DNA of 64,000 nucleotides from contig NC_030382.2 of NCBI RefSeq assembly GCF_001625215.2, forward strand, positions 47,953,364-48,017,363. The letters run 5' to 3'. Below the pieces are notes generated by a model. It was not told the origin of the DNA and made no database searches. It worked only from the letters and a program-made list of their open reading frames with translations. The stretch's first letter is position 1. Each line of letters begins with the position of its first letter. Source of the stretch: Daucus carota subsp. sativus (taxonomy: Eukaryota; Streptophyta; Magnoliopsida; Apiales; Apiaceae). Shown piece by piece: positions 1 to 64,000 of this stretch. The translations under genes were made by a program, and so were the position numbers.

Positions 1-209
1 TCTGTAGTAGAGATGGAATTCGGAACCAACCATCAACTATAACCCCAAAAGAACCAGATTCCGTAAACAACATAGAGGAAGAATGAAGGGAATATCTTAT
101 CGAGGTAATCATATTTCTTTTGGTAAATATGCTCTTCAGGCACTTGAACCCGCTTGGATCACGTCTAGACAAATAGAAGCAGGTAGACGGGCAATGACAC
201 GAAATGCAG
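1..209 (+). pseudogene. rpl16: nuclear copy of plastid rpl16 (intron end plus exon 2 start)
   Basis: Bases 1 to about 40 resemble the 3' end of the plastid rpl16 group II intron. From about 41 one frame reads [17 protein letters not shown] and continues open for 56 codons to RRAMTRNAV, which is plastid ribosomal protein L16. Homology stops abruptly at about 209, where Stowaway-like DNA begins, so the rest of exon 2 is missing. The piece may continue left of the window. The surrounding sequence is nuclear in character, so this is a plastid-to-nucleus insertion (NUPT), not a working gene. The frame is still open, which suggests a fairly recent transfer. Confidence 0.85.
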
Positions 210-337
210 TGTGAAAAGGAAGGAAAAGTTGGGAATTGTGGGACCCCTTTACTATTTTTGGTAAGTTTTGAAATGTAAAGAATTGGATGGGACATCCCAA
301 AAAGGAAACTGTAAAGAATCTGGTGGGACGGAGGGAG
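210..337 (-). mobile_element. truncated Stowaway-type MITE
   Basis: The right end reads GGGACGGAGGGAG followed by TA, the terminal inverted repeat of plant Stowaway elements. The body (fragments such as GGGACATCCCAAAAAGG) resembles the Stowaway-like sequence around 48164-48240 read in reverse. There is no matching left inverted repeat; the element abuts the rpl16 fragment. It is probably a truncated copy. Confidence 0.5.
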
Positions 338-490
338 TATAATACTAAATTCTAATAAGAAAAGACAGTAATAAACTTCATTAGTGGGCTCTGACAAGTG
401 ATAGAGGGGAAGATGATCAGATGATGTAGGCGAGTATAAGTTCCATATAGGTACTTCGAACCCGCTCACTATAATCCAGCTAGTTTGTTA
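338..490. other. short unassigned spacer
   Basis: No open frame, RNA gene or terminal repeat was recognised between the two Stowaway elements. Confidence 0.5.
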
Positions 491-742
491 CTCCCTCCGT
501 CCCAGTCAATTGTATACGTTTTTTTTTCACTGCTCGACACGCTTTTTAAGACTCTTATAAAACATAGTTCTACAACTTATTTTTAAGATTTTCTTTTTTT
601 TGTATAAAAGTATAAATGGTATATTTTTATACAAAAAAAGAAAATCTTAAAAATAATTTACAGAACTATACTATATTGAAGCATTAAAGTCCGTGCCGCG
701 CCCCCGTCCCCCGATGTATACTATTGACCGGGACGGAGGGAG
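491..742. mobile_element. Stowaway MITE A
   Basis: It starts CTCCCTCCGTCCC, ends GGGACGGAGGGAG and is flanked by TA at 489-490 and 743-744, the dinucleotide target duplication of Stowaway/Tc1-mariner elements. At about 578-657 the interior holds a long near-perfect inverted repeat around a TATA-rich centre, so a transcript could form a hairpin. Length is 252 bp; no coding capacity. Confidence 0.9.
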
Positions 743-877
743 TAATTTAGATGGGTATGTAGTAAATTTCCCAAAATTTTTGTTAGGGTGGATAAAATTA
801 TAATAATATATTATTTTGACAAATATACTATTTTTCATGTAAATTAAAGATAAAATTCTAATCTTAAAATTCGTATA

Positions 878-1128
878 CTCCCTCCGCCCCCCTGAATTGT
901 ATACATTAGGGGACGGGGACGCTGCACGGACTTTAATGCTCCTGTAAAGTATAGTTGTGTAATTTATTTTTAAAATTTTCTTTTTCTGAATTAAAGTTTG
1001 GATGTTCTATTTTTATTCAGAAAAAGAAAATCTGAAAAATAAGTAATGGAACTATATTTTATAAGAGCATTGAAATGCGTGTCGAACAGTTAAAAAGAAA
1101 CGTATACAATTAAATGGGACAGGGGGAG
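878..1128. mobile_element. Stowaway MITE B, opposite orientation to A
   Basis: Terminal repeats CTCCCTCCGCCCC and GGGACAGGGGGAG are flanked by TA (876-877, 1129-1130). The internal motifs GCTGCACGGACTTTAATGCTC and GTGTCGAACAGT match element A in reverse complement, so it is the same family in inverted orientation, 251 bp. Confidence 0.85.
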
Positions 1129-1582
1129 TATATAGAGAATATCTCAGGTAAGTTATTGTTTTTTACCTATCCTCATCAAAAGTTCCGTGAGTGTTAGTCA
1201 TTATCAAAATAGGTAGTAACATAATAGTTTTAGTCATCAACTTAAAAAATTGATATAAGATTTATTAAAATTTTGATAATTATGTTATCTCTTCAAAAAC
1301 TTGTAAAACGTGCTCCATTTAGATAGTTTCGTTTATCCCCTTCCATTGCTTCCGTACATGTAACGATTATGTGTAGTTTGATTTAGTGTTTTCGGTTTGA
1401 CCGCATGCTCTTTTAAATATTGTATAGTAAACATTTAAAATGGTTAACAGTAAAAGCTTGTAAGTGGGTAACATTACCGCATGTTATTTTGCAACTGAAA
1501 TTTATAAGATTTAAAAACAAATTTTATTAAATAGCCAACATATCTAAATTTTAAAATATTATATATGATAATGGATAATATA
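1129..1582. other. AT-rich spacer, nothing recognised
   Basis: No credible open frame, RNA gene or terminal repeat is visible. The sequence is AT-rich intergenic DNA between two Stowaway copies. Confidence 0.5.
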
Positions 1583-1790
1583 CTCGCTCCATCCCATCAA
1601 TTCTATACGATTTTTTTCGCGGCTCGACACGCATTTTAATATTCTTATAAAATATAATCCTATAACTTATTTTTAAGATTTTTTTTTTCTAAATAAAAGT
1701 TTAAAAGTTAAAGTTTTATTCAGAATAAGGAAATTAATATGTGTGCCGCATCCTTAACCCCAATGTATATTACTCGCTGGGCTGAGGGAG
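1583..1790. mobile_element. Stowaway MITE C, diverged
   Basis: The left end CTCGCTCCATCCC and right end GGGCTGAGGGAG are mutated Stowaway termini flanked by TA at 1581-1582 and 1791-1792. It shares the GGCTCGACACGCATTTTAAT segment with element A, but its internal palindrome is eroded. It is probably the oldest of the three copies here. Confidence 0.75.
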
Positions 1791-2740
1791 TATTATTTAA
1801 TATTTACAAATTATTTTGAAAAAAATAAACATATTAAGAAAGTGTGATTAGATTCATTAAATTTGTGTGAGGTTCATAAAAAGAATTAAGTAATGCATCA
1901 ATATAAAGTAATTAGATTTATATAAAACACAATACTCCACGTTAAAAATATATCATAATCGAATTTCAGTCTTAAATTTCTAAACTAGAAGAGACAATAA
2001 TTATATAGATGCACTTGGCCAAATGAAAAATAATAATTATGTAGATTGACCAAGTAAAACTATTGTAAAGTTTTTTTTAAATGCCAGGAAAATAGTTAAA
2101 TGTATTATTAGTCATAAGAGTACTCTCTACTTTATTGTAAATTTTTTTCCTAAATGTCAGGGAAGAGTTAAATAAGTTTTTTTTGGTTGAAGGAAGTCAA
2201 ATGTGTTGTTATTAGTGTATAATAAGAGTACTCTCTATTGCCCTTTACTGGTGCTGAGAGTTGAGTTTAATACGTGATGCATGCCTAATAATAGCAATGG
2301 AACATTTTTTACCCGTTCTGATTCACAAATCATATACTCCTACTTTTATAAGATGTATATCATGCATGTGAATGTTATTTCTCCTCATTATACACTATAA
2401 TCATCAATCTGTATAATTCTAGAATATATATGTAACGTTTATTTAGTGACAATATCACCTCTTCAAATTCTAGGTTATGCATTTGTGCAGTTGAAATAGT
2501 AAATCAGAAAAAAGATGAAGCCACCCAAAAAGACAAAGAAGGATAAGAAAAGAGGTGCATGGCATGAGTTAAGACTCATGGGAAGGATTTGTTGTGTCTT
2601 GTCATTATGTGATATGTAATTCCATCCCTATTTAACCTTTTGCCCCATGCTTGCCAACTTGACCTTTGACACTGTAATTTTGTTTTTTATTGCCCTGCCT
2701 TGTTATGATCTTATCTTTACCTGTTTCCCCAATATTGCAA
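1791..2740. other. AT-rich intergenic DNA
   Basis: No gene or RNA signature was seen. It contains short homopolymer runs and an imperfect repeat (about 2030-2110 and 2110-2230, sharing AGAGTACTCTCTA and GTTAAAT motifs). It is probably host DNA outside the proposed Helitron left end. Confidence 0.4.
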
Positions 2741-2744
2741 CTAG

Positions 2745-3437
2745 TATTCTTTGCCCGCTTCGCATGGTTCTTAGTTTAACATTTTTTTTGCAGTATAATA
2801 ATTTTTATTATAAAGAAATAATTTTTATAAAATATAAAATAAAAACTTATGGTTACATGAGAAAATAAATTTTTGGTTTTCCATAAATCCACTGGTTTTT
2901 TAAAGATACGTTGATGTTTTTCTTTTATAGACAATTATGGGGCTGGTTTTTTTATATGTTTTTAACAGCTGATGGTTGATATAGTAAATTGACTAAATTA
3001 TTTCTTTGCAAAAAAATTGTGGATAAAATCCCTAAATTAAATCGTTTGATATAAAAGAAAAGTATTAATTTTTTTTTTAATTTTGTGGACCTTTATTTAC
3101 TTTGTTCTACAGCTTAGGAAATTTGAATCGGACTTTTATATTACATGTATGGTTGTAACGTTACATGACAGTGAATCTTTATTACAGTTTTAAGTGGGTA
3201 ATTAAATGTTGGCAGAGTTGGTTGGCTGTTACCACTCCTTTACCAAATTAAGCTTCTTCGGTGTTTGAAGAAACAGTTCACTTCTCTTCATCCATTCGGC
3301 TTCCAAACTCGTCATCCCTGGTAAGAAATGAGTTTTATTCTTCTAATTTTATGCTTCCTTTTTTGTTGTGAATCTGATGTTATATGTACAAATGATTTTG
3401 GTTGCATGTCCTGTTACTTTAGAAATCGAAGAGAACC
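2745..3437. other. upstream region of the B3 gene
   Basis: AT-rich DNA. A thymine-rich reading frame around 2647-2868 is short and repetitive and is not credited. The 5' untranslated region of the B3 gene may include an intron: GTAAGAAATG at about 3320 looks like a donor, and TTTAG at about 3418-3422, just before the ATG, is an acceptor candidate. Confidence 0.35.
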
Positions 3438-4897
3438 ATGTCCATTACCCCTAAATTCGTGAAATTTATCGGGGAATCAGATTTGGCTGAAGATGAAATG
3501 GTAAGAGAATTAACTAATTTTGTTTGCATGTAACTGTTCGGTTTGTTTAGACATTAGCTGAGCACTTGTTCTTTAATTTTTCAGCTCCTTCCACCCCTGT
3601 TTCGGGCCAAAGTGTCGAATCTATTCCCCACGGCTGTGCAGCTGTTCTTCCGTAATGGGTTCAATGTTTGGGTTGGATATGATAATGACGATGGAGTGTT
3701 CAAAGGTGTTGGAAAGATCTATCGGAAATTTGGTTTGAAGAAAGGGCAAACGTTATTGTTCGAGTACGTGAGCATGTTCAACTTCAAAGTTTTCATTTTC
3801 GGAGCTGACTTAACCGAGATTAACTATCCAGTAAACCCTCCCATCCTTGATTGGAGTCATGGCACAGAAGGTATTTAACTTTCTTTATCAATTTTTTTTG
3901 TTATATTTTGATGAATAAGTGGTAGTGAGTAATACTCTATATCTTGTGTAATTAGATGTTAAGCATGATGGAGGTTTGAAGTTTCTTTATGTTCTTAGCT
4001 GTGGCCAGGAGATTGTTGATGAGGTGGTGAGTACAGGGTTACTTGGATTATAGATAAATAATCTTTATTATGTACATCACTCTAGTACTAACTGTTATAT
4101 ATTTTAGGGGGTACCCTGGGGTCTGGTAGCTGGTTTTGGTAATGCTATTCCACCAACAGTGGAATTCATTTTGAATGATGGGACTATGTTCCTTGGAAAA
4201 TTCATCCAGCAGGAATGTAAGCTCACCGGTTTATACCGACTAACTAAGCTGAACTTAAGTAAGATTCAGGTGCTGGTGTTTACTTATAATGGTGACCGTA
4301 CCTTTAAGATTAATATCATTGATATATCAATGACTGAAGGTCTACAATCTGCTGTTGAAGGGGAAGATGGTAAGTCAATTTGTATCTAATATAACTTAAT
4401 CTAATTTGCCACTGTTATATTAACTAATCTAATTTTTGTAATTTATATTTGTAGTAGGAACCTCTGTAACACCTCCAAATGTATCACTGGAGGATCCTGA
4501 CCAATGTACGTACTTTGAATTTGAGATTAAGCCATTTCACATGCTGAAATACGCCCACGGAGTGGTACGTTACTACGTCTACATGTATAATTTATATTTA
4601 AATCCCCTTATTTTCTATATTAATGATTCAATGTGTGTAATATTTCAGGACATTCCTTCCTTCTTCAAAGGTTTGACTGATCTGTGGGGTAAGAATGATG
4701 TCATAAATGTTTCCAAAGGAAGAAGGTGCTGGGCTTTAGCTGTTAAGAAAAGGTTTGACTACAAAAGGCCTTCAATTCTTGATGGATGGATCGAGTTCCG
4801 GGATGCATTGAAGCTTGAAGTTGGTGATGTATGTGTTTTCAGCATGAAGGGGAGAAACATAAGGGAGTTCAGTGTCCAGGTTATTAGGAAGATGTAG
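3438..4897 (+). CDS. REM-like protein with three B3-type DNA-binding domains
   Basis: Six exons with GT-AG introns join to an open frame of 346 codons: 3438-3500, 3585-3870, 3956-4026, 4108-4369, 4455-4564 and 4649-4897. The start is MSITPKFVKFIGESD. Domain 1 (about residues 5-105) has the B3 patterns FRNGFNVWVGYD and YRKFGLKKGQTLLFEY. A weaker B3-like region follows at about 140-215 (WGLVAGFG to KINIID). A third lies at the C-terminus (about 245-345) with IPSFFKGL, WALAVKK and LKLEVGDVCVFSMKG. Plant B3 proteins of the REM group are nuclear DNA-binding proteins; the target of this one is unknown. It is convergent with the downstream RPA-like gene, with 471 bp between stop codons. It is either a host gene beside the Helitron or cargo inside it. 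Confidence 0.75.
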
Positions 4898-5368
4898 TAT
4901 GTTTTCGATTAGTCTGTGTATCTTATGATGCTTATGCAAAACTAATCCTTATGTGCATGCTTAAGTATTGGTGAACCTGATGAATTTTATGCAGTCTATT
5001 ATGTTGACATTGACGTTGCAAAATGAATATTTGTAAGATGCTCATGTTTGTCTAATTAAATGAAGTACAATTAAGCATGAAAGAGTAGATAAGCAGCAGT
5101 TAAACATTCTTGTTCTACATAGTTTGCATAATAGAAATAAATGACATAACATGAGTTATAAGTTTTAGATAGATTGTAGACAATCTCAAATGAGTAGATA
5201 AGCAGTACTTAAACCATTGAAACTTGTGGTTCTGTTTTTCCTGAGCTCAATCATCTTCTTCACCTATAATTTTTTGACAAATTGTAGACAATCTCAGATA
5301 AGCTGCATCTTGGTGAATATATATTGTTTTAGTTGGCATGAAATGTCTTGTACCTTAGGGGATAAAAC
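4898..5368. other. spacer between convergent B3 and RPA-like genes
   Basis: This 471-bp stretch serves as the 3' flank of both genes. It holds diverged duplicate segments (GAGTAGATAAGCAG at about 5083 and 5191; ATTGTAGACAATCTCA at about 5173 and 5281). No GC-rich hairpin followed by a Helitron-type CTAG was found here, so the element does not obviously end between the two genes. Confidence 0.4.
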
Positions 5369-7497
5369 TTATTGTCCGGTGTAGTCCAACTGTGAAATGT
5401 CATCAAGATGGCAGGACGATGATGATGGCTGTAGATGTCATATACAGTTTTTATTAAAATATGTAAAATATATTATCATAAATATTAACAAAATAATAAT
5501 AATTGTTAACCTGTGCTGTATAGCTATCACTCTGTTGCACTGAATAGCCCTGTTGAATTTTAGGCTCCTCGTATTCAAATCCTGGGTACATGTCAACAGC
5601 CAGGAATAGATCACTATTTTTCTCTATGTTTTCTTTGCTGATTTGAAGCTTTAGAGTGTACCCCTGACCTATCATGACTTTAAATTCCTTTGGGAAGCTT
5701 AAGTGCTGTGAAAAAGTGTGAGCTCTTTTAGTAAGTATATTGGTAGTAAATAGTTCCAATAAATTAGTGGTGCTAATCAATATTACACATTGTAAAAAGT
5801 AATTTACCTCAGCCTCCATATCAAAGGCTGTTCCTTCGAGCAATCTTCTAAATGCTCTGTCCTTCAATTTAATCTTGATGCTTCCAGTTTCATCCGATCC
5901 AATAATTTCAAGAGTGAACCTTCATCATTTACAGTAAAATGGTTAATATGTCATTTTGTAAAACTCTGACAATATAATTAGAAGAACTCTTAGGATTACT
6001 TTTTGTTTGGTTCAGGCACAATCCGGTCGCATGACTTGCAGTAAAAATCTTGATTTCGCATACTACATGTTTCATAACAGGAGGTGCAAACAAAATGCAT
6101 CCACTGTGATTTTTCTTGAACAGCTTGTACTGTAATCTTGGTTACAACGTCATCCTGAGACATATATTGATGCATAAATGAGATAGATCTGCAATATATG
6201 TCTGTAAAATATAATAGCAAGCCCCTATAATTTATAATTAGCTGACCTCAATGAAATTTTCTCCTAGCTGTAAGATATCACTGATTTTGCAGAGCTTGTT
6301 TGATTTGGCCTTGCCAGATAGAATGTGCTTGCCAAATCCGGGTTCTTTTGACCTGCGACAAAGTCAGTTATTCAGTGCAAATTATGTACTTAATAATAGT
6401 GAGGTTCAAAGTCCAGTCTGGGTAAGAAACTATACATTTTCCTTAGCTTGTGAACACTGTGATGATCATAGTTAACATAGAACTGTGTTGGTGCGTAGTT
6501 GCAGATATCTATCTGTTCTGAAAACATATTGATTATGTGTTAGTACTTTTCCAGCAGGTATAAAATTTTTATGATTTATAGTGTAACTCACCATTCCATT
6601 TGGTGATTCTCCCACTTGCAATAATGAGTATTACTGGTTCCTCCAAATCAGCAGTCATTGCTTTCACAAACTCTTCGGCAAACGAATCCCAGAAGGTCAC
6701 ATTTATCTTGCGGCTGTAGTTATTTTATTGTATTATTAGACTTATTATGAGATGCATTATGAACTGCATAACTAATTTTTCTAAAAGTTAAGAACTGCAC
6801 TGGTTTGATCAGTCATTTACCTCCCATCAGATAGTTTGAACTTGATGTTCTTCTGTGGCTTCCCATGCCGGTTATTGAAGTCCTTTATTTTGTCCGTCTT
6901 TGGGATAATACCTATAACATCTGTGAAAGAACATGCACAAATAATTACCATAACATATTATCCTGGATTAATATTGAAAACGACTTTAATAGCCACTAAC
7001 CTGTTAAGTAGGTTACTTGTTCTGCAGCATGTTTCAGATCAGAAAACTGGAAAAAATCAAAGACATTCTTGGGCACAAATGTCTGAGATTCGTCAAGGTC
7101 CGTGATTCTAGTATCTACAGTGAAGATAATTTGCCGGTCCATTGGAACAGGGCGAAATTTGTCTTTCTCTGTGTACTCCTTCACATCAAAATTCTTTATC
7201 ATGTAGATTTTTCCAATTTGAATAATCCGCCCTATTTTATCAGCTAAGTGAGCTGGGGCGTAAGCTTGCATTCTACAGTTCTACAAACGTAAAAGTTTAG
7301 TAAAGTAAAAAACATAGTGAAGTAATTTGAGGTTTAGGAGATAATACCTTTGCATCTAAAAGCAAGATATTGAAGCCTTTGTAATTTTTTCCTGTGTTAC
7401 TAAAAGATTTCCATTCTCTTATCACTCGAACTTTGATTTTCCAATCTGTTCTCCCTAGTTTCACGCTTCTTAGTGGATCAGAGACAGTGTTTGACAT
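5369..7497 (-). CDS. RPA1-like (DUF223-type) ssDNA-binding protein, Helitron-encoded, copy 2
   Basis: Ten exons on the minus strand (7497-7348, 7280-7001, 6920-6821, 6713-6592, 6517-6436, 6352-6247, 6154-6000, 5919-5808, 5705-5511, 5428-5369) join in frame to 453 residues. The N-terminal OB-fold region begins MSNTVSDPLRSVKLGRTDWK, the DUF223/RPA70-type opening. The middle holds KIYMIKNFDVKEY and FTVDTRI, then VIGIIPK. A zinc ribbon follows at about residues 303-322 (C303, C306, C319, C322), then IIGSDETGSIKIKL, as in the C-terminal domain of RPA large subunits. Exon 5 uses GTATAG as its donor, the least certain junction. Such proteins bind single-stranded DNA, and plant Helitrons often carry them. 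It lies downstream of its paralogue on the same strand. Confidence 0.75.
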
Positions 7498-7830
7498 GTT
7501 TGTTTTCTTTGGTGGAGAAAATTTTCTTTGTTTTCTTACAGAAGGAAAATGTTAAGTAGTGTTCAAGACCTGCTTTTAAGTTGAGGTAGTTGCATATTTA
7601 CTTATAGTTATTGCAATTTGGTTTTAGTAGGTACGCAAGCTTTAACTACAAACTGAGCAATAAGTTTCAATGTTTTAAGGAAACATAAGGTATACAACCT
7701 CAGACGAATATTACAAATTCAGTTCAAATAGTACTTCATTGTTAAGCAAAAGGAAATTTGAGTTGATGCATTCATTGTCATTAGGACATGTCCTCTCCTG
7801 TCAGTTTCTTCTTCTACGTCAACATGTCAC
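7498..7830. other. 333-bp spacer between the two RPA-like genes
   Basis: It contains the promoter side of the downstream RPA-like gene and the 3' end of the upstream one. No further open frame or repeat was recognised. Confidence 0.4.
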
Positions 7831-10185
7831 CTAAGGCTGTCAATGAAAGCAGTATTAGATATAGTGTACAAAAATGCTTCAACGTATATGTGTGATTCTA
7901 TACTTACTTTTTCCTGCTTAATGTTTTTCAGTTTTGGTGGGTGTTCATTAACTTCTTTTTCACTTTCCTTCTCCACCATGAACCTCGGTCTGGTCTTGTT
8001 CGTTGAGTTCCCAGTCTGCGGGCTACCACCCTTTGAGTGATTTTCAAGAACCTATAAATAATCATTTAAAGTTTTACGTTGAGGTGAAATAAGTAATTCA
8101 ATTACAGATAAATAACAACTTACATTTGTAACTTCAGTCTGTGCTTGAATCTCATTTTGTTGCTGTTTTGGTGAATGGGTTGCGCACACATCCATCACCT
8201 CATAAATTTGCAGTGCTTTGTAAACTTTGGACCCCTCTTTGAGATTTTCTTTGGTCAAAGCAATGGTGAAATTGTAGTTTTTTTTCAGAGGAAATTTCAG
8301 TAGTTGGGGGAATTTATCACCTTCTCCAGACTACATATTTAAGGCAGAGTAAGGTATGTACGTAACGATTATTAGATAGTTAGTTGAGATCTCGGATAAA
8401 GCACATAAAACTCACCTCCTCAATATCCAACTCCACCTCGTATATCTCCTTGCCAATCAAACGAACAATTTCTTCATTAGGCCAGATAACAGGAATAATA
8501 CCGGTTTCATCAGAGCATAGAGTATATAGCTGGAACCTGAATTGGAAATGACATATACAAAATTTATGGCAATACTAATATGTACATCCAACAGAAACTA
8601 ATTAAAATGAATTAGTACCTTTTGTCAGGATAGGGCATGACCCTGCTACATTGAGTACACTTGTAAACACCATCCACTGTTAAAACTTCTATGTCACATT
8701 GAGTACAATAGCAAATGTACCAATTCATCTTCTCATCCACCTTCTTCACATTCAGCATGCAAATCACTCGTTTCTATTCAACCATATAAACATTAATAAT
8801 TTGGTTACATATTTATGTAGTGAAGACTATTTCTTTGTGATTTTAACGTATTATATGTACCTCTATGTAATCTTCAGTAAGTTTTTTCAGTTCACTTATT
8901 TTCATTGTTGGTAGAACTGGTTCTGGTTCCTCATCTTTGCTTATATCTTTTTTGGTATAGAAATTTGGCTGGCCATACCTATAACAAAAATGATTACAGT
9001 GGAAATGTCATTTAAGTACTAACATAAGCAAGAAGTTGAATATGCAGTCTAACAATAACCTTTTCCTGAGCTTGTGAACGGACGGGTGATCAATGTTCAA
9101 GTAAAACCGAGTCGCGGGGAAATGGGTCAAATACAGTTGCTCTGCGGTTCAAAGGAAAAAGTGTATGAGTCAGTGTTTCCTCGAGGACCAATTAAAAACC
9201 AAATACATGTTAAAAACTTACTATTATATTCACTGGCTTTCGCACTTGTGATGATAACAATTAGTGGGCGTTCTGCTATTGTATCAATTTCCTCAAGAAA
9301 CTTGTCACCAAACTCATTGAAAAATGTTACATTTATGGAAGTCCTAACAAAAAGAAATATAGGGAATCTCATATCAACAATAAATAGAGGACTTGATGTA
9401 AATTGCAGTTGTTGTCAAATTATATAAGCTCACCTTCCATCAGTTATTGTCAAGGGGACATGGGATTTCTCAACTCCATCCTTCATATATACCACTTTAT
9501 CTTCAATATTCTCTATCACTCCAATGACATCTAATAAAAAGAACAAAAGCTCGCATATTCAATTCCGACCTTAGCCTATTGTGTAGAACTTTAAATGGGG
9601 CATTCAAATAACAAATGAAAGATAATGTTACCAGTTAGGAAACGGTTATCATTTTTTAAACCATCCATGCACTGTAAGGTGTAGAAATCGAAACTATAGG
9701 GAGCAATCTTCAAACCCAGTCCTGTGTCTTTTTCAATCTTGGTTTCATTTGAAAAATAAATATGCTTCACATTTCTAACTGCACGGTTAGTTTCGTCACC
9801 ATTATAGTGTGCAACCTTAAAATTCTGGAAGATATATATTTCTCCTTCTTTTAGTACATCAGCAACTACGGCAGAGAGTTGAGCGCTTATGTAAGCATGA
9901 ATCCTTTCACTCTATTAATTACAAAAAGTGCAGTTAAAATTAGGACAAAGTTGTAGCATGATAGTGTTAATTTATATGATGTAGTTATATCACTTGAGCT
10001 GTACAATCATGAGCACATTAAATGTAATTTCTTACCGAGTCATCGAACGCTATGAGATTGTATCCCTTGAACTCGCCTGTCTTCTTATTTATGCTTTTCC
10101 AGAGTGTTTGTGCTCTTACTCGAATAACCCAATCCTCTCGGCTGTCATCCAACCTGCTAAGAGATTCATATTTGTTGAAGCTCAT
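7831..10185 (-). CDS. RPA1-like (DUF223-type) ssDNA-binding protein, Helitron-encoded, copy 1
   Basis: Minus-strand exons 10185-10036, 9911-9632, 9530-9434, 9343-9222, 9141-9060, 8978-8861, 8773-8619, 8536-8416, 8330-8124 and 8051-7908, plus a 6-base last exon ending at 7831, give about 493 residues. The ATG at 10183-10185 was chosen by alignment with copy 2, which starts with the same MS. OB-fold motifs: SREDWVIRVRAQTLWK (N-terminal), GEIYIFQNFKV (second fold) and INVTFFNEFGDKF. The zinc ribbon at about 304-325 (C306, C309, C322, C325) is followed by FQLYTLCSDETG. Exons 1, 2, 4, 5 and 7 match copy 2 exactly in length (150, 280, 122, 82, 155), showing duplication. Its C-terminus is longer and charged (KQQQNE, EKESEKEV). 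The tiny last exon is uncertain; read-through would end a few codons later. Confidence 0.75.
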
Positions 10186-10891
10186 TTTAGGCAGATGCAA
10201 GAATTTTCACAAAATTCTACTTCCTTCACTATTCTCAGATCTGATGATTATACGTTGTTTGTGGATATTTGAGATTTAGTTGTGTGGAGGAGAGTGTGCC
10301 AGCAATGCATGTACCTTCCTGGAACTTGAAAAAAGCACATATACAAATTACCTATAAACTCAAAACTGCACTTGTTAAAATTTGTGCATAGTTACAGTAA
10401 GGTAGAAAAAAGTATAATATATTTTTCCCCTATATTACCTTTGAGGTTATATTCCATAATTATTTTGGAAAATATTTTAGATTTTCAATTGTTCTCATTA
10501 AATGATAAATAATGGAATGCTTAGACAAAAGACAACTATTGAATTTATGTTCCTTCACTTAACAACATGCAAATAATGGTTAATTCTTAAAAACCATCTC
10601 ATTATATTCTGCAAATTTACCTATATAAGAGAAAACATAATCACAGTTTAAACGATGCATGGCGGCAATTACAAAAGATGCACTGGCCTGTCAATTAATA
10701 TTTCTGAAGTAAATGAACTTAAACATAAGACAAATAATATTTCACTGTTATCTCCGAGAGATAGCAAACACTTCAGATGCACAAAAAGGGTCACAACCTG
10801 TTTATGTGCCTTACAAAAAATTTCAGTGTATGCAACATGTAATGTTCTTGCATGTTACCAAAAAATTTAGTTTCAGCTACATCTAATGAAA
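10186..10891. other. spacer between RepHel stop and first RPA-like gene
   Basis: AT-rich sequence holding the RepHel 3' flank and the promoter of the first RPA-like gene. A 71-codon plus-strand frame at 10655-10870 has no recognisable features and was not called. Confidence 0.4.
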
Positions 10892-13800
10892 CTAAATGAC
10901 AGGTAGATTGTAAAATATTTCCTTGTAAACCACATTATCTGTGAGATTGGTTGCATCTCCTTCTTCATTGTTGATAAACAACTTCAAGCCTTGAGGAGAA
11001 GTCACACGACTTATAGCCACGTACAACTGGCCGTGAGTGAAAACAGGCTTCGGAAGAAAAAGAGCAACCTTCTCCAGAGATTGTCCTTGTGCTTTATTTA
11101 TGGTCATGGCGTAGCATACCTGCAGAGGCATTTGCTTCCTGCAAAGTCTAAATGGCAAACGCGTCTCAGTAGGAGATAATTCCATTCTAGGGATAAAATG
11201 TTTAGTTCCCTTGTAACTGCCAGAAATCACTTCGCACTCAACACAATGTTTGAGGCACTTGGTGACCTTCATTCTTGTGCCATTACATAACCCCAAGGTC
11301 TGATTCAGGTTCCGAATCAGCATCACAACAACACCCACTTTAAGCTTCAGTTCATGCAGAGGAAGGCCTGGTATATTTATCGAGTTCATGTACTCGGGTG
11401 GGAATGATTGCATTTGATCTCTTTCTGTGCCAGGGAAGTCCTCTGCTGTGTCAACACTGAAATAAGAATGGATTTCCCCGGGAATTTTCTCCACTATTAG
11501 AGAATTTACATGACCAACGGTCTGGTTGGTTGGAGTGAGAATTGCCCTCTCACTCAAATAATCTGAATTCTGATAATTTTGAAGAAAGTCTGGAAATGTA
11601 CTTTCAATCATTTGATCAACTGTGTTTTCCCCTTGTAAGTTGCAGAATTCTTCAGGAATTGCGATTTGATTGTTAGAGCCTTCAGCATTAGTGACAGGTG
11701 TGTTCTTTATTTTGCCATCTCCAACATCTAAGACCCACTTTGCGAAATCTTTCAAAGATGATACCTCAGCTGCATCTCTTCCTTTATTTAGGCGCATATT
11801 GTGTAAGAGCTTAAAGACAGTAGCTACTTTCCACAGCTTAGATCTTGTGATACAGGAAGACACAATTTCACCCTGTCCAGCACGCGGTATAACCGGTAAA
11901 ATTTGGCGAAAGTCTCCACCAAGAACAACAGTAATACCACCGAAAGGCATGTGATATCTATCTGGACTGACAGCTTTCATGATATCTCTGAGAGAACGGT
12001 CAAGACATTCAAACGAATACCGGTGTTGCATGGGTGCTTCATCCCATATTATCAGACTTGTCCGCTTAATTAATTCTGCTATATCGGACTGATGGGAAAT
12101 AGCACACATGGAATGGTCATCAAGTACTATTGGAATTTTGAATCGAGAATGAGCGGTGCGTCCACCGGGCATAAGGGTGGCTGCAATACCCGAAGAAGCA
12201 ACAGGAAGGACAATTTGTCGTTGTGATCTCAGTTTAGATATTAATGTCCTCCATAAGAAGGTCTTTCCACAGCCACCACTGCCGTATACAAAGAACAAAC
12301 TCCCCTTGTTGTTTTCAACTGAATCCATAACAGAGTTGTATACGGCCAACTGTTCTTTGTTGCATTTGGAAAATAGAGATTCAAATTCTTTTTCCATCTC
12401 AGCTATATCGTAACTGGTTTCCTCTATGATCAAATTGTTTGAATTGCAATCCAGATAACTGCTTGGGGGCTGGGGCATTTGGTTGTAATCTTTAAGTGAC
12501 TTGCCAATAGACTTTAGGAGTTTGTGAATTTCTGCAGGTCAACAAAAAATATAGTTTCAATTACAAATTAACAAAAAATCATATAATCTTTAATATACAA
12601 ATAGGAGATGTTGATATGGATACCTGCAAGGGCAAAGAACTCTTGTTGTTTGTCATTGAGGATAAGATGTTGATTACCCGTTAGCTGACGTTGCTTCAAC
12701 ATTAAATCATCAACCATCTCCTTCCAGAAAGTTTTCCACAATAAATTAAGATCACTGACCTTGCAATTAACCATGATGTGAACAAATAGTTCACGGATTT
12801 GCTGTGGGAAGCCACATGCTGAACATTGTTGCAGAACCTCATGCCATTCCTTGTCACTGTCTAGAAGACCTAATTCTTGACAGGCCTCATGAAAGGTAGA
12901 GAAGACAGTTCCATTGACTGTCCTGAGACACTCAAATGAAGTTGGTCCACGAATCTTCATCAGCAGGAGTCTTAAATACCAAAGCTCCCCAGCACTGTGA
13001 TGAGTATATGCCAACCTACCAATCTGATTGCCCCGTTTCCTCAAATTCCAAATGTGATCCGATTCATTCCAGACGTAGTGTTGAGGTATCTCATCGTATA
13101 GATATTGCCGTGCATTGGGATCATTGGCATTGAGAAAAAAGAAGGCCTCCAACTGTGTCATTTTCTCCTTCTCTCTGTTCACAATCTTTGTCAGCGGTTC
13201 ATTGGCTCTGAAGGTAACATATTTGTTGCCAGGCAAGTGAAAGGAAAGGCGCAACACTGACAAAGAACGGTAGTGTATAGTATATCCAAAGATACGATAT
13301 GCAGCCTCAGCTCCACATATGTATCTCCCATCAAAGAAGGATTGAATCTCATCTTCCGGTTCTTCAATGTTATCACACGATTTGTTGGTATTCTTCTTTC
13401 CCCGAATTTCAACGGTTGCTCTGTCATGTCCCTTTAAGCAATATTTAAAGAGATACTTCAAACTCCGGGCATGTGCACATATTTCAACATTCATATGGCA
13501 CTGATATTTCACCAGTAAATCTCGGTTGTAGGGGACGACCCATCGGTTATCTAACTGTACTTTACCCTTCTTGGCAGTAATATTTGTCTTCCTGCGCTTA
13601 TAGATTGGGAAGCCTGACTGATCAAACATGGTTGCAGAACAATACCTGCAATCAAAAGATAGTCTGCTGAAAACATGCTGGTAAAACAGTTACAACTACA
13701 TTTACGGTGGGGGCATGACTAAGAGAAGATGTTGGCAGGTTATGGACATACAAAACCATTAAAATCCATCAAGTCAAAAAGAACATGAAGGCCAATTTTC

Positions 13801-16800
13801 TTTACAACAGCTGATTAAATCTCATTTAATCTATAAAAATGAACCAACAGACCTCAATGTATACAAATGAACCAACAGACCTTAATGTCCTAAACTACAC
13901 AGTAAACATGAAAATTCCAAAGATGAAAGACTATTATGCAATCCACAACATTTATAAACTATGAGGTTATGCAAATCCACCAAGTATACTATACAGTATC
14001 TTTAACAACAAATCATGCCATATAAAAATGAGTAAACAGACCTAGTAATATAATCCAACAATAAAGTCTAATTAAAAAAACCAAAAAAAACATGCCACAT
14101 ATAATTGAGTAAACAGACCTACTAATATAATACAACAATAAAGTCTAATTAAAAAAAAACAAAAAAAACACAGCATTAAAAAAAACCCAACTATTATAAA
14201 CTATGTGGATTTGTTGAGGACATACTTTTTTGGAAAGTGTCGGATACACTTTTTCTGTTTCATGCAAGGTGATTTGGGGTGATCGTGTCCACAGGGGCCA
14301 TGCATCATGAAAGCCTGAACTGCTGCATGGCCAACAGGATCTAAGGCTGGATCAGGAATCTCAGCACTAACAAATTGATCAACATTGTTCTGTAGCTTCA
14401 ACTTTGATTCAGAATCCAACCATATTAACATGTGGACGTGCGGAAGCCCTCTTTTTTGAAACTCAACTACGTACATCACTGTCCACGTAAAAGTTGAGAA
14501 ATTATGTAGTCAAACTGAGGTATTGAGAAAAAAAGTATGAACATGTCAGAATAGTTAAAATTGTACCTCCAAGACACACACCAAAGTATTTATTCTTCTT
14601 GATATCTTCAATTAGTTGCTCAAGTTTTAGTTTGAATACACGAGCTATAACATCGGGAGAGTTCTGAGGTGTGCAAGGTGGAATTAATTTCATCATCTGC
14701 TGAATTTCATCCCATATGGGATTGGTTGTCATAGTGAGAAAGATATCAGGATGGCCAATAAAACGACATACAGCTAGTGCATCCTGAAAATTCTGCTGCA
14801 TGTATCGCCGTGAACCAAGAAAGCCAGCCGGTAAGATAAACCCTTTGCCTACATTGTTGGAATCACCTTTACCGGATCTTACAGACTTGCAGAGATTAGA
14901 ATAAAGATCAGAGCGCAAAGTTGTTTGATTTTTACGAAACCACCACAAACGGGCTTGTTCGATAGTACTAAATGCATCCACCATATACTGCTGGTAAAGA
15001 CGACCTCCAAGACGCGGAGTCATCCCTGCGAATTCAGTATTTCATCAATATTAAGATAAATGTGATCAAAACATAGAAGAAATATGATGCATTATGTTTC
15101 AAATCTGGAAAAAAAAAAAGCACAGGTTGTTTACCTTCGTTTGTACGAACTTGGAATTTATAGGAATAATACTCCTTCATTGAAATGCATTCTCTGATCT
15201 TGTTCTTTTTCTTGTCTGACTTACCAAAGGGAATGTCTTTATGGAAACCATCGCCACCGTGAGGAAATAAAAGGGGATATTGTAAGGACATGAGCTTCGG
15301 ATGTATGTCGGTTATCCTTTCCAAACCCCTTTGTTTAGAATGTAAAACAATGTCACGCTTACCCTCTGTATCATCAAGATCACCCACCATAATACCGGCC
15401 ACCTCGTCCGAGGGACCTACATGGTTTTCTCTACCACTTTCAGAGCGTGAAACCTTTAGTGTAATTTCAAGATCTTTCACACCATGTAACTCATAACGAT
15501 CACGTGCTGATCTAAACTCCTTCACCAAGTCATTAGTCTCATCCAACATCTGCTTTAATCCTTCCACAATCTCGACATCCAACTCATCACCACCATCAAC
15601 GGTTACCCATTTCAATCGATTTTGGACTTCATTCTGAGTGTCGTAAATATATAATTGGCAGAATTTTGGGTCTTCACCCTCATCAGGAATAAGTGAACCA
15701 AATAGATGGTGGTTCTGACCATTTAGTCGATATACATAAGGAGCGCCGCCACAATTAACTGAATTGTCAACTTTACCACCAGTGGATGTAAATGCAAAAA
15801 TACTATTATAAAGACGCACACCATCTGTGAAACGCTTAGACTTCTGGGGATCGTTATGTAGCTGCCATATATAAGAGGGTGTGGGTTCCTCTCTGGGTAA
15901 TTGGATCTGTCCCTTTGAGCAACATGTAGAAAAAATCGGTGTACCCTTGGTAACGCACTTGTTGATACGTTCTTCTTTCCACATCCAAGCTTGGCAGAAG
16001 GAACATTTGACATTTGGAGGTCCCAGTGTTGCATACTCCTTGACAACTGACACATTTATAAACCAACATTAGACAGTAAACTCTAGTTTCTCTATGTAAG
16101 GATAGTAAGTGGACCAAGTTACCATGTCCGCTGTTAATGTTTTCATCACAATCTTCATTGACATAATCAATATCATCGTCTGCTGAAATATCACTGTCAC
16201 TATCCTCAAAGCCATGAATCTCAGGAATTTCTACAAATTTGCAAAAAAAAAAGAAACAATAAAATTCATGTGTTTATCAGTAAGCAAAAAATTATGTTCT
16301 GGACTTGAATTGTGAATGCAAACCTGTCTGGTTATAAACATCAGGATCGGGATTCTCACGTGAACTTTCATTGAAATCCAGAACACGCTTGGGTATTCCA
16401 AACTGATTGCCATTTAATTTCTCATGCATAACAGTCGACTCTGAAATTCAAAAATTCAATTAACGAATATATACAAAATATGCATGGGATTATAAAACAA
16501 AGCAGGGCAACAAAAGACTACTAAATACCACTATTAGAATAATTTCTTGACGCAGAAACACCAGAATCAAGAGAAAATGGTCTTCCTGCCATACTTGGTG
16601 TCAACGGAGTTATCCTTGTACTGTTCATGCTGCTGTTTTGATCATGTACACGTAAAGATGCCTTCTTGGATTTATTACTTTTCTGCATGGACTGGTTTGG
16701 AACCCTTACATTTTCTTTCTCTGCTGCAGCAAATCCTAGGGGTGTGTAAAACTAAACTCATAAGTACAAATGTCATTGAGGTAAAAAAATTAATAGATAT

Positions 16801-17717
16801 TGAATAATCATTAAGGAGGAAAAAATACGTTTACCCTGAAATCGAGAGTTGGACTTGGATTTCCTTGCCTCAACATTTGTAAGAGGTGTAACAAATGCAG
16901 GCTTCTGATGCATATCCCTGCCAAGACTATCGGGAGTATGTGGACTGTATTCATTATTCCCATCAAAGCCAACTGACTGGCGCAATTTCTTCTTATGAGG
17001 TGAACCATGGTGGATTTTGTTCGAACGTGGTAACGTGTTTGCTGTCAATGCAGCCGGAGAACCAAGGACATTGTATCCATCTCTTCCCTGGGGATTGACA
17101 TATGGCGGGGTTGAAGTGTTCCCTATGTTCTTCCTCTTATGATTTCCATCCTTGTCGTGTGATGAATGTAATCTAATGTCAGGGGTATTAGTACATAATG
17201 GAGCAAAAACAGCCCTCTTTTGTGTCACTGGGTTTTTATCTTTTCTTCGGTCGGTTTGTGGTGTTGAGGAATCATTAACTAATTGCACACTACTTTCCAC
17301 CATGTTCAAGTCTGGAATCACTGTAGGAAAATACATAAAAGTTGGAACCAAAAAAAAGAGTCCTTGACTTAAAAATATGCACAATTAAGATCAAAACACA
17401 AACACAAACTGGTATTTACAATCGGACACAAAAATAAATGTAATATATGTGAAAACAAAATGGGTAACATCCAAAAACATAAAATCAATTTATGCAACAT
17501 CAATTAATTTAATGGAACACATTTATTACAGCATAAGCAAACTAATGTCCCAAACATATTTATTACTCAATCATGGCAAGATATGAATGCTTGCATCTAC
17601 TGAAAACAACAGTATAAAACGGGTCTCGATATTTATTGCTATAGAATAAAATGTCTGAGTGAGGAGATACTCACAGGCGTCAGTCACCCCTTGCATTCGG
17701 AACCCATCCTCTGCCAT
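10892..17717 (-). CDS. Helitron Rep-helicase (RepHel)
   Basis: Ten exons join without any frame break to 5247 bases (1748 residues): 17717-17675, 17320-16835, 16735-16529, 16440-16324, 16230-16123, 16046-15135, 15025-14567, 14478-14226, 13645-12624, 12531-10892. The start is MAEDGFRMQGVTDA. The N-terminal third is low-complexity and basic, then acidic. A Cys-rich finger follows at about 330 (KCSFCQAW). The Rep nuclease has the HUH pair LPHVHMLIW (His about 791 and 793) and the paired catalytic tyrosines in KYLFKYCLKG (Tyr about 926 and 930). The Pif1-type helicase has Walker A GSGGCGKT (about 1286), Walker B IIWDEAPM, LGGDFRQILPVI and TINKAQGQS. It would nick, unwind and transfer one strand during rolling-circle transposition. 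Nothing seen suggests inactivation. Confidence 0.88.
14030..14183. repeat. 77-bp tandem duplication in a RepHel intron
   Basis: The segment starting GAGTAAACAGACCTA at 14030 recurs at 14107 with a few changes, ending in A-rich tracts. It lies in the intron between exons 8 and 9 of the RepHel gene and does not affect coding sequence. Confidence 0.7.
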
Positions 17718-18384
17718 ATTATGTTATATATTTATATTCACCTGACCTAGAAAAATGATGAAAAAAAACAGAGTTTGATAAGCAAAACATTAATATGAAG
17801 AAGAAGCAATAAAAATGGCTACAACCCAGCATGAAAGAAGAAGCAAATCAAAATATTACAATGGAAAGAAATTGATTAGCCGATGGAAACCATTGACAAA
17901 TCTTGCTTTACTGTGGAAAATGAGATTTTGAAGAGGAGTTAAAGAAAGGTGAGGAAATCTGACCATTAAAGACAAAGTCGAAGTACAGGTTTTCGAAATG
18001 AAGGGCTTGATCTGATGCCACGTTCCTTCGGTTCGTACATTTGAAACCGGAACACCGGATGAGACGGTAGAAACAGCTGGAAGACTCTGCACAAAAGTGA
18101 AAAGAGCTCGTGCATATGTGCTTTGTGATGTGTACGTGTCTGAATTTGGAAGTCAAATGGCAAGATGTGGTAAATAGTGCAAAATATAGGAGGACAGACT
18201 GGTAATTAGCCATGCAAATAGCCTTCAGGCAATATCATTTAAAGAGATATATCTTATCTCAAACTATGGGTATTTGCATATCAGCAGCAGATAGCATCTA
18301 CATAAAATACATACATAGATCTCAAAGATAACAATTTTGGATACACATACATATACATAGATATTGTAGTATAATAGGTAGAGA
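17718..18384. other. 5' end region of the Helitron upstream of RepHel
   Basis: Between the RepHel start and the proposed minus-strand 5' terminus lies about 670 bp with no convincing coding exon. Small minus-strand frames at 17856-18213 lack family features. The region probably holds the RepHel promoter and untranslated leader. Confidence 0.45.
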
Positions 18385-18914
18385 TTGAGCAGCAAAACTC
18401 AGGGGGGATGAACTGGAAATCATAAACAAATATACATAGGTAGGAGAGTATAACAAAAGGTCCACACTCTTGTGAACCCCATCTACTTGAATTTTTCTCA
18501 TCTTCTTCTTCACCCCCTGCCCCACCTCATGTACCCAGCCCACAACACCCATCACAATATTTTTATTTTTATTTATTTATTTTTCTCTCACACGCACAAA
18601 CACACACCAATGAATCTTCCTCCCTACTTTCTCTCACGGGTTGACCCACCCGTTTCAGCAGATGTCAAGTTTTATCTTCAACATGCTAACTCAATATCCT
18701 CAATAATAATAATGCAAATGTATCAACATGTATTAAATAGTACTTGTAATACTATTCAATCTGTACTACATGTCCAAAACCAAAACGTAGGGCAAGACTT
18801 TGCTTTCCTATATATACACATGTCTATCTACACGTATTCAACCATCAACCAAACCATTACTCACTCATTTCCTTTCTTTCTTCATTCTTCATCTATACCA
18901 AAACAACATTAAAA
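18385..18914 (+). promoter_or_regulatory. upstream region and TATA box of the TEM/RAV gene
   Basis: TATATATA at 18809-18816 lies 99 bp before the ATG at 18915, a normal plant spacing that leaves a leader of about 70 bp. A CT/CA-rich tract at 18540-18610 precedes it. The Helitron terminus at 18384 sets the left limit, so any promoter elements further upstream are now separated by the element. Confidence 0.55.
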
Positions 18915-19988
18915 ATGGACGGAAGTTGCATAGATGAGCAAAGCACAACCAGCGACTCATTGCCAATCTCACAAACATCCTCACCGCCTTCCATTATATT
19001 CACTTCTTTACCCCTCAAAAACTCCCCCGAGAGGCTATGCCGAATGGGGAGCGGCGCAAGCGTTGTTCTCGATTCCGAGAACAACGGCTTAGAAGCGGAG
19101 TCACGAAAACTCCCCTCTTCTAAGTTTAAAGGAGTTGTTCCCCAGCCAAACGGCCGCTGGGGCGCTCAGATTTACGAGAAGCACCAGCGGGTTTGGCTGG
19201 GCACGTTCAACGAGGAACATGAAGCCGCGAAGGCTTACGACATCGCGGCCCAACGCTTTCGGGGCCGCGATGCCGTAACAAATTTTAAGCCATTATTAGA
19301 CACTGAAGATGAGACTAATTTTCTCAACTCTCACTCGAAAGCCGAGATTGTAGATATGTTACGAAAACATACCTACAATGACGAGCTGGAGCAAAGCAAA
19401 CGTAACTGCGGTTTCCAAAAATGGAGTCACGGTAACAGCATGTGTGATAAAATTGTTAGCGCGCGTGAACATTTATTCGAGAAGGCCGTGACGCCTAGCG
19501 ATGTGGGGAAACTAAATCGGCTAGTGATCCCGAAACAACACGCCGAGAAGCATTTCCCGTTACAGAACGGAGCCACCTCGAAAGGCGTTTTGTTAAATTT
19601 CGAGGATGTTGTGGGGAAAGTATGGAGATTCCGTTATTCATATTGGAACAGCAGTCAAAGTTATGTGTTGACTAAGGGTTGGAGCCGGTTTGTTAAAGAG
19701 AAAGGATTGAAAGCCGGTGATGTTGTTAACTTTCAAAGATCGAGCGGACCGGATAAGCAGCTTTACATTGATTGGAAAGAGAGAACCGGGCCCGGTTTAG
19801 TCACTGCAGCTCCGGTTCAGATGGTGAGGTTGTTCGGTGTTAACATATTTAAGGTACCGAGTCACGGAGTTGCGGGTGTTAATAACAATGTTAACGATGA
19901 TCAAGTTAGTTTTTGTAACGGGAAAAGAAGGTTGGAGATGTTAGGATTAGACTGTAATAAGAAACAAAGAATTATTAATGTTGTTTAG
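18915..19988 (+). CDS. TEM1: RAV/TEMPRANILLO-type transcription factor (AP2 plus B3)
   Basis: Intronless, 357 residues, normal for the RAV family. The AP2 domain (about 68-126) has [32 protein letters not shown] and GRDAVTNF. The B3 domain (about 186-290) has [18 protein letters not shown], the HAEKHFPL segment and [20 protein letters not shown]. The short RLFGV motif at 305-309 is the repression motif known from this family. The N-terminus, with SSTTSDSL-like serine/threonine residues and [16 protein letters not shown], resembles Arabidopsis TEM1/TEM2, which delay flowering by repressing FT and gibberellin synthesis genes. That role is inferred for this copy. The gene is in single-exon form with its own TATA box, and no damage is visible. 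RAV1-like is the alternative name. Confidence 0.93.
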
Positions 19989-22900
19989 AATTTATGTTTT
20001 GGTACGGCGGTGAATCGGCAGCCGCGACGGCGGTGGCGTTGGCCGTTGTGACAGTGGTTTAAGTAAGGTTGCAAGTTGGATGAATTGTATATTAATTGGT
20101 AGGCAAAAAAGCAGCCGAACAGAGCTGTTTCAAATCTTGTAATAGAAAAAGGCAGAAATAGAAAATAATTGTCAATTTGTAACATGTTCGTTATCTGAAT
20201 AATGGTATATTATTGCATTATTTAAATCCGTTTCAGAAGCAGTGTTTAAGTTTAATTAGTATAATATTCCACTTGTTTAGTGTGTCGCTTTTCCATCAGA
20301 TATTTGTTTATTGCAGATCAAGTATGAACGATATCTTCGTTTTCAATTATGGAAAGAAAAGTATTGCCCTGATGTACGTATTATCATGCACTGTGTGTAC
20401 GTATACTTGTTTCATGAAAATGAATATATCTAATATTTTCGTGATCAGTAAGCAGCGGATCTCCTCTTTTTTTTAAAAGCTGGTGGACGCGTGTGAATTT
20501 TTTTAAGATAGGAGCGGCTTGATTCGACATTGGTGTTTACTCTGATACATTTACGATATTCTTTCGGCATGAATTAATTTCAACGAACAAAAGCTTTCAC
20601 TTTTGTAACAGAACTACACACAACACAGATGAGGGAACATGAACTAAAATTAGGTGAGATGATGAAGCACACGTTTAAATAATGCACATACTGTTTATGC
20701 ACTTTGGGTAAACATATCTTCTTGCTTTTTAGTTTTCACTAACATCAATCTAATAACGAGATTACGACAGTGATGGACTATGTAATTATCAATGTCATTT
20801 CGCACACCGTTATCTACTAAAGCAATATATTACATTTTACCAGTACGATTATGATATGATAATCATCAATTGCACAATAATAAAGAATTGAATTTGTTTA
20901 ATTTAGTAAATACCGGTCCATGTGTGTGTGCATGACAAATTGAAATTGAATTCTGGTATACATTCTGGCAGCTTTGCTAAACTTCTACAATGACCTGCTT
21001 AGTACTTTATCATCTTCAAACATCTAATGTAAAACGTGACAGCTTAGATTACACAAATTTGGCCGAGTTGTTTTGGATAAAGTAGAACTCAAACAATAAA
21101 AAGATCATTCGAGTTGCTCCCTCTACCCTAGATTGTTTATCTCGAAGGTTGATGACTTGATACGTATTTTAAATTTTTTATAACATATAATTTCATGACT
21201 TTTTTCTTCTGAATAAAAATTAAATATTTATATATTTATAAAATAGAAATTTTTTAAAATAAATTATAAAATTATAATTTATATACATTTTAAAATGTAG
21301 TCGAATACTCGAGTAATGTAAATACGGTATAAAAATGAAATATACATTTATTACATGGAGTGTAGCTTATGTTTGCTTTTGCTTGGGGAAGTAACTCCCA
21401 ATTTTAATTTTAACAACGCTCATTTTTTACATTGCATAGAAACTTATCCTCGGCAGTAAAAATAAGAACACAAAATACAGCAGCAGATGTCTAGAGATGT
21501 GTGATACAATCATACAGCAAGATCCGGTCTCCAAAATATCAGGTAGCCCAGGGGTGGTGAACCATCTCGGTATACAAACTATAAACAATGCAAGGCACCT
21601 GCCGTTTTCATATAAGTTGTGAACTCCTTGTCATTAATTTAAGTGTGCCCCTAAACAACTTGCATGCACATTTTTTTATTTATTTTGACAAGTGTTTGAC
21701 TGATTGTACCTTATTACTCCACATAACTCTTCGTAATAAACAATTATTATTTAACGGAATCAAAATCGCATTGCGATATTTTCTCGATAATGCCATGCTT
21801 CAAACTGTTCAGATTCATGCACTGAATTGAAACGAGAGGCTCGAATAAGAGGATGTGGGATCTGGCATCCAGTTTTTGTCTAGAAAAAGGCTGTACTTGT
21901 TGTATCACACCCGACAATTTAATTACATAACATTATTTTCGATATATGATGAAAATAAAATTGAGAAAGCAGAATTATTGAACGGGAACACATGCACACT
22001 CTGTATATTCAAGTACATTTTTGGTACGTTGTATTTGGTAGCCAAGTGAAGTCTGAAGTAGATCTTTATACTATGTTATTTTAAGCAGGAAATAATATCT
22101 GAACTAATAATTGTAACATTCGTTCCAACTGAATAGGTGCTTTTGACCAACATGAACTGATGAACCTAGCTGCTTTACAATGTCAATATGTATTTATATA
22201 TTTCTGCAATCGATGGTAAATCCTCATTTAATTGTTCAAGTTTTAGTCTTGGCGACTTGTTTTCTGTGTAATTTCGTGTATATGACAATACTGAAGTTTG
22301 ATTTTTTGTCATCTTTTTGACAATTTTTGGGAGGTCTTTTGACCATTACAACTGCAAATGAATGTAGCTTAATCTAGAACATGTAGTCCATAAATTTACG
22401 ATTTAACTATAAGGTTTATATACTGAAAACACAAATATTCAAACAACTGTTGGATTAAATTAAATAATAAAAAAAAGGAAATAGTAGGGTGGTGGAGTTA
22501 TTATTCTAGGGAGATGGTTGTGTCAGCTATGTCAACTTGGCAAGTGTGGTACTTATCAAGCAACTTCCCACGATGACCATCTCATGATAATCCAGATGTA
22601 GCTGTCTGTGACACGTAGTCTTTCAGAATATCACACTTTCCGGTCCTCTGTATTTGGGCTACGAGTTGTTTCAGTTTCCTTGATCAGGCCAGACCAACTA
22701 ACAAGTATAGCCCATATGATTCTACATGTACATGGGCCAGTAGTCATTTCTAGCCCAGATTTACCAGAAATAAAATGACTGTCCTATGTAATGTAACATA
22801 TTCCCTTTAACTTAATATAGCAATTATATATAGAACATCCCTTTAACTTAATATAGAAAGTTTGAATGGAAAACTAGCGAAGTGTGCATTTCATAATTGA

Positions 22901-24077
22901 TTAATCATCATCAGAATGAAAATCTATATGCAGGACGGAGATATCGTAGATATTGACGTGACTGTATATCAAACTGTAAGTTGCTCTTTGTTAGATATCA
23001 GAAACAGAAAGCATACATGGCTGCACTTTATTTTATATTACATTAATCGTGATGATTTTGTTCAAACAAACTTATCCAAAACACCTCCATTGTTCTTTAT
23101 GGTAATCGCTTTCTTGCAGACTGATACAAGTTTGACCCATATCATCACTTGCTATCATTATAGATGTAGTGCTTGCCATGTTAATGATTTAGTTGATACT
23201 AATAGTAATTGTATATATATACAAGCTACTTCTAAACAAGTGGCATTTTCAGTGCTCTTATGAGGCAAATGCTTAAGTTCTGATTTTTTTTTTATTGCAG
23301 AAATATCAATCCTAATAAAAGAGAAATTTAGCTAAAATTACGTGCATTCATTCATTGTATATAATTTGCACATAAAGTTATTAAGACTGTTCGATCAAAA
23401 GTATGCTAATGCATGTCCTCCCCCCTCCCTCATATGTTGTATTTTTGTTGCTGCGGTAGCCTTTAACATTGATACCTTTTGTGTGCTCTTAAAAAAAACC
23501 TGTGTTTGTGTTCCGCAGACGATGACTTTCCTGGTTTCACCGTTAAAGGCCGAACTTTTTGTATAGGCGAGTGCATTACTTATGTTGTAACGTGAATTGC
23601 TTATAATTATCATCGATATAGTAAAAATGTGTATTTTGCTGCAAACAACTTAATTGCACTTGAGTACTGAAAGTAGGTGCCCTGTATACTCCACTGGTAA
23701 ATCCTTGCATACTAAGGAAACATAATTTTTTCAGACATGATTCCAATGGCTAGCATAATGTCATGTTTATTTCTGGCTCGGTATGTCTGTTTCAGTGGCA
23801 AATAGGCGATTGTTAGTTTTTGGGTTGAATTCAAGTTTCATGAGAAGTTTGAATTCCCTTTTTTTTTCACTTATTCAAGTTCAAGTCAGGAATGAAGGAT
23901 AGGAATCTACAATCTTGAAAAAGGTTTGCCTCCCTCCCGTTTGCACAGTTCAAGCACTTCATCTAAATAACCAGAACTGGAGCAGAAATATTGTGCAGAA
24001 CAGTTTCTCGGCCACTCTTTCTCATAAACTTATAGCTTGTCCTTGCTTTTTAAAATTTTGCAGCAAGTATAAAGTCA
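19989..24077. other. 4-kb gene-free intergenic DNA
   Basis: After the 3' flank of the TEM/RAV gene I see no credible exon chain, RNA gene or intact mobile element. At 21114-21320 there is a badly decayed Stowaway-like segment (GCTCCCTCTACCCTAG on the left, an internal AATTTATAA palindrome). A short duplication (CCCTTTAACTTAATATAG) occurs at about 22803 and 22840. Isolated frames such as 22916-23263 have no recognisable domain. Confidence 0.45.
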
Positions 24078-26097
24078 AGGACATTTTTGTGTTAAAAACT
24101 AGCACAACGTAAAATTAATTACTAATTAAGCATAAAAAAGCACATACATGAATAAAAAATACCAACTTTGGAAGTTCTCGCTTTGGTAGTTAGCTCAGCC
24201 TGAGATGAAGTGGTGAGAAGTCGGTAGGGCTAGGGTTACGGGGCAATTGGCGATTAAACTAGGGGGGACATTCTTATACTCCCATCTGGAAAAGAGTCGA
24301 ATATCATGTAAACGATTTTGTTTTAAGTTCTTTTCAAATAAAGGTTCCAATTACGAAGCCGAGGCCTAAACTTTCTCCAATGACGAAGAAGCCGAAACAC
24401 AAAAATCATCTCGATCTTCAAAGAGATTGAAAAGCAAGGCAATCAAAGACGAGGCAGAGGAAGAAACAATAAATTTTGGATTCAGTAAATTTATTTCTCT
24501 TAATATTATATGTAACGAAGATGTCCCCCGTCTCCTTGAAAAGGTACGATTTTTTCTTGATTATCGTTTCGTGATCTGAAATAAATGTGTGTCGTGTGTT
24601 TTATCGCTTGAGTGGTTTGTGTTCTATATGTTATCATAGCATATTTACTCCATTGAATCTTTTTATACTTTCACTCTTCTAATGTTTAGGTTGTATAAAT
24701 TTTTCAAGTGATCAAAATCATAGATTTGTATCTGGTTTATAAAATTTGTTTTGATTAATTTGTAGATCAGGCAAAGGTATTTTCTAGTGTTTTTGTCTTA
24801 ACCGGGTTTGTTTGATCGACCAGAATTTTTTTGAAACCATGTTCATTTTAGATTTCGATATGTGTTCTTGGTGTTCTTGATTGTGTGGGTATTAAGTGTG
24901 TGTTTTGATCTTTTAAACTGAAGTTTTAGTTTTTTAACATGTTTTTAGGTTCATGTTAACAATTTATCTTTTATTTATGTCTTTGGTTTTATATAATATA
25001 TATGTATGTATATTAATGTGCAATATTTTTAAATTGGAAACATTATAATTTGGTATGTTTAAGCATTAGATTTTGCTAATTTACCGTTCATTTTGCTTTT
25101 TACATCACATGTGCTAATATTATGGGTCATTGTGTTATTGATTGACATAATTTTAGAGTGATATTGTTTAGGGAAGTTACATTTTTTGAAATAGAGTATT
25201 ATTATATTTCCGTCTTTGTGCCATAATTGGTGGCTCTTGTATCCGTAAAAGGAAAGATCATTTATGATGTCTTGTTGCCATTTTATGGTGGATTTTTGGA
25301 CCTTTTATGGTTAATGGATTAATTGGTGTATACCAAATTTATTGTGCCTTAATGAGGTATATTATAGCGCCATTAATGGTTTGATTGATTGGTGTATTCC
25401 AAACTTGTATAGCGTTAATAATAAGAAGCAGGCATAATCGTGATACATTTGTTTGATAGGATTTTGTCTTATATTTGACTAGATATATCTTAACTATATT
25501 TTCAATATCCAAATTTTATTTTCTTATTTTAAATATTTGTTAGTATATATGTCAATTATTTTCATATGGGATTTTTGTTATGTATCTGACCAAAGAGATC
25601 TCTTATCTCTTTGGTGTAGATTTCTTTATTTTGTTTAATATTAGTTCTAATTAACTCTTTTATTAAATAAAAAATTATGTTATATTCTTATATTTAATTA
25701 TGGGTTTTTAAACCTTTTCATCTGTCTTATTAATTAGTTTTATTATTTCATTATCGGTATGTACTTATTATGTTCTTTTGTATTGTATTTTTTGAGGGCA
25801 GGAGAGTGGAGGAAATAATGATACATACTCCGGATTAAAGAAGGCATCTATTTTTAGTCTGTTTTATAATCGATGTAATTTTTGCAGGGCACTCTTTTCC
25901 CCCCTTGAGTTTTTTGCCCTTTTTTGTGGGTTATCCTTTATGTTATCTAAGCATCCGGAGTATGTACATACTTTCGGTTAGGTGATATACCTTCTTGAAT
26001 GAAGGAAACTCTGTCCATCCGAATTTGTATCTTTCGATCTTGGTTTAATACAACCGTTTATTGTGACAAAAAAAAAAAGAGAGGACATTTTTGTGTT
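24078..26097 (+). mobile_element. retroposed 2-kb insertion with poly-A tail and 17-bp target duplication
   Basis: AGGACATTTTTGTGTTA occurs at 24078-24094 and again at 26081-26097. The second copy directly follows an A-run (26068-26077) plus GAG. A perfect 17-bp duplication plus poly-A is the signature of target-primed (non-LTR) insertion. The insert (24095-26080) lacks a reverse transcriptase frame. Near its left end, 24360-24540 can be read as an acidic-basic peptide (EAETQKSSRSSKRLKSKAIK) broken by a stop and followed by a donor-like GTACGA. It may be a 5'-truncated LINE tail, a SINE-like element or a retroposed transcript; I cannot choose. Confidence 0.6.
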
Positions 26098-26229
26098 ATA
26101 TGTTCCTGGTAGAATGTAAGAAGGGTCTAGTCTGCTGCTAGAGCAGTCAGAACTGAATGCATTCAGAGTGCAGGTTGGTTGCTGTTATTCAAGTACTGAA
26201 GTGCAGTAACAAAAAGGGAAAAAGAATTC

Positions 26230-26310
26230 GACGCCTGAGAGATTCGAACTCTCGCGGGGAAACCCCATGTACTTAGCAGGCACACGCCTTAACCACTCGG
26301 CCAAAGCGTC
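26230..26310 (-). tRNA. tRNA-Ser(GCT)
   Basis: The minus strand gives an 81-base cloverleaf: acceptor GACGCTT pairing with GGCGTC, D arm GCCGAGTGGTTAAGGC, anticodon loop CTGCTAA (anticodon GCT), a long variable arm GGGGTTTCCCC typical of class II tRNA-Ser, and T arm GAGAGTTCGAATCTCTC. CCA is not encoded, as expected for a nuclear gene. T-runs just downstream on the minus strand (complement of 26211-26223) can terminate RNA polymerase III. Confidence 0.95.
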
Positions 26311-26960
26311 ATGTTGTTAACAAAAGTAAAACAATAGCATCTCATTCTGTATTGTCGCAAAAATTCCCTTGTAGCATACCATATCTCAGTGGATTAGCGT
26401 AATTTTTTTATGCTATGTACATTCTCAGAACGGTGGTGTTTTTTCAAAATGAAACTTTGTTCCTCGCCATCTTGAATAGCTTGTTGAGAACCCAAAGTCT
26501 TTACTTGACTGTTATGATAATGTTCAAAGGATTAATTATAATTCAAATTGAAAATTAAATGGAATTGTTTAAATAAATTTGAATCGCTAAATTCCTTACA
26601 AAATTAAATAAATTGAATCGCTAAATTATCATTTAATTGTAATTTTTCAATTACTAATCTCAATTCTATGTTTCCAACATTAAGTTCACATAACATACCA
26701 TTTATTCAAAAAAAAAAAGTTCACATAACATACCATTATTTAGTTGAAAAAAAAATTGAATTTTATGTTTTGAGATTGTCTTCTTGAAATTCAATAATCA
26801 AAACTAAGTTTCGATCAAAAATCTAAAAAACTGAAAAGAGTAAAAAATAGTTAAATAACCTTTTTCCCTCTGATAAAATAAGAAATGTTTTGTGGAGGTG
26901 AAAGAAGTGAGCCTTCCGACTTGTATTTGTAAAACTAGAACAGCTACTTTTATCTAACAT
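26311..26960. other. spacer between tRNA-Ser and the BRO1-domain gene
   Basis: AT-rich sequence, including the 3' flank of the BRO1-domain gene. A duplicated segment AAAGTTCACATAACATACCATT appears at about 26678-26740, with A-runs. No gene is visible. Confidence 0.4.
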
Positions 26961-29900
26961 TTACAACTTGAACGAAATTGGCAGCTCCCGTCTCTGAGGT
27001 TGATAAGGTATAACATTTACAATTTTTTTACCTTCAGGACAAGGCAACTCATGCTTAGGAGGAATCTTATAGTTCCAGACAAAACTGTTTTCGTATTCGT
27101 ATTTACCAATCAAAATTGTCACACTATCAATCTCTTGCTTAAGAGCTGATCGCCATGACTCCTTACTCGGCAGCTTCATCTTCTGTGTCGTAATTTGAAC
27201 ATGTTGGAGAACTCCGAGTGCATAACCAATCTGAGAATTGGTTTCAAGATTTTCTGCAAGGTACTTGTAACTTCTAAGTTCATGTACAGTTTTGCAAGCT
27301 GACACGAATTCCTGCACAAACCAAGAAGACCACACTTTCAGTAAAGCTGGCCATGATATTAATAGTATCTTCTGGCCAATGAGGGGTAAATAACAAGGTG
27401 ATCATCAGAAAAAACTAAATGTGAGAACTTAAGAATGTCAAGGTGAAATTTTGGCAGAGCAGGGTAGAAATATCAGTAAAAGCCGGATGCTCTAGGCAGG
27501 GACGTATCTACACTGGGGGCAATGGGGGTACTTGCCCCCAGTGCCCTGCATAGAGTTTAGTAGTTAGTATTACACAACTTTCAGCAAGAGTAAGGTTTGC
27601 CCCCATGGTTTTGGTGTTAGCGTGTTAACGCATTTGTCCGAGTTCGACTTCCCAGCTGCACTTCACTTTTTTAAGCAGCAAGCACATTGCTCTGCTCTCG
27701 CTCTCCTCTTTTACAAGGTCTCGGTTACAAGGTCTCGGTACACGAATGCTCTCAAAATATAATTTGATAAATTATTTTAAATTTATTCTTCTGAATATAT
27801 TTTATAATCTAATTTTTATATAAAAAGAAGAAATTTGGAAAAAAAAAGGTTATGGAATGCGTCTTAAAATACGTGTCGAGTAATGGAAAAAATGTAAATA
27901 AATGAGAGGGACATAGAAAGAATATACATTGCCCCCATAGGTTGCAAATCCTAGATACGTCCCTGGCTCTAGGTGAAATTTGCATACTTACAAGAAAGCC
28001 GGTTGATATATCTTTCTTGTCCTTGTTTGCAGAATGCAAAATACTTGAGGCTTCATCGAGCATCTGTACAATGCCATAGTGCAGCTTTGACAAAAGACTT
28101 CCTGCAATTCCTTTTGCTTCAGCCTTTCTTATAGTTACAGCCTGAGGAAGATCAATCACATTATATTGAGGATTAGGATCAATCACCACTAGAAATCGTT
28201 TCTCCTGTCAAAAGTAATTAAATTACAGGCTTTGACCTGGGCCTCAGCTAAACAGATAAGGCTCATGACAGAACACACATTCAACGTTGCTTCAGGAGGC
28301 CTTTCTGCAGGCAATACGTGCTGATAATGGGGAAGAAACTCAATGGCCAAAGAATCATAAACCCCGGCAGCTTTTCTAAACAGTGCGGCAGATTGCACCA
28401 AATCTAAAATAATATATAAGTGAGAGATAGGTATTGTGCAAATGCAAACACTAGTAGGGATTTAATATCTACCTTCAGACAGAACTTCATTAGCCAATTC
28501 GCGTAGCAGAGCACCATAGAGGAAACGCATCATAGTGAGCTCATACATTAGATTATCCAATCGAAAGAACTTTTGACTCTTACAACCGAATAAAGATGAA
28601 GAAGTAAGAGCACTAGTCCATCGTATGTTTAGGTTTGAAGTCCACTGAACCAACTGATTACTGTTAATATTCTTACTCTGGTGAACCAAGTTTTCCAATA
28701 GTGGCAAGTATTTCTCTAACTTTTGAATGTCCTGGTATATTTTACAGAAAATTTAAAAAATATTGGTTAGATCACACCAGAACATGTGGATAAAAGCACT
28801 TATCAGTCATTCAATTGTGCCCTATGGAGTATAACAACCAAAAGGCACAAAAAAAAAAGGTAACACGGTAAGAGCAGTAGAAAAGTGAAATTGGAAGTTT
28901 CATTTTATGATTAGCTGATCGTAATGCTTATATTGTCTACCTGTTCACACTGTGAACTCAACCCTCCAGACATTTCCCTTGCCACAGCCTCTGTAATAAG
29001 GCTTACATCATTAATAGATTCCTCTATCACTCTACGTGTGGAGCTCAACTCTTTCAGTTGTTCGAGTGTGCCAGGGTCACGAGCAATGTATATATCCTCA
29101 AAAACTATCTGTAAACATCAATATCATATTACATGTGCTCTAATTAAAAAAGGAAAAACTTTCTTAATTCTTATGGCAAACTGCTAGAAATTATTGATTA
29201 AAGGCAAAGTTGCATCCTAGCACGCAAAAGCCTTTCAACAACATATAAGAATGTTCAGAAGACAAGTTAAACTACTGAGCAGAGACGTATGTCATACTCC
29301 CTTACATCATATTTTGTACATCTGTATTCTGTAACACAAATCAAACACGAACCAAGACACTATTACTGAATGAGCAAACTCTTCTCTGGATGAAGGAAAA
29401 AATTCCTCAAAAAGAAGATACAAAATTCTGTTTCTTTGATTGGAAATCAATATTCTGTCTGCGATCTACTTTTATGAATTTTAACGATTTGTGTCTCCTT
29501 GATGCTATCTTGTCTTATCTAAACTACAACTGCAATCAAGTTGAACAAGCAATTTTGGCTTTGTTTACTACTGCACCTGCTGGAGCTGGACTACTAATAC
29601 TGAGTTCGACCACACCTTTAGACCTAGTAAACAATATGCATGTGCTATTCTACAGACTCATTACAGCATTTGTGCTACCTTATTTCTATTAACTTACTAC
29701 CATAAATCCTTCCAACAACTTTTAAGTAACTGCATCTTTGTTTTTCTGATTCTCTTTATTTAAATGAGAAAAAAAAATAAAGAGAAGTAGCATAAACCTC
29801 ACTCAGTTATTCATCAATATTTCTTAGTAGCCCTAATCCTGAAACCATTGCAAAATTTTCATTTCTATTAAAGTTACAAAATATGCTATGATTCCTTCAT

Positions 29901-30366
29901 TTCTTTCTTCAAATATTCCTGCAAGCTACAAGTTGTACTATTAGTCAACAGTTTTAGAAGCAACTTGACCAACTTATTTAGAGATAGGCACACTTCGGGT
30001 CGGAAAATGGTTTCTATCCCAAATTTGAAATCGAGTTGACATTTATCCTTTATGATTGATCTCGAAAAATCACAATCGTTCAAATTCTCATAGCTAAAAT
30101 TAAAGTTTCATGTTATCAAGTGGATGCTTATGTCAAAAAAAAAATGCAAAAATTAAGAGCCAAGTAAATATTAAAACAGAAATCTCGATTGTGTGAGAAG
30201 CACATACCAACATTGACATGGTAATGACAAATACACGATCTCTATCATCTATGTGTACATGTAAAATATGCAAAATTCAGACAGACAAGAAGAAACAGCG
30301 AGGGAAATGTATATACAAACATACCCTTTTGGTCTTGAGCTTCACAGGATCAGCAAATTGCAGCAT
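26961..30366 (-). CDS. BRO1-domain protein (plant endosomal-targeting BRO1-like family)
   Basis: Six coding exons on the minus strand (30366-30325, 29108-28941, 28731-28473, 28403-28237, 28204-27992, 27311-26961) join in frame to 399 residues, close to the usual length of this plant family. It starts MLQFADPVKLKTKR, continues IVFEDIYIARDPGTLEQLKE and AREMSGGL, then DIQKLEKYLPLLENL, and in the fourth exon AALFRKAAGVYDSLA with PPEATLNVCSVMSLICLAEAQ. The last exon holds the YPCPEGK-like segment LPCPEGKKIVNVIPYQP. BRO1 domains bind ESCRT-III subunits in endosomal sorting; these short plant proteins are poorly characterised, so the role is inferred. The ATG at 30364 starts the conserved block. The 5' leader (GGAAGGGTTTGAGAAACAG) lies just upstream. 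The last intron carries a hAT-type MITE. Confidence 0.85.
27489..27973. mobile_element. hAT-type MITE in the last BRO1 intron
   Basis: Inverted termini CAGGGACGTATCTA and TAGATACGTCCCTG bound a 469-bp element (27497-27965). The 8-bp duplication GCTCTAGG flanks it (27489-27496 and 27966-27973), which is diagnostic of hAT elements. Subterminal GGGGGCAATGGGGG and GCCCCCA motifs are typical of plant hAT MITEs. The interior 27690-27920 carries a degraded Stowaway-like piece (GTGTCGAGTAATGG, GAGAGGGACATAG), suggesting nesting. It has no transposase. Confidence 0.88.
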
Positions 30367-31701
30367 CGTAGTTGGATCACCAATCTCTGTTTCTCAAACC
30401 CTTCCAAGTTCAAAATCGAAACTATGCATACAGATATTACTCATATGTTTATATTGATTCTGTAACAAATGCTGCGAGACAAAATTAGTTTTACTACTTT
30501 ATTCAGGAGAACGAACGTTTGTTTCACTTTTAATAGACATTAAAATGGGAAATATATATCATTACTAATATAGAATATTGTATACAAACTATGAACCAAA
30601 CATAGTAATTACAGTTTAGAATATTTGTCGTTATAAATACAACTCTTCGCCACAGTTTCCTCCTCTTGCAGTATGAAGATACTAATGATCGTTACGTTTC
30701 AGTTGACCCGTGGTATTTAGTCAACGCCTTCAATCAGAATTTCCCATCTGAATTCCCTATGATATTATTTTAGGTGAAAGGGACGGAATAACTGTCTGAG
30801 TACTAAAAATATATACTCTATAGTATTTCTTTATTAAAAATGTTTAAAATCTGATTTTATTTTTTTTTAATTTATCAATGTCAATACATTACCTCTGTTG
30901 TGTTGGCTCGATAAATTTGAATCCGCATTTATCTGAGAAGTCAAATTATTCTGTTGACAAAATATACACGAGGAAGCACAACAGGAAGGCCAAGTCTCCA
31001 TATGTTGTTACTTGTAAGTTGTAAGTGGCAACATTTTTGAAAAGTCAACCATAAACTGCATCATTAAGATCATAGTCGTTGTGCACATTTTACATGTCAA
31101 AATTAATCTATGATCTGTTGATGTTTCTCCATCAGCAATCTACAGAAAATGTCTTTGCATATAAGTTTATTTGTAGACATTGCAGCCAAAACTATATTTT
31201 TAACTTCTTAGAATACTGCACCTGTTTGGCTGGTTTGAAATAATCGCTGTCAGTTACTCCTATTTCACAACTTTTGAGTATCTTTATAGTAGAAACAGAA
31301 TATGCGTAACCAGAAACAGATCATTGGATTGTTTAACCGTATCAGGAACATACAAAATAACGAGTCAAATCAATTTCCAGTTTTCTAAGTTAGAAGTTCT
31401 AACAATGTAACTGGTCTTGCTTTGATCCTACTGATCATTGGTAATGCCATACAACGGTCCATCTGTAGTTTGAAATGGACTCGGACTACCACGTAATGAT
31501 GGTTACGGATACAGGAGAAAAATTGAAGAAAATAGCTCTATGGCACTATTCTTTGCAGCCAGAATCAGCAAATGTGCTATCCTGCCAATGACTATGTTGC
31601 TAGTCCTGGTACTCATCGTAACATATATATGAACTTGAATACGTAGATCGTCTCAGTTGTATTACACCTCACAACTCTACTCTACCGTAGACAAGAAAGA
31701 T
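30367..31701. other. intergenic region upstream of the BRO1-domain gene
   Basis: It contains the BRO1 gene promoter and leader, since that gene is transcribed leftward from here. No further exon chain was recognised before the GDT1-like remnant, whose 3' end is at 31702. The sequence is AT-rich without visible terminal repeats. Confidence 0.4.
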
Positions 31702-32757
31702 TCAATACTTTCTTTTTTTTGTCAGGAAGAAAGATTTAATACTAAAAACAATGAAAAGAACTCCACCAGATAGTGCAACCTGCATAAGATGTGTGACAAC
31801 TTTAGTTTTCTTACCAGTGCTTTTGTGTATGGCTATAAGATTAAGCAAACAACAAAATTGACATGCAGTTGATTCCGTATTAGGAAAAAGGTGCAGGTTT
31901 CATTTATTTACCAGTTTCTCAGATATCTGTTTTGCCAAGCTTTTTCCTCCCATGACTACAGCAATGGTACACAGAGCTTGTCCTCTGAAACCAGAAACAA
32001 ACCTCATGTTATGGAGTTGAGGAATGCTATTGGACCGCAGAATACATATTTTACATTTCAGCTAACTACTGTCATTTAGATAGTCATAGAGACTGTTGTA
32101 TCAATATTAAGGTTGATTAGCTATACTGCCCTAATATATAGTCAAAGCATCTGCTTGCTCTTAAAAGATAAAGCAGAGCTTAAGAAAACATAGAATCGGC
32201 AACACCGCTAAGATAACATTTATAAGATAGCATACAACTAAATAGAGCAGGTCTTTGAAACCCATCAGTGGACCATATCAATCAAATTATACCGTATTTT
32301 TAAGCATATAATTAGTTTCCGTTTCCATGAGGCATTAATTATGAAAGAAAAATGTTGAATTGAAGCAGTACTCGTATCAGAATATTATATGAATAAGGTG
32401 TTTCTTCTAACTAACTGAATTTGTAAATTGAACAAGAAAAGAATTAAGGTAAGTTTAGCAATAGTTTGCGCTCTTCACGCGGAGCATATGGAAGGAGGCA
32501 TCCGACAAAGGGGCTATAGATGAAAATGCAGAACAATCTTTGAAGATAGTGAATTGACACGATTCCACCAAGTACAACGCCAAATGGATTCTCATCTGCA
32601 GCCAGAGCAATAGTTGCCAGCTGAAGAAGAAACAGTGATAACAATATCATTCTAGATTTCTAGAGAACAATAAACCAACAATAACAATATATAGAATTGT
32701 TGTTGAGCATTGAGGTTTTAATACAAACCTGGCTTTTGTAATGGAAAATGGAAAATG
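31702..32757 (-). pseudogene. GDT1-like (UPF0016) C-terminal remnant
   Basis: Four minus-strand blocks with usable splice sites match the C-terminal half of plant GDT1-like cation transporters. They are about 32757-32730 (AFSIFHYKSQ), 32620-32559 (LATIALAADENPFGVVLGG), 31984-31912 (GQALCTIAVVMGGKSLAKQI) and 31779-31702 (VALSGGVLFIVFSIKSF and a stop). Family members have E-x-G-D-K just before SQLATI; here that motif is missing and the first block is shortened (HYKSQ where family members have GEWGDKSQ). The N-terminal half, with the first E-x-G-D motif, was not found upstream. Intact relatives move Mn, Ca or protons across organelle or Golgi membranes; this copy is unlikely to do so. Introns are retained, so it arose by DNA duplication, not retroposition. 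Confidence 0.65.
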
Positions 32758-32858
32758 CCTGTTCACAGGGAAGCCATTCAACACATAAGTACTTGAACGT
32801 TACTCCCTCCTCTTACCTTCAGCATACTTACTGCATAGCTGTATATCGAATATAAACC

Positions 32859-33008
32859 CTCTTTCAGTTAGAAATTCAATTATCATAACTTGGTGATATC
32901 GTAATAAGTCTAAAAAACAAGATATAAATAAATCTCTTTCAGTTAGAAATTCAATTATCATAACTTGGTGATATCGTAATAAGTCTAAAAAACAAGATAT
33001 AAATAAAT
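32859..33008. repeat. perfect 75-bp tandem duplication
   Basis: The 75-bp unit beginning CTCTTTCAGTTAGAAATTC at 32859 is repeated without change at 32934-33008. The identity implies a very recent event (or an assembly duplication). It lies between the GDT1-like remnant and the Helitron pair, in non-coding DNA. Confidence 0.92.
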
Positions 33009-33203
33009 TTGGATTACATAACATGTCTTAATATCTATCTAATAAATTGTATTAATTAAATTATAGGAACATCTTTATTGTAATAAAGCTAAATTTATTT
33101 GTTTTAAGAGTTTAATATATTTTATTTCATAAAATTGAGTGTTTATGTTCTAAGAAATCTGAAGACAAAAACAAACCTACGCACTTTTCTTTGATATACG
33201 TAA

Positions 33204-34155
33204 CTAGTTGAGAAGCCGCGCGTTGCGGCGGACTATAAAAATTATATTAATGATTCAAAATTAATTATTAATTATAAATATAATTAATATAAAAATTATA
33301 TTAATGATTCAAAATTAATCATCTCGGGACGTATGGACTCCAATCCATTCACGGATTTATTAGTGATTCCTTCTTTTTTTTATTGGTTGTCCGCAAAGAC
33401 ATCAATTTAAATCCATGATATCGTGGTCTGTAACTACCCTTGCTTGCAAGTTGCAACAACTTTTATTTTTTTATATTGTATAAACAGCTTCCACTTAAAA
33501 GTTGTTTGAACTGAACAAACAGATTTTGTGGAAGTGTTACATGAATAATCTTTTCCTATATACAAAGCAAATCATATAAAAATTAACAATAAACATGTCC
33601 GACGAACAAAACAAACATTATAAAAGAATAACGAACAAACATATATCCCTAATATTTAATTTATTGACATTTTCATCTATCATGACTATATTGTTCTCCC
33701 GTATTTGGATTTGTCGACTCCCACATCCGACGAACTCTTACTCTTATCAGCCAATCATCTTTGTCGCCATTCAAAACATCTACCATAATGTAACTCATTA
33801 TTGTATTAGATGGAAAAGACAAATAAGCTCAAAAGAAATTGTGTATGTTAAATTTTATGATGTTCAACCTCAATTTATAGAGGCTTATTTGAGAAAAGAC
33901 TGCTTATCAAAAATACTTTCTGTTTTTGATATACGTCTTTTTCCAAAAATATGGTGATACTTTCAAATTCTGATTTGATCTTGAAATTTTGAAAAAGGTA
34001 GTTCTGAAAATTTATTCTAATATATTCGAAACTAAAAAAAATAGTTTTTATTTTTAATATTTTTTATCCAAAAATTCCAGAAAATTAGAAAAATAGAACG
34101 GAGCTCTCTAAGAGACGCCACCTAAACGACCCATGCTTCTCCTTTATATAAGTAT
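33204..34155 (-). mobile_element. non-autonomous Helitron, copy 1
   Basis: Read on the minus strand, the 3' end is the stem GCCGCAACGCGCGGC, then TTCTCAA and CTAG (33204-33207), followed by T: the Helitron 3' signature. The other end carries ATACTTATATAAAGGAGAAG, shared with copy 2, but the terminal TC is replaced by the junction with copy 2. The interior is AT-rich with no transposase and shares long diverged stretches with copy 2 (CATATAAAAATTAACAA, ATTTGTCGACTCCCACAT). Confidence 0.65.
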
Positions 34156-34156
34156 A

Positions 34157-35393
34157 CTAGCTGAGAAGCCGCGCGTTGCGGCGACCTATAAAAATTATAT
34201 TAATGATTCAATATTAATATCTATAGAATAAAATAATTTTGTGGCTGTCTATAAAATGTATATTAATGTTTCAAATTAATATTTGTGGGATAAAATAAAT
34301 TTTATATCATAAAAATCTTGATGTAATACTAATACTTATATATAAAATTGCAAAATTGGACTATAATTCATGGTAAAAAAATGAAAATAAATTTATACAC
34401 GTAATTAACAATTTAAAGCACGATGAATCTTAATTTTATTTGTATTTTTTTTAAAAGTAATCATGTTCTTACATTGTCACCTTCCTCCAATTTTTTTGTA
34501 TTGATTGTGTTCACGTGGTTTGGAGGCTATTACGTGAGCTCGTGGGTTTACCCAGTGCGCACCCAAAGGGCAGCGGCTGCCGGTTGCTACGTTAAAAAAA
34601 AACATCTGACTTAAATCCGTGAGATAACGGTCTATAACTACCTTGCTCGTAACAACCTTTATTTTTTAATACTGTACAACCTTCACTTAAAAGTTGCTCG
34701 AACGGAGCAAACAGATCATGCATGAATAATTTTTTCCTGTATACAAAGTAAATCATATAAAAATTAACAACAAACATGTCCGATGAAGAAAACAAATATT
34801 ATAAAAGAATAACCAACAAAAAAATACATCAATAGTTTATTTATTGATATCATCCATCAATATCATGTCAAGACTATATTTTTTTCCCATGTTTGGATTT
34901 GTCGACTCCCACATAGCGGTCTATAGCTACTTTTGCTTGCAACAACATTTATTTAATTAATACTGTATAAACAACCTTCACTTATCGTTGCAGAAAAACG
35001 GCACCACCGAGTTAGAAATCGAGCAAGAGAACTGTCACCAGAGAGAGGCAGGGTTGTGGTATTGAAAGAGAGTATGTTGTGTTTAGATGATCCAAAACCT
35101 ACAATCTATAGGCGTATTTATAGGTGTAGAGAGACTTGTGTGCTACTATTTCCCATAATTAAATAATCTGAAACAAAATCAGATTAAAACTTTCAAACTA
35201 TTATATTCCATAAATAATCTGGAAAAAAATCAGATTCTGAAACTCGCTTCTAATATATCCGAAACCAAAAAAGGTAGTTCTAATTTTTGATATTTTTCAT
35301 CCAAAAATTCCAGAAAATCAGAAAAACAGAACAGAGCGATGTGAGAGGCGCCATCTACACGCCCCTCGCTTCTCCTTTATATAAGTATATTGA
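34157..35393 (-). mobile_element. non-autonomous Helitron, copy 2
   Basis: The minus-strand 5' end is TCAATATACTTATATAAAGG ending at 35393, with T at 35394 on the plus strand. The 3' end is the stem GCCGCAACGCGCGGC, TTCTCAG and CTAG at 34157-34160, with A at 34156. Both ends therefore fit insertion between A and T. Length is 1237 bp. It carries no RepHel, so it would need an autonomous partner; its termini differ from those of the large Helitron at the left of the window. Confidence 0.7.
34500..34602 (+). mobile_element. SINE-like 3' end fragment
   Basis: GTGGGTTTACCCAGTGCGC, then CCAAAGGGCAGCGGCTGC, a GGTTGCTACG segment and nine A's resemble the 3' region of plant tRNA-derived SINEs. No A or B box was found upstream, so this is a truncated copy, apparently nested in the second small Helitron. 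Confidence 0.4.
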
Positions 35394-35432
35394 TTATTTC
35401 TTAAAAAGTCACTATTTTCATTCATTTATTTA

Positions 35433-36089
35433 GAGGGGTGTATTCGATTGGGATTTTAATGGATTGTTTTTAATCTATAGATTTTAATGGATTGTGTACG
35501 ATTTTGATTTTGTGCGGATTCTTGATAAAATATAGCAGAGTTGATAGGATTTAAGCACAATGGTTCAAAATCCCATTGATTTTGATGAGATTTCAAAAAA
35601 CTTAAAATACACTGAAGAATGTCATAAAATCCATCATTTTATGAAATGCAAAAAAATCCATCAGCATTTGAATATCATCAGATTTTAATGAATTTTAAAC
35701 AATCCCAATTGAATACCATCGGATTTTAAAACATAATTTTAAATCTCAATTGAATACCACCAGATTTTGTAGCATAATTTGAAATTCCAATTGAATACCT
35801 CAAGATTTTAATGGATTTCAAACAATCCCAATCGAATACCCTCGGATTTCATGAATACAAAAAATGCTTTAAAATCCCAATCCAATATTTAAACAATCCC
35901 AATTGAATACCATCGGATTTTAAAACATAATTTTAAATCCCAATTGAATACCACCAGATTTTGTAGCATAATTTGAAATTCCAATTGAATACCTCAAGAT
36001 TTTAATGGATTTCAAACAATCCCAATCGAATACCCTCGGATTTCATGAATACAAAAAATGCTTTAAAATCTCAATCCAATACACCCCTC
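35433..36089. mobile_element. TIR element with an internal tandem duplication
   Basis: Left end GAGGGGTGTATTCGATTGGG and right end (reverse complement) GAGGGGTGTATTGGATTGAG are inverted repeats of about 27 bp with few mismatches. The interior is built of repeats of the CCAATTGAATACC motif. A 194-bp segment (about 35697-35890) is tandemly duplicated (35891-36084) with very few differences. Flanks (TTA left, CTAA right) give no clear target duplication, so the superfamily is open. No coding capacity. Confidence 0.7.
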
Positions 36090-37570
36090 CTAAGCTCGAA
36101 TCAAACTCTTTTGGGTCTTATTAATCCTATTCATCACTTTAACAGCCAGAACTTCCATTGCATCATAAAACTTAAGATAACATGACGATGCATAAGTAGA
36201 TTTGAATAATTTTAGTAGGCCCGTGTCGAATTTTGTGAGTTAGGTGAAAACATTTTATTCAATTTAGTAGATTCCTTGATATTTAATCCATTTTTCAAAT
36301 GTGACATTGTCCAATAATTCTCGGGCATCTCGTGTCTATCGCTCGTTTTACATGGCGAAGAATCTGATGCAAAATTTATGGTGTTCAAAGCGATGCGGTG
36401 CAGTAGAGAGGAAGCTTGTTACTGTATCAGCTTTGAATCTCATGCCTTTATACCTTTATTCATCAACCCCCCCCTCGCAGTCAATTGGAGTAATGGAGTA
36501 TAGCTATTGAATTCAATAGAAACGCCAATTTATACTAACTTTTTATCACAGAGATAAACTCGGCAGAAATTTGTTACCAGTTTTCTCAGTTTAATTTCAA
36601 TACGAGAGCAAGTTATTTGTGAAATTTAACTAACGTTAGAGCATGGTTAACAATGCGCCATTCTAACAAAAGAGCTAGAAATTTAAGACTCTAGTTATTT
36701 GTGAAATTTAACTAACATTACAGCATGGCTAACATATACGCCACTCTAACAAAAGAGGATTCTACTTCCCTTACTCGTTTTTAAAATCATGTATAACTTT
36801 GCTCATTTTAATTTAAAAAATGAAATATCATTTTCTCTCCTTTTCCCATTTTTCCTGTTATTATTTTCAAAAAAAATTAGATTTAATATTATACTAATAA
36901 TAAGAAACATATTTAGAAATAGAAATAATTGCTAGAATTATCATATAATATAATATCCTAATTCATTAAGCAATTTTATTACATATTTTAAATACTCACC
37001 AGACAGTCATTGGATTGTTATTTAACATCATATCCTAATTTATTAAATATTAAATATTTAGAAAATAATGACGGATATGAATCAATGTTAGCAAAGCTCC
37101 ATTCATCCTCTGACTGGGTCCCAATTTTTTCATATAAAGAAGCATCAAAGTGAAATAAACATGGCCCATAATAAAATGTCCCCAGAGAACTGAAAAGCCT
37201 TAAACACGCAACGTTAAATTATTAGTACATCTACATGCTCTGTTAGCTCTCATGTTTTTTACTCTATAAAGCTGTGTATTCATTCTCCATTTTCATGCAA
37301 CCTACACCAACTACTTCCAAGAATTGATTAGAAAATATAAAAGCTTCCAGGAATTCTATTAACCTCGCAATTCAAATCACAGGTCCAAATTAATTGCATC
37401 ACTATCCCTTATAAGATTCCTTATAGACCTCCCAACAATATTAATCGACATAGAAATTTAAACTCACATTACACAATAAGTCGGAAAAGAGCATTATTAA
37501 ATATATATCTCACATCTTAAACTGATATGAAAATGTACACATAAGATTCTCTTAATAAACTATGTTCGTT
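36090..37570. other. AT-rich intergenic DNA
   Basis: A duplicated segment recurs at about 36605 and 36690 (GTGAAATTTAACTAAC with GCATGG). A 69-codon frame at 36301-36510 has no recognisable features. No gene is called. Confidence 0.4.
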
Positions 37571-37781
37571 TTTGATAAACGGTCTTTCTAATGTGTGCCT
37601 AAGGGCACATAATAAGCACCAACTCTCATGAAAATGGTTTCATTTGATTGGTGGACTTGATCTAAATGCAGGGGGCCATTAACATTTACTTATCTATCCA
37701 CCAATCAAAAGCTAGTATTCTCATGGGAGTTAGTGACTATCGTGTGCCCATGGACACACCATAGAAAATTTGTTTGATAAA
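37571..37781. mobile_element. Mutator-type MITE, copy 1 (193 bp)
   Basis: TTTGATAAA at 37571-37579 and 37773-37781 is a perfect 9-bp duplication around a 193-bp element (37580-37772). The left end CGGTCTTTCTAATGTGTGCC is inverted relative to the right end (GTGTGCCCATGGACACACC, then ATAGAAAATTTG). A 9-bp duplication is characteristic of Mutator-like elements. Same length and termini as the copy at 48708. Confidence 0.85.
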
Positions 37782-38114
37782 TTATTATCTAGTGTCACTT
37801 TGTAAATTGGAGCAGCTTTGTGACACAGTAGACTAGTCATGAGAAGAGACCAGTAATAATAAATCTGGACCCGTTTTGACAAGAGGGATAAATATTCACT
37901 CTCAAATCTAAATACAACATCATTCAAAGCTCCACTCTGCCTTACTTCTCTTGTCTCCCCCAACGACTCTACCGTGACCCACTCTAAATTCCCATCTTCC
38001 TATATTATATCCTCCACACTCTCCACCTATACACACGCCTCCCTTAATATATATACGCTCCTACACCTAGCTTACTCTTCAGTAGCATCACTCTCCTTTG
38101 CCCACTCTTACACA
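37782..38114 (+). promoter_or_regulatory. upstream region and TATA box of the aspartic protease gene
   Basis: TATATATA at 38048-38055 lies 60 bp before the chosen ATG at 38115. The frame is open further upstream to an ATG at 37974, but that would lie before the TATA box, so the downstream start is preferred. The Mutator-type MITE ends about 265 bp upstream of the TATA box. Confidence 0.6.
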
Positions 38115-39566
38115 ATGGCACAAAGAGTGAGCTTCTTGTTTTTCTTACTTGTAGCCATCTCATTCACTTCAGTTCTTTCTCGCAACTTGCCTCTGCGCGA
38201 CACAACTACACTTCTCGACGTCTCGGCTTCCATACACAAAACGCTGTCGTTTAACTCCCAGTTAACATCCACATTGGCTCAAATCCGAGAAAGTAGCTAT
38301 CAGCCTTCAGCGCCTCTCACACTTGAACTACATCCTCGCTCGTCTATACACAAACCTACTCACAGTGACTACAAGGAGCTCACGTTAGCTCGACTCGGTC
38401 GTGACTCGTTACGAGTCAACTCGCTACAGGCCAGGTTAGATCTGGCGATTCACGGCGTTTCGAAATCAGATCTCAAGCCTGTTTACACTGAGTTAGCAGC
38501 TGAAGACCTGGAAGTGCCGATAATTTCAGGAACGAGTCAAGGAAGCGGCGAGTACTTCACTCGACTCGGAGTCGGTCATCCACCGAGTCAACTCTACATG
38601 GTACTCGACACAGGCAGTGACGTCAACTGGCTACAATGCGCACCCTGTGCTGACTGTTATCAACAAACGGATCCGATCTTCGAACCGTCTCTATCATCTT
38701 CTTACGCGCCTCTCACTTGTAACACTAAGCAATGCAAGTCCTTAGACGTCTTCCAATGCCGTAACGACACGTGTCTCTACGAGGTGTCGTACGGCGACGG
38801 CTCGTACACCGTCGGTGATTTCGTCACCGAGACTGTAACTTTCGGCGGCTCGGCTTCGGTTAACAATGTAGCTATTGGATGTGGACATAGTAATGAAGGC
38901 TTGTTCGTTGGAGCCGCTGGCTTGATTGGACTCGGCGGCGGCTCGCTTTCCTTTCCTTCGCAAATTAATGCGAAGTCGTTTTCGTACTGTCTCGTGGATC
39001 GTGATTCTGACTCGGCTTCAACGCTCGAGTTTGACTCGGTGATTCCGCCTAACGCCGTTACGGCTCCGTTAGTACGGAACGATAAACTCAACACCTATTA
39101 CTATATCGGACTGACAGGACTCAGTGTCGCCGGTGAGATGCTTAAAATATCGGAATCTACTTTTCAACTTGACAATAACGGTGAAGGCGGCGTCATTATT
39201 GATTCGGGCACGGCCGTGACTCGGTTGCAAAACGGAGCATATTACTCGCTCCGTGACGCGTTTAAGAAAGGCACAAAAGACCTGCCGTCAACTAACGGCG
39301 TTGCGTTGTTCGATACCTGTTATGATTTGTCGACGAAGAAGAGTGTGGAGGTCCCAACGGTGTCGTTTCACTTTTCCAACGGTAAACAATGGTCTTTACC
39401 GGCTAAGAATTACCTGATACCGGTTGACTCAGCCGGGACTTTTTGCTTGGCTTTTGCCCCGACTCCGTCGGCTTTGTCTATTGTTGGGAATGTACAGCAG
39501 CAGGGGACACGTGTCAGTTATGATCTGGGAAATTCGCTCATTGGATTCACTGAAAACAAATGCTGA
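38115..39566 (+). CDS. ASPG1: ASPG1-like secreted aspartic protease (A1 family)
   Basis: Intronless, 483 residues. MAQRVSFLFFLLVAISFTSV is a signal peptide for the secretory pathway. A propeptide with LDVSASIHKTL, as in ASPG1, follows. The two catalytic motifs are DTGS at 165-168 and DSGT at 363-366. Paired cysteines surround the plant nepenthesin-type insert (CAPCADCYQQ, CNTKQCKSL). GEYFTRLGVG starts the mature domain and IVGNVQQQGTRVSYDL lies near the end, with ENKC at the C-terminus. The Arabidopsis relative ASPARTIC PROTEASE IN GUARD CELL 1 is linked to ABA and drought response; that role is inferred here. Coding sequence is GC-richer than the flanks. All catalytic parts are present. Confidence 0.92.
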   Translation: MAQRVSFLFFLLVAISFTSVLSRNLPLRDTTTLLDVSASIHKTLSFNSQLTSTLAQIRESSYQPSAPLTLELHPRSSIHKPTHSDYKELTLARLGRDSLRVNSLQARLDLAIHGVSKSDLKPVYTELAAEDLEVPIISGTSQGSGEYFTRLGVGHPPSQLYMVLDTGSDVNWLQCAPCADCYQQTDPIFEPSLSSSYAPLTCNTKQCKSLDVFQCRNDTCLYEVSYGDGSYTVGDFVTETVTFGGSASVNNVAIGCGHSNEGLFVGAAGLIGLGGGSLSFPSQINAKSFSYCLVDRDSDSASTLEFDSVIPPNAVTAPLVRNDKLNTYYYIGLTGLSVAGEMLKISESTFQLDNNGEGGVIIDSGTAVTRLQNGAYYSLRDAFKKGTKDLPSTNGVALFDTCYDLSTKKSVEVPTVSFHFSNGKQWSLPAKNYLIPVDSAGTFCLAFAPTPSALSIVGNVQQQGTRVSYDLGNSLIGFTENKC

Positions 39567-40152
39567 TTTACAATTCTAACCCCGGACAGGACAAATTTAC
39601 TTTTTTGCAGTTGCAGTTTTTACCTTGTAGTGTGTGTTTGGAATTTGGACGGGAGTGGTTTTGTATAGGGTAAGGTTTGGAGGGTATTTATGCAAACAAG
39701 ATAATATCAGTAGTAGTATTTATTTAAAATTTAAATCTGTGCCTAAGAAGTTGTTTTTCATCGAATGTTATTCCAAGTCACAAAAGATTATTCGTCCTAC
39801 TATTAACTAGAAATACTCCATCAGATGTTGCAACAATATTTTGTGCAGACCAGAATCCAGAATTTTATTAAGGAGGGTGCTTCATTAATATTAAAAAATT
39901 ATCTTGAATGATCTGAGCAATGTGTAAGCGGTCATTGATTTTAGTGACAAACTTCGCAAACTCTTCATTTTGAGTATTATATCAATAAATCCAAGAAATT
40001 TCCGTTACTTAATTGACTGGGCTCACATAAAAATGGATGTGCACATTTTAAATAGGATGAGCTCATTTTATATGTAGGGTCTTTCTAGTGTGTGCTCATG
40101 GACACACACTAACAACCATTTCTTGTTGAGGTGGAGAGTTTAACCTGATCAT
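39567..40152. other. 3' flank of the protease gene and a solo MITE end
   Basis: At 40079-40112, GGTCTTTCTAGTGTGTGCTC followed by CACACACTAA matches one terminus of the 193-bp Mutator-type MITEs, but no partner terminus is seen nearby. The rest is AT-rich with no gene. Confidence 0.45.
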
Positions 40153-41144
40153 GCTTTTGTGCACAAAGTGTACTTTACTTTCGAAATTATTAACAGAGTT
40201 AACCCAGATTAACGGAATGCAACAAATATAATGAAATACAAAAATTGATATTACAAGTGCTCGATTTTGAATTACAATATTACAAGTGGTGTCTTTGAGT
40301 AAAGTGCGAGTATCCAAAGTGCCTTTTACTCATCTATAATTAGAACTGCTCAGTTTACTCTTGATCAGTGGATGGAAGCTCAACTGAAAAATTTTACTCC
40401 ATCAATCGCGTTTAAGCATGCGAAGGATGGTAGTGAGCGTTGGACGAAACCAGATATGAATACAATCAAGATAAATGTTGATGCAACCCTTTTCGATGAT
40501 GAAAACTGTTTTGGTTTTGGGTGTGTTGCTCCTGATCATTCGGGAAGATTGTTAGGAGCTAAGGCGGCAAGCAAAATCGGAAAAACATCCGCGGATCTAG
40601 CAGAGATGATAGCTGTTAAGGAAGCTTTGAGCTGGTTCAAAACAAAGCAGTGGAGCAAGGTGATGGTGGAGTCTGATTGTATGAAAGTGGTGCAAGCTTT
40701 ACGTAGTTCAGTGGAGTTAACTTCTACATTTGGTCTAGTTGTGTTGGACTGTAAGCAGCTCCTGCAAGATATAGCATTTCAAATGCTGAAATTTGTTTCA
40801 TTAGGCGGTCAGCCAATAAGGTTGCCCATTGTTTAGCAAGGCAGTTTTGTTTTCTTTCTGATCGTAGCTTCTCAGAGTCTGATGTCCCTTCTGAGGTTTT
40901 ATCTCTGTGTATGAGTGATGTTTAAATGAATGAAAGTCTTCTTCCTTCGTCAAAAAAAAAGTGCAAGTACACAAAATGCATTTTACACCTTGAATTATTA
41001 ACAGAGTTAACCCAAATTAACCGAATACACCAAAGTGTAATGATATATGGGGATTGATATTGCAAGTGCTCGATTTTGAATTACAATATTACAAATGATG
41101 TCTTGAGCATATTAAGAGTGCACAAAAATGCACTTTACTCTTTA
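40153..41144. repeat. two tandem units of a ~175-bp repeat split by a LINE remnant
   Basis: The units at about 40153-40329 and 40961-41144 share AACAGAGTTAACCCA, AAGTGCTCGATTTTGAATTA and CAATATTACAA with about 80% similarity. A LINE 3' fragment sits between them, and the sequences beside it (GTGCGAGTATCCAAAGTGCC and GTGCAAGTACACAAAATGCA) may be its diverged target duplication. Confidence 0.6.
40330..40960 (+). mobile_element. LINE 3' remnant with RNase H domain (RVT_3)
   Basis: The frame from about 40340 reads MEAQLKNF, then KINVDATLFDDENCFGFG, HSGRLLGAKA, AEMIAVKEALSW and MVESDCMKVVQAL: the plant LINE-type RNase H domain with the catalytic Asp, Glu and Asp positions visible. A frameshift near 40795-40806 separates it from the normal ending RRSANKVAHCLARQ, which closes at the stop at 40924. 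An A-run at 40952-40960 marks the 3' end. Reverse transcriptase and endonuclease regions are absent, so it is a 5'-truncated insertion. Confidence 0.8.
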
Positions 41145-41612
41145 TAGATTCAAAAAGACTGGATATAAGTTTGCAACACACTGAGCTTGATGTGAATCGT
41201 AATTCACATACTTTCAATTTTCAAACTATATAAAAAAAAATTAAGAAACAGTCAAAATTTGAAATTATTTGGAAAGAATGTTTATCAATACCGAGTAGAA
41301 CTCCGGAGCCACGATTATTAAAAAACCAAAGCAGAAACGGAAATCAGATGCACAAGAAAAACAAGTCAGAACCAATTTAACCTAAAAACACACCAGTAGC
41401 TACTGGATCCGGGCCCCAAAACACGGTAATAATGAAAAATCTAATAGTATTCTGACCGTACACTTATAAATATTATTTTTTAAAATTATTTTTATGAATA
41501 AAAATTCAAAGAAAGTACATGTATAAAATATGTGGTATAAAAAATATAATATTACAGAATTCCAAAAAATCGAAAAAGAATTATAAATAAATCAATAAAA
41601 TGAATTGTACAA
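41145..41612. other. AT-rich spacer
   Basis: No gene or terminal repeat was recognised before the first two-block repeat unit. Confidence 0.4.
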
Positions 41613-42100
41613 AAGGCTCAGATCTGTAATATGTTGGGAAAGAGGGTTCCACCGCCATGGCTGCAAACACCAGATTGCTCGAGAGATCCATCTCTCATGC
41701 CTTTCGGGTTGCCCCGCCAAGATACGGGTCACATACACTCTAACCCAACTTAACTCAGAAAAATTAATTTTATAATCATCACAGCCTCAAATCTTTGCAT
41801 CATAGATCTCCCTAATCTCCCCCATCAATATAATCATCATCATCATTTACCGATTTTATTATTATATTATTATTGTTGTTTTTGATTAGGATGGTGCTGA
41901 TGAACTTCAGAATATCTTCTTGTTTCACCACACACAAATATACATATACATACATACAGATACACAAGGGTTGTTGATTTGGAGAAATAGAAATCACAGG
42001 CTAAAAGAATGACCACATGGATCATCTGCAGAGAGGGGCAACCACCCTCAGAAACATCCCATCTCTCCGCAGCCTCATTCTTTTCTTTCTGAGTTTTTTT
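41613..42100 (+). repeat. two-block repeat unit, copy 1 (possible ncRNA locus)
   Basis: Block A (41613-41788) runs from AAGGCTCAGATCTGTAA through CACCGCCATGGCTGCAA, GCCCCGCCAAGATACGGGTC and AACTCAGAAAA to ATCATCACAGCCTC. Block B (41962-42100) runs from ACACAAGGGTTGTTGATTT through AGAGAGGGGCAACC and TCTCTCCGCAGCCTCATTC to TTTCTGAGTTTTTTT. The ends of A and B (AACTCAGAAAA, TTTCTGAGTT) are inverted complements. The spacer is unconserved. Copy 1 has about 40 extra bases in block A. Reading frames are not conserved among the three copies, favouring an RNA or structural role. I do not recognise the family. Confidence 0.6.
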
Positions 42101-43199
42101 CTATTCCCCGAGGCGGCTCTGTGGGTCTGACACAACCCTTATTATATACTGGTGTCAAGAGGGTTAAGGCCGCGTTTGTTTTCCACCTAAATTAACTCGA
42201 GGGATTTCGCAAGTTATTTATTATTTTATTTTATTTATAGTGTTCAATTATTATTTATGTGTTTTTTAAATCAGTTTTTTTTTTTTTTGCTGAGCCGCGC
42301 ATTGAATTGAAATGATTTCAAATTTATTAATATTTGATGGTACTATACTACTATGTGCATAAGAAGCTATTCCTGAGTTCTATTTTTCTTAACCCGTTTG
42401 TATAAGTATTTTTAAAAATCTGAGAATGTTAGTTTCACCTTCGAAGCTGCTACTTATTTTTCAAACATTTTATTAATTTTTTTTTTTGAAAATGAGAATG
42501 AATCTCAACGAATATGAATCGGCAATTCACCGTGATAATTCTTTCATTCAAGAAAGCTTATTATCTAACCGTCGGACATGCAAGATGACTGGGGAAATTT
42601 AGACAATAAAACTTTAATTTCCGAAAAGAAAATCGGTTTTCTTCCAAAAATCCTGAAAATAAAACAAAGGAAACAAGAAGAATATAAGTCAATATATATA
42701 ACAAATTATATCAAAATATTCTCAATCATGATAACTCATAATTGAGACAATTAAGCTCTCAATTAAGGCATAATAAATAAAATATTAACATCCTTAATTA
42801 AGACACAATTAACGCCCTTAATTAGGGCACAATTAACGCCCTCAATTAAGAGGCACAAATTAAGCTCTCAATTAAGAGGCACAATTAACGCACTCAATTA
42901 AGATGCACAATTAACGCTCTCAATTACGAGGCACAATAAACGCCTTCCTTTTTGAAGCCGGATCCCCCACTGATCCCGGAACAGCCGTCGCCGCTACCCT
43001 CGGCCACCACCCTTGTGCTATCTCTCCCGCACACGACCGCTTCGATCAAAACTGAGTAAAATGTATAGCATCCCAACGATCCTATCATCCGATCTTGCTT
43101 TCATCCGGAATTACGAAACAAATATAATCTTCATGAAATTTATGAATCAAATAGAGATTTCAGCCAGACATATGATGATATGAGAGAGAGAAAGAGATC
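42101..43199. other. intergenic DNA with a minisatellite
   Basis: Apart from the 24-26-bp tandem repeat (separate entry) there is a GC-rich stretch at 42950-43050 (GGATCCCCCACTGATCCC, CGTCGCCGCTACC). It looks like a fragment of a leader or coding sequence, but no family could be recognised. Confidence 0.35.
42740..42944. repeat. minisatellite, 24-26-bp unit, about 7-8 copies
   Basis: Units of the form CAATTAAGAGGCACAATTAA followed by CGCCCT repeat from 42740 to 42944, with variants (AAGCTCT, CGCACT, CGCTCT). Each unit contains the short palindrome TTAATTAA or its variant. Confidence 0.85.
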
Positions 43200-43600
43200 G
43201 TGATGTCACTGATTCATACACGCACAAAGTTATGTAGTCTGTACACGTACATTAGGCTATTACCTTCAATTTATCATATTAGTGTTTATGATAAGCCACA
43301 AAATACAAGTAGAGCATGTAAACAAACAAGAAGAGAAAGACAGAATCTTCCCTTGTTACGATCGACGCAGGCGCAGCCTCGAGTACGTAAACCCAACCGC
43401 CGTCTTGACCAAGCCGTTTCCCCTCCCTCTTACAACCCCGACTCCGACCCCGACAATCCTGGCCGGCGCCATCGATCCTCTGACCACAACAGCCTCTTTC
43501 TTTGTTTTGATCTTGTTGGTGTTTGTGATTTGACTTCAAGAATCAAGATTCTCGAAGAAAAGTGCACGCCATGGCATTTTGAAAACCAGACAACATTCAT
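43200..43600. other. GC-richer stretch, possible gene fragment
   Basis: Overlapping frames on both strands are open here (plus 43282-43533, with a Pro/Thr-rich segment TTPTPTPTILAG and a hydrophobic tail SFFVLILLVFVI). The pattern resembles the end of a GPI-anchored cell-wall protein, but nothing is conclusive and no start context or partner exons were found. Treated as an unassigned fragment. Confidence 0.25.
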
Positions 43601-43616
43601 AAACATTTTATTAACT

Positions 43617-43920
43617 TTTTTTTTTGAAAAGGTCGTACTTGCATTAACTAAATGGCCTCGAGGGCAAGGTTACACATAATAAAATCAGGAGCAGTATATA
43701 ACCATTCCTGTGGACCTGACATAGAGTAGGCAGCCTGTGCTAATTTGTGGGCTACACTATTCGCAGATCTGTTAACAAAGACAACTAACACTTCCTCAAA
43801 GTGTTTGAGTAGTTCCCTACAATCTTCAACGAGAGTATCAAATATTGATCTGCCTTGACTATCTTGAATGGCCTCCACCAATATTTTGGAGTCTGACTCA
43901 AATATACATCTGCTGCGTCT
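43617..43920 (-). mobile_element. LINE 3' remnant with partial RNase H domain
   Basis: The minus strand reads ESDSKILVEAIQDSQGRS, then LLKHFEEVLVVFVNRSANSV and AHKLAQAAYSMSG: the last part of an RVT_3-type RNase H domain, ending at a stop near 43648. A T-run on the plus strand at about 43617-43626 is its poly-A tail. The 5' part of the element is missing. Confidence 0.75.
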
Positions 43921-45368
43921 TCACATCTAATAAACTTCTTTACTTTAAACAATAAATCATTTTTTTAAAGATTGTCCAAACGGTCCATATATCTACGAAA
44001 TCCTCCATCAATACAATTTTATGTGTTCATATAAATTACGACTTCAAAGACATGACATATAATTTATAATAATTTGTTTTTCTGATGTTACTTAAAATTT
44101 GGTTATATATAATATAAGAAAAGGCCAGTAAGACAAAAATTAATTAATGATCCGTTTGAAAATATAGATTTCATTTGAAAATTCTGAATTTGATTAAAGA
44201 ACCTCTTTGTAAATTTAGATGTTGATTTGATTTGAAATCTTAACATTCAAATATTACTATAAACCTCAGAATTTGAAATGATAACTTAAATTCTCTTATT
44301 TGAAATTCATATTTTCAAATAAAACGCACGTTTACAAACGCACTCAATGAAAATTTTAATAAATGTTAAAAATTGGACATTAACGTGAAATTTTAATATA
44401 TGTATCATAAATATATAAATAAATAAATAAAAATGATTAGATATGTATTATTAACATAAATAATAAGAATTTTAATATAATACAAAAAGAAAAAACATGA
44501 TATTTATAAATATAAAAAATTATTTAGATGAGATGATATATTAATATAATATTGGTAATATTTATAAATTGTGATATTCTATTAATAAAAAAAAATTAAA
44601 CAACTATGTAACCTAGAAAAATCACGCATCAGTTTTGTAATTAAGTTACACCGTTTTACGAGAAGTTGAAGTTCCATGGAAATGTAAGTTAGTTTGCTAG
44701 CTTTTAATATCATACAACCAAACACTTGCACTCTGATGAGTTCCATGAAACTGTAGGTTACTATGTTGGTTTACAGCGTATCAGACGAGACCTAAATATC
44801 AAAATTTGGAAACATTATAATCATATCAACTTGTTTTAGGTTGAGATATGTATATATCTATATATAAACCTAAATAAAGTGAAAGAATTTAATTCTTCAA
44901 ATATTTCCTTTATAGCCTTTGATCATATAGTCATCATCAATTCTTAAATAATATTACATTGGTATGATTTCTCAAATTGCATGAAAGTATTATTGTAAAA
45001 CAATCTTTTTTTTTTTTTTTGAGAATGATTGTTAAACAATCTTATTCTTACCTAATTAGAAGAATAAAAACTACTCAGACAAGCTGATATTCTCGTATAT
45101 ATAGCAAGTACTGTATAAATTTGGTTTTACGGCTCATTTAAGTTTTAATTAGTAAATAATAAATTTCTAAGCTATTCATAATTAAATAATCTTGCTTTCT
45201 CCATTCAAAGATTTATGTCTTACTTCAGTGTACAGTCTAGTTTTAATCGGTTTGTATTATACTTCATGAGATTTTCCTGAACTAGGATTTTACAAGATCA
45301 ATGTGCATGCAACCTACTACGATCAACCACTCCCTAATGATAACACTAAAGAATTAGGAGTGGTTCTT
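43921..45368. other. very AT-rich intergenic DNA
   Basis: An inverted-repeat segment at about 44150-44340 (GATCCGTTTGAAAATATAG on the left, AAACGCACGTTTACAAACG on the right) may be an old MITE. No gene is visible. Confidence 0.4.
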
Positions 45369-45985
45369 GGTTATCAAGGATGAATCATAGTCATGGAGTT
45401 TGACACTCTGGGACATCTCAATTGAAAGGCTAATGAACTATGGTTATCAAGAAGGACGAATCATAGTCATGGACTTTGGCACATCTCAATCTCAATTGAA
45501 GGGCTAACGAACTATGGGCGATCGTGTTAGGATTCTGTACCGCTTTCGTGGAACGTGATTAGAAGGTGGAGTTGAAGATTGAGTCGGAAGAAGTGCTGAA
45601 GGAATGGGATGACTGACATTCATTTTTGGATAAGCGCAATTCCCTTCTGGTCGAAAAGCTCAATAAAGACATGAAAGATAAGAATCTTGTTGTCAACAAG
45701 CGTGCAATTGTGGCTAGCTAGAATAAATTAGCCGGATTTCTAGTTGAGAATGGTGCGGAAACAAGAGACCACCCGTTGAAAAATCTTCATGCCTTTCGAC
45801 AGGGTGGACATGAGATTAGGCTTCGCCGGAGAGGACTTCATGTTGGTGGATGAGGAAGAATATAAAAAACAGCAACAACAACAAAATGATTGGCTTATGG
45901 AGGAGAATGCTTTGGTTTCCGGCAGCAATAGTGATATGATGAACGAAGGCAACACTTATCATCGATTTCCTCATTCATGTTAAGT
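45369..45985 (+). pseudogene. unrecognised gene fragment with internal duplication
   Basis: GGTTATCAAGGATGAATCATA at 45369 recurs at 45442 in a diverged 73-bp tandem copy. Downstream, coding-like pieces appear in changing frames: VELKIESEEVLKEWDD then a stop, FLDKRNSLLVEKLNKDMKD, and a final open piece at 45789-45983 with MLVDEEEYKKQQQQQNDWLM. The acidic, lysine- and glutamine-rich composition suggests a coiled-coil or plant-specific protein, but I do not recognise the family. Several stops make a working gene unlikely. Confidence 0.3.
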
Positions 45986-46047
45986 TGTTTTGTTTAGGAA
46001 TGTCTAGCTTTCTCAGTTCCATTTTTAATCTGTTTAAGTTAATAATA

Positions 46048-46248
46048 CTCCCTCCTTCCCATTTTAATTGTCCAATTTGACTTTTGAATGATCAAATTAA
46101 CCAAACATTATTAAAAAATATAATATATTATAAAACGGAACTCTTTTTTAAAAAAATAAAAACAAATTTGTTCTATGTGCTTGATCAAAAATTGATCAAT
46201 TTGACCGTTAAAAGTCAAAACAGGACAATTAAAATAGGATGGGGGGAA
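46048..46248. mobile_element. Stowaway-like MITE D
   Basis: The left end CTCCCTCCTTCCCATTTTAA and right end TTAAAATAGGATGGGGGGAA form an inverted repeat flanked by TA (46046-46047, 46249-46250). The CAATTTGACTTTTGAATGATC segment reappears inverted near the right end. This is a different subfamily from the copies at the left of the window. Confidence 0.75.
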
Positions 46249-46797
46249 TATTTATCTTTTGTAGGACTTGTCCTACGACTCCTTGGTCTTAAGAACACAA
46301 GTTTTGGAGTTCTTGAGTTCTCTTTATTTATTAATGAAATGAAATGGATTATCAAACAAATATGACTTGCACAAAATTAACACCTTTCAGAAATTAAAGA
46401 GAGGTTTTGATCAAATAGACATCTAAATCGAGAGAAGAAAAAAAAGTTCTATAATAAATATATAAACCGCAAATGAATATCTAAATCACGATAGTTCTAT
46501 GATCTCCAACTATATGATCTCAAATTAGGACAAGTGAGATGATAAAATGTCACGAAAGGCAAAAAGTTCAACAATAAGTGTTTAGATCCCAAATGGATAT
46601 CTAAATCACACGATGGGTCTATGATACCCTGTGTGCAAATCTGAAAACCTAATTTTAATATCTTTCAACTATAAAGAAGAGTTGATTTATCATCATAATA
46701 AATTTTAAATCTAGTTTTAATTTCTCTCCACTATAAAATAAAACTGATATTTTGTAAAATAAAAATTTACCAAGAACAAAAGGAGTTTGAGATGAAC
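46249..46797. other. intergenic DNA
   Basis: AT-rich sequence with a diverged repeat (AAATGAATATCTAAATCACGA and AAATGGATATCTAAATCACAC, about 46472 and 46588). No gene was seen. Confidence 0.4.
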
Positions 46798-47281
46798 AAG
46801 GCTCAGATCTTTAAAATTATCAGGCAAAAGAGGGCAACACTGCCATGGCTGCAACATTTTGCCCCGCCAAGATACAGGTCGCATTCACTCAGTGCCCAAT
46901 TCAACTCAGAAAAAATGTTACCGAATCATCATCACAGCCTTTTGTTAGAGCAAGTCCAAAAGTTACCATATCTAAAAGAACGGAGGGAGTAATAGTAATA
47001 TATATATATCGCCATGCAAATAAAGCTCAGCTAGTGCTGGTAAATGCATGATTCTGGTGGTGGTGCAAGATAATTACTTGGAAGTACTACATAATTATTG
47101 TTTCTGGCATTGCAGATCTGGCTTGTGGAAACATTTGATCAGACAGCAGATGTTCCATAAACAGACAGAACAGGGGTTTGTTTTAATTTTGATGAGGATA
47201 TGGAAATCACCGGCTTAGAGAGGGCAACACCCCGGAGAACTCCCTACTCTCTCGAGCCTCTTTCCTTTTTCTGAGTTTTTT
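46798..47281 (+). repeat. two-block repeat unit, copy 2 (possible ncRNA locus)
   Basis: Block A (46798-46941) holds AAGGCTCAGATCT, GCAAAAGAGGGCAACACTGC, ATGGCTGCAA, GCCCCGCCAAGATAC, TTCAACTCAGAAAA and ATCATCACAGCC. Block B (about 47171-47281) holds GAAATCACCGGCTTAGAGAG, GGCAACACCCC, CTCTCGAGCCTC and TTTTTCTGAGTTTTTT. It is the most diverged copy in block B but keeps the AACTCAGAAAA/TTTTCTGAGTT inverted pair. An ATG in block A opens a short frame (MAATFCPAKIQ) that does not match copy 1. Confidence 0.6.
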
Positions 47282-48163
47282 CATTTCCTCACTGTGTTTC
47301 TACCACTAACTTTTGTTTTTGTACCCAAATTCTCTTTACTCTTTTTGGTTTTGTTTCCTGTTTTGACCTTGGGGGCAAACTGAAGGTGGGGAAAATATAG
47401 TGGTAGTTTTGTCATTAACATCCATGTTGTAAACCGTGCAATGTGCGTTTGAGGAGTCTACTTTATCTTGACTGAAGCTATCTAGGCCGTCTTGGTAAAT
47501 GGTAACTCTGCGTAATGTCCGTCCACGTTTGCTTGCAAGGAGAGTTTTAGGAGTATTTAATTTTTTCGAAGTTCGAATAATTGATGGGATTCATGGTTTG
47601 AACATTCCAGCACTGTTTAGAGTATTCAGTTCTATTATTTCTCCTGACAAAAATAAAATAAAATAAATTCGATTATTTCTCCAATATTCTAATACTAATA
47701 TCATGAATTGAAAAATCGTTACGGTCACAAGTTACAGCCTACCGGTCGTCGCTTCCACCTCGAACGATAGTCTTATAATGCGACTTCTTTTTAACTTTGT
47801 GGGGGTGGGGGGTGGTTTTGTTTCCAGCTTTTAAGTCGGGTTTCTGATTTATAAAATAGAAGTATTTATTTTTATCGTTTGCGTAAAAAATCAAACACTT
47901 TAATCACTAACTTACTTCTAACTTCTACTCCACTCTTTTATTTTAAGCAGAAAGCACTTATTTTAAACTCACTCAAACAGCCCCTTGTATTTTTTTGTCA
48001 GGGACTTCTTTTCAAAATAAAAATAATTTGAATTTTTTAATAGGATCTAGTCGTTTATAGTAATTTTATTTATGAAAGACTCAAAAAGAGTCTTCTTTTT
48101 TGTTATAAATTAAGACTCGAAAAGTGTTTAATTAAATTTTATTAAGGAGTTACTACCTCTGTC
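47282..48163. other. intergenic DNA
   Basis: AT-rich sequence without recognisable genes. A G-run (GTGGGGGTGGGGGGTGG, about 47800) is the only notable local feature. Confidence 0.4.
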
Positions 48164-48600
48164 CCTTTCATTTCTTTACAATTACTATTTTGAGATGTCC
48201 TTCTCATTTCTTTACGTTACTATAAATAGTAAGTTTTTTCCATCATTACACCCACTATCTTCCCCTACTATCTCATACTCCCTCCGTTTCAAAATGCATG
48301 ACACTTTGACTTTTTACACACATTTCAAAGTGTTTTGACGAAGCATCTAGAATCATCATTTCTTTTAAAAAAAATTTCTACTTTAAAATTTTGATTATAT
48401 ACTTTTATTAAAAAAAATAAAATTTCAAAAATAATAAATATAAGTACACGGTCAAAGAATTTTAAACTAAATGCAAAAAGTCAAAGTGTCATACATTTTA
48501 AAAAGGATGAAGTATTTAACAATAAAAACTACTATTACACCCACTAGTTTCCTCCACTATCTCAAATCTATTATTAAATATTGATAAATCCCACCACTTT
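48164..48600. mobile_element. Stowaway MITE E nested in an older Stowaway-like element
   Basis: The inner element at 48278-48512 starts CTCCCTCCGTTTCAAAATGC and ends inverted at AAAGTGTCATACATTTTAAA and AAGGATGAAG, flanked by TA. It interrupts an older element beginning CTCTGTCCCTTTCATTTC near 48170, related to the truncated copy at 210-337. The words ACACCCACTA and TCTCA occur on both sides of the inner insertion. Confidence 0.7.
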
Positions 48601-48698
48601 ACTCACTTTTCATGTTTCGTTTGGTGTGATTACTCGTGAGTAACTTTTATAACAGTTTTTTTTTTTGAAAAACATCGTGTAAAATACTTATTTGACCT

Positions 48699-48909
48699 AT
48701 TTAGTAACGGTTTGGCTAGTGTGTGTCCATGGGCACAGGCTAAGCGCGGAAATTTTTGTATTTGGGGGATTTTGATTGGTGTGGTTGGTGTATTTGCAGG
48801 GGGGTCCACCATTATCATGAGATAGGAACCAATTAAAATGATCCAAGCACAAAATTTTCCGCGCTTAGCATGTGCCCATGGGCACACCATAGAAAAATCG
48901 ATTTAGTAA
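48699..48909. mobile_element. Mutator-type MITE, copy 2 (193 bp)
   Basis: The 9-bp duplication ATTTAGTAA occurs at 48699-48707 and 48901-48909. The 193-bp element (48708-48900) has long inverted ends: left CGGTTTGGCTAGTGTGTGTC continuing CATGGGCACA; the right complement starts CGATTTTTCTATGGTGTGCC and continues CATGGGCACATGCTAAGCGC. It matches the copy at 37580 in length and termini and differs in the interior. Confidence 0.9.
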
Positions 48910-49096
48910 TACTATATAATAAATTATATTAATAAAATAAATATTATTATAATATAAGTAAACAATTTTTCATCAGCTCGATTTTTCATATTAATACTAC
49001 CTCAACGATTAATCCTAATTTTCAATTTATAGAATCATAAAAATCAATTGATTTTAAATAAAATCAAATTTTATGACTTGAATAAAAATAATGGAT

Positions 49097-49554
49097 AAGG
49101 CTCAGATCTGTAAAGACCAGGCAAGAGGGTAACACCGCCATGGCTGCAACCCATCCGGGTCGCCCCGCCAAGATACGGGTCACATTCACTCTGACCCGAT
49201 TCAACTCAGAAAATCAAATAATATAATCATCACAGCCTCTGTTAATATTTCCATTACATATACTCCCTCCGTCCCAAAAGAGATTATTACATGTGAAGAT
49301 GCTGATGAAGATGAAGAAGTAGAAGAGCAAGAACAATGTCTGTGTGTGTATATATATGTAATTTCTTCTTTCTATTTGCTTTACCAGTTTCCCTCTGTCT
49401 GTTGTTTACACACAGTGAAAACACACAAGGGTTGTTGATTTTAGTGGGCATGAAATCATGGGCTGAAAGATCCATGGATCTTGACAGAGAGGGCAACTAA
49501 CCCTTGCAAACATCCTTCTCTCCGCCGCCTCATTCATTTTTTCTGAGTTTTTTT
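49097..49554 (+). repeat. two-block repeat unit, copy 3 (possible ncRNA locus)
   Basis: Block A (49097-49239) holds AAGGCTCAGATCTGTAA, GGCAAGAGGGTAACACCGCC, ATGGCTGCAACCC, CGGGTCGCCCCGCCAAGATA and TTCAACTCAGAAAA, and ends CATCACAGCCTC. Block B (49423-49554) holds ACACAAGGGTTGTTGATTTT, the palindrome AGATCCATGGATCT, CAGAGAGGGCAACTAACC and TTTCTGAGTTTTTTT. Block A can fold locally (CGGGTCA with TGACCCG). A Stowaway terminus (CTCCCTCCGTCCC, 49263) lies in the unconserved spacer. This copy is closest to a consensus of the three. Confidence 0.6.
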
Positions 49555-50843
49555 ACATGCCTTGTGTCAATGTTGATCAATTGTGCTTTATAGTACTGGT
49601 GATTTTAGTTTGCTTATTTTCTGACCCTTGGATTAGGGATGCTTCAGTTACGTGATAAATCAACGGTGTTTGCGCTATTTGATTGTCTTTTTTTCTTTTT
49701 CGGGAAATAAAGTGTTACACTATCCCTATTAGCTGGCTTTTTAATAACTACTCAAATATTCCTCAAAAAAATAAAATAATAACTACTCAAATATAAAAGA
49801 TAATTTCTTTTTTTTTTTTGACTAAAAATATAAAAGATAATTTCTATATACAAAGATCGATCTTATACGGCTGTTAATGATCCATAAATCGGTAAATTGA
49901 TTTGATTTACTCATATTTGATAAAAAATATAATAATTATATCGGGATTTTATCAATCTATTAGACTTGAAATTCGGTCCCTTTCTTAAATATATAAAACT
50001 ATTCAAAATTATATATATAATTGATTTTAAAAAAAAATATTGGAGTATCCAAAAAAATTCCAATATATAGAGATGGACAAGTTTTCCACCCTCTTGGATC
50101 CTGATAAAATCCCCGCCCCGTACGGATCGAGGAATCGGGGATTACTAAATATATTATAATATTCTTAAAAATTTTAATGAATTCCCCGAATCTCCATTTC
50201 TAATTCGGGAAGGAGATCAGGAAACAAAAAATATCATTCATGAATGAGGGCTTGTTCGGAGATTGTTGGAAGCTAGGGTGGGCAGGATAGTATTCCCCAA
50301 ACCCGAAGTAACCCGACGTATAGAGTACAAAATTTTCATATCTTCTTGTATATATGAAATTATAATTTAATAAAAATATTAGAATGTCTAAAATTTTTAG
50401 CAATTCACCAGAAAGCACTAATTGTGCAAAACATTTTCTTATCTTCTCATATTAATTTATAATTTAATAAAAAAAACTAAGATATCCAAAAAAATTCCCT
50501 ATGTTCATGTGTCACACTACATATATTTGTGTGTATGCTTCCATCAGAATCTGTCACATGCAATACCGCTTCGCTTGGGACCATTTTTGGTAGAAAATTT
50601 TGAATACTTTAGCAATACTGTTTTAATAAATCAACAGAGTGATCTGAACACAAAGAACACATATTCATGAACAAATATACATTGTAACCTGCAAAAAATG
50701 AAAAAAAGACTCTTTCTGTACATCTGAATCCTAAAATGCAACGACATGAATTATTGTTATAAACAATACTCTCTTCCGCCAGCAATAATAGCTGTATATA
50801 ATTCTTGCTGTGATTATAAACACGATGATGTATTGATACATTT
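49555..50843. other. intergenic DNA downstream of the small two-exon gene
   Basis: AT-rich sequence. At 50090-50220 an inverted-repeat-like segment (CCCGCCCCGTACGGATCGAG, CGGGGATTACT, CCCCGAATCTCC) may be an old TIR element. No gene was seen. Confidence 0.4.
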
Positions 50844-51381
50844 TCAAATATTAATCATTCGATTTTCGGGTGCGAAAGCTCTTCCCCTGTCATTCTTTCT
50901 CCTTCCTGCAGACAATGATCATATAATCAAAGTTAGTAAATTTTCGGGTGAAAATTTGAAGCACGTAGTAATATAAGTTGTACATGAAAGCGAACCGAAA
51001 ACACTTACTAGGCTTATTTCTTCTCCGAGACATGACAATATCAGGAATGAAAACTCCAGTTCCAGTATTACCATTTCTCCACAAACTCTGAATACAAGCA
51101 GGAACAGAATTAGCGCTGGCCTTCTCATTGTTTGTCCAATCGAAATAGCTTCCCATTTTATTCGAAGAGTTGCGCTTATTTGAGCTTAAGATCTTGCGTC
51201 TATGATCAACAGTAGCATAATCTTCTCTTGCTTTCTCATCATCTGCCGTTAGTAGCAGTATTTGCCTTTTAAGTTCCTCGTAGAAAGAATCATCATCGCC
51301 GCTATTTAGATCATAATGCTCTTGGCTAGATTGATCCATGTCAATGCCGTAAATAATTGGAGGAATGCTGTAGAGTTGCAT
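50844..51381 (-). CDS. small plant protein of unknown function (two exons)
   Basis: Exon 1 (51381-51009) and exon 2 (50905-50844) join in frame to 144 residues through a GTAAGT donor and a CTGCAG acceptor. The N-terminal half is acidic (DLNSGDDDSFYEELKRQ) with a helix EELKRQILLLTADDEKARED. The C-terminal half has SVPACIQSLWRNGNTGTGVF and IPDIVMSRRRNKP, then exon 2 adds RRRKNDRGRAF. The basic RRRNKPRRRKNDRGR run across the junction looks like a nuclear-localisation or nucleic-acid-binding stretch. I recall similar uncharacterised plant proteins with the GTGVFIP motif, but no function is known to me. A second in-frame ATG lies 14 codons downstream and may be the real start. Confidence 0.65.
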
Positions 51382-52298
51382 TCGATGTCAAGACTTCTGG
51401 ATGAGTAATGTTTGATTCTATGATGACTTATATATAGAGCATGATAAATAAGAATAATGTACATTTGATAGAGATGACTCCAAATGGATCCAAGTCTAAA
51501 GAATATGACTGGCTTTGTTGGTTTGTATATGTCTTAAGGTGTCTCAGTCTCCCCGGTCTCTTTTAAATGAACTCTTGAATTGGCTTCTTCTTCTTTGTGA
51601 GGTGAATAGTATTCTGTTTCTTTCAAAATCTTTATGTTTAAGGAGGACTTGTATATTGTATATTGTTCAGGTGCAATGCCGGCGCAAATGATAAGTTACT
51701 TCATTGACTCTACAATTAATATATGCTTTATATGTGATAAGCAAGAGCCGATTAATATGAAGTAGAAGTCAGAGTAGTCGATTAAGTTAGGGGGTCGTTG
51801 CTCTCGACTTGTGGAGGCTGACTAATCAATTGGACAGTACTATCATTAACAGAGTTAAACATTTGGCATCAATGACTACAGATGCAACAGGCTTAGTTTC
51901 GGCTTTAAGCCAAATTATTTTTAAATATTTAACAGCATAAATCAGGCCAAAATAAACATCCTGAAAAAGAGTCGAAACTAAAATAAACATGTACGATGCG
52001 TTTAACTCATAGAATAGGGTCCGAGAAAGATAAAATGTACGCAGATTTTATCTCTACTCATCGACGAGTGTAAAGATGTTGTCTTTTTTAAGACCCTTTT
52101 AATAAAATAAAGTCGGAGTATCAATGTTTGAGTGTAAATGAATTCTATTGTGATAATTATCTTCTTAATTTCTATGTTATCAAACACATAAAGCCCTGCT
52201 AATTAGCTGGTTTTTGTAACAAAAATCTCTTAAAAGGTTAAAAGAACCGTCTCATTTTGAGAAGATTATAGAGCAGTTCTACCTGCATGAAATAGATA
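51382..52298. other. upstream region of the small gene and spacer
   Basis: It holds the promoter of the leftward small gene. No other gene is visible. Confidence 0.4.
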
Positions 52299-52529
52299 CT
52301 CCCTCTGTCCCTCTAATCTCTTTAAGTTATTTTCTGGCACGTTTTTCCACACTCATTTAAAGTATAATTACATAATATGTTTTTTTAATTTTTTTCTCTG
52401 AATAAAAGTTTGTTGTTTAAACTTTTATTCAAAAAAAAAAATTAAAAAAAAGTTATGAAACTATACTTTATAGGAGTCTCGAAATGCGTGCAAACAGTGC
52501 ATGTAAACTACTGAAGGGGACGGAGGGAG
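52299..52529. mobile_element. Stowaway MITE F
   Basis: The left end CTCCCTCTGTCCCTCTAATC and right end GGGGACGGAGGGAG are flanked by TA (52297-52298, 52530-52531). The internal inverted repeat around GTTTAAAC (GAATAAAAGTTTG and complement) can form a hairpin. Length is 231 bp. Confidence 0.88.
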
Positions 52530-54199
52530 TATAAGATAGCAAAATCTTTTCGACAATGTGAAATTACAGTTAGGTAATTATAATATTAGTCGCTAAAGAT
52601 GCGATTTTGGGATAGGAAAAATACAGCTACAGTCTAAGCAAGGCTGGAAGGCTCTGGTGCTGAAGATCTGTTGATTGTTGTAATATGTTGAAACCTCTCT
52701 ATGTTAATGCATCAGGGACTAAAATTTTGGACAATGTAACCCAACTTTGATCAAAGTCTAGGACAGACATAAGCTATTTCTTTGACAGTGATTTCATGTA
52801 TATGTAGCTATCTAAAGTTTTCTCAAGATACTATTTTAACATTCGTACCAATTGCAATAATAAACTTTCCGTAATAAAATTATCGTTCTTATCTACTTCG
52901 GGAAACGATGGAAGTAGAATAAAGATGGCATATATGGCTGCCCATTTGCATGTACTTGAACCATATTTCATTCTGTCACATGCCCTTTTCGTCATCTTAA
53001 AGAATATTCTGTTGAAAAAGATTCTGAAGTTTCGTAAAGATTGATGATTCGATATCACTTATCAGTACTATTGCGACCCAACAATATGAAATTGGAATCC
53101 GGAGAAATTCCTGTACATCTTTTAGAAAGTTTTGTACTTCACTTGCTAACATCAACAATCGAACAAATTCTCGTCAATGGTCGTACTTTCAGCTTTGCAA
53201 TAGATTTTGATCGATTCGTAAGAATCAAGATCTTTGGGGATAAATATTTCATCTAACAGATGTCATCACTCAACAGTCATTTGAATTTTATCTTCTTCAG
53301 TATGAAAAGATGATAATACTTTTTTTAATCCTGAGTTTTTTGCCCATAGTATTTTCCACTTAAAGACACAGGGCAAGAGAGTGACATTACTCATTTCTAG
53401 AAAACCCATTTAAAATAAAACAAAATATGTAGAGGGAAAATACAATGAGGAATATATGCTGGTATATCATAGAGCTAATGTCAAAGCTAGAAAGATTTGA
53501 TGCCGAAACATCAACGTAGCAGTGGATTAAAAGGTAGTATGCTGTTGAACTAAAAACCACACAATTGAACTGATAATCAATCTCTTTAGGTTGTGATAGA
53601 GATGTCCATTCAGAGCTAGCTAACACTGCATGTTTGTAACTTTGTATGGATATCCTGAAAACAGGGTGGGCTAAGTTCCTTCGAGACAAATTATATGACT
53701 TGCACCATTTCAGTTCACACATAAATGCTTTGTGCGGTTCATAAATCAGCATTATGCTTTACCTCTTGACAAATATATATGCTAACCATAATTTTAATTA
53801 AATGTAAGGTGCTCATAATATAATTAAATGTAAGGTGCTCATAATAATACAATATATATCAGCCAGAATCAAACAAAAATTTCTACCAACTCTAAAAGAT
53901 TCTTTTTACTAATTTTTTCGTTCAATCGGGTTCAACTTAAAAGAGTCTTTTTCTAGTTTCTCCAAATTCATAATACAATGTATTTCATTCTGCTTTCTCC
54001 CATTTCATTCTATCCAAGTCACCAAGTGAACGCAGCCTTAGTTCAAAGCAGAGTCCGCGGAGACTATATACCTCTCATTGCAGATTAAGAACCGGATGTA
54101 CCTGGACTTGATAAGTGCAGCATGCATCTTAGTCTCAAATACGTGGACCTTTTCACACCCTGAAACACATTTTTGTGGAGAGTTTTGGCTCGACTATTA
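52530..54199. other. intergenic DNA
   Basis: No credible gene. A 28-bp tandem duplication (TAATTAAATGTAAGGTGCTC) lies at about 53797-53845. Frames at 53041-53256 and 53387-53752 lack recognisable domains. Confidence 0.4.
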
Positions 54200-54575
54200 G
54201 AGCATCTCCAATGGTGCTCTTAAGTCACTCTTCAAAATATAATATAATATTTGGCTCCTAGTGAGTTAAGACGTTGAAAAAGATTTCAACTCCAATGCTC
54301 TTCTTTATACTTGCTCCTTATTCATATTTTATTCATATAAAAGAGAGAGAAAAGTAAAAAGAGAGAATTGTTGGGAGTAAAGTTGGAGGGAAACCAATAT
54401 TATATTCATGAAAAAGAAGTTAATAGCTCTTACATGCTCTTTAAAAGAGAGGAGAGATGTTAAGTTCTTAATTTTTTAAAGAGCTTCTAAGAGCCCATTG
54501 GAGCTCTAATTCTTGCATTGCTCTTTAAATTTGAAGTTAAGAGCTCATTTAGAGAGCCCCTTGGAGATGCTCTTA
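54197..54575. mobile_element. Tourist/PIF-Harbinger-type MITE
   Basis: Inverted ends GAGCATCTCCAATGG and TTGGAGATGCTC bound 54200-54572 (373 bp), flanked by TTA at 54197-54199 and 54573-54575. A TTA duplication fits PIF/Harbinger elements. Its internal GAGCTC-rich words recur on both arms. It lies about 590 bp upstream of the CXE gene TATA box. Confidence 0.82.
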
Positions 54576-55217
54576 AGTATTAACTGAACCTAGAGCGACC
54601 AGCTTTATTTAAAATAATAATCAAGCGGTGTCAACATTCAGTTGGTGCAGCTTCCTATAGTGCGGTGGTGGGAGCTACACAACCCTCTTGTTTTTGAAGT
54701 TAAATCATCTCTACATCCCTGCTGCCATCACATTTCAAAAATGAGTTGGTATATATTTGTTGGTGAAACTTCGAGCTACCTTGTAAAGGAATCATTAGAG
54801 GGCGTGTGCATGTACCCAACTAGTACATTCACACGGTGCCAAAGGTCAATGTATTCAACTTGTTGCACATTTGGTGTGCGCATCTATTACGAAACTATAA
54901 ACTGTAGGGTCGAATATTTGTGGAATCTTTTACACAATCTACTCAACACTCCAGACCCTTCAAACATTCTCTAATCCTTTTTGACCACTTCATTCTTGCC
55001 ACTACATTCTCAAATTCGGTTCGGTAAGGGCGTTGAAAATGAGAGCCTCCCTCAACATTGCGCCCACAATTATACACGCCATATTGACTATCTTTTCCAA
55101 TTTGTCCACTTGTCATCTAAGCATTGGACATTGCTACTTCTCTTCAATCTTCATTGTCTATATAAATCCATCTCGTTCAACACAAGTTTCCTAAACCCAA
55201 AGATATTAGCATCATAT
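54576..55217 (+). promoter_or_regulatory. upstream region and TATA box of the CXE gene
   Basis: TATATAA at 55159-55165 lies 53 bp before the first ATG that fits the family (55218). The frame is open further upstream, but those ATGs precede the TATA box. A separate 110-codon frame at 54642-54974 has no recognisable domain and is not called. Confidence 0.6.
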
Positions 55218-56219
55218 ATGAAAATAAGAAGAATGGTTGCGATTACCGCAGATCCAACTTTGAGTCCTAAAGTTGCTAAGCACTACTCTCAGCAAACTGA
55301 GGGCGTGAAGGAGGAGATCCGTGGCCTCATTAGGGTTTATAAAGACGGGCACGTGGAACGACCACAGATCGTTCCATGTGTCACGAGCACTACGTTAGCC
55401 CCGGAGCTTGGCATCACTTCTTATGACATAGTTATTGACAAGTTGACGAGCATTTGGGCGCGTTTTTATGTTCTGAATTGTAGTGGCCATAAGCTCCCTT
55501 TGCTCGTGTACTTCCACGGTGGTGGATTCTGTGTTGGCTCCGCTGCTTGGAGTTGCTACCATGATTTTTTAGCGCGATTAGCTGCTAAAGCCGGGTGCAT
55601 AATCATGTCTGTGAATTACAGATTAGCCCCGGAGAATCCTCTTCCTGCAGCGTATGACGATGGAATAAAAGCTCTAATGTGGGTAAAACAGCAAGCAACA
55701 TATCCAACACGTGAATCATGGTCCAGAAAATGTGACTTCTCCAACATATTTCTAGCTGGTGATAGTGCTGGTGCCAATATAGCCTACAACGTGGCGACGC
55801 GGTTGAATTCCAGCGTGGCTCTCCGAGGAATTATACTAATTCAGCCATTTTTTGGCGGCGAAGCAAGAACTCATTCGGAGAAATACATGGTTCAGCCGCC
55901 TCACTCTGCCCTTAGCTTGGAGACTTCTGATACTTATTGGCGGTTATCGTTGCCATCTGGATCAAATCGTGACCACCCGTGGTGCAATCCAACAGCGAAG
56001 AAATTAGCAGTGCCTGTCATGGTTTGTGTGTCTGAATTGGACATACTGAAAGATAGGAACTTGGAGTTCTGTAATGGTCTGGCAATGTCAGGGAGCAAAG
56101 TGGAGTGTTTGATGTCTAAAGGAGTGGGACATGCATTTCAAGTTCTGAGCAACTCTCAGATTTCACAGACTCGTGCAAATGAGATGATCGCTTATATCAA
56201 GGCCTTCATTAACAGATAG
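55218..56219 (+). CDS. CXE-type carboxylesterase (plant GID1/HSL-like alpha/beta hydrolase)
   Basis: Intronless, 333 residues from the ATG at 55218; a second ATG at 55233 (MVAITADPTL) is an alternative start. The oxyanion-hole motif HGGG is at 100-103. The nucleophile elbow GDSAG is at 181-185 (Ser183). The acid is probably Asp275 in SELDILKDR and the base His305 in KGVGHAFQVL. The triad is complete, unlike GID1 gibberellin receptors, which lack the catalytic His, so this is an active esterase by sequence. YRLAPENPLPAAYDDG and SNIFLAGDSAGANIAYNVA are typical of plant CXE proteins. It is likely cytosolic, as no signal peptide precedes the chosen start. The substrate cannot be read from sequence. 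Confidence 0.92.
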   Translation: MKIRRMVAITADPTLSPKVAKHYSQQTEGVKEEIRGLIRVYKDGHVERPQIVPCVTSTTLAPELGITSYDIVIDKLTSIWARFYVLNCSGHKLPLLVYFHGGGFCVGSAAWSCYHDFLARLAAKAGCIIMSVNYRLAPENPLPAAYDDGIKALMWVKQQATYPTRESWSRKCDFSNIFLAGDSAGANIAYNVATRLNSSVALRGIILIQPFFGGEARTHSEKYMVQPPHSALSLETSDTYWRLSLPSGSNRDHPWCNPTAKKLAVPVMVCVSELDILKDRNLEFCNGLAMSGSKVECLMSKGVGHAFQVLSNSQISQTRANEMIAYIKAFINR

Positions 56220-57909
56220 AAGTACATCGGTTGATGAGCTTCGAGTAGAAATATGACTAGAAAACAACTGTATCATGTGCATCCACTATAACAGGCCTGC
56301 TAATGTTGTACTAATATGGTAACATGTATGTATTATATAATTATATTATAAAAACTTGGTTCTTACTAAATCTTCCGAGTTCCCTTTATATTTCATTCTT
56401 TACATTTTCTCGCCCTTTTAATTCTTAACATTTTCTGAAATAGCATAATTCTTCTTAGTAATATTAAAATATCCCGCCAGCTTATATCCATCTTTTTTCT
56501 ACGCGATCCTTTGCTTCTCTAAAATTCGCGACAATAGTTAGTTTCCATCTACTTATTGAATATTTAAATATTTATGATCGATTATGTTCAACATTGAAGG
56601 TACGTTGTCAATAACCATAGCTATTTGTCACGTCCACTTTGACGATGCAACTTACATGGATGTTACTTGTTTGGACAAAGATGTACAGCCAACTTATTTG
56701 TACTTGGTCACTTGTTAACACTTCCGGAATTATCGGTAATGCATAATTTATTGATTAGTAAGGTGAATTGAGTGGTTTTTAGGCAGGTTGGGTGGATGCG
56801 CACATCATTGGTTAAATGTCCAATTCAAAGACCTTAATTTGGATTGCTGCTGCTGCACTACAAAGTCCGCTTGGTTATAATTATACATAGTTGACATTTG
56901 TGATGGAGTAGCAAGAAAGATAGCCATAATTATAGTTCATATAATTGCTGTGCTGCTTTTCATTCAGCATTTTTCTTTTCTGCTTTTGGTTTGGTTATAA
57001 CACCAGTTTCTTTTCTTTTAGCTACACTACCAATTCATCAAAAAATTGAAAAAAATGCCCTCTATTTGTGATTTGACTCTAAATAAAAGCTTATAGAGTT
57101 ATATGCGAAATTAAGCAATCCATAAATTCAACAAAGATTGAAAAACCAATATAATGATGAAACTGAATTCCCAATGTAAGGCGATTCCGGTTTTATTCCG
57201 ACACCTGTTAGTATAATTTCTGAATCGTAAATACATTTTATTTTTGTTAGTGAGACCAAAAACTTCTATTATCTCATGAAAGGCATCAATTCCTTTGTAT
57301 GTGACGTTGAAATGATAAATGCAAAAAACTAGTGCTCCCTTGTGTTAATGGAATGGAAGACATTGGTTTGGGGGATTGGTGGTGGGAGTGAAGTCGTAAA
57401 GAGAGAGGTGGGAAGAATTGAAGACAAAGCACGTCTATTCAGTAGTCATGGTGTCTGCCAAATGTCTCTGCAACATTATATACTACACTCACAACCTGAT
57501 AATTTGCTAGGAATTTCTGTGCCTCTAAACACTTCTAGCTGTGGATTTCAAATGAAATGATTTGTACGTCTCTAACTGAAACTCACATCGACATCTAGGT
57601 CCCGGTCCTCGCCAATTTCCACCAGACAGGAACCAATAGTTTACTCCACCACCTACACAGTTGTGAAAAGATCTTCATACAACAGGAACATCACCATCTA
57701 TTGACAGGTTTAAGCGAAAGGAGGAATATAGGGGAATGAAAAGAGATGATCACTTACAGACTGATTGACTAGAGAATTAACGCTTTACAACATCTTTGCC
57801 TTGTTAAATTTTAGTGTTAGCCACTCTGTAAACAAGCAAAGATCATCTTATATTTAAAGATCTCAAATCTGGAGACAATATAAGTATTATCCGAGAAACT
57901 TCACTACCT
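56220..57909. other. intergenic DNA
   Basis: 3' flank of the CXE gene, then AT-rich DNA. A 72-codon frame at 57342-57560 has no recognisable features. No gene is called. Confidence 0.4.
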
Positions 57910-58875
57910 GTCTTGAGTTGCAGAGAAACTAGAACAGGAAGCAATTTTGAACAAGTAATTTCGCAGCCCATGTAGCAAGAAGAGACATAGCACGAAGTAT
58001 TGCTGTCTGGTACATATAATGAGGGTTATTAATCTTATCCAGAACCTGGACAAATGACATAATGACTTGACATATTATCTTCTCAATATGAAGGTATACC
58101 ACAAAAGGTATATTCTAAGCATGCATGTTGATAAATAAGATAGAATGCAAATCATTTCATGTCACAAATAATTGTCATTTCAGAATAATATTCCAAATCC
58201 ACATGTCAAGAGTAAAGGTTATGATCCAGAAACCAACTCCAGTGATCTGGTCAGTATGAAAATGCCTGGGCTTGAGAAAAGTGATCCATAATCAGGCAGT
58301 AAAAAAACATTAATGTCACCAGACAAACCTGCGGAATGATGTGCTGCATCGCCCTGTCTGGACCAAATTCTTCTGCAAGGCGCTTTAAGTTGTTAGCATT
58401 AGCATCTCATATCTGAATAATCCTGCATCGTATGCCAACAGACTAAAATAAAAGACCCGCAACGCCAAATTTAAATCATTTAACATGCACCTTTAAGTGA
58501 CATTCTTCAGCTTGTATATTTCCAAGTGATGTTATCAGAGGAAACCAAAAGACCTAAAATGAAGGTATGAATTCGCTAATAGTGCTTAATTTGATCTTCC
58601 AGATATAAGGAAAAAAGCACGTGAGGAATGAGGATGTGCAACATCTTCGGTTCATATAATTGCACAACCTTATCCTGTAGCCATTAATCACCGCATACAG
58701 AGAGTACCAAGCTGACCATGGAAGAAGCCTACTCCTAACTGACTAGCCAATAGAGATAGATACTCAATATTTGCCAGTCGAACTCTCCAATGCCAATCCT
58801 CAGCAAGCTCGACAATGGCTGGTAACAGAGATTGGGACAAAAATCTATGCCAATAACTTGCATGGAATGGCATTT
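57910..58875 (-). pseudogene. PP2A scaffold (A/PR65) subunit pseudogene
   Basis: Minus-strand blocks match the middle of plant PP2A A subunits, built of HEAT repeats. They are [20 protein letters not shown] and [10 protein letters not shown] (about 58850-58690), LQDKV (about 58672), NNLKRLAEEFGPDRAMQHII (about 58400-58330), VLDKINNPHYMYQTAILRAM (about 58045-57985) and EITCSKLLPVLV (about 57950-57915). At least one frameshift (before SQSLL, after VIGIDF), a stop in place of the Trp after LCMR, and a stop before DANANNLKRL break the frame. Both ends of the protein (15 repeats in the family) are missing. Non-coding stretches split the blocks at intron-like positions, so it arose by DNA duplication of part of a PP2AA gene. 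Confidence 0.85.
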
Positions 58876-59401
58876 AACATATGAGTTGGGGAAGGATAAA
58901 CGGGAGAAAAGTTACAAAAGATTAAAGTAACAACTTGTCACCAAACACAAAATTAAAAGTTCACAGGGGTTGATAACAACAATGAATTTTCAGAGAAACA
59001 TGTGCGAGCAACATAAATAATTTCAGCACATTATATGGACCAAGAGGTCATAAAGGTTAGCTTCATGAAGAATATTTTTTTTATAAGCTGCAACATATAT
59101 AAGTTGGTTATCGGCATGCTAAAGAATGGAAGGTTAAATACCAAAATACACTTCACACATCAGAGATTTATTAAAATGCAAAAACTACAAGTCGTATTTA
59201 CATAGCAAAAATGGCCAAATACAGCTCAAGTGCTCAACAAAGCCAAATATATAAGTAATATACTAATGCAGTTCACAAGGCCTGCAAAGCATATTCAAAC
59301 ATTCAACTGCGCATTGTCTCCATTCAACAATTTTGTTCCTCACTCACATAGACCTAACACCTAGTTTAGCTATTTTTCTCGTCATCACTTGTATCAAATG
59401 C
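58876..59401. other. spacer between PP2A pseudogene and IST1-like gene
   Basis: Includes the 3' flank of the IST1-like gene. No other feature was seen. Confidence 0.4.
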
Positions 59402-60848
59402 TTATGTCTGACTGTTACCATCTATATCAGGACAACTTGTAGGATATTTTGAAATGTTCTTATCTGAATCTAAGGAAGACTCAGAACTAATCTGTTGGGT
59501 AGAATTCATCGAGTCAGGGGCACTGAAAACCTGTTCCGACTGAAAATCTGGACTAAATCTATTCTCAGGATCAAGTGATTCAGCGCGAAAGAGTTCCACA
59601 GCTGCTTTCGCAGCTACTGCTGCATATGCTGCAGACATGAATGCTTCTTGTGCTGCGTCTGCTACGTCCCTGTACAACCTTCCATTCATTGAATCAGACA
59701 GATTTGACACTTTTTCAGTATCTTCAGGCAAAATCAAGGACATATCGTTAATCTTAGACATTCCTGATTTCTCTAGTCGCTCTACCTTAGATTGATTTGA
59801 CTTTCGCTTCACAGCCAATTTCTCCTACAAGTTGTAACATAATTTCACATCATCAAGTCAGGTAATGTTTATCGTAGTTCTAACAAAATTACTCACGCTA
59901 GGGGGTGTTAACATGGCTTCATAAAAGTAGTGCACATTTACAAACTTTTTTTGTAGAAATAAGTATTTATATAAAGATTACAATAAGTTTACCTGCTTCA
60001 TTATAAATGATATTTCCTCGTTCTCTAGACTAATGCCGTTCTCCGAAGCAATATCTTTGAGCACCTTTAATTTTTCAGCCAAGCTTGCTTGTCTAGTTGA
60101 CAGCATTTGCACAATCTGTACAGAAGTTATAAAAGAATTAACACCTATTCCAATCACATAGAATTATTTGGTGGGCAAAATAAAAGCTAGTAATCACCTT
60201 AAGATTACTGCTATTGCTCAACTCAAAAGCACAAGCTGCAAATTCATTACCGAACCAAGATGTGAGCATTGCACGGATCTTTTGAAGCTCCGGAAATTCA
60301 CCACATTTTGTAGCAGCATATATTAAGCTCAATATCGCCTCTTCCAGCTCATCAGGACATACCCTATAAAAAGAACACGCCTTTAATCAACATCCAAAAA
60401 AACATTCAATGAAAAATATACCAGACAGACACAGTAGAAAAGATGGTAAAAATAACTTACCTTTGTTTGCCAATAAGGCCGACCCTGTCTTTTAGAATGT
60501 GACAATAGCCTTCTATCATAACAAACACTTTCAACATGTTCTGCTCCTTGATCACTTGTTCAACCTGCATGTCCAACCATGATATTTTCATAAGCAAAAC
60601 AATTCGTGGAAAATCCAAAACCATGAACATATTAGTTTTCGGTAAAAATGAAAAGTTACTCTAAGGAAAGCACGCTCATGATGACCGAGGTTGAGGAGCT
60701 CAACAACATCAGACCGTGCAATGTTACTACGAGCCTGACGCTGCTTCTTAAAGATGGCGAGACGAGAGATGGCGAGGCTAACAACGGGTTTCAGTTTTGA
60801 AGTTTTGAAGGTGTTCCTTCCAAGCAAAGCATCAATATGCCTTCCCAT
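59402..60848 (-). CDS. IST1-like protein (ESCRT-III associated)
   Basis: Five exons (60848-60660, 60564-60461, 60363-60198, 60115-59993, 59824-59402) join in frame to 334 residues. The IST1 domain (about 1-175) starts MGRHIDALLGRNTFKTSKLK, then RLAIFKKQRQARSNIARSDV, LLNLGHHERAFLRVEQVIKE and MIEGYCHILKDR; its later helices hold CPDELEEAILSLIYA and ELQKIRAMLTSWFG. A short linker, LKVLKDIASENGISL, follows. The C-terminal 140 residues are a low-complexity tail with an alanine-rich helix AAQEAFMSAAYAAVAAKAAV, seen in plant IST1-like (ISTL) proteins. IST1 binds CHMP1 and regulates VPS4 in multivesicular-body sorting; this is inferred for the plant protein. No terminal MIM motif could be pointed to with confidence. 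Confidence 0.9.
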
Positions 60849-62325
60849 TTAAATTATCCTCAGTTCAGCAGAAAAAGGTAAGAGTAGCTCAAGCAACACA
60901 ACAAACCACAACTTTTATTACACCTTAAAACGAGGGTTGTAGCAATAACAACGTAATACCCCTGATAATGTTGTGTTCGTGTGTGCACAAGTTGTTTTGT
61001 AGCGTTGTGTTGTAGAAATGTAGTATTAAACGTGTGCGAGACTTTTTCCTTATCAAAGATAGTTCCTCTTAAGAATATACGATTGACGGGGTCAATTACA
61101 CGACACAACTACGGCTTCCTCGTTCGGAAGAGTCTCATTCAACTACCGAGGGTTTTACTGGTCCTGGATCACAAAAATCTCTTGTTAGTTCAACCTCCAT
61201 TTTCTGTTTTTTGTCTCCCAGAGGAGAGAATATGGAGCTATGGAATTTCAAAAATCAAAAGTAAAAAAAGCTATTTAAACGAACTATAGGTAACATGTTT
61301 GTTTTTGTTTTATTAAGAATAGGTGCCGTTGCCAAAATTTAATAAAATCCATACAATTATATAAACCTATAGTTTAATAGTTTAATTCATATAAGATGAT
61401 ATAGTATGCATATATCCCGAGGCGAATCGACTTATTTATTATTGGTGAGTTTGATTTTAAAAAAAGTTATTTTCTAAATAATATTTCATTTGAAATAATA
61501 ATAATCATTTTTTTATATTTGATATTTGACTTTTAGCACATCAGATGGTAAAAAAATAATTATAAATTAAAATTTGATTATTTCTTTTATTAAAAGATAT
61601 TTTTAGTCATCCAATCAAAACACTTAAAAATATATGTCAAAATTAAAACGTGACATGAAAAAAATGGATGAGGTATTTGAATACTTCTGAGTATCTTCTA
61701 CAAAATTATGAGCTCGATCCTTTACGCCTCCAACAATAATTGTCGTTCCACAGGATTAATATAATCAGAGTTAAAAATAGTCAGCTTACAAAAATAATAT
61801 CCATCACTTTAATTCGTTGGTCTGTTAATATACCATAGTACCTCTGGATCTCCAAGACCAAAATCAAAATGAAATAGATCCTATATTAAATACTTTAATC
61901 CAAAATACCACTCAATTCACATTTCAACAATAGTATATTAAATTTTAATATTTATATTACTAATTCTAAACTCCATATTTACAGAAAACTACACATAATT
62001 TAAATTTATATTTTATTTTCAACATAAAATCTTACTAAAATTATTTAAACATGTGTAAAAAAAAGTATAAGATGTCATGAAAAAGTATATCTATCGCATG
62101 GAAAAAAATATTAGTCGGAGACTGAAATATTTATCAGACGAAAATTGAGATTATCATAAATATAAGAAACATTTTGATCGATTTCAAGGCGAAGAGAGGA
62201 TGAGACAGAGACATTTATTTCAAGTAAACACAACCTTTTTGGTATTATCAATTATAGTACTAATTATAAAATAAAAAAAATAAAATAAAATAATAATACT
62301 AATTTAACTGACACAAGGCAATTGT
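60849..62325. other. intergenic DNA upstream of the IST1-like gene
   Basis: The first hundreds of bases should hold the IST1-like promoter and leader. The remainder is very AT-rich with no gene seen. Confidence 0.4.
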
Positions 62326-62424
62326 GGCTGTTGTCCGAGCTGCGCCTTACCGTTCTTAGGCCAATTCCACGAGGTGGCCGCTGTCCGAGCTGCGCTTACC
62401 GTTCTTAGGTCAATTCCACGAAGG
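62326..62424. repeat. 50-bp tandem duplication
   Basis: GTCCGAGCTGCG-(C)CTTACCG followed by TTCTTAGG-CAATTCCACGA occurs at about 62333 and 62383, two copies with a 50-bp period and few differences. Confidence 0.8.
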
Positions 62425-62660
62425 ACATTAAAGTTGCCCAAAAAATAAAAAGTTTCAACCCATCATGCGCTTAAAACGCACATCTACAATACTATTATCA
62501 TCTTATCAATCAATTAGTGCCTATTTCATAAAGGTAATTCTTACCAATTAACTACTGCCCATACATTCCATAAAACTATAGAATCTCATTAATGCAAACA
62601 CTGTTGATCTATAAAGCAAGTCAGCGTTCATAACCAAAGATCAGTTACTAATCTATTATA
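62425..62660. other. short spacer carrying one arm of a direct repeat
   Basis: TGATCTATAAAGCAAGTCAG at about 62604, followed by GTTCATAA and AAAGATCAGTTACTAATC, recurs after the next Stowaway element. Confidence 0.6.
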
Positions 62661-62895
62661 CTCCCTCTGTCCCATTTTAACTGATGTTTGACTTTTTAAC
62701 ACGTATATTGAGGTGTAAAAAAACAATATCTACACTCAATAAAAAATTTCAATTCTTATATCAAATAAAAGTTTAGACTCTAAACTTTTATTTGATATAA
62801 ATTTTATAAAAAATAATTATGTTTATATATAATTTTTTTAACATCTTAAAATACGTGTAAAAAAGTCAAAAGCAGTTAAAATGGGACGGAAGGAG
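62661..62895. mobile_element. Stowaway MITE G
   Basis: The left end CTCCCTCTGTCCCATTTTAA and right end TTAAAATGGGACGGAAGGAG are flanked by TA (62659-62660, 62896-62897). It has an internal palindrome AAAAGTTTAGACTCTAAACT. Length is 235 bp. Confidence 0.88.
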
Positions 62896-64000
62896 TATTG
62901 TTTATTGAATACTGATCTATAAAGCAAGTCAGAGTTCATAATACATAAAGATCAGTTATTAATCAATGTCATGATACTGTAATTTTTCCTGCAAAAGCTA
63001 CCGCCAAAATTTATAGTTAACATTATCCAACAAGGCCATCCCAATTATTCAACAAAACTTCATTGTTACACAAATAATCGTTGCAACACCTCACAAGCAG
63101 TTTACACAGACAATTTATGGGATGTAAGTTCATCAATCATCCTTTAGAAAAAATTCCTTTTTATAACAATAATTTTAAATTAGTTGAAAATTGTATCAAT
63201 TTCATGGGCTAATCCAAAACAAAAGGCAGCTCAAGCTACTTGCACTACAGGGTCAGAACAATTAGTGGACTACAATTGTTTCACAAGTTACACGAACTTG
63301 TATTAATAGTTGATACCAAAATAGGATTCTGGAGCCTATAACTTTAACAAATTAAAGGTTTCGCATACAGGTAAGTGATGATATAGTCAACAGATATCTC
63401 ACCCCTATGACAAAAAAAAAAAAAAACAGATATCTCCCCCCTATGACAAAAAAAAACAGATATCACACCCTCAGAAGTCTATACTGAAGCTGGACTGCTT
63501 CAGAAAAGCCTTCGTCGGTTTGTTTACATACAAGAACACTTTTCCAGCACAGAAAAAGAGAGGCAGGATTACAGAACTGCATCCTCAAACAGCAGTACAT
63601 ATGAAGAACACAAATATTACCACTGTTCAGTGCTGATGACTTGTTCGGCTTTGCTTGCGCTGCTGCCTAACTTGACAACAAGATAATAATATATACACAC
63701 AAGCTACAATTTCTACAAATTTTCTTTAAATAACCACGCCCCAAGAATTCCAATCCCCAAAATAATTCCATACCACAACCCTTAGCACTTAAAGTTAATA
63801 GGAATAAAATAGGTTATAACCAAGACATCCTCATCAAAGTAGCAGCATAAACAAATTCTAGTCAAAGAAACATCAAGAGTGAAATCCAGATGTATATATT
63901 TACAAATACATAAAGACGAGATACATCTTTAAAATACAAACAGTTGCAGGCTTTTACAAGTGAAAATGGGAAGGAGAGGGGGAGCACTAAAACCACAACA
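62896..64000. other. intergenic DNA to the window edge
   Basis: It includes the second arm of the direct repeat (about 62910-62963) and a small duplication at 63400-63470 (CAGATATCTC and CCCCTATGACAAAAAAAA). The last 500 bp are richer in mixed sequence and could be the 3' untranslated region of a leftward gene starting beyond the edge, but no coding exon is visible. Confidence 0.35.

Follow-up and report, generated by a model that had tools for sequence, protein, structure and literature searches.

The window (the whole stretch of DNA that was analysed, 64000 bases long with 34.7% G+C and no N) reads as plant DNA, with a Pfam-confirmed AP2+B3 gene and other neighbours that look plant-like by eye. 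A Helitron element is proposed on its minus strand, along which a RepHel gene and two RPA-like genes follow one another; a B3-domain gene lies on the opposite strand towards the proposed 3' end, and a RAV-type gene stands outside the 5' end. The features are listed below.

18384 to 2741, minus strand: Helitron element by its proposed ends, approximately 15.6 kb, putatively autonomous, plant type
18384, minus strand: proposed 5' terminus, TCTCTACCTATTATACTAC preceded by A
10892 to 17717, minus strand: RepHel gene, 10 exons, 1748 amino acids; Pfam Helitron_like_N, PIF1 and Pif1_2B_dom; match to Helraiser (7lcc)
RepHel exons 1-5, minus strand: 17717-17675, 17320-16835, 16735-16529, 16440-16324, 16230-16123
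RepHel exons 6-10, minus strand: 16046-15135, 15025-14567, 14478-14226, 13645-12624, 12531-10892
7831 to 10185, minus strand: RPA-like gene 1, 11 exons, 493 amino acids, DUF223, RPA OB and RPA-C
5369 to 7497, minus strand: RPA-like gene 2, 10 exons, 453 amino acids, laid out as RPA-like gene 1
3438 to 4897, plus strand: B3-domain gene, 6 exons, 346 amino acids, open; Pfam B3
B3 gene exons, plus strand: 3438-3500, 3585-3870, 3956-4026, 4108-4369, 4455-4564, 4649-4897
2741 to 2769, minus strand: proposed 3' terminus, an imperfect hairpin around GCGAAGCGGGC, then CTAG followed by T
18915 to 19988, plus strand: RAV-type gene (AP2 and B3), open, by Pfam; ATG at 18915, 530 bases from the 5' end of the element

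The first-pass annotation of this DNA had described a near-complete Helitron in which a RepHel gene of 10 exons and 1748 codons and two downstream RPA-like genes all remain open. The RepHel model was reproduced with the exon 7 donor at 14567, and neither it nor the models of the RPA-like genes (493 amino acids, 10185-7831, and 453 amino acids, 7497-5369) contain an internal stop; given also the matches to Helraiser and Pfam described below, the description of a near-complete Helitron was borne out. The gene inventory was right for the three minus-strand genes, but a fourth open gene had been overlooked, namely the B3-domain gene on the plus strand (3438-4897), whose model is likewise free of internal stops. 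This gene is convergent with RPA-like gene 2, their stops being 471 bases apart, and a 3' end at 2741 would place it within the element.

Elsewhere in the window, two short Helitrons lie head to tail on the minus strand (35389-34157 and 34156-33204). Their common ends are 84% identical over 155 and 83 bases. Both have a G+C hairpin of 5 pairs and CTAG, as well as a 47-base stretch that overlaps a remnant resembling RPA exon 1, and their length suggests that they are non-autonomous. At position 13 of the minus strand an A is followed by TCTCTACTA, a canonical plant Helitron start; it extends beyond the left end of the window and may be due to chance. A MITE-like stretch recognised by eye (35430-36100, minus strand) ends in similar inverted sequences (GGGGTGTATT...AATACACCCC) and contains a tandem duplication of 194 bases with 99% identity.

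RepHel and the two RPA-like genes

Residues 327-1736 of RepHel matched bat Helraiser (7lcc) with E=1e-273, the match extending on the Helraiser side to residue 1494 of the 1496-residue chain; this comparison, and that of the full protein with Pfam, was run on a 1743-residue model. In the alignment the HVH of RepHel falls on HAH, YLFKY falls on YLFKY and the P-loop lysine falls on position 1068, where the solved chain carries a mutation to Q. This register, together with the Pfam matches to PIF1 and Pif1_2B_dom, agrees with the HUH pair, two tyrosines and helicase noted at first pass. In the 1748-residue model the motifs are found at positions 791 (HVH), 926 (YLFKY), 1286 (Walker A), 1363 (Walker B), 1407 (III), 1447 (IV), 1677 (V) and 1706 (VI); these strings were identified by inspecting the protein and bear conventional motif labels, so they give positions only, and the evidence for the helicase is that of Pfam and the Helraiser alignment.

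An exon 7 donor at 14582, used in the 1743-codon model, was replaced by that at 14567, 15 bases further on, which gave a better fit to Helitron_like_N (183.1 bits compared to 167.1 bits for the 276/281-residue piece). The Helitron_like_N match is continuous over the exon 6/7 and 7/8 junctions. Eight of the nine RepHel introns are in phase 1 and one is in phase 2. Residues 1-326 are without a homologue, and the exons encoding them were placed by open frames only. Intron 8 (580 bases) contains an overlapping pair of 87-base repeats (14007-14170, minus strand), 90% identical and 77 bases apart.

The product of RPA-like gene 1 matched DUF223, Rep_fac-A_C and REPA_OB_2, all above the Pfam cut-offs. 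For RPA-like gene 2, DUF223 and DUF4503 were above the cut-offs, and matches to REPA_OB_2 and Rep_fac-A_C were under them. A C-x2-C ... C-x2-C motif, resembling a C4 zinc finger, is located at residue 306 of the first protein and residue 303 of the second. Seven of the nine introns of RPA-like gene 2 are at the identical codon and phase as in RPA-like gene 1, and the remaining two have the phase seen there, one falling in an alignment gap and the other lying two codons off. Since nearly all intron sites are common to two proteins that are only 30% identical (across 419 columns), the splice models are credible; one intron map in two diverged paralogues is good evidence that the models are right.

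Splice sites were selected manually with an eye to keeping the frames open, so every intron in the models is GT-AG by construction. Host codon preference, derived from three host genes in the window with the introns' own base make-up as background, was highest in the predicted frame for all four genes. The margins were small, and in some single exons the predicted frame was not the preferred one. The negative codon score of the introns follows by construction from that background.

A Rep part with the HUH pair and two tyrosines is fused to a Pif1-type helicase, not one but two RPA-like genes lie beside RepHel, and the 5' TC and 3' CTRR are present as motif matches only. Support at the sequence level comes from the gene content, the open frames, the terminal motifs and the register of the catalytic residues with those of Helraiser. 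We put the probability that the element is a plant Helitron with a RepHel and two-RPA gene content at roughly 0.85, and its description as near-complete, putatively autonomous and carrying three open genes is well supported.

Open frames and the age of the copy

Under neutral decay, all four frames (9132 coding bases) would stay open with a probability of 5% up to a divergence of 0.32-0.48%, equivalent to 0.46-0.68 My at an assumed rate of 7e-9 per year; the estimate further assumes an indel share of 0.05-0.1 and a transition bias, and ignores hits to splice sites. By this bound the copy is either young or still selected. The openness of the B3 frame by itself tells little, its bound being a divergence of 2.9-4.4%.

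Recent or current activity is possible on the evidence of the open frames. A rival reading is that the copy is dead and was recently silenced, with frames that are open only through short decay, and we rate this at somewhat below even odds. Since neutral decay allows open frames at low divergence, openness alone is no proof of activity; the bound given above suits a dead copy, and so does the imperfect hairpin at the proposed 3' end. Set against this, the two RPA paralogues keep the same layout despite their divergence, which suggests prolonged selection on both of them in the lineage of the Helitron, although not necessarily in this copy.

No second copy of the element was found by blastn at E 1e-3 in the rest of the 64000-base window, and a protein-level search outside the element gave one region under E 0.01, which is located at 33.7 kb and resembles RPA-N. 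Searches with RepHel exon 9 against viral contigs and against bacterial/archaeal contigs gave 12 and 12 pattern matches respectively, none of which was confirmed.

If the element behaves as Helitrons are generally understood to, RepHel would nick the DNA and become covalently joined to the 5' end through its HUH/two-tyrosine site, its Pif1-type helicase would unwind one strand, both RPA-like proteins would coat the resulting single strand, and the transfer would be ended by the 3' hairpin and CTAG. We infer both the expression of these genes and the mobility of the element. A Helitron copy with all known transposition genes open would be a candidate for a source element and could serve in a transposition assay in plants as the substrate; few such assays are known.

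The termini and the B3-domain gene

At 18384 the element strand starts with TCTCTACCTATT after an A. The 8-base start TCTCTACC is weak when taken alone, with 3 occurrences in the window compared to 0.99 expected and at least 3 in 6 of 100 shuffles. ATCTCTAC has two occurrences on each strand, those on the minus strand being at 18384 and 13, and the 30-base 5' terminus has a single occurrence in the window when up to three mismatches are allowed. At 2741 the element strand ends in ...GCGAAGCGGGCAAAGAATACTAG before a T. The proposed ends are flanked by A and T, and the empty site is predicted to read ...TTTTGCTGCTCAA joined directly to TTGCAATATTGGGG...; the terminal bases and these flanks agree with the rules given in the available portions of PMC4683698 and PMC3288121. 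The insertion would have taken place between A and T, without target duplication if typical of Helitrons, and 530 bases upstream of the start codon of the RAV-type (AP2+B3) gene as measured from the 5' end, and so it may sit in the promoter region of that gene and possibly affect the promoter.

The 3' terminus had been rated only plausible in the first-pass annotation, a judgement with which we concur. It is the weak point of the element model; 2741 is a plausible end and the best 3' candidate found, its hairpin is poor, and we consider it fairly probable that the element ends there. A G+C hairpin at the right distance was present at three of the 23 minus-strand CTAGT sites (2741, 33204 and 34157), the latter two being the ends of the two short Helitrons. 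The hairpin at 2741 is imperfect, folds weakly and lies 9 bases before CTAG, where approximately 10-12 bases before the 3' end is expected; it scored 7.5 compared to 15 at the other two CTAGT ends. Its fold of -1.1 kcal/mol was matched by 105 of 200 shuffles, while a fold of -6.3, matched by 8 of 200, was obtained for the Helitron end at 33204. The site ranked 103 of 227 minus-strand CTRRT sites by fold energy and 106 of 723 CTRR sites by hairpin score. Possession of some such hairpin is not rare, as it was seen at 31 of the 227 minus-strand CTRRT sites. Among the 464 CTRRT sites on both strands, 2741 ranked 4, 13 and 3 against three maize end patterns and 5 against the 33204 end. No RNA family reached its gathering score in positions 1-20000 of the window.

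The B3 gene could instead be an ordinary host gene, with a Helitron that stops short of it, or whose 3' end has been lost, and with RepHel and the two RPA-like genes as the mobile part, which we regard as unlikely. B3 genes are common host genes in plants and the hairpin at 2741 is no better than shuffles, both of which favour this reading. Three CTRR sites within 1800-5368 (3828, 4206 and 3581) also outscore 2741, but all three fall within the B3 gene and none is followed by T. By the criterion used, none of the CTRR sites in 4898-5368, between the B3 and RPA-like genes, has a G+C hairpin, and 2741 and 417 are the only hairpin-bearing sites among the 16 CTRRT sites up to 5368; the site at 417 ends in CTGAT with its hairpin 17 bases away. 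Both this reading and that of a dead copy are compatible with a Helitron having a RepHel and two-RPA core. Very improbable is a third reading, by which the open frames are an artefact of free splice-site choice over a decayed element: many GT/AG pairs are on offer and the sites were hand-picked, but three of the exons (1640, 1022 and 912 bases) are open unspliced, the profile and Helraiser alignments run on across junctions, and the two RPA-like genes have a common intron map.

The whole B3 protein matched the B3 domain (PF02362) in its last third with E=1.4e-8 (35.0 bits, cut-off 30.1). When the protein was cut in three, the third unit matched at 2.9e-6 (27.6 bits, under the cut-off of 30.1) and the first at 0.059, and the second was unmatched; units 2 and 3 were 22% and 18% identical to unit 1 in alignment. 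Phase-0 introns at codons 21, 140 and 264 fall, by eye, at like places in the three units. On sequence comparison one B3 domain is established and there are probably three in all. The best PDB sequence match was VRN1 (E=0.24, not significant), and the protein may be REM-like. Single-sequence structure models were poor (mean pLDDT 38.8 for exon 2 and 64.9 for exon 4); none of the 355 PDB matches of the exon 4 model reached E <= 0.001, and none among the best 50 of the 355 was named a B3 protein. The predicted structures give no support to B3 domains 1 and 2. A search of the B3 protein against viral contigs gave 3 pattern matches, none of which was confirmed.

To return to a Helitron ending at 2741, RepHel and the two RPA-like genes are normal content for such an element, whereas the B3 regulator gene is unusual and is probably carried. 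The opposite-strand gene would then be cargo, perhaps acquired by read-through past an older 3' end. It is improbable that the gene is a standing part of the Helitron family rather than a chance passenger, its REM-like protein binding element or host copies and altering their silencing. A transposon-borne B3 protein of this kind could act like VANC or as a competitor of host REM factors. In the available portions of the sources, VANC of the plant VANDAL elements directs hypomethylation of related copies (PMC13317346) and host REM factors bring in RNA polymerase IV to produce small RNAs (PMC12270911, in the text of which the word 'helitron' occurs 0 times). If the B3 gene lies within the element and is conserved between copies, the Helitron would carry an open multi-exon regulator, possibly touching small-RNA silencing.

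Comparison with known Helitrons

Putatively autonomous plant Helitrons usually contain RepHel together with RPA, and copies made up in this way have been described before. As in Helraiser of bats (7lcc), the HUH pair, two tyrosines and Pif1-type helicase are in one protein; Helraiser is an animal element, and the solved 7lcc chain contains only RepHel. An extra gene is also present on certain fungal Helitrons, but the gene (TET/JBP, thought to help transposons escape methylation according to the available part of PMC12730594) and the kingdom are different.

The Mothra sister-family of rice resembles the present element in having RepHel beside an RPA-like gene. Nine RepHel plus RPA-like sequences of 8.1-15.5 kb are described in the available portion of PMC4683698, with their openness unstated; the RPA of the Mothra mother element has eight exons and 472 amino acids, and the Mothra termini are TC...CTAG, between A and T. 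Each element of that sister-family has, as far as the same portion goes, one RPA-like gene, whereas there are two here. The text of PMC4683698 does not contain the term 'B3 domain'.

No description of a B3 gene on a Helitron was found among the titles and abstract openings listed for the open-licence literature searched; PMC10881582 contains both B3 and Helitron words, in unrelated senses. If the boundary and conservation hold, the B3 cargo would be a new feature for such Helitrons. The terms 'B3 domain', 'full-length' and 'complete gene' each occur 0 times in PMC3288121, the available portion of which describes the maize elements ZmhelA1, ZmhelB1 and ZmhelB2 (12.2-14.6 kb) as putatively autonomous, with Rep and helicase without a frameshift. 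ZmhelB1 and ZmhelB2 encode Rep, helicase and RPA without a frameshift, RPA being in the same ORF, and ZmhelA1 and ZmhelB2 carry captured gene fragments (PMC3288121). Judged by that portion, the present element differs from maize helB in that its RPA-like genes are separate rather than within the same ORF, and, where the cargo of the maize Zmhel elements consists of gene fragments, it would carry an open B3 gene if that gene is inside the element.
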